NCBI RefSeq assembly: GCF_000379665.1
Contig: NZ_KB903369.1
Span: forward strand, 202 to 64,201
Length of the DNA stretch: 64,000 bases
Direction of reading: 5' to 3'
Source of the DNA: Butyricimonas synergistica DSM 23225
GTDB taxonomy: Bacteria > Bacteroidota > Bacteroidia > Bacteroidales > Marinifilaceae
The notes below the pieces were generated by a model, which was not told where the DNA came from, made no database searches, and was given only the letters and a program-made list of their open reading frames with translations. The position numbers and the translations under genes are program-made. Position 1 is the stretch's first letter. Each line of letters opens with the position of its first letter. Below are positions 1 through 64,000 of this stretch, piece after piece.

Positions 1-594
1 TTGCAGGGTGTTGTGGCTAAAGCATTATTTACTATTGCGCCGAGGGTTACATTGACGGCTCATTTGTCAAAAAATCCTTACACGGTTAAGGATTACTATG
101 ATGATTTGTATGCTGGAATTTGGGAACCGACAATTCAAAATAGAAAACTAACTGATGGCGATAAATTAATGCAAAGACTTTGCGTGGCTCAAGGGGCTGA
201 CGTTGTAGGAAAAGCTATTGCCCCGAAGAAAGGAATCACTGGCTTTGGCGATATGATTCCTGCAATTGAACTTTCCATAGATGAGGTGATTGAGTCGGGT
301 ATGGATAAAACTGGCGACGTGCGTCGTTACCGGGATCAGTTGAAAGCTTTCGAGGCTGAATACGGTCAAGGTCTGGTGGCATGCCAGATTGCAACATACA
401 ATGTCTTCGGTGCGGATCCTTACGGGTGGCAGAGAGCCGTGAAAGTTGATACCATTGACGAATCTCTGGGGTACAATGTAGATATGTTGAATCGGATTCA
501 AAAATTGATAGAGAGTCGACTTGCTGGTGCGAATGCAGCAGATAGAGCTCATTATCAATCAATCTTGCTTCAAATAAAAGCATTAAGTAAATAA
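1..594 (+). CDS. C-terminal part of a large protein, possibly a zinc-dependent metalloprotease (5' end outside window)
   Basis: The reading frame is open from the first base, so this is the 3' part of a longer gene; the TTG at position 1 need not be a start. The 197 visible residues contain a D-x-x-A-G-I-W-x-P block near residue 36 followed by a helical stretch, and end in a charged helix with an A-D-x-A-H-Y motif. This pattern resembles the C-terminal helical region of the large Bacteroidota zinc-dependent metalloproteases (DUF5117/DUF4953 type), but the HExxH catalytic part would lie upstream and cannot be seen. The family call is therefore tentative. A strong terminator follows within 25 bases, so this gene ends its own transcription unit. 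Confidence 0.45.
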   Translation: MQGVVAKALFTIAPRVTLTAHLSKNPYTVKDYYDDLYAGIWEPTIQNRKLTDGDKLMQRLCVAQGADVVGKAIAPKKGITGFGDMIPAIELSIDEVIESGMDKTGDVRRYRDQLKAFEAEYGQGLVACQIATYNVFGADPYGWQRAVKVDTIDESLGYNVDMLNRIQKLIESRLAGANAADRAHYQSILLQIKALSK

Positions 595-617
595 AATATT
601 ATTTTTCTCTACAAGGA

Positions 618-648
618 GAGCGTGCCAGTCCATGGTACGCTCTTTTTG
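618..648 (+). terminator. Rho-independent terminator of the first gene
   Basis: A 10-bp stem (arms 618-627 and 633-642, one G-T wobble) closes a 5-base loop and is followed directly by five T. It lies 24 bases after the stop codon at 594. Confidence 0.85.
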
Positions 649-1520
649 TTGTCCCGCGCTAAGTATTCAATGAAGTTGGTGAACGATCTTATTTTTCACC
701 TTGAAATAATACTTCTCGTAAAATATGATAGATCATTGAAAGAAAGTTTTTTAACTTTTTTTATATTTGTCAGCGAAAAGTGTGCTCGAATATGAATACT
801 GGCAAAGCGGAATTAATTGCGGGTATCAGAAACCGTAGAAACAATTTCGTTTTGTATTACGATGAGGTTGAGTTCGTTCTCTAAATATTACATGAAATGA
901 ACTAATTTTATTATCATTGATATTTCTTTGAAAAAAGAGCATAAGAAGCTTTTCTGTAATTTTTTGACGTATCTTTATAACATGGCGTCTACATGTAATC
1001 AACGTAATCATGAATGAATTTTTGTGCGATTATTAGACGGTGTAAATTTAAGGATTCAATCTGTGAATAGTATTTGGACACCCTACCCGAAGGTGTTGTA
1101 GAAAAAAGACTTTTGCCCTTCGTTTCCTTCCCATCCCAAATATCATTATACGATCGTTTAATGCAATACAAAAATAATAATATTTTCTTTAATAGAAAAA
1201 TTTGTATTACATATTTTTATTTAGTGACACATAGCCTATTGTGAATTGTCTAAATGCGCAACTCAATATTTTTTTTACGCTATCAATTAATGATCAATTA
1301 ATAACACAATAAATGGAAAAATAAATTTTGCTTTTACTCTTTATTTAACTCTCAGTTTTGATGAAATAATAATTATTAATTAAAAAATTTTCAATTAACA
1401 AAAATGTTTGTATATTGCAATGTTTTTTTAATGACGATCTTTTTTTGATAGGCACTAAAAGATTTTGATCAATAAGAATTTCATTGTGGTGCGGAAGTAA
1501 AACTAAAATATTATTTAAGC
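649..1520. other. AT-rich intergenic region without a recognisable gene
   Basis: About 870 bases, strongly AT-rich. Short open frames on the minus strand (for example 826-1011) show no start context, domain or codon bias that I recognise. A weak ACACC/GGTGT stem lies near 1078-1098. The leader of the nine-gene operon starting at 1521 must begin here, but I find no promoter matching the Bacteroidota consensus well. Confidence 0.5.
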
Positions 1521-2960
1521 ATGAAAAGATATACATCTATCCTATGTATCATGATGTTATCTGTCGGTAGTTATGCCCAGTCAACGGGTACGACTGCCGT
1601 TGATTCAATTCGTAAGCAATTTGAAAAGGAGGCAACACAGGCTGTTTCTGATTTTGAAGCATACAGTAAGAAGGCACGTGAGGAATACGAAAAATACGAG
1701 GCGCAGGCACGTGCTGACTATTCCCGTTATACCCGCTCTATCAAACAAACGTGGGGGAACGACAGCATTATAGATAACACCCCGACCCAATGGGTTGAAT
1801 ATAGTGATGATTACCAAAGTCGTTCCATCGTGGATTTTGACAAAGGAAAAATTCTCGTGGAAGTAGCACTTGAGGATGACGGCACGACAGATCCCACTGT
1901 GATAAATGCCCGTCTCACCGCGGCTATTGAGGAGATTTTGAGCAGCCGGGGATCGACTTGCCCCTACTTGTCTTCCGTTGACGTGTCACAGCCCTTAACT
2001 ACAGCTCCCGTGCTGGAGGGTCTTGTAGACTTTTCCATGTACCGACCTGATACATCATTGGTTTCAACGGGTAAAGATCCAATTCCCGCTCGTGCAGCAC
2101 CGCCCACGCCGACAGTGAAAGGGAAAAAACTATCTCTCAATCAAAGCCAAACACGAAAAGTAACCACAGACACGACGGGGACAACGATGGCTCGCCGCAA
2201 ACAAGAAGAAGGTAACAAGGGCAACGATAATCCTCTTGCAGGCAAGCGTGAGGAAGCCCACCGGCGAGCCGAACAAAAAGTACAGACATGGCAAAAGGAT
2301 GCAGAGAAAGCTTCTATCGTTAAAGCGATTGTCACGCAAAGCAAAAAAGAGACCGTTAAAGTAAAAGGGGACGACGGGAAAGTACGCCAAGTGGTACAGA
2401 TCCAAATGAGTCTCGTTTCAGACAACCTTTCGAAAAACGCAACTCTCTACAAAGAATTCGTGGAAGAATTCTCGCGAGTCTTCCAAATAGAACAACCGCT
2501 TATTTTTGCCGTGATGGAACAAGAGTCCCGTTTTAATCCCGAAGCCACGAGCTGGGTTCCCGCTTACGGGTTAATGCAATTGGTTCCCACTTCCGGCGGA
2601 TTGGACGCGTACAACTACGTGTACCGAACCAGTTGGGTTCCGACACGAAGCTATCTTTTCGTTCCTCGCAATAATATCGAGTTGGGCACAGCCTATCTCC
2701 GTGTCCTCATGAATCAATTCGCATCAGTTTCCGACCTGAATTGTCGCAGACTGTGTGTTATCGCCGGGTACAACACCGGGGCTGGAAACGTGAGCAGGGC
2801 TTTTACCGGGGCAACGAATTTGAAGAAAGCGATTCCGTTAATAAATAAATGTAACTACGAACAGTTGTATGATCACCTCACGAATCGCTTGAGCACGAGC
2901 GAAGCTCGGAATTACGTTTCAGGAGTGAGCAAACGACGGGAAAAATATCTCAAACCTTAA
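1521..2960 (+). CDS. Exported MltC-like lytic transglycosylase
   Basis: Residues 1-19 form a signal peptide (hydrophobic core, then S-Y-A-Q). Residues about 20-125 are a charged helical segment followed by a block that reads I-K-x-x-W-G, then V-E-Y-S-D-D-Y-x-S-R-S, then D-F-x-x-G-K-I. This is the pattern of the N-terminal domain of MltC (DUF3393). A low-complexity linker rich in K, R, E and T spans roughly 190-270. The C-terminal SLT domain (about 310-479) has the catalytic Glu at residue 335 in E-S-R-F-N-P, then G-L-M-Q-L and A-G-Y-N-T-G-A-G-N. Known members cut glycan strands in peptidoglycan, releasing anhydromuropeptides. There is no lipobox, so it is predicted periplasmic. It is the first gene of a nine-gene run; the next start is 12 bases downstream, so its job is probably tied to that system. 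Confidence 0.88.
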   Translation: MKRYTSILCIMMLSVGSYAQSTGTTAVDSIRKQFEKEATQAVSDFEAYSKKAREEYEKYEAQARADYSRYTRSIKQTWGNDSIIDNTPTQWVEYSDDYQSRSIVDFDKGKILVEVALEDDGTTDPTVINARLTAAIEEILSSRGSTCPYLSSVDVSQPLTTAPVLEGLVDFSMYRPDTSLVSTGKDPIPARAAPPTPTVKGKKLSLNQSQTRKVTTDTTGTTMARRKQEEGNKGNDNPLAGKREEAHRRAEQKVQTWQKDAEKASIVKAIVTQSKKETVKVKGDDGKVRQVVQIQMSLVSDNLSKNATLYKEFVEEFSRVFQIEQPLIFAVMEQESRFNPEATSWVPAYGLMQLVPTSGGLDAYNYVYRTSWVPTRSYLFVPRNNIELGTAYLRVLMNQFASVSDLNCRRLCVIAGYNTGAGNVSRAFTGATNLKKAIPLINKCNYEQLYDHLTNRLSTSEARNYVSGVSKRREKYLKP

Positions 2961-2972
2961 AAAGAAATAACA

Positions 2973-4703
2973 ATGTTTTGTCCGGAATGTGGTAATCATA
3001 TAGAAGATCAGAATATTCATTTTTGTCCGGAATGCGGGGCAAAAATAAAACAGGACAGTCATGTCGAGAAAAACACTCCTGACTCTCAATCCCAAGGAAC
3101 GGGTATTCACGGGTTGATTTTTACAAACGTGGGTTTACTGGCTGAAAAAATGGAAATTGACGAGCAAGATTTATTGTCCATTCTTGATGAATTTATCAGA
3201 CAGAAACGAGAATACGGTATCTCGTATAAACTCGTTGATGCCGGTAACTACTCTTACCAGAAGAGCGGTTTCTGGGGAAATAACAAGACGGTTTGTTTGA
3301 CGCTGAATAGCCCGCTATGGGATTACATGGATATACTGATGGATGTGCATAATGGGGAGAAGAAAACGGGAAGCGAAATGTCACAATACCTATTTATTAT
3401 AGGAGGTAACGATATTATTCCCATGCCGTGTATCCACCACTACATCCCGGATGACAGCAACGATGACAGCATTGACACGGATATGCTTTACGCCTATCCC
3501 TACGGTAAAGAAATGCTTGCTTTACTTGAAAGTCAGGAAGCGTTTAAATACGACCAGTTATTTTTCGTGGGAAGATTACCGTTCGGGAATGATGCCTCGC
3601 TAGAAGATTTGTGCGGGTATCTGGAACGGGATATCAATTATTCCAACGGAATCCCGATGAACGAGGCCTACGGGCAATGCGATCCCCATTGGAAGAAAGT
3701 ATCAAGCCGCGTGGCAAACGATCTTCTGCAAGGTAATTATTTACGCAATTTAGACCGTTACCTGTCAGCGGATCACTACTATAATCGCCTGATTCTTTCT
3801 CCCATGGTTGTAGAGGAAAATGTCGGTCAGGTTTTCCACACGAATGCTTCCCTGTACTATTTTAACCTCCACGGCGGGGAGGGACGGGAAGCTCGCGGTT
3901 ATTTTGGCGTCATGCTCCACCAGGAAAAAGACGGATGTTGGTCTGTCATCGAACCGGAACACATGATGACCTGTGAGGCTCCCAATATCATCATCAGCGA
4001 GGCCTGTTACGGGGGACGTTTTATCGGGTTGGACAAGCACCACAGCATGATGCTGGCATCCCTCTTTACAAACACGTTGACCTTCGTGGGGTCATCACGC
4101 GTAGCCTGGGGAGCCGTTGATTCCTCATCCTCTTCTGCATCAGACATTCCGGTAAGTTATGCGGATATAGTAGCCAATAATTTTATAGATGCCATCCTGA
4201 AAGGATATTCCGCGGCCGAAGCATTATTTATTGCCCGTAGTGTCTTGCTTCGGAGCACCATACCGGGTGATCCGCACGCCGCTCTAACAGTCGTGGAATT
4301 TAATCTTTTCGGGGACCCTACAACCACGATGGATTCCCGCTCAGGCTTGAAGTCCGGTCGTTTTACGACCGGGAAGAATGCTTTAGCTGCTCAAGATGCT
4401 AAAATAGGATGCACGGTGGAGAAAATCGAAACGGGAAACAGGGGTAACTCTATTCTTGAACAGGTGCGCGGAGCCGTGAATGCTAATATTCACCAGATAC
4501 ACGAGATGATCGGTCAACACCTGTATGTCAATTACGGTATAAAACCACGCCCGGTAGAAGAAATTTTAAAAATAAAATATAACAACGGACAGGAAGAGTT
4601 GAAATTCAATTACGACCTGACTTCCGAAAGGAAAACCCCGACCCGTTTTGTTGTCACGACAAGCACGGACGGGAAAATCAAGAGTGTTTATACAACGAGA
4701 TGA
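2973..4703 (+). CDS. Zinc-ribbon clan-CD cysteine peptidase (gingipain/caspase fold), cytosolic
   Basis: No signal peptide. The first 22 residues form a zinc ribbon (C3, C6, C18, C21; two C-P-E-C-G knuckles). After a linker, the body follows the layout of peptidase family C25 and other clan-CD enzymes: a beta strand ending I-I-G-G-N-D-I-I-P-M-P (near residue 145), a D-T-D-M-L-Y segment, a strand with F-V-G-R-L-P, the catalytic-type histidine H300 in N-L-H-G-G, and a cysteine C345 in I-S-E-A-C-Y-G-G. The His-Gly and x-A-C-x-G pair after hydrophobic strands is the clan-CD dyad. The last about 100 residues are unassigned. Secreted gingipains have signal peptides and adhesin domains; this one has neither, so it probably acts on cytosolic targets. 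The substrate is unknown. It lies 12 bases after the transglycosylase gene and 35 bases before the zinc-ribbon SPFH gene. Confidence 0.8.
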   Translation: MFCPECGNHIEDQNIHFCPECGAKIKQDSHVEKNTPDSQSQGTGIHGLIFTNVGLLAEKMEIDEQDLLSILDEFIRQKREYGISYKLVDAGNYSYQKSGFWGNNKTVCLTLNSPLWDYMDILMDVHNGEKKTGSEMSQYLFIIGGNDIIPMPCIHHYIPDDSNDDSIDTDMLYAYPYGKEMLALLESQEAFKYDQLFFVGRLPFGNDASLEDLCGYLERDINYSNGIPMNEAYGQCDPHWKKVSSRVANDLLQGNYLRNLDRYLSADHYYNRLILSPMVVEENVGQVFHTNASLYYFNLHGGEGREARGYFGVMLHQEKDGCWSVIEPEHMMTCEAPNIIISEACYGGRFIGLDKHHSMMLASLFTNTLTFVGSSRVAWGAVDSSSSSASDIPVSYADIVANNFIDAILKGYSAAEALFIARSVLLRSTIPGDPHAALTVVEFNLFGDPTTTMDSRSGLKSGRFTTGKNALAAQDAKIGCTVEKIETGNRGNSILEQVRGAVNANIHQIHEMIGQHLYVNYGIKPRPVEEILKIKYNNGQEELKFNYDLTSERKTPTRFVVTTSTDGKIKSVYTTR

Positions 4704-4738
4704 AAAACTTAAGGTGAAACCATAAAACGCTATAACTT

Positions 4739-7003
4739 ATGAATTGTCCTAAATGTAATGTCGTTCTTCGTCCGGATGTGAAGTTTTGTACTTCCTGTGG
4801 GCAAAAAATAGAGTCATCGACCACATGTACCCAATGCGGTTCCCCGTTAAAACAGGGAGCCAAATTCTGCATTAAATGCGGTCAGCGGGTAGTTCTTACT
4901 GAAAAAACATCTACGCCTTCGCAAGAAACTCCGTCAGACATCAATTCTGTCAAAGGACGTATTTATTGGAATATACAACCGGGACAAGTAGCCCGCGTGA
5001 TCAACGAGGCAGAATTCGATTCCTATAACAATATTCAAGGGATCATTATCCCGGAAGGAACAACAGCTTATATCCGCGCCAACGGGCACACGATTGCTTC
5101 CATCAGCGGGGGCACGTACAATTTCACGGGTTCCCCTTCCTCCACGTTCGGGAGTACGCCACGAAAAGGCTGGGAATTTATCATCAACCTGTTCAAAAAA
5201 CGCAAGAAAGAGGAGAAATCAGCAACGGAAGAGCTCTACCAGCAGCAACAGGATTCAATCCTGAAAAACGCACAAAAGGGGGCAGCCTTTTCAGTTGTCA
5301 TTCTACTGGATAAATCATTCCCGCTACTCTTCGGTTCCCGGCAAGGGCAACTTGACGATTACAAAGATTTTGTCCCGATGAAGATACAAACCCGATACCT
5401 TGATATGGCATTGGGAGTTAACGCTTATTTCAAAATTTCGGACCCGGAACTATTTATCGTTCATTACCTGACCGAACGCCCAATGCTGAACACGACTGTC
5501 ATCGTGGACGAGATCTCGGATAGCATCCGGAACGTGTTGCAAGAAACGTTGTATGACACGGAATTATCCTCCAACCGTATTCCCCAGGAACTTCATGCGT
5601 TACTTAAAGACAAGATCAACACCGTTGCGGCGGAAGCTTTCTTCGGGATTTCCGTCGTGCGTATTGTCGAGATTTCCGCCACTAGCGAAGACCTGGAACG
5701 ATTCAGGGTATTGAGCCGCGAGCTCTATCTCTCGGAACAAGAGTTGGATTACCTTCGGCGCACGAATGACTTCAAGAACCGAATGGTCGACACGGTGAAT
5801 GCACAACGATTGCATGAGGCTGCGACCGATCTGGATTTGGATAAACAATTGGAAGCGATTAATCATGACAAATTATTGCATGAAGAAGAGGTAGAAAAAT
5901 TCAAATATTTCCTGAGAAACGAACGCATCGTACGCGAGGCTCAAAACGACAGCGAACGGGATGCGGCTCTGCTGGAAATCGCAAAAACGGGACTGATTCA
6001 GGAAGATGAAATACATGCGTTGCAGGATCAACTGGAAACGAACAGCTACCAACGGGGTATGTTGTTCCAGATGATGCAACTTCGTGACGGCATCGAATTC
6101 GAGCGTACCCGCATGGAAGGAGAAGCTGAAAAAGCAACCCTGATCGTCAAGAAAGAACTTGAATTGCAAGGTCTGCATGACGATTACTCGGATAGTCGTT
6201 TTTATAAAGAAGTTGAAAAACAACGTACCGTTGCCGAAACCAATCTGGATTTGGAGCAACGCGGTCGAGACATGGACTATAATGACGCTAAACGTATGCA
6301 CGACATGGAACGGGAAGATGATGACACTCAATTCCAGCAGTTCATGGCGATGCAAAACGCGGAAGAACAGACGAAAGAAAATCAACGCAAGCATGATGCG
6401 GAAATGGAGCAAACCCGTCTAAAGAATGCCGAGGAAATGGAACGTCTGAAATGGGAAAATGCCAAAGAACTTTCCGATGAAAAAGTCTGGGCGTTAAATG
6501 GTGGGGAAGCTGCCGTTGCGTATGCAGAAAATAAGTACAGTTCGGAAGCAGAACGAGAAGCAAGCGAATGGTTGGAAGCACAGCGGCGAGAATTGGATGC
6601 CCGTTTGGAGAATGAACGAGCTTCGCGAGATTCCGAACACCGGGAAAATCAATCGCAAATGTTCCAGATGATGCGTGACATGATGACCATGACCGGAGGT
6701 ATTCAAGCCCAGAAAGTGGATGAAAAAGATCGCCAGTTACATGAACGTGAAGAACGTATCCTACGCCAGGAGGGACGAATGGATACTGCTTATGACCGGG
6801 CACTGGATTACTCGACCCGTGGCAACATTCCGCAACAAACGCCTAACGTGCAAGCAGGACAACAAGGCTCTCAGCAACAACAAGTACAAGCACAACAACA
6901 GCCTGCGGCAAAAACAGTTGTGTCGATCACTTGTCCTGAATGTGGGGCACCGTTGGAAGCTGGAATTCAGTTCTGTTCGGATTGCGGGGCGGGAATCAAG
7001 TAA
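4739..7003 (+). CDS. Zinc-ribbon / SPFH (band 7) / coiled-coil protein with C-terminal zinc ribbon
   Basis: Two zinc ribbons open the protein (C3-x2-C6 with C17-x2-C20, then a second pair at about 31-49). An SPFH/band 7-like domain follows (about 70-340). A long charged coiled coil (about 340-680) is rich in E, R, Q and K and carries many M-x-x-M repeats. A Q-rich linker (about 695-725) leads to a last zinc ribbon (C-P-E-C-G ... C-S-D-C-G). There is no signal peptide or obvious membrane segment. SPFH proteins assemble into rings or scaffolds at membranes, and zinc-ribbon members of this type resemble the 'virion core protein'-like bacterial SPFH family. The same C-P-x-C-G knuckles occur in the preceding peptidase and in the gene at 7388, suggesting that the ribbons let these proteins bind each other or a shared partner. 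Confidence 0.85.
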   Translation: MNCPKCNVVLRPDVKFCTSCGQKIESSTTCTQCGSPLKQGAKFCIKCGQRVVLTEKTSTPSQETPSDINSVKGRIYWNIQPGQVARVINEAEFDSYNNIQGIIIPEGTTAYIRANGHTIASISGGTYNFTGSPSSTFGSTPRKGWEFIINLFKKRKKEEKSATEELYQQQQDSILKNAQKGAAFSVVILLDKSFPLLFGSRQGQLDDYKDFVPMKIQTRYLDMALGVNAYFKISDPELFIVHYLTERPMLNTTVIVDEISDSIRNVLQETLYDTELSSNRIPQELHALLKDKINTVAAEAFFGISVVRIVEISATSEDLERFRVLSRELYLSEQELDYLRRTNDFKNRMVDTVNAQRLHEAATDLDLDKQLEAINHDKLLHEEEVEKFKYFLRNERIVREAQNDSERDAALLEIAKTGLIQEDEIHALQDQLETNSYQRGMLFQMMQLRDGIEFERTRMEGEAEKATLIVKKELELQGLHDDYSDSRFYKEVEKQRTVAETNLDLEQRGRDMDYNDAKRMHDMEREDDDTQFQQFMAMQNAEEQTKENQRKHDAEMEQTRLKNAEEMERLKWENAKELSDEKVWALNGGEAAVAYAENKYSSEAEREASEWLEAQRRELDARLENERASRDSEHRENQSQMFQMMRDMMTMTGGIQAQKVDEKDRQLHEREERILRQEGRMDTAYDRALDYSTRGNIPQQTPNVQAGQQGSQQQQVQAQQQPAAKTVVSITCPECGAPLEAGIQFCSDCGAGIK

Positions 7004-7033
7004 AACTATTTTTCAATTCAAAGACTAAAAGAT

Positions 7034-7375
7034 ATGACAACCATTCACGGAATCTTGGAATGTCCCCTACTGGATGCCGGTTCCAAATCGGAAGGTCGAA
7101 AAGCCATTCTGACAGATGATGACGGGAAAAAATACAAACTCTACCGGGCTGGAATGTTACCGGCGGGCGACCCGTTCTTCATCCCCTACGACGGGATGCA
7201 CGTCGGGATTCGCGGAAACGAGGAAGAAGAAACGGGAAGTTTTCTCGTTACCTCCATTTTACTGGACGACGGCACGGAAGTTTTCCCTCAACCGGTGGAA
7301 TTTCCCGCCGGGGAACCGATCGAACTTCCTTTACCCCGCAAATCAAAGAAACTATTGAAAAAGAAAAACAAATAA
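7034..7375 (+). CDS. Small uncharacterised protein of the zinc-ribbon/SPFH operon
   Basis: 113 residues, no signal peptide, no membrane segment. The body looks like a small beta-rich domain, with alternating hydrophobics and several G/D turns such as D-D-D-G-K-K-Y. It ends in a strongly basic tail (K-S-K-K-L-L-K-K-K-N-K). I recognise no family. It lies 30 bases after the SPFH gene and 12 bases before the next gene, so it is cotranscribed. Size, charge and position would suit an adaptor or small subunit, but that is inference. Confidence 0.75.
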   Translation: MTTIHGILECPLLDAGSKSEGRKAILTDDDGKKYKLYRAGMLPAGDPFFIPYDGMHVGIRGNEEEETGSFLVTSILLDDGTEVFPQPVEFPAGEPIELPLPRKSKKLLKKKNK

Positions 7376-7387
7376 ATACACAAAGTA

Positions 7388-8581
7388 ATGAGCAAAGAGA
7401 GATTTTGTCCGGAATGTGGTCAGCCTTTGGAAGCAGATGAACGCTTTTGTCAGGATTGCGGGGCGGAAGTTCCGTTTGAGTCAAATACCGGTACGAATAG
7501 TGCAGAGGCCACGCTGAACAAAGTGAAGCCTTCGGAAACGGATGAACCGATTATTGGTGCGGGAGCACGTGCAAACGTCACCGGAGGCATCAACAAAACT
7601 TCCACCACTCACGCCAATATCAACACATCAAGTGTCGATAATTCTTCCACAGTCCATCACAACACGACAATCGTTATGGGAAAAGAGGGAACCGAATATT
7701 GTCAAGTATGCGGAAATCCCTTCGACGAGAGACACGCCCGGTGTCCTAAATGCGGGAAAGAAATTTGCTTTGATTGTAAAGTAAAAGGAAAGAACCGTTG
7801 TGTGGAATGTGAAAAGAAATCCATCAACGAATACCGTCTTGCTTTCCAGCAATTACTCCTGACGACCAATGGGAACATCGGCATCGCCGGGCGGCAAATG
7901 ATGGATCAGAAAGCCAGGGAGCTGGACGTGGAGAACACGAAAGCCGATATTGAAAAAGAAATGACGGAAACATACAAGCCGACAAATAAAGCCACACAAC
8001 CTGCCGTGGTGGACCTTCCTGCCCGGGATGAATCCGTTCAATCACAAGAATCAGGTCAAAAGGGTGTAGGAGCCTTAACTGGTGCGCACCCTCACCCCAC
8101 TCCCCGGTCAGGCACGGGAAAAAACAAGTGGATACCCCTGAGTGCCGTCATACTCATTGTATTTGTCGGTTATTTTTTCCTGTCAAGAAAGGATCAAGCT
8201 CCCGCGGAAACACCCGTGAAACCTCCAACAGAACAAAGAGAGTGTGTTACACCAAAATCTTCTCCTGCCGCGAAACCGGAGGCAACTCCTCCCGCGACGA
8301 CTTCCGTGAAAAAGGAAGAACAACCCGTAAAAGCAGAACAACAACCCGTGGTGGAGAAGAAAGATGCGGACTATGATGCCGGGAAGATCGCTTATGACGA
8401 AGGAAAAGGACTGGATGCCGTTCGTCTTTTCAAAAAATCCGGAAGCGCGAAATCTTATTACATGCTGGGATTAATTTATGAAAACGGTTGCGGTACGGTT
8501 GCCAGCAACGGGATGATGGCACGGAAAAATTTCAAAAAAGCAGCCGATATGGGAAATAAAGAAGCTAAAGCAAAATTGTAA
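7388..8581 (+). CDS. Zinc-ribbon membrane protein with Sel1-like repeat
   Basis: Starts with a zinc ribbon (C7, C10, C21, C24). A second, denser cysteine cluster at about 99-140 has C-x2-C, C-x2-C, C-x2-C and C-x2-C pairs with an R-H, consistent with two more zinc sites. A single membrane segment lies at about 247-266. A P/K/E-rich spacer (about 270-335) follows, and the last about 45 residues form a Sel1-like repeat (Y-Y-M-L-G-L-I-Y-E-N-G ... A-A-D-M-G-N-K-E-A). With no signal peptide, the ribbons should be cytosolic and the Sel1 part periplasmic. It would thus join the cytosolic half of the operon (peptidase, SPFH) to the exported half (CsgG-like, LPP20, transglycosylase). Sel1 repeats usually bind proteins. 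Confidence 0.8.
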   Translation: MSKERFCPECGQPLEADERFCQDCGAEVPFESNTGTNSAEATLNKVKPSETDEPIIGAGARANVTGGINKTSTTHANINTSSVDNSSTVHHNTTIVMGKEGTEYCQVCGNPFDERHARCPKCGKEICFDCKVKGKNRCVECEKKSINEYRLAFQQLLLTTNGNIGIAGRQMMDQKARELDVENTKADIEKEMTETYKPTNKATQPAVVDLPARDESVQSQESGQKGVGALTGAHPHPTPRSGTGKNKWIPLSAVILIVFVGYFFLSRKDQAPAETPVKPPTEQRECVTPKSSPAAKPEATPPATTSVKKEEQPVKAEQQPVVEKKDADYDAGKIAYDEGKGLDAVRLFKKSGSAKSYYMLGLIYENGCGTVASNGMMARKNFKKAADMGNKEAKAKL

Positions 8582-8619
8582 ACGATATACTATTAACCTC
8601 TAATTAAAATTTTATTGTT

Positions 8620-9534
8620 ATGCTAAAAAGAATTTTCACGTGCCTGACTCTACTGTGTGTGGTAGTGATGGCGGTCAAAGCACAAGAAGTAAAAAAACCG
8701 CGGATGTATGTTGAACGTTTCACTACAGCGAATGGAGTTGGGGACGCGGACAGCGACAAAGTTCGTCAGACAGTTATGGCTGCCCTCAACAAGACAAAAC
8801 GTTTTGAACTGGTAGACCAAGACGCCGAGTCATCCATGAAGCAGGAAGAAAAACGCCGTACGGATGAAAAAGCGATGAGTGACGAAAAAGCCCGTACGCA
8901 AACCATTTCCGCGGCTGCCCACGATTACCTCCTGAGCGCTAACGTGTTGGCTTGCTCCGTGAAATCCCAGCAACAAGACGGGAAAACCATGTATTCCTGC
9001 GTTTTGAAGTATTCCGTAACCGTGACTGAAGTTGCCACGTCAACGACAGTCGCGACAGCGACATTTGACCATTCTCCTTCCGGAGTAGGTGGTACGTTGG
9101 GTAAAATTTTGGATTTATCGGATTCACAAGAAAAAGCCATTGCCAGCGCTACCAACATGATTGCAAGTGATATCGAGGACTTCCTGATCAAGGAATTCCC
9201 GTTGGAAGGTACCGTTATTCCCATGGACTACGAGGTAAAGAAAGACAAGCTGGTGAAGTGTTACATTGACTTAGGTTCAGACCATGGCGTCAAGAAAGGA
9301 GATTATTTCTCTATTTTAACTCCCAGCGTAAGAGCCGGTCGCACGACGTACAGCGAGGTGGGTAGAGTGAGAGTGGAAGAGGTTGTTGACGGAACCATGT
9401 CACAATGTAAAGTAGTGCAGGGGGACAAAAAGATATTCACCGCCATGGACGCCTTTCAGGCTCTTGACGAGGCAACTCAAAAGAAACAGCCCTTGAAAGT
9501 AAAAGCGACCGTGGCTCCTTTATTCTCATTATAA
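8620..9534 (+). CDS. Exported CsgG/LpoB-like protein
   Basis: Signal peptide of about 21 residues ending V-K-A-Q, without a lipobox cysteine. The following 180 residues have the CsgG/LpoB-type layout: a first strand, V-R-Q-T-V-M-A-A-L-x-x-T-K-R-F-E-L-V-D, a charged helix, A-x-D-Y-L-L-S-A-N-V, then C-V-L-K-Y-S-V-T-V-T-E-V-A-T-S-T-T-V. The C-terminal part has a D-L-G-S-D-H-G-V-K-K-G-D-Y motif typical of a small beta-barrel 'FlgT/CsgG-associated' domain. Relatives form outer-membrane complexes or activate penicillin-binding proteins. Gap to the previous gene 38 bases, to the next 11. Confidence 0.65.
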   Translation: MLKRIFTCLTLLCVVVMAVKAQEVKKPRMYVERFTTANGVGDADSDKVRQTVMAALNKTKRFELVDQDAESSMKQEEKRRTDEKAMSDEKARTQTISAAAHDYLLSANVLACSVKSQQQDGKTMYSCVLKYSVTVTEVATSTTVATATFDHSPSGVGGTLGKILDLSDSQEKAIASATNMIASDIEDFLIKEFPLEGTVIPMDYEVKKDKLVKCYIDLGSDHGVKKGDYFSILTPSVRAGRTTYSEVGRVRVEEVVDGTMSQCKVVQGDKKIFTAMDAFQALDEATQKKQPLKVKATVAPLFSL

Positions 9535-9545
9535 TTCGTTTTTTT

Positions 9546-10796
9546 ATGAATAAAATAGTAACCATACTTGGTATTCTGATACTTCTCTTTACAACTTCCG
9601 CGAAAGCCCAAGAGTATCTTCAGATTGTTTCGCTGGAATCTGAAAAAGGGGCGAACGCCGTTTTTTCTTCGGCAGGAATAGCTGACAGTAAAAAAGGAGT
9701 TGAAACAGATGCCATCAAATCACTCATCTACACCCTGTTCTTTCAGGGTGTAGAAGGTGTTAATGACGGGAAACCCTTGGTTAGCAAGCCCAACGAGGCA
9801 TATACCAATACTTTCTTCAACAACCTGGCTCGTTACACGGCTTATATTGTCAGTACCGAAGAAGCCGTTAAAACCTCGAAAGTAGGCGGGCGTTTCCAAG
9901 GAACCACGCGAATCACCTTGCGTCTTCGACAATTGATCAATGATGTACGAAAAAATACACATTACGAAGAGACCGTCGCGGAAGCACCCAATCCCCGTCA
10001 TCCCAAACCGACCATCATTGTGGTTCCCTACAAGAAAACGGGAGAAAGTTTTCAGGCAATCCTGGAAAATGACAGTGACAGTCGTATTGCCATAAGCGCC
10101 GTGCAAAAAGGACTTGAATCGTGTGACATTAAAACGATTGACTTACAAGGACGTATCGATGCCATGCATCGCCGGGGGCAATATGAAGAAAATGCCGGAG
10201 CCGCGGAATCCAATGATAAACAACTTTTGATGTCTTCTGGTGCGGACGTTTATGTCACCGTGGACTTGATGAAAGATTACACGGCAGAGGATGCCCGCGT
10301 GGCACTGGTCATGAAAGCCTATGAAACTGCGAGCGGAACAATCTGGGCTTCGGAAGACGGCTGGACGAATCGTTTTCGTACCACGAACACGGAAGCCCTG
10401 TGTTCTTATGCCATAAAAGATCATCTTCCCGCTTTCCTAGAACAAATCATTAAAAACTTTTCCCTTCCCGCTCGTGTCGTTTTGCAAATATCCATCAGTG
10501 AAAATTCAGCGGGTTCCTTACAGGATGCTTGTTGTTCAAACGGGGAGAGAATCGTGGACTTTATCCAGAATTGGCTGGATCGCAACGCGCATGACGGTGA
10601 TTATCATATACAAGGAATCATGGATGAATCAGCCATCTTTGACTACGTGATGATTCCCAAGCAAGACAAAGAAGGTTATAAAATGACCTCCTCCAAGTTC
10701 GCTAAGGCACTGAACGACCAGCTCAAAGCGCAAGACGTTTCGGGTACAATCCGCATCGATGGGAACACGATTTTGCTGATGCTGGACTTGCAATAA
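9546..10796 (+). CDS. Exported DUF6175-like protein
   Basis: A signal peptide of about 21 residues ends T-S-A-K-A-Q. Residues 25-140 carry a conserved-looking block with S-L-I-Y-T-L-F-F-Q-G-V-E-G and T-T-R-I-T-L-R-L-R-Q-L. The middle part (about 155-310) again looks like a CsgG/TolB-N-like alpha/beta unit (I-I-V-V-P-Y, then L-M-S-S-G-A-D-V-Y-V-T-V-D-L). The N-terminal block matches my memory of the Bacteroidota family DUF6175, whose function is not known. It starts 11 bases after the CsgG-like gene and is 25 bases from the LPP20 gene. Confidence 0.6.
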   Translation: MNKIVTILGILILLFTTSAKAQEYLQIVSLESEKGANAVFSSAGIADSKKGVETDAIKSLIYTLFFQGVEGVNDGKPLVSKPNEAYTNTFFNNLARYTAYIVSTEEAVKTSKVGGRFQGTTRITLRLRQLINDVRKNTHYEETVAEAPNPRHPKPTIIVVPYKKTGESFQAILENDSDSRIAISAVQKGLESCDIKTIDLQGRIDAMHRRGQYEENAGAAESNDKQLLMSSGADVYVTVDLMKDYTAEDARVALVMKAYETASGTIWASEDGWTNRFRTTNTEALCSYAIKDHLPAFLEQIIKNFSLPARVVLQISISENSAGSLQDACCSNGERIVDFIQNWLDRNAHDGDYHIQGIMDESAIFDYVMIPKQDKEGYKMTSSKFAKALNDQLKAQDVSGTIRIDGNTILLMLDLQ

Positions 10797-10821
10797 GTAA
10801 TAACAATAAAAAAAGAAAAAC

Positions 10822-12165
10822 ATGCGAAAGATCATTTTAGGCTTGTTACTTTCGATATGCAGTGTTTTCTACGCGGAGGCACAAGAACCAGACTGGGTAA
10901 CCCAACGCCCGACCTCGTCTGACGCTTACATCGGTATTGGTATCGCCTCGTTGTCGGAAACCGATTACATGAAAAAAGCAACCCAGAATGCCTTGACCGA
11001 CATCGTTTCACAGATTGCCGTGAAACTTGAAAACAACTCTTTTTTACATCGGGTGGATGTAGACGGGAAAACACGGGAGATGTTGGAAGACAAAATTCAT
11101 AGCACGATGGAATCCTGGCTGGAAGGACAAGAATTGAAAGGGAGCTACCAGTCGGAACAAAAATACTACGTGTATTACACGCTGGATAAAAAAGTATATG
11201 CCCGGAAGGCAGAAGAACGCAGGCAACAAGCGGTAAGGACAGGTATGGATTACCTGCAAAAAGGTCGTACCGAAGAAAAAAACATGAATCTTTCGCAGGC
11301 AGCCCAGCTCTACGGCAAAGGACTGGAAGCGGTGGAACCGTGGGTATTCATGGATCTGACGACAGAAGCGGGAGGCGTATTCGTGAATGTCCCCGTTGAA
11401 CTCTATAACGCTTACGTGAATGTATTCAGCGGAATGACCATCACGACCAATGTCACGATGGTGGAAGGAGAGGCTTTTAAAGCCATTGCCGACCCGATCG
11501 CCGGATGCCTTTCCAAAAACGGCGTTGTTGTTCCGAATGTAAAATTGAATGCATCATTCGCGGTGGGCAATGGCACGGTCTCTCCCGCCATACAAACAGA
11601 TTACACGGGTACAGCGGAATTCTACGTGACCAACATTACTTCTAAAGACGACGTGCAGGAATTGCGCATCACGATCGACGACTCGTTCATGAGTACCCTC
11701 CCGAAAGCATATCGCCAACTGTTGCAAAACCAAACGTGGCCCTCTGCCAAAATCACTATTTCGTTGAAAAGCGCACCCATCACCGCCTACCTGCACGTGA
11801 GCGAAGATCATGAACTGGAAGGGTGTGAACGCCAGATCAGCAGCTTGCTGACGAACAATTATTTTTCCCTGTCAGAAGACCCGGATGACGCCCAATGCTT
11901 CGTGGAACTGTCAACAAAGTTAGACATGGGAGAAGTCGTAACTGGGGGTGTTTATGACCTGAATACCTGTTATTGCACGATTGTTCTCAAAATTTACAAT
12001 AACAAGACACAACAAATGCTCTTGAACTATTCAGCAAATCAAATTAAAGTGTTAGTACCGGTAAACAAGTCTGCTACGGCATCTATCTCGATGTGCGTGC
12101 GGGAAGTAATGAAACGAGTGAATCGTGAACTACCAAACCAAATCAAAAAACTCAAAATCAATTAA
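10822..12165 (+). CDS. Exported LPP20-domain protein
   Basis: Signal peptide of about 20 residues (ends A-E-A-Q). Residues 24-150 show the LPP20 layout: E-P-D-W-V-x-x-R-P, A-Y-I-G-I-G-I-A, A-T-Q-N-A-L-T-D-I-V-S-Q-I-A-V, then Y-Y-V-Y-Y-T-L-D-K-K-V-Y-A. A helical segment at 150-185 with A-A-Q-L-Y-G-K-G-L-E-A-V resembles a single TPR. The C-terminal about 250 residues contain Ig-like and CsgG/LPP20-like alpha/beta parts. Named for a Helicobacter lipoprotein, LPP20 domains are widespread in secreted and envelope proteins and often occur beside CsgG-like genes, as here. The biochemical role is unknown. Confidence 0.65.
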   Translation: MRKIILGLLLSICSVFYAEAQEPDWVTQRPTSSDAYIGIGIASLSETDYMKKATQNALTDIVSQIAVKLENNSFLHRVDVDGKTREMLEDKIHSTMESWLEGQELKGSYQSEQKYYVYYTLDKKVYARKAEERRQQAVRTGMDYLQKGRTEEKNMNLSQAAQLYGKGLEAVEPWVFMDLTTEAGGVFVNVPVELYNAYVNVFSGMTITTNVTMVEGEAFKAIADPIAGCLSKNGVVVPNVKLNASFAVGNGTVSPAIQTDYTGTAEFYVTNITSKDDVQELRITIDDSFMSTLPKAYRQLLQNQTWPSAKITISLKSAPITAYLHVSEDHELEGCERQISSLLTNNYFSLSEDPDDAQCFVELSTKLDMGEVVTGGVYDLNTCYCTIVLKIYNNKTQQMLLNYSANQIKVLVPVNKSATASISMCVREVMKRVNRELPNQIKKLKIN

Positions 12166-12176
12166 AAAGTAATATT

Positions 12177-12734
12177 ATGAAACATTTTGTCTTATGGGGA
12201 ATGGTTGTAGCCATATTTTCTTTATTAAGCAGTTGCGGTTCTTCAAAAAAGATTCAGGAAAAAAGTCCTGTTTCCACTTATATCTTGCCGGGAACCGATC
12301 TCATTAGCGGGGATGGCGTACTTCGGGGATGGGGGTCCGGCAGATCCGACAGCGAGGCGTCTGCCCGGAAAAAAGCCCAAATGGCTGCTTCAGCCGAATT
12401 GGCAGCAATATTGTCCAAAACCGTAGAAGCGACAACGGAAGAATACTCGACGATTTTATCCGAAGGCTTATCAGCAGAATCCAAATCCCTCCTCAACGAT
12501 AAAACGAAGGTAACGGTAAAACAGACTCTAGCCGGGGCTGCCATCATATTCGACCGTTGGAGCAAAGATGAGGAAACCGGACAATTAATCAACTACATTG
12601 TTTTGGAACTCAAAGGAGAGGACTATTTAAAACAACTGTACAAGGAATTGGGTAAAAATAAAGCTACTTCAGTAGATAAAGATTTGTTACAACGCCTCTT
12701 TTTGAAGCACATCGACGAAAGTTCAAAAAAATAA
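12177..12734 (+). CDS. LPP20-type lipoprotein, last gene of the operon
   Basis: A short signal peptide with lipobox L-S-S-C (Cys 20) predicts a lipoprotein. The rest is a compact LPP20/CsgG-like domain: L-R-G-W-G-S-G, then A-R-K-K-A-Q-M-A-A-S-A-E-L-A, then a central helix and Y-I-V-L-E-L-K-G. It lies 11 bases after the larger LPP20 gene and closes the run started at 1521; no terminator hairpin is obvious right after it. As an outer-membrane-anchored partner it would complete the cytosol-to-outer-membrane span of this system. Confidence 0.7.
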   Translation: MKHFVLWGMVVAIFSLLSSCGSSKKIQEKSPVSTYILPGTDLISGDGVLRGWGSGRSDSEASARKKAQMAASAELAAILSKTVEATTEEYSTILSEGLSAESKSLLNDKTKVTVKQTLAGAAIIFDRWSKDEETGQLINYIVLELKGEDYLKQLYKELGKNKATSVDKDLLQRLFLKHIDESSKK

Positions 12735-13088
12735 GGTAATTATATACTAGATTACACATTCAATTTTTGTACGTAAAATTATAATAATAAAATATCTATT
12801 TATATATTTGTCGTTGGCTAAATTTAGCGAATTAAATTGTCGTTTGTATTAAACTTAAACAAAATGCCTATGTAAAAATCGCCAAGACTAAAACATATTA
12901 CTAAAATATATAGCGTGTCCGCACCCTAAAATCGCCAATTTTAACGCATGGGACACGGTGATTCTCTTTTGTGGATCACTGTCCTCATGCAAAGGTGTTT
13001 GGCGATACCTAGGGTTCGGGATGGTGGTCCACGCTTTATGTATAGACTATTGTGCCACCTTTTGTCTAACATATTATACATATGATAT
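12735..13088. other. Intergenic region with an imperfect palindrome
   Basis: 354 AT-rich bases without a gene. It contains CGTGTCC (12914-12920) facing GGACACG (12951-12957) with a nested TAAAAT/ATTTTA stem. It also has ATCGCCAA near 12880 facing TTGGCGAT near 13000. These inverted pairs may be a decayed mobile-element end or a structured leader; nothing ties them to a known family. Confidence 0.4.
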
Positions 13089-13301
13089 ATGGAGGAAATA
13101 TTGAGATTCCTGTTAAAAATAATAGGAGGTATTTGTTGGCTAATGTGGCTCGTTACCTTAATACTTCCATACGTGATAATAGCTGCAAAAATATTTGATT
13201 GGATAGATATAAGCTGGAAGATTGTTGTTATCACGTATGTTGCTTGTTATTTTGCCAAATGGGTATTTTCTATCATTTGGGTTGCTATTTTTGATTACTA
13301 A
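13089..13301 (+). CDS. Small two-segment membrane protein
   Basis: 70 residues with two hydrophobic segments (about 5-33 and 42-66), rich in I, W, V and L, with few charges. No family recognised. The ATG sits behind a poor ribosome-binding site, as is common in this phylum. A symmetrical hairpin terminator starts 12 bases after the stop codon, which supports a real transcribed gene. It stands apart from the 1521-12734 operon. Confidence 0.5.
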   Translation: MEEILRFLLKIIGGICWLMWLVTLILPYVIIAAKIFDWIDISWKIVVITYVACYFAKWVFSIIWVAIFDY

Positions 13302-13307
13302 AGATAT

Positions 13308-13337
13308 AAATAAAGGGGGATCATTCCCCCTTATTTC
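13308..13337. terminator. Bidirectional terminator between convergent small genes
   Basis: Stem AAGGGGGA/TCCCCCTT (13313-13320 with 13325-13332), 4-base loop, flanked by A-rich sequence on the left and T-rich on the right. It can end transcripts from both the 13089 gene and the minus-strand gene whose stop codon is at 13331-13333. Confidence 0.75.
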
Positions 13338-13477
13338 TTCTTAGGCTTACATTTCAACATCCTTTCCAACATATGATCTATCTCCGTAGCCTTGGATGGT
13401 TTCTTGGGGATGATCTTTTTAGCAGGCTTTTTGGGAGCCACTTTTTTTGTTGGTTTATTTGGTGTTTTACTTGGCAT
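13331..13477 (-). CDS. Short lysine/proline-rich basic protein
   Basis: A 48-residue minus-strand frame with stop TAA at 13331-13333, inside the convergent terminator. The sequence is built of K-x-P-K-K-P units (T-P-N-K-P-T-K-K-V-A-P-K-K-P-A-K-K), then a helix (T-E-I-D-H-M-L-E-R-M-L-K) and a basic tail. This resembles the small histone H1-like nucleic-acid-binding proteins of bacteria, but it is not assigned to a family. A purine stretch (AAGAAG) lies just upstream of the ATG. The minus-strand gene at 13539 is 61 bases upstream and could be cotranscribed. Confidence 0.55.
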   Translation of the reverse strand: MPSKTPNKPTKKVAPKKPAKKIIPKKPSKATEIDHMLERMLKCKPKKK

Positions 13478-13538
13478 CTTCTTGTATATATTGTCATGTA
13501 AAGTTAATCAATATTTGAAAAAAATCAATATTAATAAA

Positions 13539-14204
13539 CTATACATTTACATTATGAGGATCATGTTTATCAACATCTTCAACATTAATCCCCTTTTGCT
13601 CAAAATACTTATCTCTTATTAAAACGCCTAATATATTGGTATATGACATTAAGGCATATCCATTTTTAAAAGCAATACTTTTGATTTTTAAAAAATCTTC
13701 TTCTGTGAAGAATTTTTCAGGTTCTGCAAATGCTGTTTCAATACAATATGTTTGTATATCGTAAGGGTTTTTACAAGTAACATCTTTTTCTAAATGTTCA
13801 TATATTGTATTCCAATTATTGTCTACAATAGAATTAAGATTATGTTTATTTACTTCTTCTAGTCCTTTTTTCGTTAAAGAGATTGGACTATTACTTTGGG
13901 TAAGATTTTCATGCGAACTTTTTTGAAGTGATTCTATTGATCCTTTGATTATTGCAATATCTTTCAATAAATCAAAAAATAATCTATTAACATCATCAAC
14001 CTTATTTTCTAGTTTTGTGCAAATTTTATCTTGATTATCTATGATTGTTTTATTGTTTTCCATGTTATTCTTATGTTCTGATCTTATTTGTGTGATATTT
14101 ACAACTATCCAATGATAAATCCATCCTATTAATAAGAATATTAATAATACGGTTGCAAACGAACCCGCAGGACTCATAAGTATATCTCTCAAAAGTTCAA
14201 TCAT
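13539..14204 (-). CDS. Single-pass membrane protein with coiled coil, unknown function
   Basis: 221 residues: a membrane segment near the N-terminus (about 14-36), then a coiled coil of about 80 residues (many N, K, E; D-D-V-N-R-L-F-F-D-L-L-K-D-I). A globular C-terminal part (about 110-221) holds a pattern of F-F-T-E-E-D-F-L-K-I-K and Y-T-N-I-L-G-V-L-I-R-D-K-Y. I do not recognise a family. AT content is clearly higher than in the loci after 20 kb, which together with the neighbouring transposase suggests acquired DNA. Confidence 0.7.
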   Translation of the reverse strand: MIELLRDILMSPAGSFATVLLIFLLIGWIYHWIVVNITQIRSEHKNNMENNKTIIDNQDKICTKLENKVDDVNRLFFDLLKDIAIIKGSIESLQKSSHENLTQSNSPISLTKKGLEEVNKHNLNSIVDNNWNTIYEHLEKDVTCKNPYDIQTYCIETAFAEPEKFFTEEDFLKIKSIAFKNGYALMSYTNILGVLIRDKYFEQKGINVEDVDKHDPHNVNV

Positions 14205-14256
14205 ACCTTTTCATGCTTAAATGCTACTACAAAGGTATGATTTAATTGATTAAATT

Positions 14257-15325
14257 GTAACTAAAATTATAGTATAATTATAATAAAAATAGTAATTAGC
14301 TTGTATCTAATAACATATAAAATTTAGTTTATGCTACTAACTCCTTATACGTTATTCTGTGATTTGTGTTTTGCAAGAAGTAATTAAACATCTCCGGTGG
14401 TGTCATTTCTCTAGTATTACGCCGGAAGACAAATTCCCACATGTATTTTTGCAAGTGCTTTGGGCTGGTATAATGATACATACCTATAATACCTCTCTTT
14501 ACTATTCCCCAAAAACCTTCAACGGTATTCGTGTAAACATCCTCGTGCCCGTATATCCCCTTCCCGTGATCCACGAAATCATGAACGTAAATTTCCTTGA
14601 CATTGTTATAGCCGCACCACTCGTCCGAGTACAATGTAGCGTTAGTGTTCACGGTATTCAATATAGCGGGCGTAAGGCTTTCTTTTGAAGTGTCTTTAAT
14701 CACGTGAGCGACTGCCTTTCCACCCCTTTCAATCATCCCTATGACTGGCGTCTTGTCCTTGAAAGAACGTCCTTGGCACTTTTTCACTTTTTTATCCTTG
14801 TGCCTGTTTTTGTTCTTGCCACCGACAAAAGTTTCATCAACTTCCACGATGCCGGAGAGTTCACTATCATTTTCAAAAGCGAAGCAAACACGTATCCGGT
14901 GCAACATGAACCAAGCTGTCTTCTGTGTCACTCCAATGTCACGGGATAATTGGCAAGATGAAACGCCTTTTTTATGTGATAAGGTCATCCACACAGCCAT
15001 GAACCACTTCTTTAATGAAATTTTAGAACCTTCAAAAAGAGTTCCGGTCTTGACGTTGAAATATTTCCCGGTATTCTTGCATCGGTATTTGTGTCCCTTG
15101 CACTGGTAGACCACTGAATCGGGGTCAAAAGGAGAAAGGATGCCGTCATGCCACCTTAAATATTCAAGATGCTCAATGCAGGATTCTTCCGTGGGAAAGA
15201 ATTTGTCTAAATCTGCTAATGACTTGAACTTTTCTAGTTGTAACATAACGGCTTTTCTTTTAACAAATATAGTAAAAAGAAGGGAGTCGGAAAAATTTAT
15301 TTGGTGTAATCTTCTATATAGTTAC
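14257..15325 (-). mobile_element. IS1595-family insertion sequence, boundaries tentative
   Basis: The intact transposase implies an insertion sequence. GTAACTA at 14257-14263 faces TAGTTAC at 15319-15325 and could be the inner part of the terminal inverted repeats. I see no convincing 8-bp target duplication outside them, so the ends are uncertain. Confidence 0.4.
14329..15246 (-). CDS. IS1595-family (ISXO2-like) transposase
   Basis: 305 residues. The N-terminal zinc-ribbon-like segment (C49-x-G-H-x-Y-R-C55, then G-K-Y-F-N-V-K-T-G-T-L-F) is typical of the IS1595 group, although one cysteine pair is incomplete. The DDE catalytic residues are visible: D127 in V-E-V-D-E-T-F-V-G-G, D208 in L-Y-S-D-E-W and E243 in N-T-V-E-G-F-W. 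The length is normal and the frame intact, so it may be active. The terminal inverted repeats are only weakly visible (see the element entry). Confidence 0.92.
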   Translation of the reverse strand: MLQLEKFKSLADLDKFFPTEESCIEHLEYLRWHDGILSPFDPDSVVYQCKGHKYRCKNTGKYFNVKTGTLFEGSKISLKKWFMAVWMTLSHKKGVSSCQLSRDIGVTQKTAWFMLHRIRVCFAFENDSELSGIVEVDETFVGGKNKNRHKDKKVKKCQGRSFKDKTPVIGMIERGGKAVAHVIKDTSKESLTPAILNTVNTNATLYSDEWCGYNNVKEIYVHDFVDHGKGIYGHEDVYTNTVEGFWGIVKRGIIGMYHYTSPKHLQKYMWEFVFRRNTREMTPPEMFNYFLQNTNHRITYKELVA

Positions 15326-15402
15326 CAAAAATAAATAATCATTCAACACGGGTGTGTTAAAAATCTTTTTTCACCTTAAAACTCCTCCGTCGGCTTCGCC
15401 GC

Positions 15403-15428
15403 CACCTCCTCTATAAACAGAGGAGGTG
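15403..15428. repeat. Perfect 10-bp hairpin in the 15247-15738 gap
   Basis: Arms 15403-15412 and 15419-15428 (CACCTCCTCT/AGAGGAGGTG) with a 6-base loop, preceded by CGGCTTCGCCG. The rest of the roughly 490-base gap is AT-rich; it contains two copies of TTTGTCCTA about 30 bases apart and no gene. AGGTG-type stems recur at 63.64 and 63.82 kb, so this may be a dispersed intergenic element. Confidence 0.55.
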
Positions 15429-15738
15429 TTAGTACAGTATTGTAGTGATTTGTCCTAATATTGAACTGCATTTGCATTCTAATTTGTCCTAGACTGGGCG
15501 GTTTCCCACAATTTACTCTAACAATACCGTCCATTCTTTTTTAAGAACCTCCGAAAGGATATGCTAGACATCTAAAAGAGCTGAAAAAATAAATCGATTT
15601 TTTGTAAACATTTTATACCATGTGTTTGTCTTTACTTTAAACAGGCGATTGTAACACGAAAGTGATTCATATAGTCGTTGTTTATCACACAAATTAAGCA
15701 TGACTATATTATGCGATGTTAAATTGATCCTATTAATT

Positions 15739-16626
15739 ATGAAAAAAAATGTATTTGTTATGTTAGTTATGTCGGTCGCATTATTATTTTGCTCGTGTAG
15801 TAATGGCGATCATGAAGAGATGGAAAAATCTATTCAGACAACCACGTTTGAATTGATTAAGAATCAGCAACTTTTTTCTATTGGCAATTTAGTGCCGAAT
15901 TTAGTCGAGGTGAAAGGTGATGTTGCAACAATCGGATTTCATAAAAGTGCGCGCTTGTTTTCAATAACTTTGACTGACGATTTGAGTTATCAGAGTGTTG
16001 AATACCTCAAAAAGGCGATGCGTGATAAAACTCCTCTTGAAATTTCGATACTAAATTCTAATAGTAAAGAAATAGGAAAAATAAGTGAATCTCCTGATTG
16101 TCATATAAATTTCGTGTCAGGAAATATAACGCCTTTATCTTCACGGGGAGCTGATGGTTGGGCAATAGATATAAGCCAGTTTGATGATCTCATGGCGGAA
16201 GCTAGGAGAACTATAAATTGGGATTACATTGGGGATGGTTGTTATGCTCGTGCACATGCGGTACGAAGAATGTGTGAAAGGATGGGAATCGCATGTGATA
16301 AAGTATTTATATATGGAAGTTTTTCCATCACTTCCCCAAAATTCGATTGTGATGTTTATTGGAGATATCATGTTGCGGCGGCGGTTTATGTCCAGTATGG
16401 CGATCAGGTACTGCAAATGATGATTGACCCTGCACTTTGTCCTTATAGCTATGATGTAACTTATGAAGAATGGAAAAACACGCTTGGTGGTTATGTAGAA
16501 GCTGAATATACTGCTTATAGTGGGATATATTATATGAATAAAAATGGGGGGCAAACAATGTATGATGATTTATATTTGGACACAGATACGACTCTCGATA
16601 TGTATAAAAATGCTAAGGGGTGCTGA
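15739..16626 (+). CDS. Protein-glutaminase-like lipoprotein (Cys-His-Asp deamidase)
   Basis: I start at 15739, where an M-K-K-N signal peptide begins and a lipobox F-C-S-C follows; the frame is open from 15700 but those 13 residues are not signal-like. Residues 24-130 are a pro-region-like part. The catalytic domain (about 135-295) has C168 in G-D-G-C-Y-A-R-A-H, H211 in W-R-Y-H-V-A and D230 in M-I-D-P-A-L. The order and spacing (43 and 19) closely match the triad of Chryseobacterium protein-glutaminase, which turns protein-bound Gln into Glu. It is predicted to be a surface or periplasmic lipoprotein acting on proteins. A second small lipoprotein gene lies 45 bases downstream. Confidence 0.82.
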   Translation: MKKNVFVMLVMSVALLFCSCSNGDHEEMEKSIQTTTFELIKNQQLFSIGNLVPNLVEVKGDVATIGFHKSARLFSITLTDDLSYQSVEYLKKAMRDKTPLEISILNSNSKEIGKISESPDCHINFVSGNITPLSSRGADGWAIDISQFDDLMAEARRTINWDYIGDGCYARAHAVRRMCERMGIACDKVFIYGSFSITSPKFDCDVYWRYHVAAAVYVQYGDQVLQMMIDPALCPYSYDVTYEEWKNTLGGYVEAEYTAYSGIYYMNKNGGQTMYDDLYLDTDTTLDMYKNAKGC

Positions 16627-16671
16627 TGTGTCTCTTGAGCTTCGTAATTTTGATAGATAAAAATTATTTGT

Positions 16672-17049
16672 ATGAAAACAAGATGTTTGCAATCATTAAT
16701 GATGATCATTTTCTCATTAATAATTTCCAGTTGTGGTAATAGTAAACTTTTACAGGTTGAAGATTCTTTAGAAAAACAATCAATGGAAAAAGACAATAAA
16801 GTTATTAGCAATACATGGTTGGTGGAAAAAGTGAGTTCCATATCTTATTATGAGAATAATAGTACTACTCCATACTACATTATTGGCCTGGGGATTAGTG
16901 CAAAAGCGTATTTTGTCTATCCTCATGATAAAGATTTTGAGAAAATAATGGACGTTTTAAAATATAGTGCTAAAAAACAAAAATCAATTAGTATTATTGT
17001 TCAGCTAGATTCTAATAATAGATATAAGATTATTAGTGCTAAAAAATAG
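16672..17049 (+). CDS. Small lipoprotein downstream of the glutaminase-like gene
   Basis: 125 residues with lipobox I-S-S-C (Cys 21). The mature part has alternating strand-like segments (Y-Y-I-I-G-L-G-I-S-A-K-A-Y-F-V-Y) and a basic tail. No family recognised. It follows the glutaminase-like gene by 45 bases in the same orientation, so it could be its partner or inhibitor; this is inference from position only. Confidence 0.65.
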   Translation: MKTRCLQSLMMIIFSLIISSCGNSKLLQVEDSLEKQSMEKDNKVISNTWLVEKVSSISYYENNSTTPYYIIGLGISAKAYFVYPHDKDFEKIMDVLKYSAKKQKSISIIVQLDSNNRYKIISAKK

Positions 17050-17142
17050 TATCAATTAAGGGTGGCGTTATTTCATAGAGAGAATGTTTCAAGAACTTCA
17101 AATTCTCCAAGAAGGAGTGTTGTGGTGGAAAAATTGAGAAAT

Positions 17143-17168
17143 AAAAAAGAGGCTCATTTTGAACCTCT
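17143..17168 (-). terminator. Terminator on the minus strand after the tRNA-end repeat
   Basis: Stem AGAGGCTCA/TGAACCTCT (17148-17156 with 17160-17168), one wobble, followed on the minus strand by a T run. It lies a few bases beyond the tRNA-end copy at 17173, where the native terminator of a tRNA gene would lie. Confidence 0.7.
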
Positions 17169-17172
17169 TGGG

Positions 17173-17186
17173 TGGGCGCTGAGGGA
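17173..17186 (-). other. Copy of the tRNA-Val 3' end (putative attachment site)
   Basis: These 14 bases are identical to 19601-19614, the 3' end of tRNA-Val. The next bases (to about 17198) can still form a T-arm-like 5-bp stem, but no complete tRNA is present. Together with the terminator beside it, this looks like the 3' end of the original tRNA locus pushed away by an insertion. Confidence 0.6.
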
Positions 17187-17238
17187 ACTGAACCCTCCTG
17201 CTGTATCTTTCAACGTGTTATATTTCAATGAACAAAGG

Positions 17239-17264
17239 GGAGTAACTCTTAAGTAACTCTTTGC
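17239..17264 (+). repeat. GTAACTC repeat box, left copy
   Basis: Two tandem GTAACTCTT-like units. The 26 bases match 19456-19481 at 24 positions and in the same orientation. Paired boxes near both ends of a tRNA-flanked segment resemble arm-type binding sites of tyrosine integrases. Confidence 0.55.
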
Positions 17265-17611
17265 TTTCTACCAAATGTCTTGTCTTGGCAACATTATTAT
17301 CTCGATGTAATGATAGGGGAAATTAATCATATAATCAAGTAAAAAACAATCTATATTCCAAAATAACAACCTAATTCCGTGAATTTTACGTCGATTTCGT
17401 CAGCATGATCGAGATTTAATAAACTTGGTAAGAGAGTGAAACTCTTTTCTCTGCTTTAGTGTTTCCATTTATAAATCATGATATTGATTCTTTGAATACT
17501 TCAAAAAAAGAAAAAAAATCTTGCATATCTAGTATAAGCGTGTTGTTGCTGTCATTTTATTGGATAAAGAAGATATATGGAGATAAGGAGTTGTTATATA
17601 TGTTGATGAAT

Positions 17612-17638
17612 ACAACCTGTCATAAAATGGCAGGTTGT
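17612..17638. terminator. Hairpin in the 17050-17694 gap, possible terminator
   Basis: 12-bp stem with one mismatch (17612-17623 with 17627-17638), 3-base loop; the sequence after it is only moderately T-rich. It could end the minus-strand pair whose last stop is at 17695, or an unseen plus-strand transcript. The rest of the 645-base gap holds the tRNA-end repeat, its terminator and the GTAACTC box, and no credible gene. Confidence 0.5.
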
Positions 17639-17694
17639 GTTTCCTTTGTATGAAGTTAATTCATAAAAAAAGAGGCGTTTTTAACAGTATTCAG

Positions 17695-18321
17695 CTAAAG
17701 GTAGAGCATATCTCCTTTTTCGGCTGCTTCTTTTATCAAATTGATAAGCATAAGTAGGCGGTCACACATCATTGCGGGAGTTAAAACGTTTCCTCGCATA
17801 TTTTCATAAACTCGTCCTTCTTTGGTTGTGTAAGTAAAATAATAAAGATGCTCGAATTGAAAAATTCGGAAATCAGAATTTTCGACATCGGGAATTTTGG
17901 CTTTAACATTTTGGATTTTTTCTCCAAAATCATGCATCATTGTACAGGGAATCCACTTGGAATTTTGTTTTTCAGTTGTTAATGTGTACGACTTACTACC
18001 TTCCTCTTGTATACCAAGCATGGCAAAATCGTCAGGTTGGTACAAAGACAAGAGAAGATTTTCGGGCGTTGGATCGTCATAAAACTTATCCATATCGAAG
18101 CGGTAGAAGTGCAAGAACTCCACGTCATTGTTTTTAATGGATGCAATTTTGGAAAGCATCGTGCTGGAAGAACGGCTCTTACTCCCGAGTGAGTCCGCAA
18201 AAGAAACGATTGATTCAATGATGCTTTTTTGTTCTTTCGTTAATTCTTTTTTGGGAGATTTATCTATTTCATTGCATCCAATGAAGCTGATAACAATTAA
18301 GATACATAATAATGTTTTCAT
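17695..18321 (-). CDS. Lipoprotein, partner of the papain-like protease
   Basis: 208 residues with lipobox F-I-G-C (Cys 16). The mature protein is mixed alpha/beta with Y-R-F-D-M-D-K-F-Y-D-D-P-T-P-E-N and a late aromatic strand Y-Y-F-T-Y-T-T-K-E-G-R-V-Y. I recognise no family. Its start lies only 2 bases after the stop of the papain-like protease gene, so the two are translated from one message and probably act together, for example as anchor, immunity factor or inhibitor. Confidence 0.7.
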   Translation of the reverse strand: MKTLLCILIVISFIGCNEIDKSPKKELTKEQKSIIESIVSFADSLGSKSRSSSTMLSKIASIKNNDVEFLHFYRFDMDKFYDDPTPENLLLSLYQPDDFAMLGIQEEGSKSYTLTTEKQNSKWIPCTMMHDFGEKIQNVKAKIPDVENSDFRIFQFEHLYYFTYTTKEGRVYENMRGNVLTPAMMCDRLLMLINLIKEAAEKGDMLYL

Positions 18322-18323
18322 AG

Positions 18324-18884
18324 TTAAAATATTATTTCTAGTGGGTTTGGATTTCCTATTGTAGACAATATACCGCTATCTGGGTCACAATATGTGATTT
18401 CGTAGAACGTATCGGACACTTTTTTTACTCCGTAAAGAACAGCTAGATGATAACATCTTGAATTGTGTAAGGATAGAAATGCCACATTTACGTCTTGACC
18501 GTATGAAAGCAAGTCCCATAACGTAGTCAATTGACCTTGAATAGGTGCGTATTTTTGTGATAAGAAATGAAGAATCTCGTACCTGGGAACGCCGGCGTTT
18601 TTAATACATGGGTAGAATTTATGGGGAGGTATTACAACATCACAACAATCGACATTTGGGATGACTATTCCATCTCTAAAAGATATCCAGTTGTGAACCG
18701 AAACACATTGTGGAATACCGAAGGTCATTTCCATGCACGCGTGGACACACCACGTTTCTTCTTTTTGCGTTGTTGGTCGGTCAAAACAAGATGTAAACCA
18801 TGTTGTTTGATCTGAAAATGAGCTTGTTAGAGGAGATGAGCTTGTTAGTGTCAATAAAAAAATTATAAAGATTGGTATTTTCAT
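18324..18884 (-). CDS. Exported papain-like cysteine protease (C39/C70-like)
   Basis: 186 residues with a signal peptide of about 24. Papain-type residues are visible in order: Q40 (oxyanion hole), C46 in E-T-W-C-V-H-A-C, H146 in C-Y-H-L-A-V-L-Y-G and D167 in Y-C-D-P-D-S-G. The Q-x5-C spacing and H-L-A-V ... D-P pattern match the compact papain-like families (peptidase C39 and C70/AvrRpt2-like). Several further cysteines suggest disulfides in the periplasm. It could be a secreted protease or an effector; no secretion genes are nearby. It is the first gene of the coupled pair inside the tRNA-flanked segment. Confidence 0.72.
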   Translation of the reverse strand: MKIPIFIIFLLTLTSSSPLTSSFSDQTTWFTSCFDRPTTQKEETWCVHACMEMTFGIPQCVSVHNWISFRDGIVIPNVDCCDVVIPPHKFYPCIKNAGVPRYEILHFLSQKYAPIQGQLTTLWDLLSYGQDVNVAFLSLHNSRCYHLAVLYGVKKVSDTFYEITYCDPDSGILSTIGNPNPLEIIF

Positions 18885-19087
18885 AGTATTTGTTTTATAT
18901 GTTATAAAAAGTAATTGAATGAATAATCAATTTATAATGTAATCTTTAATTTGAATGATGAGCACAAGTTATGAAAAAAATGATAAATGAATAGATTATA
19001 TCGGGAAAAAACTATTGCAGATGCCGTCCTGGATAGGATTGTTCACCAGGCTATTCGAATTGAATTACACGGGGACTCTATTAGAAA

Positions 19088-19120
19088 ATTGCAAGCTAAA
19101 AGATAAAATTACTATATTTG
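19088..19120 (+). promoter_or_regulatory. Bacteroidota-type promoter of a candidate small RNA
   Basis: ATTG at 19088-19091, a 21-base spacer, then TATATTTG at 19113-19120, which fits TAnnTTTG. No protein gene follows, but a terminator lies about 155 bases downstream. Confidence 0.6.
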
Positions 19121-19125
19121 TGAAT

Positions 19126-19300
19126 AAAATTTAATAATAATAATGGCATACCGGTAGAATTTTATGCGCGCGTACAACGAGATAATTTAGCCGTTTCTGG
19201 GAAAAATTTACAGGGGGGCAATTTCCAATTGTGTTCCGCAGACGGATAATCTGCAATAAATTGTTGCTTCGGTAGGGGGATTAGATTCTCCCTTTTTTTT
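19126..19300 (+). ncRNA. Candidate structured small RNA
   Basis: The roughly 175 bases between a good promoter and a strong terminator hold no open frame of note. A central hairpin GCAGA/TCTGC is enclosed by GCAATTT/AAATTG-(TT)-GC, giving a rod with an internal bulge. That shape recalls 6S RNA, but I cannot assign a family. Positions are estimates from the promoter and terminator. Confidence 0.45.
19275..19300 (+). terminator. Rho-independent terminator of the candidate small RNA
   Basis: GGGGGA/TCTCCC stem (19275-19280 with 19287-19292), 6-base loop, then eight T. Confidence 0.75.
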
Positions 19301-19423
19301 CTTACCTTTTTTGAGGTAGAAAAGAATCGCGAATGTTTCTCTCATAATTTTTTAGGTTAAAATTGCATTTTGAAAACTGATTATGATATAATTATGCTGT
19401 GCCAAATCGCAACACGGGATAGA

Positions 19424-19481
19424 AAAGAGTTACTCCAAAATGACTTAAATTGAAAGGAGTAACGATTAAGTAACTCTTTGC
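19424..19481. repeat. GTAACTC repeat boxes, right copies
   Basis: 19456-19481 is a direct copy (24 of 26 bases) of the left box at 17239-17264. An inverted AAAGAGTTACTCC unit at 19424-19436 faces it. They lie about 120-175 bases inside the tRNA end of the putative element. Confidence 0.55.
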
Positions 19482-19600
19482 GATTTTTTCTGACTATTTT
19501 AGGTCATTTTTTTGGCTTGAAAGAAACGATAAAAAAACTGTAAGGTTTTGATACTTACAGGTTTGTCTTTTTCTCGTCGCCTTTTGGCTTTTTTGGGCTG

Positions 19601-19675
19601 TGGGCGCTGAGGGATTCGAACCCCCGACCCTCTGGGTGTAAACCAGATGCTCTGAACCAGCTGAGCTAAGCGCCC
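19601..19675 (-). tRNA. tRNA-Val (anticodon TAC)
   Basis: A full cloverleaf on the minus strand: acceptor GGGCGCT/AGCGCCC with discriminator A, D-arm GCTC...GAGC, anticodon stem TCTGG/CCAGA with loop TTTACAC (anticodon TAC), and T-arm with TTCGAAT. CCA is not encoded. The 3' end (19601-19614) is repeated at 17173-17186. Confidence 0.96.
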
Positions 19676-19695
19676 GTGTTGCTTGAATGCGGATG

Positions 19696-19726
19696 CAAAT
19701 GTAGTGCATTTTTTGAATACTGCAAA
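19696..19726 (-). promoter_or_regulatory. Promoter of tRNA-Val
   Basis: On the minus strand TTTG (19723-19726), a 19-base spacer and TACATTTG (19696-19703), a full match to the Bacteroidota consensus, about 20 bases before the tRNA 5' end. Confidence 0.8.
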
Positions 19727-19874
19727 AGATCGGTGATTTTTTTTGAAAAAAAAATAGAAATAATTGAGGAGGGGATAAATTGTTTATGTCCGTTTTTTTG
19801 ATATGCTTGTTGTAATAATTTAAGCGAGAGGATGAAAAAGGGAATATTTAAGCCATACCATTATAGAGTTAACC

Positions 19875-20006
19875 TCGTTACAACTGCTGTATGCCGAGGC
19901 GCTCCGGATCGTGAAAGGGATACCTCGCTGGAAATCTGGTGAATTCAGGGGTGAAAAAACACGGGTGTCCTACACGATACCTGTAAATTTCAAGTTGAAG
20001 AAATAG
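19875..20006 (+). pseudogene. tonB C-terminal domain relic
   Basis: Reading from 19875 gives S-L-Q-L-L-Y-A-E-A-L-R-I-V-K-G-I-P-R-W-K-S-G, then R-V-S-Y-T-I-P-V-N-F-K-L-K-K and a stop at 20004-20006. This is the end of a TonB C-terminal domain (E-A-L-R-x-V, W-x-x-G, Y-x-x-P-V-x-F). The frame closes upstream and the rest of tonB is absent, so only the last about 43 codons survive. The remaining bases of the 19676-20185 gap are AT-rich. Confidence 0.75.
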
Positions 20007-20108
20007 GTTCGTGAGAATATTTTTATAAAATAAACATCAATTATTATGTGTATTATATTGAAAATAAGAGATAATAATTATGATATATAAGATTATGAAA
20101 ACAATCGA

Positions 20109-20140
20109 TTTGATCTATAAGATTATCTTCTTTACATTTG
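20109..20140 (+). promoter_or_regulatory. Promoter of the dps gene
   Basis: TTTG (20109-20112), a 20-base spacer and TACATTTG (20133-20140), 45 bases before the start codon. A full match to the Bacteroidota housekeeping consensus. Confidence 0.85.
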
Positions 20141-20185
20141 TAACAGAAAAACAGAAAGAAAGTATAATAATAAAAATCAATAGAT

Positions 20186-20662
20186 ATGAAAACGAAAAAT
20201 TTAATCGGACTAGAAGTAGAGAAATCACAAGAGATCGTGAATCATTTGAATGATTTGTTGGCTAACTACCAATTGTATTATCAGAACGTGAGAGGATTCC
20301 ACTGGAACGTGAAAGGACGCGGGTTCTTCCAGTTGCACGCCAAATTTGAAGAGTATTACAACGACGCTATCGAGAAAATAGACGAGATTGCAGAACGCGT
20401 GCTTACGTTGGAGGGAACCCCGTTACACTCGTATTCGGCTTACATGAAAATATCCGAAATCAAGGAGGTAACGGGGCTTTCCAACGGGTTGGAATGCGTG
20501 AAGCAAATCATGGATAGCCTGGTGATTTTAATCCGGAAGGAGAGAGAAATTTTGGCACTTGCTGCCGAGGCTGGCGATGACGGGACTCAGGATATGCTGA
20601 ATCCTTATATCACCGCACAGGAAAAGACTTTGTGGATGCTACGAGCATTTTTAAGTGAATAA
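20186..20662 (+). CDS. dps: Dps-family ferritin-like DNA protection protein
   Basis: 158 residues, the usual Dps length. The intersubunit ferroxidase ligands are visible with the canonical spacing: H39 in R-G-F-H-W-N-V-K-G, H51, D66 and E70 in D-E-I-A-E-R. Dps dodecamers oxidise Fe(II) with hydrogen peroxide and store the iron, protecting DNA from oxidative damage. It is a single gene with its own promoter and terminator. In Bacteroides, dps is under OxyR control; no operator could be identified here. Confidence 0.95.
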   Translation: MKTKNLIGLEVEKSQEIVNHLNDLLANYQLYYQNVRGFHWNVKGRGFFQLHAKFEEYYNDAIEKIDEIAERVLTLEGTPLHSYSAYMKISEIKEVTGLSNGLECVKQIMDSLVILIRKEREILALAAEAGDDGTQDMLNPYITAQEKTLWMLRAFLSE

Positions 20663-20690
20663 GTTTAAGTTTGAATTTGTAACCGCGCGG

Positions 20691-20717
20691 GCTACCGGAA
20701 TTTCCGGTAGCTTTTTT
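20691..20717 (+). terminator. Rho-independent terminator of dps
   Basis: Stem GCTACCGGA/TCCGGTAGC, 3-base loop, followed by six T; 28 bases after the stop codon. Confidence 0.9.
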
Positions 20718-20816
20718 GCTATATAGAATAAAACATCCTTTCGGGGTTGTTAGCCAATAAAGGTGATATTTTAATTACTATATTTGTATCCATAATAAAT
20801 CTAGATCATCGTGAAT

Positions 20817-22749
20817 ATGTGGGAATATATCGTTATTGGAGTTATGGTTTTAGCAAATCTGGCGTTTTTCTTGTATTATAAACGTAAGGTGTCAAAAATG
20901 CATGAAGATGTTGTTGAAATGATGCCGGAGAAGATCATCAGTTCTGTTCCGGATATGATTTTCATGGTTGATGGACAGTTGGATATACAAAAAATATATA
21001 ATGCCGATTCATCGAAACTATCCTTGTCCGCGGAGGCATTGATCGGAAGGAACTTGAAGGATTGTGTCGATCCGGAATGTATGGAGAACGTGTCGGCGAA
21101 CATACGGGAAGCTCTGGCGACCGGGAAAGTACGCGAGTCGGAGTACACGATAACGATGAATGGCAAAAAGGTGTTTTACGAGGGGCGTTACAAGCGGGTG
21201 CAGGATAACCTTGTGGCTTGCTTTGAACGCGATATCACGCGGCGGAAAAAGACGGAAACGGAAATAAAGCAGAACGAACGCCTGGTGAACGCCGTCTTGG
21301 ATAACATGCCGATGCCGTTGATTATTAAAGATATTGACGACGATTTGAAATACGTGTTCTGGAATAAGCAGTGTGAACTCTTGGGAGGATACACGCGGGA
21401 AGAGATTATCGGCAAGAATGATATTGAGATATACGGGGAAGAACGGGGGCGTTATTACCGGGAGGTAGATCGCGGGATCATAGAGAATGGCGGCTCCTAC
21501 CGGGAACAGGAGGAGTACTTGACTCCCGACGGGGTGAAGCACGTTTCAATCGTGAATAAAAACGTCGTTTCGAATGATGTTCACCATTGGTTGTTGGCTA
21601 CCCGTTGGGATATTTCCGATTTGATACATGTTCATGACCAGTTGCAGGAGGCGAACCGGAATTTAAGGAGGATACAAGAAGTCAATCAGTTGATACTAGA
21701 TCACTCGAATAGCGGGTTGGTGTACGTGAACACGGATTATATCGTGGAATGGGAGAATCTGGCAAAATACTCCACGCATCCGTTAGCGGGCAAATACAAG
21801 CAAGGGGTGTGTTGTTACCGGAACGTGATGGGGCGGGAGGAACCTTGCCCCGGTTGCGTGATGCGGGAAGCCATGTTTTCCGGCAAGGTTGAGGTTAAGG
21901 AATTGGAGTTGGAGGGCGATGTTGTCGTCGAAGTGGTGGCGACGCCCGTCTCCGGCGTGAAAGGCGGGAAACCCCGGGGAGTGGTGTTGAAATACGAGGA
22001 TGTGACCGAGAGGCGTCGTGTCGCGAAAGAGTGGTTGCGGGCGAAGGAGGCGGCAGAGGCTTCCGATAAATTGAAATCGATGTTCCTCTCGAACATGAGC
22101 CACGAGATCCGCACGCCCTTGAATGCCATCGTGGGATTTAGCGAGTTGCTGACGCAAACGGAGGAACCGGGGGAGAGGGAAGAATATATCGCTATCATCC
22201 AACGAAATAACGAGTTGTTGCTACAATTGATCAATGATATTTTGGATTTGTCGAAGATCGAGGCGGGAACGCTGGAATTTGTTTACACGACGGAGGATAT
22301 GAACGAGTTGTTGCACAGCCTTGAGCTGAGCAGCCGCCAGAAGATCGTTGATAACCCGGATGTCGAGATCGCTTTTACTTCCCGGCTGGACGAATGCGTC
22401 ATCTACACGGAGAAGAATAGGGTATTGCAAGTGTTATCCAATTTCATGAGCAACGCCCTGAAGTTCACGACTCGCGGGCACGTGTATTTCGGGTACGAGC
22501 GGAGGGGGGGATGAGCTACGTTTCTTTGTTTCCGACACAGGACGAGGCATTCCGGCAGACAAGCAATCCGATATTTTCAAGCGTTTTATCAAGCTGGACA
22601 GTTTCACGAATGGGACGGGGTTAGGGTTGGCGATATGCCAGACCATCGTGAACAAACTGGGAGGAGCCATCGGCGTGGAATCTGGGGAAGGGCAAGGGAG
22701 TACCTTCTGGTTCACGTTGCCTCTGAAACCGGGGGATAACGTACAATAA
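20817..22749 (+). pseudogene. PAS-sensor histidine kinase, frameshifted in a G7 tract
   Basis: An N-terminal membrane segment (about 3-23) precedes three PAS-like units (about 35-145, 155-270, 285-400). The third holds a C-C-Y-R ... C-P-G-C cysteine cluster that could bind metal or sense redox. HisKA follows with H429 in [10 protein letters not shown]. The HATPase domain begins (N-box N[16 protein letters not shown]), but at 22504-22510 a run of seven G shifts the frame and TGA at 22512 ends it. With six G the frame would run on through D-T-G-R-G-I-P and G-T-G-L-G-L-A-I-C to TAA at 22747-22749, a normal kinase. As read, the product lacks the ATP lid and should be inactive. No response regulator is adjacent. 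GTG at 20811 is an alternative start; a TATATTTG -7 box lies at 20779-20786. Confidence 0.85.
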
Positions 22750-22812
22750 CACGAAGTACAAGTTAAGGGGTAATCCTATACATAACCCGAGTGAATTCAA
22801 CTTCATTCGGGG

Positions 22813-22955
22813 ATGAGTACCGGTGCAGTTCCGTGTATAAAGCTTTTAATATACTATAGGTTCGCTGTAGATTCGCTGTTCTAATACAGGGAATCTACAG
22901 CGAACCTACAGCGAATCTACAGCGTTATATACGGTAATGTACCGGAATTACACCC
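22813..22955. repeat. Long imperfect palindrome built from 11-bp units
   Basis: A perfect inverted repeat (22857-22874 with 22891-22908, 18 bp) sits inside weaker outer arms (about 22815-22841 against 22924-22955). The right side continues as three 11-bp tandem units, GAATCTACAGC, GAACCTACAGC, GAATCTACAGC (22891-22923). It fills the gap between two convergent genes. Confidence 0.75.
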
Positions 22956-23047
22956 CGAGTATTTTGGAAGTCATGGGTGCCTTCCCCTTGTTTAGGGTTG
23001 ATATAATCCATAGATTTCACGGGTAAATCTACTAGAAAACAGAACCT

Positions 23048-23965
23048 TTAGGCTTGTTTTTCGAGGTCGGCACGGGATTTACTCTGTGTCACGAGGTAGA
23101 CGCCGAAAAAAACGAGGGCGGCGGCAACGGTTTTTTCCCACGTGAAGACGTCTTGCCCGATGAGGATTGCCACGATCGAGGCGATGATGGGTTGGGCGTT
23201 GTTGTACATGCTGACCGTGGTTGGGCGAATACGTTTCAGGGCGATGGGGACGAGCAAGTAGGCGACCCCGGTTGCCATGATGACGATATAAAAAAGGCGC
23301 AACAGGGCGTTTAGGTCGAGTACCGGTGTCGTGAATATTTTGGATTCGCTGAGTTTGTCGAACCCGAGGGGGAAGGCGATGAGGGTGGCGAAGAAGAACA
23401 TCCATTTCATGAGGGTGATTGGGGAATAGCGTTGCGAGATAGTACGGGTGATGATGAGGTAGGTGGCGTAGGTCACGATGTTCACGATGCAAAGGAGGTT
23501 GCCAAGCATATTATGGGGGCCGCCACCCGCGGGGGAGGATTGCAGAATTAACAACAATGCCCCGCATGCCCCGATAAAGACCCCAGTTGCTTTTTTGCCC
23601 GTGATGGGTTCTTTCAGGAATGCGGCAGCCATGAGCATCACGATGACGGGTGTCATGGCGGCGATGAGGGAGATGTTAACGGGAGAGGTGTATTGCAGGG
23701 CGACTGCGAATGACAGTTGTGCCCCGATAAGCCCGAAAAGGGCGGCGAAGAATAGTATTGCCAAGTCTTTGACACTTACTTTTTCCCGGGGAATAAACAG
23801 GGAGATACACCAGAAAATGACGGTGGCACTCGACATCCTGACCAGTGTCAGGGCAAACGGGTTAATCCACTCGGGAACGAGCGTTTTAGCGATAGGCGTG
23901 TTCAGCCCGAAGATAACGTTGGTCATCAGTATCGCGATGTGTCCTTGCCATTTTTCTCTGGTCAT
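23048..23965 (-). CDS. EamA-family (DMT superfamily) transporter
   Basis: 305 residues with about ten hydrophobic segments arranged as two EamA repeats (about 8-140 and 155-290). Each has the typical opening (N-V-I-F-G-L-N-T-P-I-A-K; Y-A-T-Y-L-I-I-T-R) and a G-A/E-P turn (L-K-E-P-I-T-G-K-K). Such inner-membrane proteins move small metabolites such as amino acids or nucleotide derivatives; the substrate cannot be told from sequence. A TACTTTTG -7-like box (minus strand, 23994-24001) lies about 30 bases upstream of the start. It is a single gene convergent with the kinase. Confidence 0.88.
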   Translation of the reverse strand: MTREKWQGHIAILMTNVIFGLNTPIAKTLVPEWINPFALTLVRMSSATVIFWCISLFIPREKVSVKDLAILFFAALFGLIGAQLSFAVALQYTSPVNISLIAAMTPVIVMLMAAAFLKEPITGKKATGVFIGACGALLLILQSSPAGGGPHNMLGNLLCIVNIVTYATYLIITRTISQRYSPITLMKWMFFFATLIAFPLGFDKLSESKIFTTPVLDLNALLRLFYIVIMATGVAYLLVPIALKRIRPTTVSMYNNAQPIIASIVAILIGQDVFTWEKTVAAALVFFGVYLVTQSKSRADLEKQA

Positions 23966-24107
23966 TGTGAATCGGAATTAGGTGTCAGGTACAAAAGTAG
24001 GGCTAAAATCAGAGATATGTTTCGGGATTTTATTAATTTTGAAAATTAATACTGAATGTGGATTTGTATTTGTTCGGGAGTGTCGGGGCTTTAATTGATA
24101 TAGGAAT

Positions 24108-24686
24108 ATGGAAGAACGCCAGGAATATCGGGACATGGAGGTTTTGACGAGGGATTTGAAAGCAGGCAAAGAAGCTGCTTTTGATTTTCTTTTCCGTACT
24201 CGTTACAAGAATTTGTGCCGTTTTGCGGCGACGTTCGTGGTGCATTTTGACGTGGCGGAGGATATCGTGCAGGAGATTTTCGAGAAGATATGGCAGAAAA
24301 GTGCCCGGATAGAGGAAGGCGAATCCATTGACAGTTACTTGTTTGTTGCTGCACGAAACGCTTGTTTCACGTACTTGAAGAATAAGCGGGAGCGGGTGGA
24401 TCTGGAGGAATTGAAGTCGCAATTGGAGGCTCCCGAGGAAGTGGTCGAGTTCGATAACGCGGAGTTGAATCGCTTGTGGGTGGAAATCGAGAAGTTACCC
24501 CTGCAATGTAAGGCGGTATTCAAATTGGTCGTGCTGGAGGATATGAAATACCGGGAGGTGGCAGAAGCCTTGGATATTTCGGTGAACACGGTAAAAACGC
24601 AGGTCAAGATTGCCTATAAGACCTTGAGGGAAAGTTTGCAACGAGAGCAATTCTCTCTTATTCTGTTGCTTTACGGGCGGAAATAA
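24108..24686 (+). CDS. ECF sigma factor of SusC/D locus A
   Basis: 192 residues. Sigma2 is visible at about 25-90 (F-R-T-R-Y-K-N-L-C-R-F-A, D-V-A-E-D-I-V-Q-E-I-F-E-K-I-W) and sigma4 at about 120-180 (L-P-L-Q-C-K-A-V-F, Y-R-E-V-A-E-A-L-D-I-S-V-N-T-V-K-T-Q). This is the Bacteroidetes family-1 type that acts with a FecR anti-sigma factor. The fecR gene follows 87 bases downstream. It should direct RNA polymerase to the susC promoter of the same locus once the receptor binds its ligand. Confidence 0.93.
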   Translation: MEERQEYRDMEVLTRDLKAGKEAAFDFLFRTRYKNLCRFAATFVVHFDVAEDIVQEIFEKIWQKSARIEEGESIDSYLFVAARNACFTYLKNKRERVDLEELKSQLEAPEEVVEFDNAELNRLWVEIEKLPLQCKAVFKLVVLEDMKYREVAEALDISVNTVKTQVKIAYKTLRESLQREQFSLILLLYGRK

Positions 24687-24773
24687 TAAGGTTATATCTT
24701 TTTTGAAAAAAAATCTCTTTTTTCTTCACCCTGTTTTTGAGTTTTGAAGTACTCTATATAAAAAGCATGAAGA

Positions 24774-25940
24774 ATGAAGATAAGTGATAGAATATACGAG
24801 TTGATTTCCGGAAAATTGAACGATGCTTTGTCGGCAGAGGAAGAACGGGAACTGGCGGGTTGGTTGGAGGCTGACGGGGAGCACGAGGTGATTTTCGAGG
24901 AAATGAGGAAGCTGCATACACAAGCGAAGTTGTTGCGGCGGGAGTTCACGCCGGATGTGGAAGGGACGTTGAGAAAGTTGAAAGGACATGGAAGGAAACA
25001 GGTCGGGATGCGTGTTTGGTGGAAGTACGCGGCGATGTTTATTTTGCCGTTGGGGATAGCGTTGGTTTTATGGCAGGGGTTGAAGGAAGAGAGAGAGAAA
25101 CAACACAGGCAATTCAGCACGGTGGCTCGTCCGGGGTCGGAACGGGCGGTTTTGAGGCTTTTTGACGGGCAGACGGTGGTGCTGGATAGCACGTCGGGGA
25201 GCACGTTGTTGGCGAAGAGCGGGAACGTGCGGGTGGAGGTGGATTCCAATCGGTTGTTGCGTTACTCGCCGGAGGACACGGTGACCGGTTCACGGGAAAT
25301 GAAGAACAACGAGTTGATTGTACCGCGGGGCGGGGAGTACCAGATCGAGCTGGCGGACGGGACAAGGGTATGGTTGAATTCGGCGACGAAGCTCATTTTC
25401 CCGCGAAATTTCACGGGGGGCGAGAGAAGGGTGGTATTGTCGGGCGAGGCGTTTTTCGAGGTGGCTCGGGACGAGAGCAAGCCTTTTATCGTGGAGACTT
25501 CCCGCATGGACGTGAAGGTGTTGGGTACGCGGTTTAACGTGAATGCTTACGCGGATAATGACGAGGTTTCCGCCACGTTGGTGAACGGTAGCGTGGAGGT
25601 GTCCTCGGGCAAGCAGAAACCGATGGTGCTGGTGCCCGGCGAGCAGGCTTACGGGAATGCGGGTGAGTTGGAGAAACGGGAGGTGAACGTGCGGTTGTAC
25701 ACCTCGTGGATCGACGGACGGTTCCTGTTTAACAATGCGGAGTTGGAGGAGATTGCGAAGCAGGTTTCCCGCTGGTATGACGTGAAAATATTTTTTGCGA
25801 ACGAGAGCGTGAAGAAGATCCGGTTCACGGGTGGTATGGTGAAGTTCAAGCCGCTGGATGATCTGATCCGGATGATCGAGAGTACTAGCCCGGTGCGTTT
25901 CAGCGTGAAAGGGAAAACGATAGTGATTTCGGAGGAATAA
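24774..25940 (+). CDS. FecR-family anti-sigma factor of locus A
   Basis: 388 residues: a cytosolic N-terminal helical domain (about 1-80), one membrane segment (about 82-102), then the periplasmic FecR domain (about 160-270; L-I-V-P-R-G-G-E-Y, L-A-D-G-T-R-V-W-L-N-S-A-T, L-S-G-E-A-F-F-E-V, V-L-G-T-R-F-N-V-N-A-Y) and the C-terminal DUF4974 (about 310-388; F-N-N-A-E-L-E-E-I-A, W-Y-D-V, I-R-F-T-G). It should hold the upstream sigma factor at the inner membrane and release it when the STN domain of the TonB receptor makes contact. Confidence 0.93.
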   Translation: MKISDRIYELISGKLNDALSAEEERELAGWLEADGEHEVIFEEMRKLHTQAKLLRREFTPDVEGTLRKLKGHGRKQVGMRVWWKYAAMFILPLGIALVLWQGLKEEREKQHRQFSTVARPGSERAVLRLFDGQTVVLDSTSGSTLLAKSGNVRVEVDSNRLLRYSPEDTVTGSREMKNNELIVPRGGEYQIELADGTRVWLNSATKLIFPRNFTGGERRVVLSGEAFFEVARDESKPFIVETSRMDVKVLGTRFNVNAYADNDEVSATLVNGSVEVSSGKQKPMVLVPGEQAYGNAGELEKREVNVRLYTSWIDGRFLFNNAELEEIAKQVSRWYDVKIFFANESVKKIRFTGGMVKFKPLDDLIRMIESTSPVRFSVKGKTIVISEE

Positions 25941-25947
25941 ATAAATA

Positions 25948-25973
25948 CCGGAAATGTATAGCGACATTCCCGG
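25948..25973 (+). promoter_or_regulatory. Hairpin between fecR and susC, locus A
   Basis: 10-bp stem with one mismatch (25948-25957 with 25964-25973), 6-base loop, 8 bases after the fecR stop. A hairpin occupies the same place in loci B and C. It has no T run, so processing or attenuation is as likely as termination. Confidence 0.6.
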
Positions 25974-26048
25974 CACTTGATAAATAATGTCTTGCCCGAC
26001 GTTTGGCGATGGAGGACAAGACGAATTATGAACCTTAAAAACAAATGT

Positions 26049-29000
26049 ATGAAAAAAAATTGTGATTTGGGGCTTTATCTCCCCAGATGGCTAAAAAAAA
26101 TTTTATTAGTCATGCGAATAACAGGAATTTTATGTTTGGTGTGCGTGATGCATTTATCGGCAGCCGTTTATTCCCAGACGGCTCGTATCAATTTGAAAAT
26201 GAAAGATGCTACGATCGAACAGGTGCTGAACCGGATAGCGGAGTCGACGAAAATGGATTTCTTTTACAGCAATTCGAAGATTGACGTGTCGAAGAAGGTG
26301 AACGTCGACTTTTTTGACACCACACTGGAAGAGGCATTGCGCACGATATTTAAGGGAAGCGACGTGAAGTTTGAGATTGCGGATAATTTCGTGGTCATTC
26401 ATTATGTGCGTGCGCTGGTGGCTGCCGATACCTTGAAGAAGATCACGGTGACGGGTACGGTGAAGGATTCGGAGGGGATGACGTTGCCGGGGGTGACTAT
26501 TCAGGTGAAAGGCACGACGATCGGGTTCACCACGAATGTTGAGGGTAAGTTTAATTTCGATTTGCCGCAGCGGGATTCACTGGTGTTGATTTTTTCGTAT
26601 GTCGGTTTCCAGAAGCAGGAAGTACGGCTAAAGAAGGATAACAAGCCACTGAATATCGTGATGAAGAATGATTTGGCGGAGATCGACGAGGTGGTGGTAA
26701 CCGGAATTTTCAATAAGCCGAAAGAGAGTTTCACGGGAGCGGTGAAGCATATCACGAAGGAGGATATTATGGCGTTCGGGAGCCGGAATTTGTTACAGAC
26801 GTTGAGTAATATCGATCCTTCATTTTTGATCCGGGAGAATAATACGTATGGTTCTGACCCGAATATATTGCCGGAAATTCAGATTCGGGGGGTGTCGAGT
26901 TTGCCGGATATCACGAATTTACAGACGTATGCCCGTGCGGAGTTGAATCAACCGTTGTTCGTGTTGGATGGTTTCGAGGTATCGCTGGAGCGGGTGATGG
27001 ACTTGAACCCGACAGACGTGGAGTCGGTGACGATATTGAAGGATGCGAGTTCCACGGCTATATACGGTTCCCGTGGGGCGAATGGCGTGGTTGTTATCAC
27101 GTCGACTAAGCCGCGGCAGGGTAAGTTGAAGATTTCTTACACGGCGGGATTGAGTCTGGAGATTCCCGATCTTTCGAGTTATAATTTGTTGAATGCGAAG
27201 GAGAAGTTGGACGTGGAGGTGCGTGCGGGGTTGTATGATGATGTTTCGACGAGGTACTTGTACGAGGAGGCTGCCCGGGGTGTGGCAGAGGGTGTGGACA
27301 CGTATTGGATCGGCAAGCCTGTCCGCACGGGAGTGGGACAACAGCATACTTTGGGTTTGAGCGGAGGTGACGAGCAGTTTCGTTATAATTTGTCTTTGGC
27401 GTATAATTCCAACCAAGGTGCGATGAAAGGGTCTTTCCGGAATAATTTTAACGGTTCGTTGTCTATCAGTTATTTGTTGAAGAATCTTCGTTTCACGAAT
27501 ACGGTTTCCCTAGGATTGAATAATTCGGAGGACAGTCCTTACGGGACGTTTTCGGATTACGTGAAGATGAACCCGTACTGGTATCCTTGGGATGAGGAGG
27601 GCAATCTGGTCCCCACGTTCAACACGTTCCCGAATTCGGGAGGAAGTACGGTTGCCAACCCGTTGTACGATGCCTCGTTGCCGAGTTTTGACAAGACGAA
27701 ATACACGAATATCCGAAATCAGCTCCGGGGAGAGTGGGATATTTTTAAAGGCATGAAAATTGGCGGAGGGTTCGGCTACACGAAACAAACGGATCGAAGC
27801 GACCGTTTTCAACCGAGGTCTCATTCCGGTTTTTTGCAGGTGTCGGATGAGGATTCCAAGGGGAGCTATGACTGGAGATACGGGGAAATGTCTTCTTACC
27901 AGTTTGAGGCGACAGCCAGTTACGGGAATACTTTCGGGCGGCATAGTGTTTATGCCGGGGCGAACTGGAGTATGCAGGAGAACCAGAATAGCCAGTACAC
28001 GATTTTGTTACAGGGGTTCCCGAATGATAATTTGAATGATATTTCTAATGCAAACAGGTTTGCCAGGGAGCGTCCCACGTCGACAGAGACAACAAGGCGT
28101 CAGATCGGAATTGTGGTGACGGCGAACTATAATTTTGACAGCCGTTATTTCGTGGATTTTTCTTACCGTACGGACGGGGCTTCTTCTTTCGGTTCGAATA
28201 AACGGTTTGCCCCGTTCTGGTCTGCCGGTATCGGCTGGACGGTTAGCCAGGAGAAATTTATCCAGAATCATTTGCCTCAGATCGAATTGTTGCGCTTGCG
28301 TTATTCTTATGGGGTGACGAGTGCTTTAGGTTTTCAGCCTTATCAGTCGTTGACGACATACCAGTATGATTGGACAAGCCGTTATCGGGGGAATATCGGG
28401 GCCACGATGCGGGGTATCGGTAATGATGATTTGCGTTGGCAGAACACGTACCAGCATAATTTGGGAGTGGATATTTCTTTATTTAACGGGTTGATTGCTA
28501 TAAACGGGAATTATTATCATAAGGAGACGACGAACCAGATTTCTACGTTGGGGCTGACTTATTCCCATGGGTTCGACGGGTACACGGAGAACTCGGGGAC
28601 GATGCGCAACGTGGGATTGGATTGGGAGCTTTCCGTTTATTTGTTGCGGAATAAGAATATATCTTGGTCAGCACGGGCGGCATTTTCTCATAACAAGAAT
28701 ACGATCGTGAAGTTGTCCGAGGAGATGAAACGGAGAAACGAGGAAACGATTAATAATCAGACTGGTGCTTTTATTTATTTGCAATACCGGGAAGGGCAGT
28801 CGATGGATGCTATTTATACCTTTATTTCGCCGGGAGTTGATCCGGCAACGGGTAGAGTGCTCTATATGGATAATAACGGGAATGTGTCTGACGGTTATGA
28901 TATGTATTCCAAAGTGTATTGCGGGAACGAGATTCCCAAGATCAACAGCCGTTTGAGTACGGCGTTCCGTTACAAGACGCTGTCTGTAAATTTGAATTTT

Positions 29001-29384
29001 GAGTTGAGGCTCGGGGGGCAGAAGTTTAACCAAACGTTGTTGGATAAGGTGGAAAACGCAGAAGTACGTTTTAACGTGGATCGGCGGGTGGCTACCCAGC
29101 GTTGGGAGAAACCGGGTGACGTGACCCGTTACAAGGGGTTGAATAATGACACGAATACGCCGGCTAATTCCCGTTTCGTGGCGGATGAATCGACGTTTAT
29201 TCTTCGGAATGTAAATATTCAGTATGATTTTCCCCGTCGGATAAGTAAATTCTTCGGGATGGAACGGTTGAGTGTATCCGGTAATTTGAATGACTTGTTT
29301 TATCTTTCCACGATTGAGCAGGAACGGGGAATTAGTTATCCGTTCTCTGTCAGACCGTCATTTTCATTATCATGTACGTTTTAA
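26049..29384 (+). CDS. SusC-type TonB-dependent receptor with STN signalling domain, locus A
   Basis: The start at 26049 (M-K-K-N-C) is chosen because signal-anchor, STN and plug follow as in the paralogues; the frame is open from 25977. Order (1111 residues): long signal sequence to about residue 45; STN domain (about 48-120) that talks to FecR; carboxypeptidase-regulatory-like beta domain (about 130-215); TonB box-like D-E-V-V-V-T-G; plug with I-Y-G-S-R-G-A-N-G-V-V-V-I-T; and a 22-strand type barrel ending in an aromatic residue (C-T-F). It imports, with its SusD partner, an unknown ligand across the outer membrane with energy from TonB. susD starts 11 bases later. Confidence 0.95.
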   Translation: MKKNCDLGLYLPRWLKKILLVMRITGILCLVCVMHLSAAVYSQTARINLKMKDATIEQVLNRIAESTKMDFFYSNSKIDVSKKVNVDFFDTTLEEALRTIFKGSDVKFEIADNFVVIHYVRALVAADTLKKITVTGTVKDSEGMTLPGVTIQVKGTTIGFTTNVEGKFNFDLPQRDSLVLIFSYVGFQKQEVRLKKDNKPLNIVMKNDLAEIDEVVVTGIFNKPKESFTGAVKHITKEDIMAFGSRNLLQTLSNIDPSFLIRENNTYGSDPNILPEIQIRGVSSLPDITNLQTYARAELNQPLFVLDGFEVSLERVMDLNPTDVESVTILKDASSTAIYGSRGANGVVVITSTKPRQGKLKISYTAGLSLEIPDLSSYNLLNAKEKLDVEVRAGLYDDVSTRYLYEEAARGVAEGVDTYWIGKPVRTGVGQQHTLGLSGGDEQFRYNLSLAYNSNQGAMKGSFRNNFNGSLSISYLLKNLRFTNTVSLGLNNSEDSPYGTFSDYVKMNPYWYPWDEEGNLVPTFNTFPNSGGSTVANPLYDASLPSFDKTKYTNIRNQLRGEWDIFKGMKIGGGFGYTKQTDRSDRFQPRSHSGFLQVSDEDSKGSYDWRYGEMSSYQFEATASYGNTFGRHSVYAGANWSMQENQNSQYTILLQGFPNDNLNDISNANRFARERPTSTETTRRQIGIVVTANYNFDSRYFVDFSYRTDGASSFGSNKRFAPFWSAGIGWTVSQEKFIQNHLPQIELLRLRYSYGVTSALGFQPYQSLTTYQYDWTSRYRGNIGATMRGIGNDDLRWQNTYQHNLGVDISLFNGLIAINGNYYHKETTNQISTLGLTYSHGFDGYTENSGTMRNVGLDWELSVYLLRNKNISWSARAAFSHNKNTIVKLSEEMKRRNEETINNQTGAFIYLQYREGQSMDAIYTFISPGVDPATGRVLYMDNNGNVSDGYDMYSKVYCGNEIPKINSRLSTAFRYKTLSVNLNFELRLGGQKFNQTLLDKVENAEVRFNVDRRVATQRWEKPGDVTRYKGLNNDTNTPANSRFVADESTFILRNVNIQYDFPRRISKFFGMERLSVSGNLNDLFYLSTIEQERGISYPFSVRPSFSLSCTF

Positions 29385-29395
29385 ATAGAGATATT

Positions 29396-30835
29396 ATGAA
29401 GAGAATGAAAATATTTGCATGGGCTATTTTGATTGTAGCAGGATTGAGTGCGTGTACGGATTGGTTGACGGTACAACCTAAGACGGAGGTGTCAAAGGAT
29501 GATATGTTTAAAAGTTCGGGAGGATTTCGCGATGCTTTGATCGGAGTGTATACCTTGATGCGAGAGAATAATTACGCTCCCGACGGGAATCTGGTGACCG
29601 GGATGGTGGAGTATATTGCCAATCTTTGGTACTCGGAGAGTAACACGGAGTCGGGAGATTTTGCGGCTCATAATTACCGGGGAGATGCGGTGGAAAGGGC
29701 TAACGGGGAATTGTTTTTACAACAATATAAGGCGATCACGAATTTGAATCAGATGTTGGCGTACGTGGAGAATGGTGTTTTGACGAATCGGGAATATGCC
29801 TTGTATAAAGGAGAAGCTTTGGGATTGAGGGCTTATCTGCATTTCGATTTGATACGTTTGTACGGTCCGATGCCGACGAATGTACAGGAGGGACGGCGTT
29901 ATTTGCCTTACGAAACGATGGTTTCCTTGGAAAATTATACTTATTCGACGTACAACGAGTATATGGGGACGTTAATTGCTGATCTGGATTCGGCGGAGGT
30001 TTTGCTGGCTCGGGTAGACCCGATCATCACAACGTCGAATTCGGTTTTGAATGCTGCTAATGAATACCGGCAGAACCGGATGAATTATTATGCGGTTTTA
30101 GCCGAGAAGGCTCGGGTGTATTTGTGGATGGGAAATCGGGCAGAGGCGTTGCGTTATGCCCGTTTGGTGAAGAACGCTGCCTTGGAAGGGATTACTCCCC
30201 AGTTCACGCTGGGTCCGACTTCGGCTCTCGGACCGGTAGGGGGAAGTGGCAGTAATGATTTCGTGTTCTTTAACGAGCAGATATTTGCCGCGTATATAGA
30301 GGATTTTAATGATTCGCAGATGGCGTCAGCATCCAACTCGTACCAGTATCAAAATAATTATTGGATAGAGGAGTTGTTTCCGGTAGTAAACGGAGAGACG
30401 GATATCCGTTTGTATCAATGGTATTCATCGACATGGAATGCTTCGGCGGGTATGTACAAGCGTTCCACGAGGAAGTATTCCGGTTTGAGATCGACGGAAA
30501 CTACAAATGCTTCCCCGTCCCGCGGGGTGCCTCTGATACGGCTTGCGGAGATGTACTTGATTATCGCGGAATGTGCACCGCTGGATGAGGCAAACGAGGT
30601 GTATCGTGAATTGTTGAACAGCCGGAATGCCCCAGTGACGACGTTGACGGAGACGAACCGGGAAGAGGTGCTGACGACGGAGTACATGAAAGAGTTTTAC
30701 GCGGAGGGACAGATGTTTTATGTTTATAAACGTCGCGGGACGGAACAGATGCGTTGGAGCAGCCACACGTGTGGGGAGAGCGATTACGTGGTGCCTTTGC
30801 CCCGCAGAGAAACGAGTATAGAAGATAGTTATTAA
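29396..30835 (+). CDS. SusD/RagB-type surface lipoprotein, locus A
   Basis: Start at 29396 (M-K-R-M-K), which gives a proper lipobox L-S-A-C (Cys 19); the frame opens slightly earlier inside the susC end. 479 residues with the SusD layout: D-x-L-x-V-Q-P-K-T-E near the lipid anchor, TPR-like helices (about 85-250, with G-E-A-L-G-L-R-A-Y-L-H-F-D-L-I-R-L-Y-G) and a C-terminal part with I-R-L-A-E-M-Y-L-I-I-A-E. It covers the SusC barrel as a lid and helps bind the ligand. Confidence 0.93.
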   Translation: MKRMKIFAWAILIVAGLSACTDWLTVQPKTEVSKDDMFKSSGGFRDALIGVYTLMRENNYAPDGNLVTGMVEYIANLWYSESNTESGDFAAHNYRGDAVERANGELFLQQYKAITNLNQMLAYVENGVLTNREYALYKGEALGLRAYLHFDLIRLYGPMPTNVQEGRRYLPYETMVSLENYTYSTYNEYMGTLIADLDSAEVLLARVDPIITTSNSVLNAANEYRQNRMNYYAVLAEKARVYLWMGNRAEALRYARLVKNAALEGITPQFTLGPTSALGPVGGSGSNDFVFFNEQIFAAYIEDFNDSQMASASNSYQYQNNYWIEELFPVVNGETDIRLYQWYSSTWNASAGMYKRSTRKYSGLRSTETTNASPSRGVPLIRLAEMYLIIAECAPLDEANEVYRELLNSRNAPVTTLTETNREEVLTTEYMKEFYAEGQMFYVYKRRGTEQMRWSSHTCGESDYVVPLPRRETSIEDSY

Positions 30836-30846
30836 AAATGGAAGTC

Positions 30847-31668
30847 ATGAAAAACAATTTATATCTATTTATTGCGTTGCTGCTCTTGTGTGGCGGGTGT
30901 GAAAAGGCGTTGCCGGGTTTCGCGGAAGAGTGGCATGGGGTCCAATTTATACTGGACGGAGGATATAACGCAACCCTTAATGATCGGGTGAAGAGTAATT
31001 ATTCGTTTTATGGTAAAGATGCATCGCTGGTGCAAGATACTGTTTGGGTGAGAGTGCGCCCGCAAGGGGCGTTGCCTCAGAGAACCAGCTATGTACGTTT
31101 TGAGCAATTTCAGGAGACTCGTTGGGATTATGAGTATGACGAGTTGGGGCACGTGGTCGATTCTACGCTTTACGAGTATCCCGACCAAGCGAAGCCAGGA
31201 GTGCATTACGTGGCATTCGATGATGCCCGGGTTGCGGGTTTGATGAAATTAGAGGAGGGGGAGTTGGAAGCCCGGATACCTGTGATCGTGTTGCGCGATG
31301 TTTCTTTGCAGGAGAAGCCTTACACGTTGAATTTCAGGATTGTGGATTCCGATGATTTTTCGGCGGGGGATAGCCACTATTGCCAGGCACAGATCGTGAT
31401 AAGCGATTGTTTGGTGCGACCTCTCAATTGGTCTTGGCGTTTCGGAACTTGGAGCGTGGTACGGCATGATTTTATGAACCGGGCTTCGGGAGTATTTTGG
31501 GATGAAGATTTTATTGCATCCGTGAATAGTAACGAGGAGTTATTGAGTTATTACATTTACGTGTTCAGGAGGGAGTTGGTGAAGGAAAATGCAGCCCGGG
31601 CAGAGGACGGTTTGCCCCCGTTGAGGGATGACCCGAATGACCTGAGTACCGAGATCGCTTTTAATTAG
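30847..31668 (+). CDS. DUF4843 lipoprotein of locus A
   Basis: Start at 30847 (M-K-N-N-L); an ATG 9 bases earlier is possible. Lipobox L-C-G-G-C (Cys 17). 273 residues, beta-rich, with V-R-V-R-P-Q-G, a variable middle with acidic loops, I-P-V-I-V-L-R-D and F-R-I-V-D-S-D-D-F. It fits the DUF4843 family that follows SusC/SusD in Bacteroidota loci of the STN type, with PKD-like and SusD neighbours. Such proteins probably bind ligand at the surface, but this is unproven. Confidence 0.72.
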   Translation: MKNNLYLFIALLLLCGGCEKALPGFAEEWHGVQFILDGGYNATLNDRVKSNYSFYGKDASLVQDTVWVRVRPQGALPQRTSYVRFEQFQETRWDYEYDELGHVVDSTLYEYPDQAKPGVHYVAFDDARVAGLMKLEEGELEARIPVIVLRDVSLQEKPYTLNFRIVDSDDFSAGDSHYCQAQIVISDCLVRPLNWSWRFGTWSVVRHDFMNRASGVFWDEDFIASVNSNEELLSYYIYVFRRELVKENAARAEDGLPPLRDDPNDLSTEIAFN

Positions 31669-31693
31669 GTTATGAATTAAATGAATGAATGAG

Positions 31694-33292
31694 ATGAAAT
31701 CAAATAGATATACATTGTTGTTGGTGTTATTTGTGGGGCTTTTCCTCACGTCTTGTTATGACAAGGATAACACGATACACCGTTTGCCTGATTTGCAGAT
31801 AACGAATATTTCGGTGGGATCGGTAAAGACGGGAGATGAGTTGAATTTACACCCGATTGGGATGTTGGGAGGCGAAGAGGTGGAATGCACGTATCAATGG
31901 TATCGTTATCATGGCAATGAACCGGAATTGATTTATGAGGGGCAAGATTTGGTGTGGCGGGTGGATACGACCGATTTTGTAAATATCGGTTTGGATGTGA
32001 CGCACGTGGAGACGGGAATCATGATTTCCGAGGTGTATAATTTCAAGATCACTCCCCGTATCGAACGCGGTTGGATTGTTTTGAAAGAGAATGCTGAGGG
32101 GAATACGGATATGGATGCTTTTCTTATGACGGGTAATGATGTTATGGAGTTGGCAGAGAATTTGTTGGCGGAGCCGCTGGAAGGGAAACCGGTGGCATTG
32201 CTTGAGGCGGGGAAGTACTATTGGTATCACCCGATCACTCTTGTGCGAGAGGAAAGATTAGAATGTTTGTTACCCGTGAGCGAGAAGAGTATTGGGTGGT
32301 ACCGGATTAAAGATGAGGTGATGATGTTGTCGGGTGATGATATGTTTTATGAACCTTCTCCCGTGGCGACAAGAAAATTTGAGGCGTCGGGAGCTTTTGG
32401 ATCTACTATTGCCATAGCGTTGGTGGACAACGGAAGGGTTTCCCGGACGCTTGCCTCGTATTCGGGTTCAAGGTTTATGCCGGAAATTGTCGGAAACTAT
32501 AAATTAGCTCCTTGGTTGATTACCGGGGTGTCTATGAATCTGCTGGTAGGGTACGATGAGCTTACTTCGTCTTTTGTTATGGTGGGTGATGATGCGTTGT
32601 CTTATTTCCCGAATACTTACCGGGAAGGGGATGATGTACAAATTTCCAGTAACGGTATGGATGCCGATCTGTTGTTTTTCGGGCAGACACATGGGAATCT
32701 GGATCCTAATTATTCGTCGTATCCTGCTTATGGTCCGGGAATCGGTTATGCGTTGATGAGGAAAAAGGGGAATACGGAACAAGTGGAATTGTATGGTTTG
32801 AATTTCAGGGAAGCCACGAGTTACGGGACTATTTATAGCCCGATACGTTTTCATCGGACGATAGAAGTTTCTGCTTGTCCTGAGTTTGCATCAGCAGACT
32901 TCTACACGTTGCATCAGGATAAGAAGATTCTTTATTTCGTGAAGGATAATGTTTTGCATTATTACGATATTGAGAATGACCGGTTCGTGAAGGATTGTCA
33001 TGTGTTTGATGGGGAGGTTACTTTCTTGAAATTCGTGGGTAATAACTATGATCTAAGTGATTCGTGGGATGCCATTCAGTATAATTATACGTTTAACCGT
33101 TTGATGGCGGCTACTTGTTCCGGGGAAGATTATAGCGTGTACACTTTTGAAGAGAATGATAATGGAAATTTGGTTTTAAGACCGGAGAGAACTCTCGAGG
33201 GGCGTGGAAAGGTGAAAAAGATGTTGTGGTACGGGTATAATCCGACAGGATTTTTGTCCAAGTTACCTTCAAATATTTACATTTACAATTAG
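31694..33292 (+). CDS. PKD-like family lipoprotein of locus A
   Basis: Start at 31694 (M-K-S-N-R); lipobox L-T-S-C (Cys 20). 532 residues. An Ig/PKD-like domain (about 30-120; Y-Q-W-Y-R-Y, D-L-V-W-R-V-D-T) is followed by I-E-R-G-W-I-V-L-K-E and a long region of beta-blade-like repeats (for example near 220-480). The family is the 'PKD-like' protein often found behind DUF4843 genes. Blade repeats point to a surface ligand-binding protein. It ends 15 bases before a terminator hairpin. Confidence 0.7.
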   Translation: MKSNRYTLLLVLFVGLFLTSCYDKDNTIHRLPDLQITNISVGSVKTGDELNLHPIGMLGGEEVECTYQWYRYHGNEPELIYEGQDLVWRVDTTDFVNIGLDVTHVETGIMISEVYNFKITPRIERGWIVLKENAEGNTDMDAFLMTGNDVMELAENLLAEPLEGKPVALLEAGKYYWYHPITLVREERLECLLPVSEKSIGWYRIKDEVMMLSGDDMFYEPSPVATRKFEASGAFGSTIAIALVDNGRVSRTLASYSGSRFMPEIVGNYKLAPWLITGVSMNLLVGYDELTSSFVMVGDDALSYFPNTYREGDDVQISSNGMDADLLFFGQTHGNLDPNYSSYPAYGPGIGYALMRKKGNTEQVELYGLNFREATSYGTIYSPIRFHRTIEVSACPEFASADFYTLHQDKKILYFVKDNVLHYYDIENDRFVKDCHVFDGEVTFLKFVGNNYDLSDSWDAIQYNYTFNRLMAATCSGEDYSVYTFEENDNGNLVLRPERTLEGRGKVKKMLWYGYNPTGFLSKLPSNIYIYN

Positions 33293-33307
33293 TTGATTTA
33301 TAGTTCG

Positions 33308-33350
33308 GATGACCTCTTCGGTGCGTGTGGAGGTCATCTATTTTAATTTT
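33308..33350 (+). terminator. Terminator/attenuator after the outer-membrane part of locus A
   Basis: Perfect 9-bp stem GATGACCTC/GAGGTCATC (33308-33316 with 33330-33338), 13-base loop, then a T-rich stretch. It separates the surface genes from the thioredoxin/protease genes, so the latter may be less expressed. Confidence 0.7.
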
Positions 33351-33356
33351 TGTGTT

Positions 33357-34448
33357 ATGAAGAAATTTTTATTATTTGTTGTGGCGTTATTGATGCTGCA
33401 AGTGGGGGCTTTTGCCCAAACGAATTTTGAGGAGTTGACACTGGATAAAGCTTTGGATAAAGCGAAGGCAGAGGGAAAGTTGGTGTTTGTTGACATGTAC
33501 ACGTCGTGGTGTATGCCGTGCAAGTATATGGCGAACACGATATTCCCGAAAGCGGAGATGGGGGAATACTTGAATCCCCGATTCGTGTGTTTGAAGATAA
33601 ATGCGGAGGAGGGTGAAGGTGTGGAGATCGCTAAACGATATGAAATTGCGGCTTTCCCTACATTTTTAATATTGAACACGAGTGGGGTGGTGCAACATCG
33701 GATTGTCGGGGGAAGCGAGACGGTTGCCGATTTTATCAAGCGGGTTGCCGAGGGGTTGGATGAGAATACGGCAATCGGGGTACTTGCCGCCAGATACGAG
33801 AAGGGCGATCGGGAGGTGTCTTTCCTGGCGAATTATGCTAGGGCTTTGTTGGCGGTTGATGATCCGAAAGTGTTGGAGGTTGCCGAGGTGTTGATCAAGG
33901 GATTGAGTGACGAGCAACGGGTAGATTCGGCTTACTGGTTCGTGTACGAGCATCCGGCGTTGACTCCGGTGGGGTCGCCAAATATGGAGTATTTGTTAGC
34001 GAATGCCGTTCGTTTTCAGAAAAGCGTGGGGGAGGAGCGTGTGAACGAGAAGATTGCAACCGCCTTTGATTTAAAGTTGACGAATATGATCACGGGACGG
34101 GATAAACAAAGCGGGGTGGAGGCGATTGATGCGATAGAGAAAGAGATGGAGGGGTATAAGTTCCTGAGCAAGCCTCGTTTGAAGATGTTTGCCGAGATAG
34201 CCCGGGCACAGCGGAGCGGGGATATTGAAAAGTTGTTGGCGGTTTGTGAAAGAGATATTCCACAGATTGAGCATGAGCATTTGTTGGCAGTGTTTTTTCC
34301 TTTGTCGTTGACTATTAAACGAAATGGGGATGCAGGACAACAGGAACGGATATTGAAGCTGGCAAAGAAACTCTTGGAGGAAACGACGAATGATAAGTTT
34401 AAGTTTTCGCTAGGGCAATTTATCCCGTACGCATTGGAGAAAAAGTGA
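33357..34448 (+). CDS. Exported thioredoxin-fold protein, locus A
   Basis: Start at 33357; the upstream part of the frame lies inside the terminator. A signal peptide (1-20, A-F-A-Q) precedes a thioredoxin domain (about 22-150) with C52-M-P-C55 in T-S-W-C-M-P-C-K-Y-M and a cis-Pro loop (A-A-F-P-T-F-L). The C-terminal about 200 residues are helical and match the proteins at 60385 and 61513 (for example S-P-V-G-S-x-x-M-x-x-L). Predicted periplasmic thiol-disulfide oxidoreductase; its substrate is likely a protein of the same locus. Confidence 0.82.
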   Translation: MKKFLLFVVALLMLQVGAFAQTNFEELTLDKALDKAKAEGKLVFVDMYTSWCMPCKYMANTIFPKAEMGEYLNPRFVCLKINAEEGEGVEIAKRYEIAAFPTFLILNTSGVVQHRIVGGSETVADFIKRVAEGLDENTAIGVLAARYEKGDREVSFLANYARALLAVDDPKVLEVAEVLIKGLSDEQRVDSAYWFVYEHPALTPVGSPNMEYLLANAVRFQKSVGEERVNEKIATAFDLKLTNMITGRDKQSGVEAIDAIEKEMEGYKFLSKPRLKMFAEIARAQRSGDIEKLLAVCERDIPQIEHEHLLAVFFPLSLTIKRNGDAGQQERILKLAKKLLEETTNDKFKFSLGQFIPYALEKK

Positions 34449-34452
34449 CCGA

Positions 34453-35355
34453 ATGGAAAGATATTGTTTCAGATGGTTGGGTGTTGGCTTGCTTGTCCTT
34501 TTTTTGGGGACAGCAAGTCATGCACAAAAGGTGGTTTACCGGGATTATGATCGGCTGGGGTGGGCGATACTCGATTCGTTGAAGCGTCCGGGAGAGGCTT
34601 CTTTGTTCAAGGGAATGAGTACGTTGAAACAGGAATGCCGAACGCTGGTCGAGGAGACTACCGTAGACGTGAAGTCTTGCCCTGCCGGAAAACGGAAGTT
34701 GAAACCGAGGGAGATTATAGAGGATAGGCAGGGGAGTGTGTTGATGATGTTTAAGTATTTACGTCCCACGACCCGTCCGGAAGCAATAGAGCCGTGGGCT
34801 ACCGCGGTGGTGTTGTCGGAGGACGGAGTGTGCGTGACGAATTGGCACGTGTTCTGGCAATTGATTGACACGATTGCACGGTTGGATGCGCGGGATAGTC
34901 TTCTTTTCGTGGCGACAGAGGCAGGGAAGGTATATTCGATTGCCTCGATTCTTAGTTATAGCCGGAGTGGGGATTTGGCTTTTTTCAAGATTGATACCCG
35001 GGGAGACCGCTTGGAACCGATGCCGATGGGGCAAGACATTGCGGTGGGAGAGAATGTGCATGCATTGACGAATCCGGCGGGGTATCCTTACGTGTACACA
35101 AGCGGGGTGGTTTCCCGCACGTTTACCAAGGAGGCGAATAATCCTTTTGGCAACCGGGTGGAGATCACGGCAGATTTCGCGAAAGGTTCCAGTGGGGGAC
35201 CGATTATGGATGACCGGGGAAATATGATAGCCATGGTGTCCTGCCTTCACCCGATATTTTATGTGGAGCAACCTCCTTCTGATAAGCAGATGGGGATAAA
35301 GGAATGTATTCCGGTAAGTTCGATCATGCGGTTGATGAAGGGGAAGCGGGATTGA
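34453..35355 (+). CDS. Exported trypsin-like serine protease, locus A
   Basis: 300 residues with a signal peptide to about residue 24 (S-H-A-Q). The chymotrypsin-fold triad is clear: H132 in V-T-N-W-H-V-F, D174 in S-G-D-L-A-F-F, S247 in A-K-G-S-S-G-G-P-I, plus T-N-P-A-G-Y-P. This resembles the DegP/HtrA catalytic domain, but there is no PDZ domain and an extra N-terminal segment (about 25-95) is present. It starts 4 bases after the thioredoxin gene. It may trim or cleave imported protein ligands or quality-control the receptor. Confidence 0.85.
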   Translation: MERYCFRWLGVGLLVLFLGTASHAQKVVYRDYDRLGWAILDSLKRPGEASLFKGMSTLKQECRTLVEETTVDVKSCPAGKRKLKPREIIEDRQGSVLMMFKYLRPTTRPEAIEPWATAVVLSEDGVCVTNWHVFWQLIDTIARLDARDSLLFVATEAGKVYSIASILSYSRSGDLAFFKIDTRGDRLEPMPMGQDIAVGENVHALTNPAGYPYVYTSGVVSRTFTKEANNPFGNRVEITADFAKGSSGGPIMDDRGNMIAMVSCLHPIFYVEQPPSDKQMGIKECIPVSSIMRLMKGKRD

Positions 35356-35388
35356 TTTTATGGATGTTTAGAATAAAAAGAATCAGGT

Positions 35389-35904
35389 ATGAAAAAGTAT
35401 TTATATATTTCGTGTGTCATTTTTTTGTTGTTTGCCATTTCCCGGGTAGCGGAAGCCGGGAATCGGGCGGACACGACCGAGTTGAAAAAAGGGGATAAAT
35501 GTCCGGAATTCGTGTTTAAGGATGCCGGAAAGAAGGATCACACGTTGCGGGAGTTCAAGGGAAAATATGTCTTTATTGACGTGTGGGCTTCGTGGTGTTA
35601 TCCTTGCAGGAAGGAGTATCCTTATTTACAGGAACTGGAGAAAAAGATGAAGGGGCGGAATATCGTTTTTGTCGGGATTTCTTGTGATGATGCGGAATGG
35701 CGTTGGACGGGTGCGGTGGGAATGATGGAGGGAGTGCAATGGTGGATTGCTGGGAGAGAGGCATTTATGAAGGCATTCAAGGTGGACCGAATTCCTCGTT
35801 TTATTTTGTTGGATCGGAAAGGACGGGTGTTGAAATTGGAAATGACAAGACCTTCCGATGCGAACACGGAGAAGTATTTAATGGGTTTGAAGGGGATAAA
35901 ATAG
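35389..35904 (+). CDS. TlpA-like thioredoxin-fold protein (short), locus A
   Basis: 171 residues with a signal peptide (about 1-23). One AhpC/TSA-type thioredoxin domain with C70-Y-P-C73 in W-A-S-W-C-Y-P-C, then F-V-G-I-S-C-D-D and cis-Pro loop (R-I-P-R-F-I-L-L-D-R-K-G). Most similar within the window to the C-terminal domain of the next gene (both have P-R-F-x-L-x-D and R-P-S-D at the end). Predicted periplasmic thiol-disulfide exchange protein. Confidence 0.87.
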   Translation: MKKYLYISCVIFLLFAISRVAEAGNRADTTELKKGDKCPEFVFKDAGKKDHTLREFKGKYVFIDVWASWCYPCRKEYPYLQELEKKMKGRNIVFVGISCDDAEWRWTGAVGMMEGVQWWIAGREAFMKAFKVDRIPRFILLDRKGRVLKLEMTRPSDANTEKYLMGLKGIK

Positions 35905-35937
35905 TTTTTATAGATTGTTTTTAATAGAGTAATTGTT

Positions 35938-37272
35938 ATGAGGAGAATGGTGAAGACTTTGTTTGTGTGGTTTGTGTTTGTGAGTGGCTGTTGTTCTTGT
36001 GTGCAGAAGGCAAAAGATATGGAGTTAGTGTTGCATTTGCCTATGGATTATTCTTTCGAGATTAGTTTGGAAACAGCGGATACTATTTTGAATTTAGTGG
36101 TGGATAGTACGAAGACGGCAGTAGCCCGCTTGCCGTTGGCGAACAGTTGTTACGGGCGATTGTGGGTGGGGGATAGGCATTTCCCCTTGTGGTTGGAGGC
36201 GAGTACATCGTTGGATGTCACGTTGGAAATGAACGTGCTCTATTTTAAAGAAAACTCCGAGAAAATCAATGCTTATTTGAACCGGAAATGGTATAATTCA
36301 ATCAATTTTCGGGATTATGGCATGGAAGATCTCTCTTTTCGGACTAAATTGGACAATATGGTGCAGGAACAGGAGCAGGTGTTGGACACGAGTGGATTTG
36401 ATCCGTTTTTCATGAATTTGGAAAGGAAACGCATGCTTTATGACCGGCGTTATGAGTTGGCTTCCAATATTGTTTACGGGGGACAAGGAGACCGGACACT
36501 TTCCGGGGATACATTTATGGAGTTGCGGGAAAGTTTGACGGAAGATTCTACCGCATGGGGTATATTGGAGTATGCGGAGTCTGTCCAACAAGCGATTCAC
36601 GTGTTGGCTCGGATGGAGGAGTCTTCTGTTAATTCGAAAACTTTGTTGATGAATGTATTGAAGATAGCGACGGAGAATCTGAAGGATATGCGGTTGATTG
36701 AATTTGTGGTGGCCCGGAGCGTGTTATCATACGTGAGGTCGCACGGGATGGAGGGAATAGAGGAGATGGAGCGTGTTTTTCAAGAACGTGTAAAACGGAC
36801 GGATTATTTGGCTGAATATAATCAATACATTGAACGAAACAAACCTTTGCTAAAAGGGCAACCGACTGTTCCTTTCACGTTTCAAGATGTAGAGGGGAAA
36901 GACGTGAGTTTATCTGATTTGAAAGGGAAGTATGTGTATATAGACGTGTGGGCAACGTGGTGTGGACCTTGTAATGCGGAGATCCCTCATTTGAAAGTGT
37001 TGGAGAAGAAATTGCATGGACGAAATATTTATTTCGTGAGTATTTCTTGTGATGAAAGTAAAGAAGCATGGTTGAAGTTTGTTAAAGATAAAAAGTTGGA
37101 TGGCATTCAGTTGATTATGGGAGAGGATCGTTCGTTTATGGAATCCATTCTTTGTAGTGGTATTCCTCGTTTCTTGTTGATTGACAAGGAGGGAAATTAC
37201 GTGAATGCGAATATGTCCCGTCCCTCGGATCCGAAGACGTTGGAGGTATTGGAGAATTTACCCGGGTTGTAA
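35938..37272 (+). CDS. TlpA-family thioredoxin with N-terminal extension, locus A
   Basis: 444 residues. The N-terminus has a signal/lipobox-like segment (V-S-G-C-C-S-C near residue 18-21). Residues about 25-300 are a beta-rich then helical region as in other Bacteroidota 'TlpA family' proteins (DUF4369-like). The C-terminal thioredoxin domain (about 305-444) has C342-G-P-C345, I-S-C-D-E-S and I-P-R-F-L-L-I-D-K-E-G. Gap of 33 bases to the preceding paralogue. It is the last gene of locus A; a terminator follows. Confidence 0.85.
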   Translation: MRRMVKTLFVWFVFVSGCCSCVQKAKDMELVLHLPMDYSFEISLETADTILNLVVDSTKTAVARLPLANSCYGRLWVGDRHFPLWLEASTSLDVTLEMNVLYFKENSEKINAYLNRKWYNSINFRDYGMEDLSFRTKLDNMVQEQEQVLDTSGFDPFFMNLERKRMLYDRRYELASNIVYGGQGDRTLSGDTFMELRESLTEDSTAWGILEYAESVQQAIHVLARMEESSVNSKTLLMNVLKIATENLKDMRLIEFVVARSVLSYVRSHGMEGIEEMERVFQERVKRTDYLAEYNQYIERNKPLLKGQPTVPFTFQDVEGKDVSLSDLKGKYVYIDVWATWCGPCNAEIPHLKVLEKKLHGRNIYFVSISCDESKEAWLKFVKDKKLDGIQLIMGEDRSFMESILCSGIPRFLLIDKEGNYVNANMSRPSDPKTLEVLENLPGL

Positions 37273-37299
37273 AACAGAATGCGTGCTTTTGACTGGTAT

Positions 37300-37345
37300 G
37301 GAGTCGTTCCGGTATGTTCCGGGGCGACTTCTTCTTGTTTCTTTT
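37300..37345 (+). terminator. Terminator at the end of locus A
   Basis: GAGTCG/CGACTT outer stem (37301-37306 with 37325-37330) with an inner CCGG/CCGG pair, followed by a T-rich tract; 28 bases after the stop codon. Confidence 0.6.
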
Positions 37346-37394
37346 GAATTAATTTCCGTTATTTGTGGTTGTTATCTTATATACAGGAAAGAAT

Positions 37395-38024
37395 ATGATT
37401 GCGAAAAAGGATATGGAATACTTTGTGACGCAAGCGCACCGGTATGGCGCAGTGGGGTTGATGCTTTGCAGTAGCGGGAATTTGTCTTGGCGGATCGGGG
37501 AGAAGGCTCTCGTTTCGGGGACGGGGTCGTGGCTGCCTGTTTTGACGGGGGAACGGGTGGCGGTATGTGATGTCGTGACAGGGTTGTCGGAGAATGGGGT
37601 GCGACCTTCCATGGAGAGTGTTTTTCACCTCGGGGTAATGCGGGAACGGGCGGACGTGAACGTGGTGTTGCATTTCCAGTCGGAGTACGCTACCGTGGTG
37701 GCTTGTATGAAGGAGAAACCGAAGAATTTCAACGTGACGCTGGAAGTGCCTTATCACGTGGGGGAGATCGCTGTGATTCCTTATTATTGTCCGGGTTCGC
37801 CGGAATTGGCACAAGCGGTTATCGAGGCGATGCGGGATCACGATGCCGTGTTGATGAGTAATCACGGGCAGGTGGTGTGCGGGAAGAATTTTGATGATGT
37901 GTTGCAGCGTGCCTTGTTTTTCGAGATGGCTTGTCGGATTATCGTGCAAAGTGGGGGAGCCTATGATGTACTTGGAGAGAAGGATGTGGAGGATTTGAAA
38001 AGATTACGTTTTAATTCTCGATAA
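37395..38024 (+). CDS. Class II aldolase/adducin-family protein with altered metal site
   Basis: Start at 37395 (M-I-A-K-K-D). 209 residues, the length of L-fuculose-phosphate aldolase. The fold motifs are in place: S-S-G-N-L-S, S-G-T-G, P-S-M-E74, V-L-H93-F-Q95-S, and S-N-H156-G-Q. Residues E74, H93 and H156 line up with FucA E73, H92 and H155, but the position of H94 holds Gln. The zinc site therefore has one altered ligand, so the reaction may differ from retro-aldol cleavage. It lies between loci A and B with its own upstream terminator, so it may be independent. Confidence 0.8.
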   Translation: MIAKKDMEYFVTQAHRYGAVGLMLCSSGNLSWRIGEKALVSGTGSWLPVLTGERVAVCDVVTGLSENGVRPSMESVFHLGVMRERADVNVVLHFQSEYATVVACMKEKPKNFNVTLEVPYHVGEIAVIPYYCPGSPELAQAVIEAMRDHDAVLMSNHGQVVCGKNFDDVLQRALFFEMACRIIVQSGGAYDVLGEKDVEDLKRLRFNSR

Positions 38025-38039
38025 TTATTTGCATCTTTG
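38009..38039 (+). promoter_or_regulatory. Possible promoter of locus B sigma gene
   Basis: TTTT (38009-38012), 19-base spacer, CATCTTTG (38032-38039): one mismatch in each box to the Bacteroidota consensus. It overlaps the end of the aldolase-like gene. Confidence 0.4.
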
Positions 38040-38081
38040 TATTAAAAAGACAGGAGTTTAGTTAGAATTGGCTGATGTAAT

Positions 38082-38645
38082 ATGGAGCATTTTATTGAAA
38101 ACGTGAACAAGAAACGGGAGGGGGCATGGAGTGAGTTGTACAGGAGGTTTTATCCTGCTCTTTGTAACTATGCCTTGAAGATCGTGAGAGATGCGGATGT
38201 GGCGGAGGATGTTGTTCAGGATTGTTTCATTAAAATATGGGATTCATATATTCAGTTTGAAGATGTGCCGTCATTGACGGCTTATTTGTTCCGTGCGGTG
38301 TACACCCGCTCACTGAATCTGGTGAGGGATCTGGGATATGCCCAAGGGTTGCACGAGAAATGGGGAGAAAAGATGCTGGAGGAACAGGAGGAGATGGATC
38401 CGGTGATCGAGATTGCGGTGGAAGAGGATGTCGTGAATAAGTTTTATGCTATTATAGATGAATTGTCCGAGCAACAGCGGGAAGTGGTGTTGATGAGCAT
38501 GGATGGAGCGAAGGTGAAGGAGATCGCGGAGAAGTTGCATATCAGCGAGAATTCCGTTAAAACTCAAAAAAAGAGGGCTTATGCTTATGTACGTGAGCGT
38601 TTGGGGGAAGGACTCGGGGCGATACTTTTCTTGTTATTCTCGTGA
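38082..38645 (+). CDS. ECF sigma factor of SusC/D locus B
   Basis: 187 residues. Sigma2 (about 12-80; E-L-Y-R-R-F-Y-P-A-L-C-N-Y-A, D-V-A-E-D-V-V-Q-D-C-F-I-K-I-W) and sigma4 (about 120-175; L-S-E-Q-Q-R-E-V-V-L-M-S, V-K-E-I-A-E-K-L-H-I-S-E-N-S-V-K-T-Q). Same family as the sigma factors of loci A and C, with little identity outside the core motifs, so each should recognise its own promoter and anti-sigma factor. fecR starts 98 bases downstream. Confidence 0.92.
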   Translation: MEHFIENVNKKREGAWSELYRRFYPALCNYALKIVRDADVAEDVVQDCFIKIWDSYIQFEDVPSLTAYLFRAVYTRSLNLVRDLGYAQGLHEKWGEKMLEEQEEMDPVIEIAVEEDVVNKFYAIIDELSEQQREVVLMSMDGAKVKEIAEKLHISENSVKTQKKRAYAYVRERLGEGLGAILFLLFS

Positions 38646-38742
38646 AAACTATTTTTTTCTTTCAAGATATCATTTTCTTTAAAAATTTTGTCACCCGTTT
38701 TTTTAAGTCATGTGTTCTTTAATTGAGAAGAAACATGAAATA

Positions 38743-39897
38743 ATGAAAGACTGGAAAAATATAGCGAGTCGATCCAAGCGGGTTACGGATTATCTGAAAG
38801 GACTTTTTTTAGAAGAAGAAAGTCCCGAAAGTACGTTCACGGGTGACCCGATGGAGGAACGGATTGTCGAACGACTTTCCCGGGCGGATTATTTGCGACA
38901 GAAACGGGAAGAGCAGCGGCGTTTTGATGCGGATGCGGCTTTCGGGAAGTTGAAGAGGCGTAATCGTCGTCGGGTGATGATCCGGGTAAGTTCCGTGGCG
39001 GCTTCCGCGGCAATTCTTTTAGGGGTGATCTGGCTGTTTCAGATGGAGCCGGAGTCCGTGAAGAATGTACCTTTGACGAAAAAGGTGATTGTTCCCGGGG
39101 AACGGAAAGCTGTGCTCGTGTTGAACGACGGGCGGGAACTCGATCTGAAAGAAACACGAGCCACGAGAATAGAAACCGCGGAAGGCGTGATTCATATCGA
39201 TTCGGTCGGGGTGATTCGTAGCGAGGAAAGCGGGGAGGGAGTTGCCGAGGATAGTTATAATAAATTGATTATTCCACGGGGAGGCGAGTATCATCTGGTT
39301 TTGTCGGACGGGACGAACGTGTGGTTGAATTCCGAGACGGAGTTGCGTTTCCCGATTCATTTCAAGGGAGATACCCGGCAGGTGTATTTGAAGGGGGAGG
39401 CTTATTTCGATGTAAAAACGAACTCGGGCAAGCCTTTTATTGTCAGTACGGCCGCGGGGGATGTGAAAGTACTGGGTACGGCATTTGACGTGGAGGTGTA
39501 CGACACGACGAGAATCGTGGCAACGTTGGAAAGAGGGGCAATCAGTTACGTGCATGAATCACAGCCGGAAATTGTGTTGCGTCCCGGGGAGCAATTGGCT
39601 TATAAGCTAGGGAATGACCAACCTCGCGTGAGTAAGGTGAACACGAGATTGTACACGGCTTGGAAAGATCATCTTTTCTGTTTCGAAGAGCAGCGATTGT
39701 CGGAAATCATGACGATTTTGGCTCGCTGGTATGATTTGAAAGTGCGATTCATGTCGGAAGAACTGAAAAGCGTGGAGTTGTCCGGAACCTTGGATAAGTA
39801 TGCGGACGTGAGCCAGTTATTGAGATTGTTTGAGTTAGGAACGAACGTGAAATTTGAAATAGAAGGTAATGTAGTGACTGTGAAAAAAGCAAAATAA
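38743..39897 (+). CDS. FecR-family anti-sigma factor of locus B
   Basis: Start at 38743 (M-K-D-W-K-N) chosen over 38710 because the next residues form the amphipathic helix expected. 384 residues with the membrane segment at about 79-100, FecR domain (about 160-270; L-I-I-P-R-G-G-E-Y, L-S-D-G-T-N-V-W-L-N-S-E-T) and DUF4974 at the C-terminus (about 305-384; W-Y-D-L-K-V, V-E-L-S-G-T-L). The basic stretch before the membrane segment (K-R-R-N-R-R-R) agrees with a cytosolic N-terminus. Confidence 0.92.
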   Translation: MKDWKNIASRSKRVTDYLKGLFLEEESPESTFTGDPMEERIVERLSRADYLRQKREEQRRFDADAAFGKLKRRNRRRVMIRVSSVAASAAILLGVIWLFQMEPESVKNVPLTKKVIVPGERKAVLVLNDGRELDLKETRATRIETAEGVIHIDSVGVIRSEESGEGVAEDSYNKLIIPRGGEYHLVLSDGTNVWLNSETELRFPIHFKGDTRQVYLKGEAYFDVKTNSGKPFIVSTAAGDVKVLGTAFDVEVYDTTRIVATLERGAISYVHESQPEIVLRPGEQLAYKLGNDQPRVSKVNTRLYTAWKDHLFCFEEQRLSEIMTILARWYDLKVRFMSEELKSVELSGTLDKYADVSQLLRLFELGTNVKFEIEGNVVTVKKAK

Positions 39898-39898
39898 A

Positions 39899-39944
39899 AA
39901 GGGATCGATACAGAGCGACCAAACCTTGAATCGAAACCCTTTTA
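39899..39944 (+). terminator. Hairpin between fecR and susC, locus B
   Basis: AAGGG...CGAT against ATCG...CCCTT (39899-39909 with 39930-39941) with an internal loop, followed by a short T run. Same position as hairpins in loci A and C. Confidence 0.5.
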
Positions 39945-39978
39945 TCTAAGTGTTAAACTTATAAAATCAAACAAAGTT

Positions 39979-42900
39979 ATGAAAAAAAATCCACCTAAAG
40001 TGTGGGTACGACCACATTGTGTCAAAAAAATTTCTAAAGTGATGAAATTGACTCTATTTTTTATGTTGTTTTTCTTTGTATCGGCTAGTGCCTTTACTCA
40101 GAAAGTGAATATCTCGGTGAAGTCAGATATGAGTTTGAACGAGGTATTGAAGCAGTTGAAAGATCAGTCGGGAATTCGTATCCTGTACGATGCGGGTAAA
40201 ACAAAACAAGTGCAGTGCCGCGAGATGAAGATTTCGGATATGGAGATTGCCGAGGCTTTGAAACAGATATTAAAAGACACTCGTTTCGAATTTTTTGAAG
40301 AGGGTGGCGTATATATCGTTCGGGAAATCGCCGTGCAACAGGCTAAGGTGGTTCGTATTGTCGGGAGAGTGACCGATGAGAAGAAACAGCCTCTGGCGGG
40401 TGTTACCGTGCAATTGAAGGGCTTCGCGATAGGTACGGCAACGAGTGGAGATGGAAATTATCGACTTTCGATTCCGAATGCCCCGGAAAAGTTTTCTTTA
40501 CTTTTCTCTTTTATCGGAATGGTAACGCAAGAAATTGCATACACGGGAAAAGACACGATCAACGTGGTGATGAAGGAAGACGTTGAAACGTTGGACGATG
40601 TTGTCGTGACGGGATACATGACTTTGGACAAGAGTAAATATGTCGGAGCGATCAATAAGGTGTATGCCAAGGATATTATGGTGCCGGGAGAGAGTACGAT
40701 CGACCAGATGTTGCAGGGTGTGATCCCGGGAATGTCCGTGCGGATTACTTCCGGATTGGTGGGTTCTACTCCTAAAATCAGGATTCGCGGTACTTCTACT
40801 TTGTTAGGTAGTCAGGATCCGGTGTGGGTGGTTGACGGAGTGATTCAGCGTGACCCGCAACCGTTGAGCCAGACGGATGCCGCTCTTTCGAGTGATCTGG
40901 ATAACTTGCGGGATATTGCGGCTAACGCGATTTCCTGGTTGAACCCGTCGGATATCGAGTCATTGACCGTGTTGAAAGATGCTTCGGCAACGGCAATCTA
41001 TGGTTCCAAGGCCGCGAATGGCGTAATCGTGATTAACACGAAGAAAGCACAAGCAGGTTCCGCCTCTCTTTCTTATTCGGGAAGTTTTACTATCGGGCAA
41101 CGTCCGCGTTACGGGTTGTACGATCGAATGAATTCACAGGAATTGATGCAGTTCTCCCGGGAAATGTACGAGGACCGCGTGCGTTATCCCAGTGCCGTGT
41201 TGCCCATTGGTTTTGCCGGGTTGGTGCAAAAATTGACGAACAAGGAGATTACTCATGAGCAACTGGTGGAGGAATATAATAAAATGGCAAATATGAATAC
41301 GGACTGGTTTGATATTTTATTCCGTAATTCATTCAATCACAAGCATTCATTGAGTATCACTGGTGGTTCGGAAAAAATTTCCAGCCGTGCTTCTATCGGT
41401 ATTTCCGAGGAGAAAGGGGAAGCCAAGGGGAACGAGGGGAAAACATTTACTGGTAGTTCAAATACCGTGTTGCAATTGATCCCGAATTTGAGAATCAGTT
41501 TGAACCTGAATGGAAGTTACCGTGAAATATTCGGTTTTGCTTATGAGGTTAGTCCTTTCAGTTATGCTTACAATACAGCACGGACAATTCCGTTGTATAA
41601 TGAGGACGGAACGTTATATTACCACGAGAAATGGGGAAATTCCAGCACAGCCATATCCGGAAAGAATTGGTACGGGTATAATATTTTGAACGAGATTGAT
41701 AACACGGGTAACGAGAACCGGACGAAAATGGTTTCTTCCAGCCTTGATCTTTCGTGGAAGATTTTGCCTTATCTGGAATACCAGGGATTGGTATCTTACA
41801 CTGTGAGTTCGTCGGAAATGAAATCTTATGCCACGGAGTATTCCAATTATATCACTTCTTTGCGGGGATACGAGATTGGGGAGGTTGCAGCGAATAGTAA
41901 AGAAGAGAGTATGACACGGCTACCTTTCGGCGGGTTGTTGGTTACGGAGAATGCCACGACGAATACGTGGTCATTCCGAAATAGCTTGGTATTTAATAAA
42001 TTGTTTAAAGAACGTCATAATGTGACGTTGCAAGTAGGATTGGAACTTTCTTCCAATACCTCTACGGGTTCGAGAAGTACGCGTTACGGTTATCTGCGTT
42101 ACCGGGGAGAGGCTTTTGCATCCCTTCCGACGACCTATACGACAACTTATAACAGTACTCCGCAATTGAATCCTCTGTTAGAAACGATGAGAACGGCATC
42201 GTCGGTAACCAACCGGGAGAATAATTACGTCAGCGAATTTTTGACGGCGGTGTATTCTTTTGATAATCGTTATGTATTGAATTTTAATGCCCGTCTGGAT
42301 GCTTCCAATCGTTTCGGGCAGGACAAGAACGATCGTTTCGAACCGACGTGGTCTATCGGGGGAAAATGGAGGGTCGGCAGTGAGCCGTTTACCCGGAACT
42401 GGAATTGGATGGAATCTTTGGATATATCCGGATCGTACGGGTATCAAGGAAATTCAGTGGAGGAAGTGTCTCCTTATCTGATCGCAAGGGATGGGGGATT
42501 AAGTTCATACTACAACCAGTACACGTTGAATATAAAATCTTTGCCTTATGAAAAGTTGGGTTGGGAGAAAACAAAATCATGGAATGCCAGTGTTGACCTT
42601 TCTTTCTTGAAGGGGCGGATGAATGTGGTATTCAATGCCTACGGTAAAAAGAGTGACGTGATTGCTTCCCGGCAGGTTCCGGGGGAAAACGGTATGTTGA
42701 ATTCTCAGATTTTCGGAACCCAAATGAATAATAACGGGTACGAGTTAACCGTTAATTTTATTCCTATCCGTACGGAAGATTTAACATGGTCATTCTCTGT
42801 GAATACCGGGAAGGTAAACAATAAGATTCAGAATAACGAGCGGGTAAACGTGTTGGAAGATTTCTTGAATGGTACAGCTATCATTGACGGGAAGGCATAT

Positions 42901-43563
42901 AATACGTTCTACTCTTATCAATTTAAAGAGTTGAGCCAAGAGAATGGAGAACCTCTTTTCTATAACATGGATATCGAGAAGACGAATGACTTTACTGAAT
43001 TCTTGGTGCGTAGCGGTAATTTTGATTCGGATTTCACGGGAGGTTTCAATACACAAGTGAGATACAAACGTTTATCGCTAACGATGCAATTTGCCATGCA
43101 GTTTGGGGGGCAAGATCGTTTGCCCGAATTATATTCCGGTAGTTTGAAAGGGGTTCCTGCGCCGCAGGAGAATGTTTCCCGCCAGTTGAAGAATCGTTGG
43201 CGGAAAGCGGGAGATGAAACTAATATCCCTGCCGTGCCGAATTATAATAGCGCAAGTACATCCGGATATGTACAGTTGCCGGTGTTATCGGGAACGAATA
43301 GTACAACTCCCTACGTAATGTATGCAAATTCAGATATCCGGGTGGCAGATACGGATTTGATTCGTTGCCGTCAGATTGCTCTTACCTATAACGTGAGTGA
43401 AAAGATTTTGAAGGCTCTTCACATGAAATATGCAAGCATCAGTTGGAGCATGAGCAATCCGTTTATGATCGCTTTCGATAAGGCATGGAAAGGTTTAGAC
43501 CCGGAAACGAAAGATTGGCCTGCTCGGAGGACGACCTCTCTTTCTTTGAATGTGACTTTTTAA
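39979..43563 (+). CDS. SusC-type TonB-dependent receptor with STN domain, locus B
   Basis: 1194 residues. Signal-anchor segment (about 22-40, ends A-F-T-Q), STN (about 42-115; L-N-E-V-L-K-Q-L, I-L-Y-D-A-G), regulatory-like beta domain (about 125-205; V-G-R-V-T-D-E-K-K-Q-P-L-A-G-V-T-V), L-D-D-V-V-V-T-G, plug (V-L-K-D-A-S-A-T-A-I-Y-G-S-K-A-A-N-G-V) and barrel with C-terminal N-V-T-F. Its plug sequence differs clearly from those of loci A and C, implying a different ligand. Confidence 0.95.
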   Translation: MKKNPPKVWVRPHCVKKISKVMKLTLFFMLFFFVSASAFTQKVNISVKSDMSLNEVLKQLKDQSGIRILYDAGKTKQVQCREMKISDMEIAEALKQILKDTRFEFFEEGGVYIVREIAVQQAKVVRIVGRVTDEKKQPLAGVTVQLKGFAIGTATSGDGNYRLSIPNAPEKFSLLFSFIGMVTQEIAYTGKDTINVVMKEDVETLDDVVVTGYMTLDKSKYVGAINKVYAKDIMVPGESTIDQMLQGVIPGMSVRITSGLVGSTPKIRIRGTSTLLGSQDPVWVVDGVIQRDPQPLSQTDAALSSDLDNLRDIAANAISWLNPSDIESLTVLKDASATAIYGSKAANGVIVINTKKAQAGSASLSYSGSFTIGQRPRYGLYDRMNSQELMQFSREMYEDRVRYPSAVLPIGFAGLVQKLTNKEITHEQLVEEYNKMANMNTDWFDILFRNSFNHKHSLSITGGSEKISSRASIGISEEKGEAKGNEGKTFTGSSNTVLQLIPNLRISLNLNGSYREIFGFAYEVSPFSYAYNTARTIPLYNEDGTLYYHEKWGNSSTAISGKNWYGYNILNEIDNTGNENRTKMVSSSLDLSWKILPYLEYQGLVSYTVSSSEMKSYATEYSNYITSLRGYEIGEVAANSKEESMTRLPFGGLLVTENATTNTWSFRNSLVFNKLFKERHNVTLQVGLELSSNTSTGSRSTRYGYLRYRGEAFASLPTTYTTTYNSTPQLNPLLETMRTASSVTNRENNYVSEFLTAVYSFDNRYVLNFNARLDASNRFGQDKNDRFEPTWSIGGKWRVGSEPFTRNWNWMESLDISGSYGYQGNSVEEVSPYLIARDGGLSSYYNQYTLNIKSLPYEKLGWEKTKSWNASVDLSFLKGRMNVVFNAYGKKSDVIASRQVPGENGMLNSQIFGTQMNNNGYELTVNFIPIRTEDLTWSFSVNTGKVNNKIQNNERVNVLEDFLNGTAIIDGKAYNTFYSYQFKELSQENGEPLFYNMDIEKTNDFTEFLVRSGNFDSDFTGGFNTQVRYKRLSLTMQFAMQFGGQDRLPELYSGSLKGVPAPQENVSRQLKNRWRKAGDETNIPAVPNYNSASTSGYVQLPVLSGTNSTTPYVMYANSDIRVADTDLIRCRQIALTYNVSEKILKALHMKYASISWSMSNPFMIAFDKAWKGLDPETKDWPARRTTSLSLNVTF

Positions 43564-43590
43564 CGAGTAGAACCGATAAACAATAAAGAA

Positions 43591-45033
43591 ATGAAAGAAA
43601 AAGTTTTATCAATAATATGTGTATTAGGAATCCTGATGGCTTCTTGTTCGGATTTCTTGGATTCCAAATCTCAGGATGAGGTGATACCTAAAACAACGAA
43701 GGATTTTCGCGAATTGTTATTAGGGTCGGGGTATCCTCAGCCCGGAGTGCACACTCATCCCATGGCGATCACCAGTTATATGGATGATGATGTTGATTGT
43801 GACGTGAATAACAATATGGCTGGTTCGAATCTTGTTAAGAATGTTTTTTCGGTTTACACGTGGCAACCTGATGCGGAAAAATACGAGTCGACGGTTATGA
43901 GCCCGGAATTGGCTTCCACTCCCTATTATGCTATGTACGAGCGAATCAAGGGTTGTAATGCCGTGTTGGATTATATCGATGATGCGATCGGTACCCAACA
44001 GGAGAAAAACCAGATCAAGGCGGAAGCCTTGGCAGTGAGGGCATTGTTTTATTTTTGGTTGGTGAATCTCTACGGGGAGCCTTACACGGAGAACCCGCGG
44101 GCGTTAGGGGTGCCCCTGAAACTTTCTTCTTCGGTAGAAGAAACTAGTATTGCCCGTACCACGGTAGAAAAGGTGTATGCTCAAATTTTGGAAGATTTGA
44201 ATAAATCGGCAGAATTCTTCGGGGAAGCGAGCCGTGTAACTACGGATTACAGAATCAATCGACCGACCGTGGAGATTCTTCTTTCGCGGGTGTATCTTTA
44301 CATGGGAAATTGGCAAAAGGCTGTGGAGGCGGCTACAGAAGCTATCCGGATAGGTGGAGAATTAACGAATTTGACCGCGATAGAAAGAGCGGGAGCTTTT
44401 GCTTGTACTAAATATTCTTCTCAAGAGGTCACTTGGGTGTATGGAGGTAGTGTGTCTACTTTTAAAATTGAAAGTGGTTTGAATATGTCTACCGAGTTAA
44501 GAACAGCTTATGGGGAGGATGATCGAAGAATGGATCTTTATTATTCGTATGATGCGGATAGAGGGCTGTATTACAATCAAAAGGAGGCTACATCGGCATT
44601 AGTGATAGAGGGAAATTCTCCAGGTTCGGCAATACGTATTTCCGAGGCTTATTTGAATCGGGCTGAGGCTTATGTACAATGGGAAAACAAGACTGCGGAG
44701 GCTTTGGCGGATTTGAATAAATTGCGTCGGAATCGTATCACGGATTATCAGGATGTATCCATCAGTGATCCCAAATTACTATTGGACGAGATTCGTTTGG
44801 AACGTCGTTTGGAATTTGCTTTGGAAGGACACCGCTGGTTGGATTTACGCCGTTACGGGATGCCTTCTATCAAACATACCTGGCTGCCAGGGGAAGGGAT
44901 GGCATTACAGACTTACGTGTTGAAGGAGAAAGATCCGATGTATACTCTTCCCTTGCCGGAGGCAGTCTTGAGTATCAATCCGGAATTGACTCAAAATGTT
45001 TCGGCTTATGAACCGGAAAGAAAAGCAGAATAA
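43591..45033 (+). CDS. SusD/RagB-type surface lipoprotein, locus B
   Basis: 480 residues, lipobox M-A-S-C (Cys 19). SusD features: D-F-L-D-S-K-S-Q-D-E-V-I-P near the anchor, helical repeats with A-E-A-L-A-V-R-A-L-F-Y-F-W-L-V-N-L-Y-G-E-P-Y, a R-P-T-V-E-I-L-L-S-R-V-Y-L-Y-M-G helix, and the C-terminal I-R-L-E-R-R-L-E-F-A-L-E-G-H-R-W-L-D-L-R-R-Y typical of the RagB/SusD family. 27 bases behind susC. Confidence 0.94.
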   Translation: MKEKVLSIICVLGILMASCSDFLDSKSQDEVIPKTTKDFRELLLGSGYPQPGVHTHPMAITSYMDDDVDCDVNNNMAGSNLVKNVFSVYTWQPDAEKYESTVMSPELASTPYYAMYERIKGCNAVLDYIDDAIGTQQEKNQIKAEALAVRALFYFWLVNLYGEPYTENPRALGVPLKLSSSVEETSIARTTVEKVYAQILEDLNKSAEFFGEASRVTTDYRINRPTVEILLSRVYLYMGNWQKAVEAATEAIRIGGELTNLTAIERAGAFACTKYSSQEVTWVYGGSVSTFKIESGLNMSTELRTAYGEDDRRMDLYYSYDADRGLYYNQKEATSALVIEGNSPGSAIRISEAYLNRAEAYVQWENKTAEALADLNKLRRNRITDYQDVSISDPKLLLDEIRLERRLEFALEGHRWLDLRRYGMPSIKHTWLPGEGMALQTYVLKEKDPMYTLPLPEAVLSINPELTQNVSAYEPERKAE

Positions 45034-45061
45034 AATTATGAATGATTAAAAGAGATTCGTT

Positions 45062-45940
45062 ATGAAAAAAAGATATGCGATAGCAATGTTGATCTGGGGT
45101 ATATTTTTGTGCTCTTGCTCGAAGGACGTGGCTTTGGGACCGGACGTGGAATTGGAAAGGGATTATGTATTGCCCCAGGGCGGGGATCCCGATGCGGACG
45201 AACGGATTATGGATCTGTATGAAAAGTACGGTTCTTATTTCCTGTATGATTTCACCGTGGCGGATTTGAACTGGAATCAAGTAGCCAATTCGATGCTGTA
45301 TAAATTGGCTTTGGGAGAACCGAAATATGCCCTAGATATGTTGGATTTGCTGGACGAGGTATGGTTGAAATTTTATCCCGAGGAATTCTTGAAACAGAAT
45401 CTGCCGTATCGAGTTTTTATGGCGGATACGGTGTATTCCGTGTTGAGTTGGACGGATCGTCCGGAGATATGTGTGAAAACGGGTGATAATTCATTGGCTT
45501 TCGGATATATGAATGAAGATCTTAAGAATAAAACGGCAGCAGAGAAATTGGAATTGAAGAACACGGTTCAATCTCTTTTCTTCGATTTGTTGCAAGTTCG
45601 GAAAGCGATAAGTATTCCGGAGGAATTTTATAAAATCAGTGATTATTCGACGAAAGCGAGTGCCAATCCGAATGATGCTGACTACGCCCGTAAGCGCGGG
45701 TTTGTGGCTAATCCCCTGTATGGGAGTGAATGGTGTACTTATGTCAATTGGCAAACGAAAACTTTGTTGCAGTCGGATGATTTGAATTATTTTCTGTCAA
45801 GTATTCTTCGCCGTACTTCCGAGCAATGGGCAAGCGATTTGACCTATCCGCTGGTAAAACAAAAATACGATATTCTGGTGGATCATTTCAAGAAAGAATA
45901 TAATCTTGATCTGACAAAAATCGGGAATGCAACTTATTGA
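45062..45940 (+). CDS. Lipoprotein, distantly like TonB-associated metallohydrolase lipoproteins, locus B
   Basis: 292 residues with lipobox L-C-S-C (Cys 19). The early segment (D-E-R-I-M-D-L-Y-E-K-Y-G-S-Y-F-L-Y-D-F) and position behind SusC/SusD recall the 'substrate import-associated zinc metallohydrolase lipoprotein' group (peptidase Mx1-like). However, no HExxH motif is present; the site where it is expected reads T-V-Q-S-L-F-F-D-L-L. If related, it has lost catalysis and may only bind ligand. The counterpart at 59364 is similar in layout and also lacks HExxH. The family call is uncertain. Confidence 0.5.
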   Translation: MKKRYAIAMLIWGIFLCSCSKDVALGPDVELERDYVLPQGGDPDADERIMDLYEKYGSYFLYDFTVADLNWNQVANSMLYKLALGEPKYALDMLDLLDEVWLKFYPEEFLKQNLPYRVFMADTVYSVLSWTDRPEICVKTGDNSLAFGYMNEDLKNKTAAEKLELKNTVQSLFFDLLQVRKAISIPEEFYKISDYSTKASANPNDADYARKRGFVANPLYGSEWCTYVNWQTKTLLQSDDLNYFLSSILRRTSEQWASDLTYPLVKQKYDILVDHFKKEYNLDLTKIGNATY

Positions 45941-45956
45941 TATGTATTAAAATAAA

Positions 45957-45980
45957 GGGAGGCGGGGTTCCCTGCCTCCC
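45957..45980 (+). terminator. Hairpin after the receptor part of locus B
   Basis: GGGAGGC/GCCTCCC stem (45957-45963 with 45974-45980), 10-base loop, without a T run. It may attenuate transcription into the ABC/MutS-like genes. Confidence 0.5.
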
Positions 45981-46083
45981 ACCATTCTGCAAACGTGTGA
46001 AAATTGTATGGACAATGCGTTGAAAACGGATTGTAGGAGCGTGTTGTCTTAAAAATAAGGTGTTTGAATTATAAAATTACTGT

Positions 46084-47022
46084 ATGGAAAATTCGATTGT
46101 AAAAGTAGAGCATTTGTCTCATCGTTACAGTGTTCAATGGGCTATCCGGGATATTGATTTCGAAATCAATCAGCGGGGTATCATGGGACTCTTGGGCTCC
46201 AACGGGGCGGGAAAATCAACCACGATGAATATTATATGCGGGGTGTTGAAACAAACGGAAGGAAATGTGTTTATCGGTGGGGTTAATTTGCGGGAGAATC
46301 CGGTGGAAGCGAAAAAGAATGTCGGCTTTCTTCCCCAGAAAGCACCCCTGCATTTGGACTTTACGGTGGATGAGTATCTGACGTATTGTGCCGATCTCCA
46401 CATGGTGGATAAGAAACGTGTTAAAGCAGCTGTGGATGAGGCGAAGGCACGTTGTGGCATCACCCATTTCAGTAAACGGGTGTTGCGGAATCTTTCCGGG
46501 GGATACCAGCAGCGGGTGGGCATTGCGCAAGCGATCGTGCATAACCCGAAGTTTGTCGTGTTGGACGAGCCGACCAATGGCTTGGACCCGAACCAGATCG
46601 TGGAGGTGCGCCATTTAATCAAAGAGATTGCCGAAGAGCGTTCCGTGTTGCTTTCCACTCATATTCTTTCCGAGGTACAGGCAACTTGCCGGGATATCAA
46701 GATGATTGAGAACGGGCAGATGATTTTCTCGGGTACCATCGAGGAATTTGATAATTATATCCAGCCGAATACCCTGTTGGTGGAGTTGGATACGCCCCCG
46801 ATGGAATGCGACCTGATGTTGCCGGGAATCTCTCGGGTAGAAACTTTATCGGGAAAACGCTTCCGTTTGCAGTATGACGGAGATCAGGACACGGCGAAGC
46901 GGGTTGCCGAACAATGTGTCACCCGGGGATGGGGATTAATCGAGTTGGTCATTGAGAGAAGTTCGTTGGATGCGGTATTTGCCCAATTATCAAAAAATGC
47001 CGCCAAAGGGAAAAGGAAATAG
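46084..47022 (+). CDS. ABC transporter ATP-binding protein (GldA-like)
   Basis: 312 residues: Walker A G-S-N-G-A-G-K-S-T (near residue 39), signature L-S-G-G-Y-Q-Q-R-V-G (near 140), Walker B F-V-V-L-D-E-P-T-N-G-L-D-P (near 160), switch H. The C-terminal about 80 residues are the extension seen in ABC-2 type exporters. With the next gene it should form an exporter or envelope-associated complex like GldA with GldF/GldG. The gliding-motility role of GldA/F/G in Flavobacteria does not apply automatically to a gut-type relative. Confidence 0.92.
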   Translation: MENSIVKVEHLSHRYSVQWAIRDIDFEINQRGIMGLLGSNGAGKSTTMNIICGVLKQTEGNVFIGGVNLRENPVEAKKNVGFLPQKAPLHLDFTVDEYLTYCADLHMVDKKRVKAAVDEAKARCGITHFSKRVLRNLSGGYQQRVGIAQAIVHNPKFVVLDEPTNGLDPNQIVEVRHLIKEIAEERSVLLSTHILSEVQATCRDIKMIENGQMIFSGTIEEFDNYIQPNTLLVELDTPPMECDLMLPGISRVETLSGKRFRLQYDGDQDTAKRVAEQCVTRGWGLIELVIERSSLDAVFAQLSKNAAKGKRK

Positions 47023-47048
47023 TATGTAAATTTATTTGACAGAATATT

Positions 47049-49355
47049 ATGAGACAAATATATAAAATAGCAAAAGCAGAATTAGCCACGTTGTTTTATT
47101 CTCCGGTAGCGTGGTTTATTTTAGTTGTGTTTTCTTTTCAGGTAGGAATGACTTTTGTCGAGTTGATCGGGGAGCAGGCACAGGCGAACACATTGGGATA
47201 TAGCTGGGGTTGGCTGACAGCCAACCTGCTGGGGGGAATGAGAGGTTTGTTCTCGGGAGTGCAGCAATATCTCTATCTGTATATGCCCTTGTTGACCATG
47301 TCTTTGATGAGCCGGGAGTATAGCAGCGGTTCGATTAAATTGTTGTATGCTTCGCCGGTGACTTCCACGCAGATTATTTTGGGTAAGTTCCTTTCCATGA
47401 TGCTCTACGGGTTAGTGTTGTTGGGAGTGTTGATTGTTATGGTATTGTTTGCCGGGTGTGTTATTGATCATTTCGCTTTCGGCGAGGCTTTGTCCGGACT
47501 GTTGGGGTTGTACTTGTTGTTGTGCGCTTACGCGGCTATCGGTTTGTTCGTGTCTTCGCTGACTTCTTATCAGGTGGTAGCCGGCATCGGGACTCTGGTG
47601 ATTTTGGCTGCTTTGAATTACGCGAATCAGGTGGGGCAAAGTTACGACTTCGTGCGGGATATCACTTATTGGCTTTGTATTTCCGGTCGTTCGGGAGAAA
47701 TGATCGCGGGATTGATTTGTAGCGAGGATGTGATTTATTTCATTACCGTGTCGGCAATGTTCTTGGCATTGACGATTCTGAGATTGAATTCTACCCGCCA
47801 GTATGCTCCCAAGGGAGTGATGTGGGGCAAATACCTGGGGGTGATAGCGGGTACCTGTATGGTCGGGTATATCACCTCCCGTCCGGCAATGATGTGTTTC
47901 TACGATACGACGGAAACCAAACGGATGACGTTGACACCCAAGAGCCAGGAAATCATGAACAAGTTGGAAGACGGAATGACGATCACGACTTTTGTGAATT
48001 ACCTCGACCGGAATGCTTATCTCGGAATACCCAAGATGGTGAATCAAGATAAGGAGCGTTTCAAGCAATATCTGCGTTTCAAACCGGATATCAAGATGAA
48101 ATATGTTTATTATTATGACACGGTGACGAATAATCCCTGGTTAATGAATCGTTACCCGGGTAAAACCATCCATGAAATCGCAAAAGAAGAAGCCGAGAAA
48201 AAAGGGTGGAATCTCAAGAAGTTCTTGACGCCGGAGCAGATCAAGAAAGTAATTGATTTGGAACCGGAAGGAAATGTTTTCGTGCGCTTGGTGGAACGCA
48301 AAAACGGGCAGAAAGCTTTCTTGCGCTTGTTCAATGATATGGAAATGTTCCCGAGTGAGGCTGAAATAGGAGTGACCTTCAAACGTTTCGTGATGGAAAT
48401 GCCGAAAGTCGGATTTCTTACCGGACACGGGGAGCCTTCTATTACGGGGGAGTTGAAGAGAGATTACCTGTTGTTTGCCGGTGCGAAAACATTCCGCCAT
48501 TCGTTGCTGAATCAGGGATTCGACACGGAAGAGGTGTCTATTTCGGGTGATTCGGATATCCCCGGGTATATAAATATATTGGTTATTTCCGATATGAACA
48601 AGGCTTTGACCCCGGAAGAGATGGCTAAATTGAACAGATATATCGAGCGGGGAGGTAATTTGCTGATAGCGGCAGGAGCCGGGAAGCAGGATATCATGAA
48701 CCCGATTGTCGAGTCGTTGGGTGTTCGTTTCTTGCCGGGAGTTTTGGTGCAGAAGAAGGTGGATATCCTTCCTAATTCAATGATGTTGACCGCTGTGCCC
48801 GAGACGGTAAAAGAACTTTCCTATCACTATGAGTTCATGTGGTTGGTACGTAAATTTAAAGTGAATATGAAAGATGCCGTGGGTTTGGACTACACGACGG
48901 ATAAGGGCTTTACGGTGCGGGAATTGTTGCGTACGGATTCTACCGGGTGTTGGAATGAGATGGAGACGCGTGATTTCGTGAATGACACGGTGGTGTTGAA
49001 TCCGGCAGCCGGAGAGGTGGAACGGATGTATCCGACAGCATTGGCTTTGTCCCGTAAGATAGGCGATCGGGAGCAGCGTATTATGATTTTGGGCAATGGC
49101 AGTTGTATCAGTAATGACGGCGTTGCCGGGGAGAGAGGTGTGGCTGTTGCGAACTATCCGTTGGTGACCGGAACATTCCATTGGTTCTCTTATGGCGAGG
49201 CTCCTTTAGACGTGCGTCGTCCGGGCGGGTCGGATGATAAGATCCATTTAAGTCGTCCGGATATGCCGTACGTGAAGGCTGCTTTCATGGTCGTGGTGCC
49301 CGTGCTGTTGCTCTTGTGGGGTGTGGTGCTGTGGATCCGTAGAAAGAGAAATTAA
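47049..49355 (+). CDS. ABC-2 permease fused to GldG-like auxiliary domain
   Basis: 768 residues. The first about 265 hold six membrane segments of an ABC-2 permease (GldF-like; S-R-E-Y-S-S-G-S-I-K-L-L-Y-A-S-P-V). Residues about 290-715 match the GldG/ABC-type auxiliary periplasmic domain (M-T-L-T-P-K-S-Q-E-I, G-F-L-T-G-H-G-E-P-S-I, I-L-V-I-S-D-M-N-K-A-L-T-P-E-E), and a last membrane segment is at about 742-762. GldF and GldG are separate genes in gliding species; here they are one fused protein. It follows the ATPase by 26 bases. Confidence 0.88.
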   Translation: MRQIYKIAKAELATLFYSPVAWFILVVFSFQVGMTFVELIGEQAQANTLGYSWGWLTANLLGGMRGLFSGVQQYLYLYMPLLTMSLMSREYSSGSIKLLYASPVTSTQIILGKFLSMMLYGLVLLGVLIVMVLFAGCVIDHFAFGEALSGLLGLYLLLCAYAAIGLFVSSLTSYQVVAGIGTLVILAALNYANQVGQSYDFVRDITYWLCISGRSGEMIAGLICSEDVIYFITVSAMFLALTILRLNSTRQYAPKGVMWGKYLGVIAGTCMVGYITSRPAMMCFYDTTETKRMTLTPKSQEIMNKLEDGMTITTFVNYLDRNAYLGIPKMVNQDKERFKQYLRFKPDIKMKYVYYYDTVTNNPWLMNRYPGKTIHEIAKEEAEKKGWNLKKFLTPEQIKKVIDLEPEGNVFVRLVERKNGQKAFLRLFNDMEMFPSEAEIGVTFKRFVMEMPKVGFLTGHGEPSITGELKRDYLLFAGAKTFRHSLLNQGFDTEEVSISGDSDIPGYINILVISDMNKALTPEEMAKLNRYIERGGNLLIAAGAGKQDIMNPIVESLGVRFLPGVLVQKKVDILPNSMMLTAVPETVKELSYHYEFMWLVRKFKVNMKDAVGLDYTTDKGFTVRELLRTDSTGCWNEMETRDFVNDTVVLNPAAGEVERMYPTALALSRKIGDREQRIMILGNGSCISNDGVAGERGVAVANYPLVTGTFHWFSYGEAPLDVRRPGGSDDKIHLSRPDMPYVKAAFMVVVPVLLLLWGVVLWIRRKRN

Positions 49356-49404
49356 CCGGGTAATCGTGGTGTGCTTTTCAAAATTATAGAATAAATTAAA
49401 ATAA

Positions 49405-50733
49405 ATGGGATTTCGAATAGATAAACAGACTCTGAATGATTTGGCAATATTGAGTGCCGGGTCAAACAAATCGGTGTACGAGATCTTCAACAGGACGCAT
49501 ACCCGGGGTGGGGCTAAATTGCTGGAAGAAATGTTCCAGCAGCCCCTATCGGAGTGCGACTTGATTGCCAACAGGAGTGCGGCGATCCATTATTATATGG
49601 AGTGTGGTATGGAATTTCCGTTCAGGGCAGCCATTTTCGATGCTATCGAGTTCTACTTGGACAACACGGATACGCGTAGCCAGTTGATGAGCCAGAACAA
49701 TACGTTGGAATGGAAAATGAAAAATCTCATGGGAGCCGATACGGGATATACCTGGATACAAAACGGGATCTTGGGATGCCTCGAATTGCTGAATACCTTG
49801 AATGATTTTCTGAATAAAACCGGCAACACGAGCAGTAAAGATGTGGCAGAGGTAAATTTGAACCTGAGAAACTTGTTGAACAATGAAAAATGGTCTTGGT
49901 ACCTGGATAAGAAAAAAATAAATTACGAACAGGCTGTCGTTTACGACCGGGTATTCCGTTTCGAGGAGCGGGAGAATTTCCGGAAAGTACTTTATTACGT
50001 TTACTTGATGGACGTTTATATTGCTGTGGCACGGGTAGCTAAAGAACGCGGGTTTGCTTTTGCGTCCGTGTGTCCCGGTGAATGTAATGTGTTGAAGATG
50101 AAAGGAGTTTTCCATCCGTTTTTAAAGCAACCGATAGGCAACACGATAGAGGTGGACGAGAATAGTAATATTATTTTTCTCACGGGGGCGAATATGGCGG
50201 GGAAGTCCACGTTTATGAAAGCTTTTTCCATCGCGATATTCTTGGCTCATGTCGGTTTTCCGGTTCCGGCGGAATCGATGGAATTTTCCGTGCGCAACGG
50301 GATGTTCACGACAATTAATTTGCCCGATAACCTGAGCATGGGATATAGCCATTTTTACGCTGAAGTATTGCGTTTGAAAAAAGTGGCGATGCAACTGCAA
50401 CAGACAAAGAACCTTGTGATCGTGTTCGACGAGCTTTTCCGGGGTACGAATGTAAAAGACGCTTACGATGCCACGCTTGCCGTGACGGAAGCTTTTGCGG
50501 GAGTCCCCAATTGTTTGTTTTTGATATCCACGCATATTATCGAGATCGGCTTGGTATTGAAAGAGCGGTGTAAGAATATCCGTTTCGTGTACCTCCCGAC
50601 TAAGATGGAAGGGAGTCAACCGGTTTATACTTACCGGCTGACAGAGGGTATCACGAATGACCGGCATGGAATGATCATCATCAACAACGAGAAAATAATC
50701 GATATTATAAACGGGGAAGGAGGTGTGCAATGA
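49405..50733 (+). CDS. MutS-like ATPase, first of an overlapping pair
   Basis: 442 residues, about half of a MutS. The N-terminal about 225 residues are helical, like the MutS core/lever domain; the mismatch-reading and connector domains are absent. The C-terminal ATPase has Walker A G261-A-N-M-A-G-K-S-T, the Y-S-H-F-Y-A-E segment, Walker B V-I-V-F-D-E-L-F-R-G-T-N and T-H-I-I-E. Such short MutS homologues are widespread in Bacteroidota; their role in mismatch repair is doubtful. The stop overlaps the start of the next gene by 4 bases (ATGA), so the two are translationally coupled and may form a heterodimer. Confidence 0.87.
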   Translation: MGFRIDKQTLNDLAILSAGSNKSVYEIFNRTHTRGGAKLLEEMFQQPLSECDLIANRSAAIHYYMECGMEFPFRAAIFDAIEFYLDNTDTRSQLMSQNNTLEWKMKNLMGADTGYTWIQNGILGCLELLNTLNDFLNKTGNTSSKDVAEVNLNLRNLLNNEKWSWYLDKKKINYEQAVVYDRVFRFEERENFRKVLYYVYLMDVYIAVARVAKERGFAFASVCPGECNVLKMKGVFHPFLKQPIGNTIEVDENSNIIFLTGANMAGKSTFMKAFSIAIFLAHVGFPVPAESMEFSVRNGMFTTINLPDNLSMGYSHFYAEVLRLKKVAMQLQQTKNLVIVFDELFRGTNVKDAYDATLAVTEAFAGVPNCLFLISTHIIEIGLVLKERCKNIRFVYLPTKMEGSQPVYTYRLTEGITNDRHGMIIINNEKIIDIINGEGGVQ

Positions 50734-52058
50734 GTTTTGAAACCGACAAACAGACCTTGGACGACCTGAATATTTTGGGTAAGTATAGCGGCAATTCCGT
50801 TTATAGCTTGTATAGCGGTTTGGTTACCCGCGGGGCAGAACGATTGATGGACCAGATGTTTACTCATCCCTTGACCGATGCGGATGAAATAAACCGGAGA
50901 ACGGCGATTTTCCGTTATTTTAAAGAGCATGATCTTGAATATCCCGGCGATCCCGAGGGATTGGAGGAGATCGACCAATATATCGGAAGTGCCGGGCGTA
51001 CGGCTTGGTTCGTTAATTTGTTATCGTTGTGTAAAATGAAGGCGTTAGAGATGATTAGCAAAGACGAGCATTTTGCTATCTGGCGCACGCGAATGGAAAC
51101 AACCCTTGATTTCCTGCGGGAAGGGAGGGGGTATTTGGCTCGAGTGAGTGAGAATATCACCGGGAATCCGTTGGAGGAACGTGTCCGTTGGGGCTTGGAC
51201 TTGCTGAATAACAAGGCTTTTACCCGTTTGTTGGAAGATACGACACGTCCCTTGACGTTCGGTCGGATGTTTGCCATCGACCGTCTGCTGCGGGGCGAAT
51301 GGCTCAAATCCTTGCAGGAATTACTCGCCCTTTTCGTTGAAATAGATTTATATACCGTGGTCGGGCGTGTGGCTCGCGAGAATGATTTTTGTTTCGCGGA
51401 GGCCATGAAAGACGGGGAGGTGTCTATGGAGATAAAAGGTTTGCATCATCCTTGTATCCGGAAGGCTGTTTCCAATGATCTTACTATTACCAGGCAAAAG
51501 AATATCTTCTTTCTCACGGGAGCGAATATGGCGGGGAAGTCCACGTTGATGAAGTCTTTCGGTATCGCGGTGTATATGGCACACATGGGATTTCCCGTTG
51601 CTGCCGGTAGCATGCGCTTTACCGTGCAGGACGGGATGTACACTTCTATCAATGTGCCTGATAACATCAACATGGGATATAGTCATTTTTACGCTGAAGT
51701 GCTTCGGGTGAAGAAAGTGGCTATCGAGGTGAGTCTTTCTAAGCGGCTGGTCGTGATCTTTGACGAACTCTTCAAGGGCACGAATGTCAAGGATGCTTAT
51801 GATGCCACGTATGCCGTGACGTCAGCTTTGGCAAAGCGTCATGCTTGTTCTTTTATGATCTCAACACATATTATCGAAGTCGGTCATGAGTTGGGAAAAA
51901 ATTGTGATAACGCGACGTTCGCTTACCTGCCCACGGTGATGAACGGAAGCGTGCCGACTTACACGTATAAGTTGGAGCCGGGCATAACCAATGATAAACA
52001 TGGGATGATTATCATTAATAATGAACGGATTGTCGAACTTATTCGGGAAGTAAAATAG
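50730..52058 (+). CDS. MutS-like ATPase, second of an overlapping pair
   Basis: 442 residues, same layout as its upstream neighbour: helical core/lever (about 1-230), then ATPase with Walker A G264-A-N-M-A-G-K-S-T, N-M-G-Y-S-H-F-Y-A-E-V-L-R-V-K-K, Walker B V-I-F-D-E-L-F-K-G-T-N and S-T-H-I-I-E-V. Equal length and aligned motifs show a tandem duplication, now diverged, which would give a constant heterodimer. MutS proteins work as dimers with two ATP sites, which makes that plausible. A terminator follows the stop closely. Confidence 0.87.
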   Translation: MSFETDKQTLDDLNILGKYSGNSVYSLYSGLVTRGAERLMDQMFTHPLTDADEINRRTAIFRYFKEHDLEYPGDPEGLEEIDQYIGSAGRTAWFVNLLSLCKMKALEMISKDEHFAIWRTRMETTLDFLREGRGYLARVSENITGNPLEERVRWGLDLLNNKAFTRLLEDTTRPLTFGRMFAIDRLLRGEWLKSLQELLALFVEIDLYTVVGRVARENDFCFAEAMKDGEVSMEIKGLHHPCIRKAVSNDLTITRQKNIFFLTGANMAGKSTLMKSFGIAVYMAHMGFPVAAGSMRFTVQDGMYTSINVPDNINMGYSHFYAEVLRVKKVAIEVSLSKRLVVIFDELFKGTNVKDAYDATYAVTSALAKRHACSFMISTHIIEVGHELGKNCDNATFAYLPTVMNGSVPTYTYKLEPGITNDKHGMIIINNERIVELIREVK

Positions 52059-52080
52059 AAGAAATATTTCGGATAATTGT

Positions 52081-52126
52081 AATTACCTCATGGACTTATT
52101 AATCAGTCGATGAGGTAATTTGTTTT
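52081..52126 (+). terminator. Terminator at the end of locus B
   Basis: Perfect 11-bp stem AATTACCTCAT/ATGAGGTAATT (52081-52091 with 52110-52120) followed by TGTTTT. Confidence 0.8.
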
Positions 52127-52146
52127 ATGGCTAATCCCGGGTACGG

Positions 52147-52177
52147 TTGCTTTTCTCGAATATATCATTTACTTTTG
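52147..52177 (+). promoter_or_regulatory. Promoter of locus C
   Basis: TTG (52147-52149), a 20-base spacer, TACTTTTG (52170-52177), consensus TAnnTTTG. The start codon at 52191 or 52197 lies only about 10-15 bases beyond, so the leader is very short. Confidence 0.75.
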
Positions 52178-52190
52178 TTGGGATAATAGT

Positions 52191-52760
52191 ATGTACATGG
52201 AAGATAAGGAAACCCATATTTTAGTCCGTTTGCAAAATCGTGACCGGGAAGCGTTTCGGTTTCTTTATGAGCGGTATTTCTCTAAAATGGTCTTGTTTGC
52301 CGAAAGTTACTTGTATGACGAGGAGGAGGCGAAAGACTTGGTACAGGATTTATTCTTTTATATCTGGGATCACGCGAAGACCTTGCAGGTCGTGACCTCT
52401 TTGAAAGCATATCTTTACACCTCTTTGCGGAATCGTTGCTTGAACGTGTTGCGTGACCGTAAAATTCGGGATGAACACAACGATAAGTTGTTTGAGGCGC
52501 AGTTGTTTTCCGGAACAGAAGATGTGGTGATAGACGAAGAGGTACAACAACGATTGCAAGAGGCGTTGAACTCTTTGCCGGATCGGTGCAAGGAGATTAT
52601 TATGTTGAAAGTGGTGGAAGGGAAAAAGAACCGGGAGATAGCCGAGCAATTGGATATTGCCGAAACCACGGTAAAAACACAAGTGCAACGTGCATACCGG
52701 ATGTTGCGTGAAAAATTGGTGCCGATTCTCTTGTTGATAGAATGGTTACAACAAGGTTAA
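52191..52760 (+). CDS. ECF sigma factor of SusC/D locus C
   Basis: 189 residues. Sigma2 (about 12-85; F-R-F-L-Y-E-R-Y-F-S-K-M-V-L-F-A, E-E-A-K-D-L-V-Q-D-L-F-F-Y-I-W) and sigma4 (about 120-175; L-P-D-R-C-K-E-I-I-M-L, N-R-E-I-A-E-Q-L-D-I-A-E-T-T-V-K-T-Q). The start could also be the ATG at 52197, which begins M-E-D-K-E-T. It is driven by the promoter at 52147-52177. fecR follows about 100 bases downstream. Confidence 0.92.
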   Translation: MYMEDKETHILVRLQNRDREAFRFLYERYFSKMVLFAESYLYDEEEAKDLVQDLFFYIWDHAKTLQVVTSLKAYLYTSLRNRCLNVLRDRKIRDEHNDKLFEAQLFSGTEDVVIDEEVQQRLQEALNSLPDRCKEIIMLKVVEGKKNREIAEQLDIAETTVKTQVQRAYRMLREKLVPILLLIEWLQQG

Positions 52761-52860
52761 TGTATTTGTACGGGTAAAAACTTTTCGTTAAAATCATTTT
52801 TTTTTTTGTACTCCGTTTTTTGTTCCGGTGTGTCTTAGGTATGTAATTGTGATGAGAACT

Positions 52861-54021
52861 ATGACAGACAGGATGCATATAAATTGGGACATTATTGTAC
52901 GACGGATATTGAATGAATCCTCGGAAGATGAGAACAAGCTGGTTGATGATTGGCTTGCGGAGGATGAAGCGAACCGGGAATATTATCGGAAAGCGAAACA
53001 TTACTTTGACGTATACTACACGGGAGAGGAAACCCGGGAGGTAGATTCGGAGGGAGCGTGGGATGAATTCGTTGCTTATACCGGAAAATCTTCCCGCAAA
53101 CTTTTATGGAAGAAAGTCGTCGGATACGCGGCAGCCGTGATTATACTCTTGGGAGTGGGATTCACGTATTGGATGTCGGATAACCGAGTGGAACAGCCGA
53201 AGACGGTAGCCGTGAACCAACCCTTGAAGCCGGGTACGATGAAAGCGTTTTTGATATTTAATTCAGGAGAGCATATTGCGTTGACCGATTCGTCCGTGTT
53301 GGAACAAGTGGTTGAGGAGTACAAGCAAAAAATGGTAGCTTCTCAAGGTCAAGGTATGCTGCTGGAAAAGGAAGAATATAATACACTTATTATTCCAAGA
53401 GGAGGTGAGTACAATTTGGTATTGGCAGATGGGACAAGTGTAAAACTAAATGCCGATTCAAAATTGAGTTTTCCGGATAAATTCATCGGGAAAGAGCGAA
53501 GAGTACGACTGGAGGGGGAGGCTTTGTTTCATGTGGCAAAAGACTCGGAGCATCCTTTTATCGTGGAAACGGAAAATGGAGAGATCGAGGTTTTGGGAAC
53601 GGTGTTTAACGTGAATGCGTATCCTGACGAAGAGTTCGTGCAAACCACGCTGGTAGAGGGGAAGGTGGCATTTCAAGGTGCGGGAATGCTTGATGCTCTG
53701 GTGATTACCCCCGGTGAGCAGGTAACTTACGATAAAGAAACCCGGGAAGCGGATGTCGCGAAAGTAGACACGGAAATATACACGGCATGGGCTGAAGGAA
53801 AATGGATTATCGAGGGGGAGAGATTGGAAAATATCATGAAACAGCTGGCTCGTTGGTATGATGTAAAAGTTTTTTACCAAAACCCGCAAGTAAAGGATTT
53901 GGTCTTCACGGGTGACTTGGAGAAATATAATAACTGCGAAGTTGTATTGAATATCATATCTATGACGACAAACGTGGTTTTTGAAGTAAAGGATAAAACG
54001 ATAACCGTAAAAATGAAATAA
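52861..54021 (+). CDS. FecR-family anti-sigma factor of locus C
   Basis: Start taken at 52861; 52873 (M-H-I-N-W-D) is equally possible, and both give the usual cytosolic helix D-I-I-V-R-R-I-L. One membrane segment at about 86-105; FecR domain (about 170-270; L-I-I-P-R-G-G-E-Y, V-L-G-T-V-F-N-V-N-A-Y); DUF4974 at the end (about 305-386; W-Y-D-V-K-V-F, L-V-F-T-G-D-L-E). It pairs with the sigma factor just upstream and with the STN domain of the receptor downstream. Confidence 0.92.
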   Translation: MTDRMHINWDIIVRRILNESSEDENKLVDDWLAEDEANREYYRKAKHYFDVYYTGEETREVDSEGAWDEFVAYTGKSSRKLLWKKVVGYAAAVIILLGVGFTYWMSDNRVEQPKTVAVNQPLKPGTMKAFLIFNSGEHIALTDSSVLEQVVEEYKQKMVASQGQGMLLEKEEYNTLIIPRGGEYNLVLADGTSVKLNADSKLSFPDKFIGKERRVRLEGEALFHVAKDSEHPFIVETENGEIEVLGTVFNVNAYPDEEFVQTTLVEGKVAFQGAGMLDALVITPGEQVTYDKETREADVAKVDTEIYTAWAEGKWIIEGERLENIMKQLARWYDVKVFYQNPQVKDLVFTGDLEKYNNCEVVLNIISMTTNVVFEVKDKTITVKMK

Positions 54022-54029
54022 ACAAAAAA

Positions 54030-54056
54030 CCGGAAGGTGTTGCGACCACCTGCCGG
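54030..54056 (+). promoter_or_regulatory. Hairpin between fecR and susC, locus C
   Basis: CCGG and AGGTG pair with CACCT and CCGG (54030-54039 with 54047-54056) with one mismatch; 8 bases after the fecR stop, the same place as in locus A. No T run. Confidence 0.6.
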
Positions 54057-54107
54057 CTGGAAATGTGTTAATCTTTGTATCAATCTTAACATTAACAAGA
54101 CAAATGT

Positions 54108-57100
54108 ATGAAAAAAAATCGAAACGAGGGTTACCCCGCTGAGTGGGTATGCCTGAAAAAAATGATTTTAGTGATGAAACTGACGTGTTTTTTGACGGTG
54201 CTCTTGCTATTGCAAGTTTCGGCAGCAACTTATTCGCAGAAGCGAGTGAATTTGGATGTCGAGAGTGTGAGTATGTTGGACGTGATTCGGGAATTACGCC
54301 AGCAGACGGGTTACAAATTCTTTTTTAACCATAACGAGTTAGAAAAGGTGAAAGATGTTTCCGCGAAGTTCGAGAATGAGGAATTGGAGAAAGTATTGGA
54401 TGTGATTCTCGGGAAGGTAAATTTGGCTTACCGTATAGAACAAGGTGTGATTATTATTGTGCCGGGCAAAGGAAATGACGAGAAAAAGGAAGTCATACGT
54501 ATCGTGGGTAAGGTGACGGATGAGAAAAAGTTGCCGCTTCCCGGGGTGACCGTTATCGTGAAAGGTCTGACGTTGGGGACTGCCACCGATGTTAAGGGGC
54601 ATTTTTCATTAACTTTACCGAAAACCGAGAATATATCGTTGCTTTTCTCATTTATAGGAATGGAAACGCAAGAAGTGAAATACATCGGACAGGATACGCT
54701 TCGTGTCGTTATGAAAGAATCTGCGGAACAATTGGATGAGGTGGTCGTGAGAACGGGATATCAGAATATTGATAAACGCAAGTTGACAAGTGCCGTGCAA
54801 ACCATCAAGATGGATGATATAAGGGTTGCGGGTGTGAACACGATTGACCAAATGTTGGAAGGACGTATTCCCGGTATGATTTTTATGCAGAACTCCGGGC
54901 AAGTAGGTGCCGCACCTAAATTGAGGATACGAGGGACTTCGACTGTTCTGGGGAACAGGGAACCGTTGTGGGTGTTGGACGGAGTCGTTTTGACCGATCC
55001 GGTGAACGTGGATCCCGCGCAAATCAATGACTTGGATTTCGTGAACCTGTTGGGAAATGCCATCTCTGGGTTGAATCCTAACGATATTGAACAGATTGAC
55101 GTGTTGAAGGATGCTTCGGCAACGGCTCTTTACGGTGCGAAAGCGGGTAATGGGGTGATTGTAATCACAACGAAAAAAGGAAAGGCAGGGCCTCCCAGTG
55201 TCACTTACTCCGGGACGGGTTCTTTCACCCGGCGTCCGCGTTATAGCGATCGGGCGATTTATCTGATGAACTCCAAAGAAAGAGTGGATGTTTCCCGGGA
55301 GTTGGTAGAACGGGGTGTGTATTACAACAATGTGGATAGTTGGGTTGGCTACGAGGCGGTGGTACAGGATTATTACAACGGGGTGATCGATTACAAGGAG
55401 TATAGCCGGTTAGTCGCGTACTACGAGACCTTGAACACGGACTGGTTCGATATTGTTTGTCAGGATGTATTTTCACATAGCCATACGCTGAGCCTCTCCG
55501 GCGGTTCTGCCAATCTCCGTTATTACGCTTCTCTCGGTATGAGTGATGAGAATGGCGCGATAAAAGGCGAGAGTAACAAACGCCATTCGACGACTTTGAA
55601 CCTGACGGCTAATTACGAGCGTTTCTCGGCACGTTTCCAGCTTCAGGGGAATGTATCGAAACGCGATTACAATCCTTCGGAACTGGGGGTATTGAATTAT
55701 GCCTATAATATGAGCCGTGCCGTTCCGGCTTTTAATCCCGATGGCTCCCGCTATTTTTACCAACGGATAAGCAGCACGACGCCGGTGTATGATTTCAACG
55801 TGTTGAACGAAATGGATAATTCCGGGGATAAGACCAAGGGTAACGCGATTAACATGCAGGCGCATGTCGGTTACAACCTTATCGACGGGTTGAAACTGGA
55901 GGGAACCCTCTCTTACGCGGTGAGCAACACGAACCAAGAAATCTATTTCACGGAAGACACCTATTACGTGCATCAACTGCGTGCCGACCAGTCGGAGCGG
56001 AATGACTTGTGTCCTGTCGGGGGTGAATTGCGCAAGAGCGAGGTGCGCAGTACGAACTGGATGGCCCGTGTGCAGGCGAATTACACGAGAAATATCGGGC
56101 ACGAGGGAAAGCATAACGTGAATGGTTCTGCCGGATTGGAGTTGAATTCTCAAAGATATGACGGCTTTAATATCACGCGGCGGGGGTATCATAGAGATCG
56201 TGGTAAACTGTTCTCTTCGGTTCCCCAGACTTACACGGGATATTATAACCAGTTTATGGCAAGCGCGAATGCCTTGGGGGTAATCACGGAAAACTTGACA
56301 AATTCGGTAGCGTGGTATGCTATGGCAGGGTATGATTACGACAACCGTTACATGGTGAATCTGCATATTCGGGGCGAAGGTTCCAATTTGTTTGGGTCAC
56401 GGGCGAACGACCGCATGATGCCGATTTGGGCCTTGTCCGGTCGTTGGAACATGAAACAGGATATCTTGAAATCTGTTGATTGGGTGAATGACATGGCATT
56501 ACGAGGGTCTTTCGGTTACCAGGGAAATATGTTGAGCAACCAGACCCCGAACATGATTATCAAGCAAGGGGTTGATTATACCGGAAAATACGGGGAATAC
56601 AATTCGAAAGTGGCCTATTACCCGAATCCTGATTTAAGATGGGAGAAGACGGCATCCACGAACTTGACCTTGGATTTCTCGCTTTTGAAAAATAAAATCA
56701 ACGGTTCGTTCTCCTGGTATTATAAGAAAACGCGTGATGCCTTCTTGACCAAGACGATCTCCGAGATCAACGGGACCAACCAATATGTGGTAAATAGCGG
56801 AACGCTCGTGAACAAGGGTATCGAGGTGAGCTTGAATTTTACCCCGATCAACCGTGCCGGGTTGGATGGCGGGAAGCGAGGGTTTGTTTGGCGTATCGAT
56901 CCCCAGTTGGGACAAGTGTTGAACGAGCTGGTGAACAAGGCGATAAATAACCGGAATAATGTCTTGCGGGACGAAATCGAGTATACCGACATGCTAAAAG
57001 GCGACGTGGATATAGCGGGTGAGCCATTGAATACATTCTATTCATACCGCTTTAAAGGTTTGAGCCCAGTAGACGGTTCCCCTGTTTTTTACGGGACGGA

Positions 57101-57755
57101 AGATGAATTGCAAGAAGAGTTGGGTAAAAAATACAACAACATGGAACGGGAAGATGTCTTTTTGGAAGTGATGGAGCGATCCGGGCGGCGCGAACCTTAC
57201 TTGCAAGGAGGTATCTCGAATTATTTCGGGTACAGGAACTTCGGTTTATCGTTTAACCTGACTTATAGCTTGGGTAATAAAATCCGTTTGTTGAAACTGT
57301 GTACCGAGTACGGGACAACCAATCCCAACCCGTCAAGTAACTTGCGTCGGGAGTTTGTAGATCGTTGGAGAAAACCGGGTGACGAGAATTTTACCAACAT
57401 CCCCGGGTTGAATACCGTGGCGGGAGCTCATGCCAATCCGTGGTGGAGTAGCGGTCCGAACACGACACACCGTATCGCGTCTAATATTTACGAGATGTAC
57501 GATAATTCGGATATCCGGGTGGTAAGTGGAAACTATTTGCGTTTGTCGTCGCTTTCTTTCCGTTACAACGTGGATGAACGGTTCTGCAAGAAACTGGGAC
57601 TCAAGTCCGCTTATATCAATCTGACGGGAACGAACTTGTTCACGATAGCCAATAAGAAATTGCGCGGACAAGATCCTACCCAGTCCGGATCGTCCCCGAA
57701 CGTGAATCTTTCGGTGCGTCCGACATACTCATGTAATCTTAATATCACTTTCTAA
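54108..57755 (+). CDS. SusC-type TonB-dependent receptor with STN domain, locus C
   Basis: 1215 residues, the longest of the three receptors. Signal segment (about 19-44, ends T-Y-S-Q), STN (about 47-120; M-L-D-V-I-R-E-L-R-Q-Q-T-G-Y-K-F-F-F-N), regulatory-like beta domain (about 128-212), plug with L-D-E-V-V-V-R-T-G and I-D-V-L-K-D-A-S-A-T-A-L-Y-G, and a barrel ending N-I-T-F. The domain order equals that of locus B; parts of the plug are closely similar (K-D-A-S-A-T-A-x-Y-G), suggesting recent common ancestry. Confidence 0.95.
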   Translation: MKKNRNEGYPAEWVCLKKMILVMKLTCFLTVLLLLQVSAATYSQKRVNLDVESVSMLDVIRELRQQTGYKFFFNHNELEKVKDVSAKFENEELEKVLDVILGKVNLAYRIEQGVIIIVPGKGNDEKKEVIRIVGKVTDEKKLPLPGVTVIVKGLTLGTATDVKGHFSLTLPKTENISLLFSFIGMETQEVKYIGQDTLRVVMKESAEQLDEVVVRTGYQNIDKRKLTSAVQTIKMDDIRVAGVNTIDQMLEGRIPGMIFMQNSGQVGAAPKLRIRGTSTVLGNREPLWVLDGVVLTDPVNVDPAQINDLDFVNLLGNAISGLNPNDIEQIDVLKDASATALYGAKAGNGVIVITTKKGKAGPPSVTYSGTGSFTRRPRYSDRAIYLMNSKERVDVSRELVERGVYYNNVDSWVGYEAVVQDYYNGVIDYKEYSRLVAYYETLNTDWFDIVCQDVFSHSHTLSLSGGSANLRYYASLGMSDENGAIKGESNKRHSTTLNLTANYERFSARFQLQGNVSKRDYNPSELGVLNYAYNMSRAVPAFNPDGSRYFYQRISSTTPVYDFNVLNEMDNSGDKTKGNAINMQAHVGYNLIDGLKLEGTLSYAVSNTNQEIYFTEDTYYVHQLRADQSERNDLCPVGGELRKSEVRSTNWMARVQANYTRNIGHEGKHNVNGSAGLELNSQRYDGFNITRRGYHRDRGKLFSSVPQTYTGYYNQFMASANALGVITENLTNSVAWYAMAGYDYDNRYMVNLHIRGEGSNLFGSRANDRMMPIWALSGRWNMKQDILKSVDWVNDMALRGSFGYQGNMLSNQTPNMIIKQGVDYTGKYGEYNSKVAYYPNPDLRWEKTASTNLTLDFSLLKNKINGSFSWYYKKTRDAFLTKTISEINGTNQYVVNSGTLVNKGIEVSLNFTPINRAGLDGGKRGFVWRIDPQLGQVLNELVNKAINNRNNVLRDEIEYTDMLKGDVDIAGEPLNTFYSYRFKGLSPVDGSPVFYGTEDELQEELGKKYNNMEREDVFLEVMERSGRREPYLQGGISNYFGYRNFGLSFNLTYSLGNKIRLLKLCTEYGTTNPNPSSNLRREFVDRWRKPGDENFTNIPGLNTVAGAHANPWWSSGPNTTHRIASNIYEMYDNSDIRVVSGNYLRLSSLSFRYNVDERFCKKLGLKSAYINLTGTNLFTIANKKLRGQDPTQSGSSPNVNLSVRPTYSCNLNITF

Positions 57756-57765
57756 AATTTGAGCG

Positions 57766-59361
57766 ATGAAAAAAGGAGTTTTAATTTATATATTATTCAG
57801 TGTACTGGTTTGGGGGCTTGGTGCTTGTGGTGATTTCTTGGAGGAATATTCGCAGAACCAGCGTTACGCGACCACTGCACAGGATTTGGACGAGTTGCTT
57901 CGTGGCGAATGTTTCATGCAAACGCCGAATATTAGCTCCAATACTCAGGAGACGATGGGCTTTAGTAGTGGGCTTGGCATGAATTACCCGTGGCTGCACG
58001 TGATGGATGATGACGCGGAAGAAGTCGTGGTGGGAGGATTGCCTTCTACTTCAAGTTACCCGCGTAACGTGCTCGGTTCTTTTTACCATTGGGCTTCCGA
58101 CCCGTTTGTGACGCTGGAGAATGCCCAGTACAGGGATAACGATTGGGAACGGTTTTACAAGAGTATAGGGGTGTTGAACTCCATCATTTACATGGCGGAC
58201 GAATTCCGTTCAAAAGAAGAGGACCTTGAATTGTTGAACCGGGTGGAAGGCGAAGCGCGTTTCTTGCGGGCAGGTTATTACTTCCTGCTGGTGAATATTT
58301 ACGGGATGCCTTATAATAAAGTCACCGCGTCCCGGGATGCCGGCGTGCCCTTGAAGATCACGGAACACATAGAGGATAAATATTTTAGCCGTAGTTCGGT
58401 GGAAGCGGTGTACGTGCAGATTGTCAAGGATCTTGAGCGTGCTGTCGTTTGTTTGAAAGGGATTACGCCTTCTTCGACATTACGGGTCGGGGAAGTCGCT
58501 GCCAACGCGCTGCTGTCAAGAGTGTATCTCTACATGGAAAAATACGAGGAATGTATTGCCGCGGCCGACGAGGTCATGGCGGGTACGTATTCGGTGGTGG
58601 ATTTAAACGGTTGGACTGCCGGGCAAAACGTGATTTCCTGGACATCCCCCGAAACCATTTTCACGCAAGGTGGGAATGCCGTGGCTGGAACATTCTTGAA
58701 TTACTCGACGGCCTGGGTACTGCAAAATGGAAGTTACGTGCAACAAAATCAGTCGCTTTCCTATCAGGTGTCCGAGGATTTGTTGGCTTGTTATGCCGAT
58801 GGGGATTTGCGTAGAACCGCTTTCTTCAAAAACTCTTTGCATGCGTTTATTCCCGATAAATACAAGACTTGGACGAATTATAACGATGAAGATGAAATCG
58901 GGGCGGATTTCTTGATTCGTTTGCCGGAAGTGATCTTGAACAAGGCGGAGGCTTTGGCGATGTTGACCCGGGACGGGGATGCGAAAACCGAGTTGGAAAA
59001 GTTGCGTTCCAAACGCTTCGCTGCAGCTCCCGCGGTGACGGAAACGGGGGGAGCGTTGATCGATTTCATCCGTGAAGAACGCCGTCGGGAACTTTGTTTC
59101 GAGGGGCATCGTTGGTTTGACCTGCGTCGCTATACCGTCAACAGCATACGTCCTCTTCCGGATAATTTCACGATTCGTCACCGGAATAATGCTTACGAAG
59201 CAAATTCTCAGACTTGGTACGAGGACGGTTACTACGAGTTGAATGCTTACGCGAAAGACCGTGCGGCTTGGATAATCCCGATCCCGAACTATGCCATCGA
59301 ATTTAACCGGGGAGAACTTCAGAACGAGATCCGCCCGAATAGAGAACTTCAAAGAAATTGA
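57766..59361 (+). CDS. SusD/RagB-type surface lipoprotein, locus C
   Basis: 531 residues with lipobox L-G-A-C (Cys 21). SusD/RagB features: D-F-L-E-E-Y-S-Q-N near the anchor, helix pair with G-E-A-R-F-L-R-A-G-Y-Y-F-L-L-V-N-I-Y-G-M-P-Y, V-A-A-N-A-L-L-S-R-V-Y-L-Y-M, and C-terminal E-E-R-R-R-E-L-C-F-E-G-H-R-W-F-D-L-R-R-Y. It follows susC by 10 bases and its stop codon nearly touches the start of the next gene at 59364. Confidence 0.94.
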   Translation: MKKGVLIYILFSVLVWGLGACGDFLEEYSQNQRYATTAQDLDELLRGECFMQTPNISSNTQETMGFSSGLGMNYPWLHVMDDDAEEVVVGGLPSTSSYPRNVLGSFYHWASDPFVTLENAQYRDNDWERFYKSIGVLNSIIYMADEFRSKEEDLELLNRVEGEARFLRAGYYFLLVNIYGMPYNKVTASRDAGVPLKITEHIEDKYFSRSSVEAVYVQIVKDLERAVVCLKGITPSSTLRVGEVAANALLSRVYLYMEKYEECIAAADEVMAGTYSVVDLNGWTAGQNVISWTSPETIFTQGGNAVAGTFLNYSTAWVLQNGSYVQQNQSLSYQVSEDLLACYADGDLRRTAFFKNSLHAFIPDKYKTWTNYNDEDEIGADFLIRLPEVILNKAEALAMLTRDGDAKTELEKLRSKRFAAAPAVTETGGALIDFIREERRRELCFEGHRWFDLRRYTVNSIRPLPDNFTIRHRNNAYEANSQTWYEDGYYELNAYAKDRAAWIIPIPNYAIEFNRGELQNEIRPNRELQRN

Positions 59362-59363
59362 TT

Positions 59364-60260
59364 ATGAGAAAGAATAGATTCCTTTATATGTTATTCTTGT
59401 CCGTGCTGTTCATCGCGTGTGACAAGGAAGATGATTTGACGCCTTCCAACTTGGGCAAAGATTGGTTCACGATTGAGGATTCGGATGATCCGGTGGACGG
59501 GGCGATTTATCAATTTTACGTGGAAACGGGAATTCCCGTCTTCTATAACGATACGATCGGGCAAGAAACCCGTGTCGACAACTGGGGAAATTCCTATACA
59601 CACTACGAGGTATTGCAATTCGGCGCATCGGCCCTGGGGGGAACGGCAACGCCAAACCCGTTTTACGCGTATGAGTTGTGTCCCAAGGAGTATGTCGTTG
59701 ACGGGCTTGAATTTTTGCGGAAAGAAATCGTGCCGCTGTTGCCCGGGAGTATAAAAATTCGCAGTATCCTGTTCTTGAAATCTTTAGCATCCTATAATAC
59801 GACAATAAGCAATGAGGCCTTCAAGGGATTGAATACCGTGTTGATCTCCCGTGTTCCCGAGTTGAAAACGATGGGTGAGGCGGAACGGTTGAACATGAAA
59901 AGTGCGGTACTGAATGCGCTGCTTGCCACGCCGGTTGCCGCTTATACCGAGGAACTGGCCGCGTTTTACCAGACGACTCGCGGTTGCTACGCGCAGGCTG
60001 ATTTGTATGGTTGTGCCGGTTGGTATTTTTATAATCGGTACGGCTTCTCCGATCCGCGGGCTGTCGGGTTTTTGAAAGATCCGAATCCTTATGATTATGG
60101 TAACATGCCCACGGAAACCCAGGATGTCGGCATGTATATAAGCGCAATATTTGCCTTCACGCCGGAAGAGTTTGAAGCGGCCTACGGGGCGTTTGACGCC
60201 GTGATGACGAAGTATAGAATCATCGTGTCGGTATTGAAGGAAATAGGAGTGTCAATATAG
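59364..60260 (+). CDS. Lipoprotein of locus C, layout like the locus B lipoprotein
   Basis: Start at 59364 (M-R-K-N-R-F), two bases after the susD stop. 298 residues with lipobox F-I-A-C (Cys 18). An early segment with I-Y-Q-F-Y-V-E-T-G-I-P-V-F-Y-N-D, then helical parts (L-R-K-E-I-V-P-L-L) and a C-terminal half with acidic and aromatic residues (F-T-P-E-E-F-E-A-A-Y). As with the protein at 45062, the position behind SusC/D and the early segment suggest the metallohydrolase-like lipoprotein group, but no HExxH is present. Function unknown. Confidence 0.5.
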   Translation: MRKNRFLYMLFLSVLFIACDKEDDLTPSNLGKDWFTIEDSDDPVDGAIYQFYVETGIPVFYNDTIGQETRVDNWGNSYTHYEVLQFGASALGGTATPNPFYAYELCPKEYVVDGLEFLRKEIVPLLPGSIKIRSILFLKSLASYNTTISNEAFKGLNTVLISRVPELKTMGEAERLNMKSAVLNALLATPVAAYTEELAAFYQTTRGCYAQADLYGCAGWYFYNRYGFSDPRAVGFLKDPNPYDYGNMPTETQDVGMYISAIFAFTPEEFEAAYGAFDAVMTKYRIIVSVLKEIGVSI

Positions 60261-60279
60261 ATTTTTGATTTATTTACAG

Positions 60280-60330
60280 CGTGTTGCTGTTGCGGGAAGA
60301 GCGCATAGCCCTCTTCCCGTGGGCGACACG
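60280..60330 (+). promoter_or_regulatory. Hairpin before the thioredoxin genes of locus C
   Basis: Perfect 9-bp stem CGGGAAGAG/CTCTTCCCG (60293-60301 with 60311-60319) inside weaker CGTGT/ACACG outer arms. Only a weak T-rich stretch follows. It takes the place of the 33308 terminator in locus A. Confidence 0.55.
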
Positions 60331-60384
60331 TGTCTATGACAACGGAAAAGAATGTTTTGTATTGTATAATTTAAATCGACTGAA

Positions 60385-61482
60385 ATGAAGAAAATCTTAT
60401 TAATTTACGTGGGAATCCTGTGTTCCGTGCTGGCTTTCGGGCAGACGAATTTCAGGAAATTGACCTTGAATGAAGCGTGCGAGAGGGCGAAAGCAGAAGG
60501 GAAAATGGTTTTTGTGGACCTTTACACGTCCTGGTGCGGTCCTTGCAAAATGATGGCTGCCGATGTTTTCCCGAACGTGCAGCTGGGCGAGTTTATGAAC
60601 GAGCGTTTCGTGTGCGTGAAGTATGACACGGGTGCGGAGGATGACGGCAAGGCACTTGCCCAAAAATTCAACGTTCAGGCATACCCGACATTTCTGCTGC
60701 TCAACACGGACCAGGGTTTGGAGAATCAAATCGTCGGTGCCACGCTCGATCCATTGGAATTCAAAAAAATGGTGACGGAGGCGATGTCTGCCTCGCTTGC
60801 CAACTTGGGAAAGCAATACGCGGGAGGCAACAGGGAAGCTTCTTTCCTGAACCATTATTTGCAGGAGCTCTTGAAAGCCCAGATGATGACGGAGGCACAG
60901 GAAGTGCGCGCGGAGTTGTTCAAGGCGCTTCCGGATGCCGGGAAATCGGACAGGCAATACTGGTATATTTACGATAATGAACAACTCTCCCCCGTGGGCT
61001 CGGAAGCGATGGATTTCCTGTTCGCGCATTTCGACCAATTCCGCGAAAGCATGGGCGAAGAAAAACTGCTGGAAAGAATTTCGGTGGCTTTTGAGATGAA
61101 ATTGAGAGATATGCTCCGCGGTCGGGAAAAGATGGACGGGTTGGATAAACTGGTGAAGCAAATGAAGCCGCATCATTTTAATTCCCGCTCGCGTCTTGAC
61201 GTTTACGTCGCCTTGGCACAGGCACTGCGTGCCGCTTGGGCGGATAAGGAGAACGAGAAAAAAGTAGAGAAACTACTCGTGTTGTGTGAGAAAGAATTTC
61301 CGAAAATAGAAGGCAAAAACTTGGTGTGGTTTTATTTCCCCGTGACCATCTATCTCGCGAATGTCGGGACGGAAGAGCAGCGTCAGCGGGTGTTGAAAAT
61401 ACACGAGTACACTTACGAGCACACCGACCACAACCCCTTGCGGGCGGGACTGAGGAATATGCTTGCAGAAACTAAAAAATAG
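60385..61482 (+). CDS. Exported thioredoxin-fold protein, locus C
   Basis: 365 residues with a signal peptide (1-20, A-F-G-Q). Thioredoxin domain (about 21-150) with C51-G-P-C54 in T-S-W-C-G-P-C-K-M-M and A-Y-P-T-F-L-L-L. A helical C-terminal region of about 200 residues matches the locus A protein at 33357 (S-P-V-G-S, then F-E-M-K-L-R-D-M-L-R-G-R-E) and the first half of the next gene. Predicted periplasmic disulfide exchange or chaperone role for the locus C surface proteins. Confidence 0.85.
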   Translation: MKKILLIYVGILCSVLAFGQTNFRKLTLNEACERAKAEGKMVFVDLYTSWCGPCKMMAADVFPNVQLGEFMNERFVCVKYDTGAEDDGKALAQKFNVQAYPTFLLLNTDQGLENQIVGATLDPLEFKKMVTEAMSASLANLGKQYAGGNREASFLNHYLQELLKAQMMTEAQEVRAELFKALPDAGKSDRQYWYIYDNEQLSPVGSEAMDFLFAHFDQFRESMGEEKLLERISVAFEMKLRDMLRGREKMDGLDKLVKQMKPHHFNSRSRLDVYVALAQALRAAWADKENEKKVEKLLVLCEKEFPKIEGKNLVWFYFPVTIYLANVGTEEQRQRVLKIHEYTYEHTDHNPLRAGLRNMLAETKK

Positions 61483-61512
61483 AAATAGAATTAATATTAT
61501 AAAAAGAAAGAG

Positions 61513-63597
61513 ATGAAAAGAGTATTATCGGTATTTGTGGGACTATTGTGTTCCCTGGCGCTTTTCGCCCAAACGAATTTCCAGGAATTGTCTTTAGAGA
61601 AAGCCCGGGAGAAAGCGAAAGCGGAAAATAAACCTGTGTTCTTGGATTGCTACACGTCGTGGTGCGGTCCCTGTAGAATGATGGCGAACGAGGTCTTCAC
61701 GCAGGAGGCTGCCGGTGACTATTTCAACAAGAACTTCGTCTGCGTGAAGACAGACATGGAGAAAGGCGAAGGTCCGGTCATAGGCAAACAGTATGGGGTC
61801 GACGCGTATCCCACCTTCTTGATTATCAATCCCGATGGCAAATTAATGCATAAAATCGTCGGGGCAATGTCGCTCAAGGAGTTGATCGAGAATGTCGAGT
61901 GCGGCCTGCAAGCGAACAGCATTGCCGAGTACGAGGCGTCATACCAGGCGGGGAAATTGGATCTGGCGGAACAAATGGCGTACTGGAGATTGCTCTCCAT
62001 TTCCGGCGAGGTGGTGAAGGCTCAAACCGTGGGCGACGAGCTTTGGGGAAAGCTTTCAGAGAAAGACAAACTAAACTCCACTTATTGGCCATTGTTACGC
62101 TCGAGGGCACAATCCGTGGATGGCGAGGAGATGAAGTTCGTTTGCGCCAACCGGGACTATTTCGAGAAAGAAGTGGGGACGGAAGAGGTCGGCAAGTTGA
62201 TTTACAATTCCTTCATAACAGAATTGAACATGATGATTGTCTACCAGTTGCCCGCCAAGAAGTACGAGAAAATCCCGGCCATTAAAGACTTGCTTGAAAA
62301 CAACGATGTCCCCCGCAAAGAAGCTCTTTTGAAAATGGCCGAATTGGCTGAAGCCCGGAAAAATTACGACGAGAAAGGTTACTTGGACATCCTTGAGGCC
62401 AATTTGAACGTGTGGGAGGATTCGGAAAAAAGAACGATATTCGAGGGGGCTAAATTGTTTATCTCGCTTGCCAACGGCAAAGAACAGACGAGAAGGCTCG
62501 GGGAGATCGCTTTACGGGCTCAAGAAGCCGTGAAAGACGAGGTGGTTAAAGAAGGAATTATGAAAATCGGGTTAACATCCAGGAGAATGTCGGGAGATGA
62601 CGGCGTGTATTGGGAAGATCTGCCATCACTGAAAGACGTTCTGGAACGTGCTTCTCTCGAGGGCAGGTGTGTGTGCCTGTATTTCCATAATGATGGTCAA
62701 ACCTCCCGGCTCATAAATGAAAAATTATTCTCCCGGAAAGACGTGGGAGATTACATGAACAGGTTCTTTATAAACTATAAGATTCACGTCGGGGAAGGCG
62801 AAGGTCCGAAACTTGCCAGAAGGTCCGGCGTCATCGTACCCAACGTGGTTGTCGTGCTCGATAAAGACGGGGATGTACGGCACCGGGTAACTAATCTCAT
62901 GGACAGCAATTTTATTGAACGGATGAAAGAAACTTTCGACAATAATAAAGCTATCGGGGTACTCGAAACTAGATACAACATGGGGGATCGCAAGCCTGAA
63001 TTTATGCTGCAGTATTTGACGGCATTGATTAAGATTGCCAGTCCAAAAGCCCCGCTCGTTGCCGTGGAATTATTCGCCGCACTTGATGACGAGCAGAGGG
63101 TTTCTCCCGAATTTTGGGTGTTGTATCACCCTCGATTCTCCATGATCAGTTCGGATATGAAGAATTATTTGTTCTCGAATATTCAGGAATTTCGCGAGAA
63201 ATTAGGTGCCGAGAAAGTGGACGAGCTGGTAACCTACCAGATTAATTCGGACCTAAATCAAGTCCTTTATAATGCGAAAGCGAGAACTTCTGTCGAAGAT
63301 ATAGATAGGACGATACAATTCATCAAACAAAGTAAGTTACAGAATTCGGGACAATTAATTTGTTTGGCAAATATCGTCAAACTGTTTAAGAATAAGGTTT
63401 GCAGCGTTAAGGACTACAAGAAAGCAAGCAAAGGCATGAAGCCGGAAGGAATCCCGTTTGCGGATTTATATGCGAATATTCTCGCGATGGAGCCGGGGAG
63501 AACGGAAGAGTGGAACGCGTGGGGAAAAGAGATTGTGGATTCTCTTACAGATCCTCAATATATAGAGTGGTATAAAAAATTTCTTAACTTGAAGTAG
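61513..63597 (+). CDS. Exported tandem thioredoxin-fold protein with one degenerate domain, locus C
   Basis: 694 residues, signal peptide 1-20 (L-F-A-Q). The protein is an internal duplication: each half is a thioredoxin domain followed by a helical part. The first (about 20-150) has C51-G-P-C54. The second (about 365-485) aligns through V-G-D-Y-M-N-R-F-F and G-E-G-E-G-P-K-L-A-R-R, but where CxxC should be (around residues 394-397) it reads D-G-Q-T. It cannot do thiol exchange and may bind substrate. The gene is 31 bases after its paralogue and closes locus C. Confidence 0.85.
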   Translation: MKRVLSVFVGLLCSLALFAQTNFQELSLEKAREKAKAENKPVFLDCYTSWCGPCRMMANEVFTQEAAGDYFNKNFVCVKTDMEKGEGPVIGKQYGVDAYPTFLIINPDGKLMHKIVGAMSLKELIENVECGLQANSIAEYEASYQAGKLDLAEQMAYWRLLSISGEVVKAQTVGDELWGKLSEKDKLNSTYWPLLRSRAQSVDGEEMKFVCANRDYFEKEVGTEEVGKLIYNSFITELNMMIVYQLPAKKYEKIPAIKDLLENNDVPRKEALLKMAELAEARKNYDEKGYLDILEANLNVWEDSEKRTIFEGAKLFISLANGKEQTRRLGEIALRAQEAVKDEVVKEGIMKIGLTSRRMSGDDGVYWEDLPSLKDVLERASLEGRCVCLYFHNDGQTSRLINEKLFSRKDVGDYMNRFFINYKIHVGEGEGPKLARRSGVIVPNVVVVLDKDGDVRHRVTNLMDSNFIERMKETFDNNKAIGVLETRYNMGDRKPEFMLQYLTALIKIASPKAPLVAVELFAALDDEQRVSPEFWVLYHPRFSMISSDMKNYLFSNIQEFREKLGAEKVDELVTYQINSDLNQVLYNAKARTSVEDIDRTIQFIKQSKLQNSGQLICLANIVKLFKNKVCSVKDYKKASKGMKPEGIPFADLYANILAMEPGRTEEWNAWGKEIVDSLTDPQYIEWYKKFLNLK

Positions 63598-63636
63598 AAA
63601 TCGCTTTTCTTCAATTTAATGTCGTGAATAACATAT

Positions 63637-63838
63637 CCGGAGGGTGTGTCAAAACACACCCTCGGGTCTATAAGGTTGAAAAGTCCATAAAGTCGTAAGG
63701 TCGGAATCTTACAAATGTTATAGATGATCGCATTGATAATCAATAATCTGTATAATTTTTTGACTTTATAAACTTTCAGAACCGAAGGTTCGACTTTATG
63801 GACCTTATGGACCAGGAGGTGTGTTTTGACACACCTCC
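63637..63838. repeat. Large imperfect inverted repeat after locus C
   Basis: GAGGGTGTG/CACACCCTC (63640-63648 with 63655-63663) and GGAGGTGTG/CACACCTCC (63815-63823 with 63830-63838) are mirrored hairpins. Between them, GTCCATAAAGTC near 63683 faces GACTTTATGGAC near 63792, exactly complementary. The arms span about 75 bases each. This could be a MITE-like element or a transcription stop with strong secondary structure. Confidence 0.65.
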
Positions 63839-63844
63839 TTTTTT
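63815..63844 (+). terminator. Rho-independent terminator, right end of the inverted repeat
   Basis: Perfect 9-bp stem (63815-63823 with 63830-63838), 6-base loop, then six T. It would end the locus C transcript if read-through from 63597 reaches it. Confidence 0.75.
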
Positions 63845-63860
63845 GTGTTTATAAAATTAG

Positions 63861-63967
63861 CCTAGCTTGCACGTGATCGGGATTTGGAGAAAATCCCATG
63901 TGAACCTAGGGAAATAAGGAGGTAATCCTAAATTAATTTCGGTACAATTTCGGATCAACTTCGGTGC
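63861..63967. repeat. Palindrome and triple 11-bp repeat at the window end
   Basis: CCTAG...GGGATTT (63861-63885) pairs with AAATCCC...CTAGG (63891-63910). Then three 11-bp units AATTTCGGTAC, AATTTCGGATC, AACTTCGGTGC occupy 63935-63967. No gene is visible to the end of the window. Confidence 0.6.
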
Positions 63968-64000
63968 AAAGACCTTCGGGAGCGTTTTTGACACGTGAGT

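What the first reader, a model, noticed from the sequence alone, without database searches (positions are those of the whole stretch)
1521..12734. Nine-gene zinc-ribbon / SPFH / clan-CD protease / LPP20 / lytic transglycosylase operon
Seen: nine co-oriented genes with gaps of 11-38 bases; three carry the same C-P-x-C-G zinc ribbons (2973, 4739, 7388), and the set covers cytosol (protease, SPFH), inner membrane (Sel1 protein), periplasm (transglycosylase, CsgG-like, DUF6175-like, LPP20) and outer membrane (LPP20 lipoprotein). Known: SPFH proteins scaffold membranes, clan-CD proteases are regulated death or processing proteases, and CsgG/LPP20 proteins form envelope complexes. Inferred: shared zinc ribbons bring the protease to an SPFH scaffold that signals through the Sel1 protein to an envelope assembly with a peptidoglycan-cutting enzyme. 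This would be an envelope stress, lysis or defence-type system that I do not know as described.
Basis: partly seen in the sequence, partly recalled or inferred. Interest (0 to 1): 0.85.

Follow-up and report, generated by a model that had tools for sequence, protein, structure and literature searches.

The report
Movable membrane-scaffold operon with intracellular protease
A block of nine genes that moves as one unit between related gut bacteria joins a membrane scaffold, an intracellular protein-cutting enzyme with its own small partner, and cell-wall and outer-membrane parts, which suggests an alarm that links damage at the cell surface to protein cutting inside the cell.

Summary
In detail: nine co-oriented genes with gaps of 11-38 bases. 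Genes 2-9 recur in the same order in two rumen Bacteroidales MAGs (g2-g8 at 28-49% protein identity); gene 1 (MltC-like) is missing from both. In Butyricimonas 4 of 6 genomes carry the operon, at three chromosomal places; the site used by two carriers is empty in the other two, and DNA homology ends at the gene-9 stop codon. It travels as one cassette.

It is a composite of three modules that also occur apart: (i) a divergent intracellular C25 protease (g2) with a small GSKSE-motif partner (g4), found together in 10 of 10 plasmid records (about 7 distinct) and one other Bacteroidota genome; (ii) a zinc-ribbon SPFH protein and a zinc-ribbon membrane protein, as in YdjI/YdjG; (iii) an LpoB-like/DUF6175/LPP20 envelope set. 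PspA is absent (0 of 6).

The shared-ribbon argument is only partly supported: the g3 C-terminal and g5 ribbons match strikingly, the protease ribbon does not. Best guess: envelope damage, read by the envelope set, frees or redirects a scaffold-held protease. Trigger, target and outcome are inferred.

The parts
1366..1520 (+). upstream region shared with the G010 copy; likely holds the promoter
   Evidence: blastn match between window and G010 copies starts at 1366; the match with the G009 copy starts only at 1647
1521..2960 (+). g1, MltC-like lytic transglycosylase with signal peptide; accessory
   Evidence: SLT 82.8 bits, Mltc_N 36 bits; absent from L010 and L011
2973..4703 (+). g2, intracellular C25-like cysteine protease with N-terminal zinc ribbon; His300 and Cys345 are the presumed catalytic pair
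   Evidence: Peptidase_C25 31.1 bits; His and Cys invariant in 14 of 14 aligned relatives; no hydrophobic segment
4739..7003 (+). g3, SPFH-type scaffold protein with two or three N-terminal and one C-terminal zinc ribbon and a long coiled coil
   Evidence: zinc ribbons; model and Foldseek matches to stomatin, prohibitin, HflK/C, flotillin
7034..7375 (+). g4, small partner protein of the protease, G-[ST]-K-S-E motif
   Evidence: no Pfam family; relatives directly downstream of C25 proteases elsewhere
7388..8581 (+). g5, zinc-ribbon protein with one membrane segment (246-264) and a Sel1-like C-terminus, probably periplasmic
   Evidence: DZR 33.2 bits, Sel1 22.7 bits, below cut-off; hydrophobic segment
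8620..9534 (+). g6, LpoB-like / FlgT_C-like exported protein
   Evidence: LpoB 22.5 bits, FlgT_C 20.1 bits, below cut-off
9546..10796 (+). g7, exported DUF6175 protein
   Evidence: DUF6175 165.7 bits
10822..12165 (+). g8, exported LPP20-domain protein
   Evidence: LPP20 42.5 bits
12177..12734 (+). g9, LPP20-like lipoprotein (lipobox LLSSC)
   Evidence: LPP20 15.5 bits, below cut-off; homologue follows g8 in L010 and L011, E 6e-15 and 3e-15 with a model from Butyricimonas alone

Best explanation
A movable, composite trans-envelope system. Shown: one gene cassette of three modules, kept in order across two lineages. Inferred: the SPFH protein (g3) forms a scaffold at the inner membrane, anchored by the zinc-ribbon/membrane/Sel1 protein (g5), as YdjI is anchored by YdjG/YdjH. 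The C25 protease (g2) is docked there and is held in check, or given its target, by its partner g4. The envelope set (g6-g9) lies in periplasm and outer membrane and reports wall or outer-membrane damage to the outer part of g5; MltC (g1), where present, makes room in the wall or releases the fragment that is sensed. On damage the scaffold changes state and the protease acts on targets in the cell, giving a stress response, growth arrest or death. Which of these outcomes is right is not decided.
For: Order of g2-g9 kept at 28-49% identity (g2-g8) in L010 and L011; movement as one block; His and Cys invariant in 14 of 14 proteases and the GSKSE residues G, K, S, E in 14 of 14 partners; protease and partner found in the same 10 of 10 plasmid records from either query; SPFH fold matches; g3 C-terminal and g5 N-terminal ribbons 16 of 21 identical; SPFH next to a zinc-ribbon/membrane gene in 11 of 20 loci of ordinary YdjI-type genes; the YdjI precedent with wall-synthesis defects on loss of YdjG or YdjH (PMC8581546, passages).
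Against: No contact, expression or phenotype data. SPFH model weak; g2 model unusable. The protease ribbon is not specially like the scaffold ribbons. Outside the operon the protease-partner pair has no SPFH or envelope partners, so its link to the envelope is peculiar to this operon. Sensing by g6-g9 is inferred from location alone.
Confidence: 0.35

Rival explanations
1. Assembly or export machine: g6-g9 build an outer-membrane/periplasmic ring or export complex, MltC opens the wall for it, and SPFH plus protease process or quality-control its parts or cargo.
For: LpoB-, FlgT_C- and LPP20-type domains together (that FlgT and FlgP, an LPP20 protein, form flagellar outer rings is recalled); a specialised lytic transglycosylase is usual for envelope-spanning machines (recalled); the envelope set also exists alone.
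Against: No pore, ATPase, polymerase or obvious cargo gene in the operon; MltC absent in rumen operons.
Confidence: 0.25
2. Anti-phage or other conflict system in which the protease is a death effector triggered by envelope attack.
For: Cassette present in 4 of 6 genomes of the genus at three sites, including a site with other variable content; protease-partner pair on plasmids (conjugative for 7 of 10 records), beside a caspase gene in L167 and L168 and beside an AbiE-type toxin-antitoxin pair in L174.
Against: No PADLOC match; no relatives in viral contigs or phage records; four of the plasmid contexts show metabolic or peroxidase genes or are unannotated.
Confidence: 0.2
3. Housekeeping-type membrane quality control: SPFH ring with a partner protease, as HflK/C with FtsH, removing damaged membrane or exported proteins.
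For: SPFH fold matches include HflK/C-FtsH.
Against: C25 is not an ATP-driven unfolding protease (family knowledge); patchy presence and movement do not suit housekeeping; the protease also lives without SPFH.
Confidence: 0.12
4. The modules are only neighbours by chance of transfer and do not work together.
For: Each module is also found without the others.
Against: Same order over deep divergence with tight or overlapping genes, and movement as one block.
Confidence: 0.05

Closest known systems
Bacillus subtilis pspA-ydjGHI operon (Psp-type envelope stress system)
   Same: SPFH protein with C-terminal zinc ribbon and a membrane protein with N-terminal zinc ribbons in one operon; membrane and wall link (PMC8581546 and PMC11237479, passages)
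   Different: No PspA in 6 of 6 Butyricimonas genomes, no YdjH-like gene seen in the operon; a C25 protease with partner and an outer-membrane set instead
Ordinary YdjI-type SPFH plus zinc-ribbon/membrane gene pairs of Bacteroidota
   Same: Same two-gene idea; Band_7_1 family over cut-off in 57 of 198 class genomes, including the window's own at another place
   Different: g3 does not match PF13421; no C25 or envelope genes in the 20 loci examined
C25-partner pairs of rhizobial and Novosphingobium plasmids and of G597
   Same: Homologous protease and GSKSE partner
   Different: Protease without zinc ribbon; neighbours vary, no SPFH or envelope set in the annotated contexts
DUF6175 / LpoB-like gene sets of Bacteroidota
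   Same: g6-like gene near DUF6175 in 4 of 11 loci, g9-like lipoprotein in 1 of 11
   Different: No g2-g5 relatives there; in the loci viewed the g7 N-terminal part lies in a separate gene
HflK/C-FtsH
   Same: SPFH scaffold joined to a protease (structure matches)
   Different: Other protease family, other compartment layout

Membership tests
Psp / ydjFGHI system | PspA (PF04012) | tested here: not met
   0 of 6 genus genomes; the control search rings in 9 of 14 known genomes
Psp / ydjFGHI system | SPFH protein with C-terminal zinc ribbon plus zinc-ribbon membrane protein | tested here: met
   g3 and g5; SPFH from a weak model
SPFH / Band 7 | match to a curated family model (PF01145, PF13421) | tested here: not met
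   no hit for g3 at E 1 in Pfam
SPFH / Band 7 | SPFH fold followed by coiled coil | tested here: inconclusive
   pLDDT 57; Foldseek best matches SPFH, E 3e-6; hhalign E 0.002
Peptidase C25 | Pfam PF01364 over cut-off | tested here: met
   31.1 against 23 bits; in the whole-genome search 3 of 4 genus copies are over, G008 at 22.6 is not
Peptidase C25 | catalytic His and Cys | tested here: met
   invariant in 14 of 14 relatives; the match to the known catalytic residues is by motif, since profiles from ordinary C25 proteins did not align the region
Type IX secretion C25 (PorU) | exported protein in a genome with T9SS C25 genes | tested here: not met
   no hydrophobic N-terminus; g2 is the only C25 match in G000
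MltC | NCBIfam equivalog NF008670 | tested here: not met
   179.5 against 375 bits; Pfam SLT and Mltc_N are met
LPP20 (g8) | PF02169 over cut-off | tested here: met
   42.5 against 25.9 bits
LPP20 (g9) | PF02169 over cut-off | tested here: not met
   15.5 against 25.9 bits
LpoB (g6) | PF13036 over cut-off; NCBIfam TIGR02722 | tested here: inconclusive
   Pfam 22.5 against 22.3, NCBIfam 25.4 against 110.55
Known anti-phage defence systems | PADLOC model match | tested here: not met
   best E 0.012
Known anti-phage defence systems | protection from phage | not testable with these tools
   needs a plaque assay

The most novel reading that the evidence does not exclude
The protease and its GSKSE partner are an ancient, transferable switch: the partner is an inhibitor or the activating substrate (the invariant Lys in G-[ST]-K-S-E would suit the Arg/Lys preference recalled for C25 enzymes). 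In Butyricimonas and rumen Bacteroidales this switch was wired to an SPFH platform and a whole-envelope sensor, giving a system that turns outer-membrane or wall damage into intracellular proteolysis.
Probability: 0.17. Interest if true: 0.85.

Novelty: new variant of a known kind. Interest (0 to 1): 0.6.

Why it matters
If right, it is a route by which a Gram-negative cell couples the state of its wall and outer membrane to a protease in the cytosol, in gut and rumen bacteria; the six Butyricimonas genomes tested have no PspA. It also points to a two-gene protease-partner module that recurs in distant bacteria and on plasmids, and that can be tested at once with two purified proteins. The cassette's coming and going gives natural strains with and without it.

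Tried and rejected
Rejected: a T9SS explanation of the C25 gene (no signal peptide seen, only C25 match in the genome). Rejected: an ordinary Psp system (no PspA). No support for phage origin: no relatives of g2 or g3 in viral contigs (for the G597 protease) and none in phage records for g3 or the G597 protease; these scans reach close relatives only. Ribbons as proof of protease docking: tested, not supported for g2; some of the 62 comparison ribbons come from loci fetched because they matched g2 or g3 ribbons, which makes that test strict, and rumen ribbons were not tested. Structure of g2: model too weak (pLDDT 44), not searched. PDB sequence searches gave only zinc-ribbon or chance matches. 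hhalign and a profile from ordinary C25 proteins did not align the whole domain (one search used 5 of 11 sequences, the other 6 having been read on the wrong strand and dropped; one search used 15). Rfam: nothing in 1-16000. Promoter and terminator scan: fewer sites than in shuffles. g2 and g3 profile searches elsewhere gave mostly zinc-ribbon matches; only G597 proved a protease relative. A last search of 118 phylum genomes with the wider protease profile found the window's own only: the protease is rare in Bacteroidota. Ten paper searches showed no description of this operon or of the C25-partner pair in titles, abstracts or the passages read; the library is open-access only. PMC10936438, PMC11237479, PMC8581546 and PMC7159879 were seen as passages, the rest as listings.
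Full report
What is there. The window lies near the start of contig C11 of a 4.77 Mb genome. GC is 46-47% in the 2-kb bins from 2001 to 12000 and 34-37% in the bins on either side.

Conservation. The g2 protein is in 4 of 56 genomes of the family, all in this genus, where 4 of 6 genomes have it. A scan of one genome for each of 84,980 species with two short peptide patterns gave three loci: Marseille-P3923 and two rumen Bacteroidales MAGs, RUG715 (L010) and RUG454 (L011); the patterns limit its reach. All nine genes are present in order in L005, L006 and L007 at 66-90% protein identity; g8 is split over two ORFs in L005. In L010 and L011, g2-g8 follow in order at 28-49%, with g9 after them (L010:18670-19248, L011:18701-19279; E 6e-15 and 3e-15 with a model built from Butyricimonas only). 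No g1 relative was found there; a gene of unknown family lies upstream. In drawn samples only the window's own genome had a full-length match to the g2 or g3 profiles: 1 of 395, 1 of 345, 1 of 395. As a whole the system is rare.

Movement. In G010 and G008 the operon lies between a MATE-like gene and a lytic-transglycosylase-like gene (my reading of the proteins). In the window's own genome and in G009 the same flanks are 23 and 22 bases apart without the operon, which lies elsewhere; G006, without the operon, has neither MATE nor operon there; G007, without the operon, has an unrelated block of SusC/D-like and sigma-factor-like genes. DNA homology of the window with the G010 copy runs from 1366 to 12734, the last base of g9; with the G009 copy from 1647 to 12734. 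The operon therefore moves as one piece, by a route I did not find; no ORF of the cassette matched a recombinase family.

Module 1, protease and partner. The six-member g2 profile found one more protease, in G597 of another family of the class (E 3e-13); tblastn with g2 found weak matches in 4 Rhizobium plasmid records. Directly downstream sits a small protein that the g4 profile recognises (8e-10 for the Rhizobium one, 2e-7 for G597, among five candidates). tblastn of the plasmid collection with the G597 protease gives 10 records; with the Rhizobium small protein, 10 records; they are the same ten, and a second pair of queries gives the same ten. Some are near-duplicates (three of one Rhizobium type, two of Bradyrhizobium), so about 7 are distinct. 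In the 8 loci examined gene by gene the small gene follows the protease on the same strand, overlapping or within 60 bases; in the Bradyrhizobium locus the g4 profile itself gave no hit, only the Rhizobium protein did. The His of the N-x-H-G motif and the Cys of the C-[YF]-G motif are invariant in 14 of 14 proteases, and G, K, S and E of the GSKSE motif in 14 of 14 partners. In the window operon the pair is parted by g3. Inhibitor, adaptor and substrate all fit for g4.

Module 2, scaffold and anchor. g3 has no Pfam SPFH match. Its AlphaFold2 model is weak (mean pLDDT 57), but Foldseek ranks stomatin, prohibitin, HflK/C, flotillin, erlin, QmcA and vault proteins among the first 20. Ordinary YdjI-type genes (PF13421) are over cut-off in 57 of 198 class genomes, the window's own included; in 11 of 20 loci fetched they neighbour a gene with a zinc-ribbon pattern and one hydrophobic segment, and none of the ORFs listed there matched the operon models at E 0.1. 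g3 and g5 look like a divergent form of that pair. The last ribbon of g3 and the first of g5 are 16 of 21 identical and better matched than any of 62 other ribbons; the g2 ribbon is not special.

Module 3, envelope set. DUF6175 relatives occur in 12 of 247 class genomes, the own genome included. Of the 11 other loci, 4 have a g6-like gene nearby and 1 (L051) also a g9-like lipoprotein gene (E 5e-7 with the Butyricimonas-only model); none showed a g2-g5 relative.

Reading. Three modules that occur apart have been put together and kept together. The nearest functional model is the B. subtilis pspA-ydjGHI operon: YdjI and PspA need YdjG and YdjH to reach the membrane, and loss of these disturbs wall synthesis under alkaline stress (PMC8581546, passages). 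Here PspA is absent from 6 of 6 genomes and a protease with its partner stands in the effector place. I infer an envelope-damage-gated protease. Shown: gene set, order, movement, module structure, conserved presumed catalytic residues. Inferred: scaffold assembly, docking, gating, trigger, target and outcome.

Limits. Structure models are weak, contacts were not modelled, there are no expression data, and the statement that nothing was found in print rests on ten searches of one open-access library.

Noticed in passing
L005:17703-19057: g8 of the G010 copy is split over two overlapping ORFs, a possible frameshift or sequencing error.
   Followed up: no
window 15700-16626 (+): Lipoprotein-like gene with a Gln_deamidase_2 domain (PF18626, E 2e-24), just beyond the operon in the AT-rich stretch.
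   Followed up: partly
window 17695-18884 (-): Two adjacent exported genes; the second reads like a papain-type peptidase by eye but has no Pfam match.
   Followed up: partly
window 14329-15246 (-): IS1595-type transposase (PF12762, E 6e-46) 1.6 kb downstream of the operon; no such gene was looked for at the other copies.
   Followed up: partly
L167 and L168: On Rhizobium plasmids the C25-partner pair lies within a few kb of a caspase-family gene, a chitosanase and an L,D-transpeptidase-family gene; L167 also has a lysozyme-annotated gene.
   Followed up: partly
L170, L173, L174: In other plasmids the pair sits near radical SAM, ferritin-like and, in L170 and L174, tryptophan 7-halogenase genes; L173 and L174 also have serine protease genes.
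   Followed up: no
G243:C1:907041-908174, G187:C1:2408660-2410011, G102:C19:8714-9819: Neighbouring zinc-ribbon genes in other Bacteroidota picked up by both the g2 and g3 profiles; not examined.
   Followed up: no
L043, L044, L051: A DUF6175-centred gene set with an LpoB-like gene, undescribed in the papers searched (0 papers hold the term DUF6175); recurs across Bacteroidota.
   Followed up: partly
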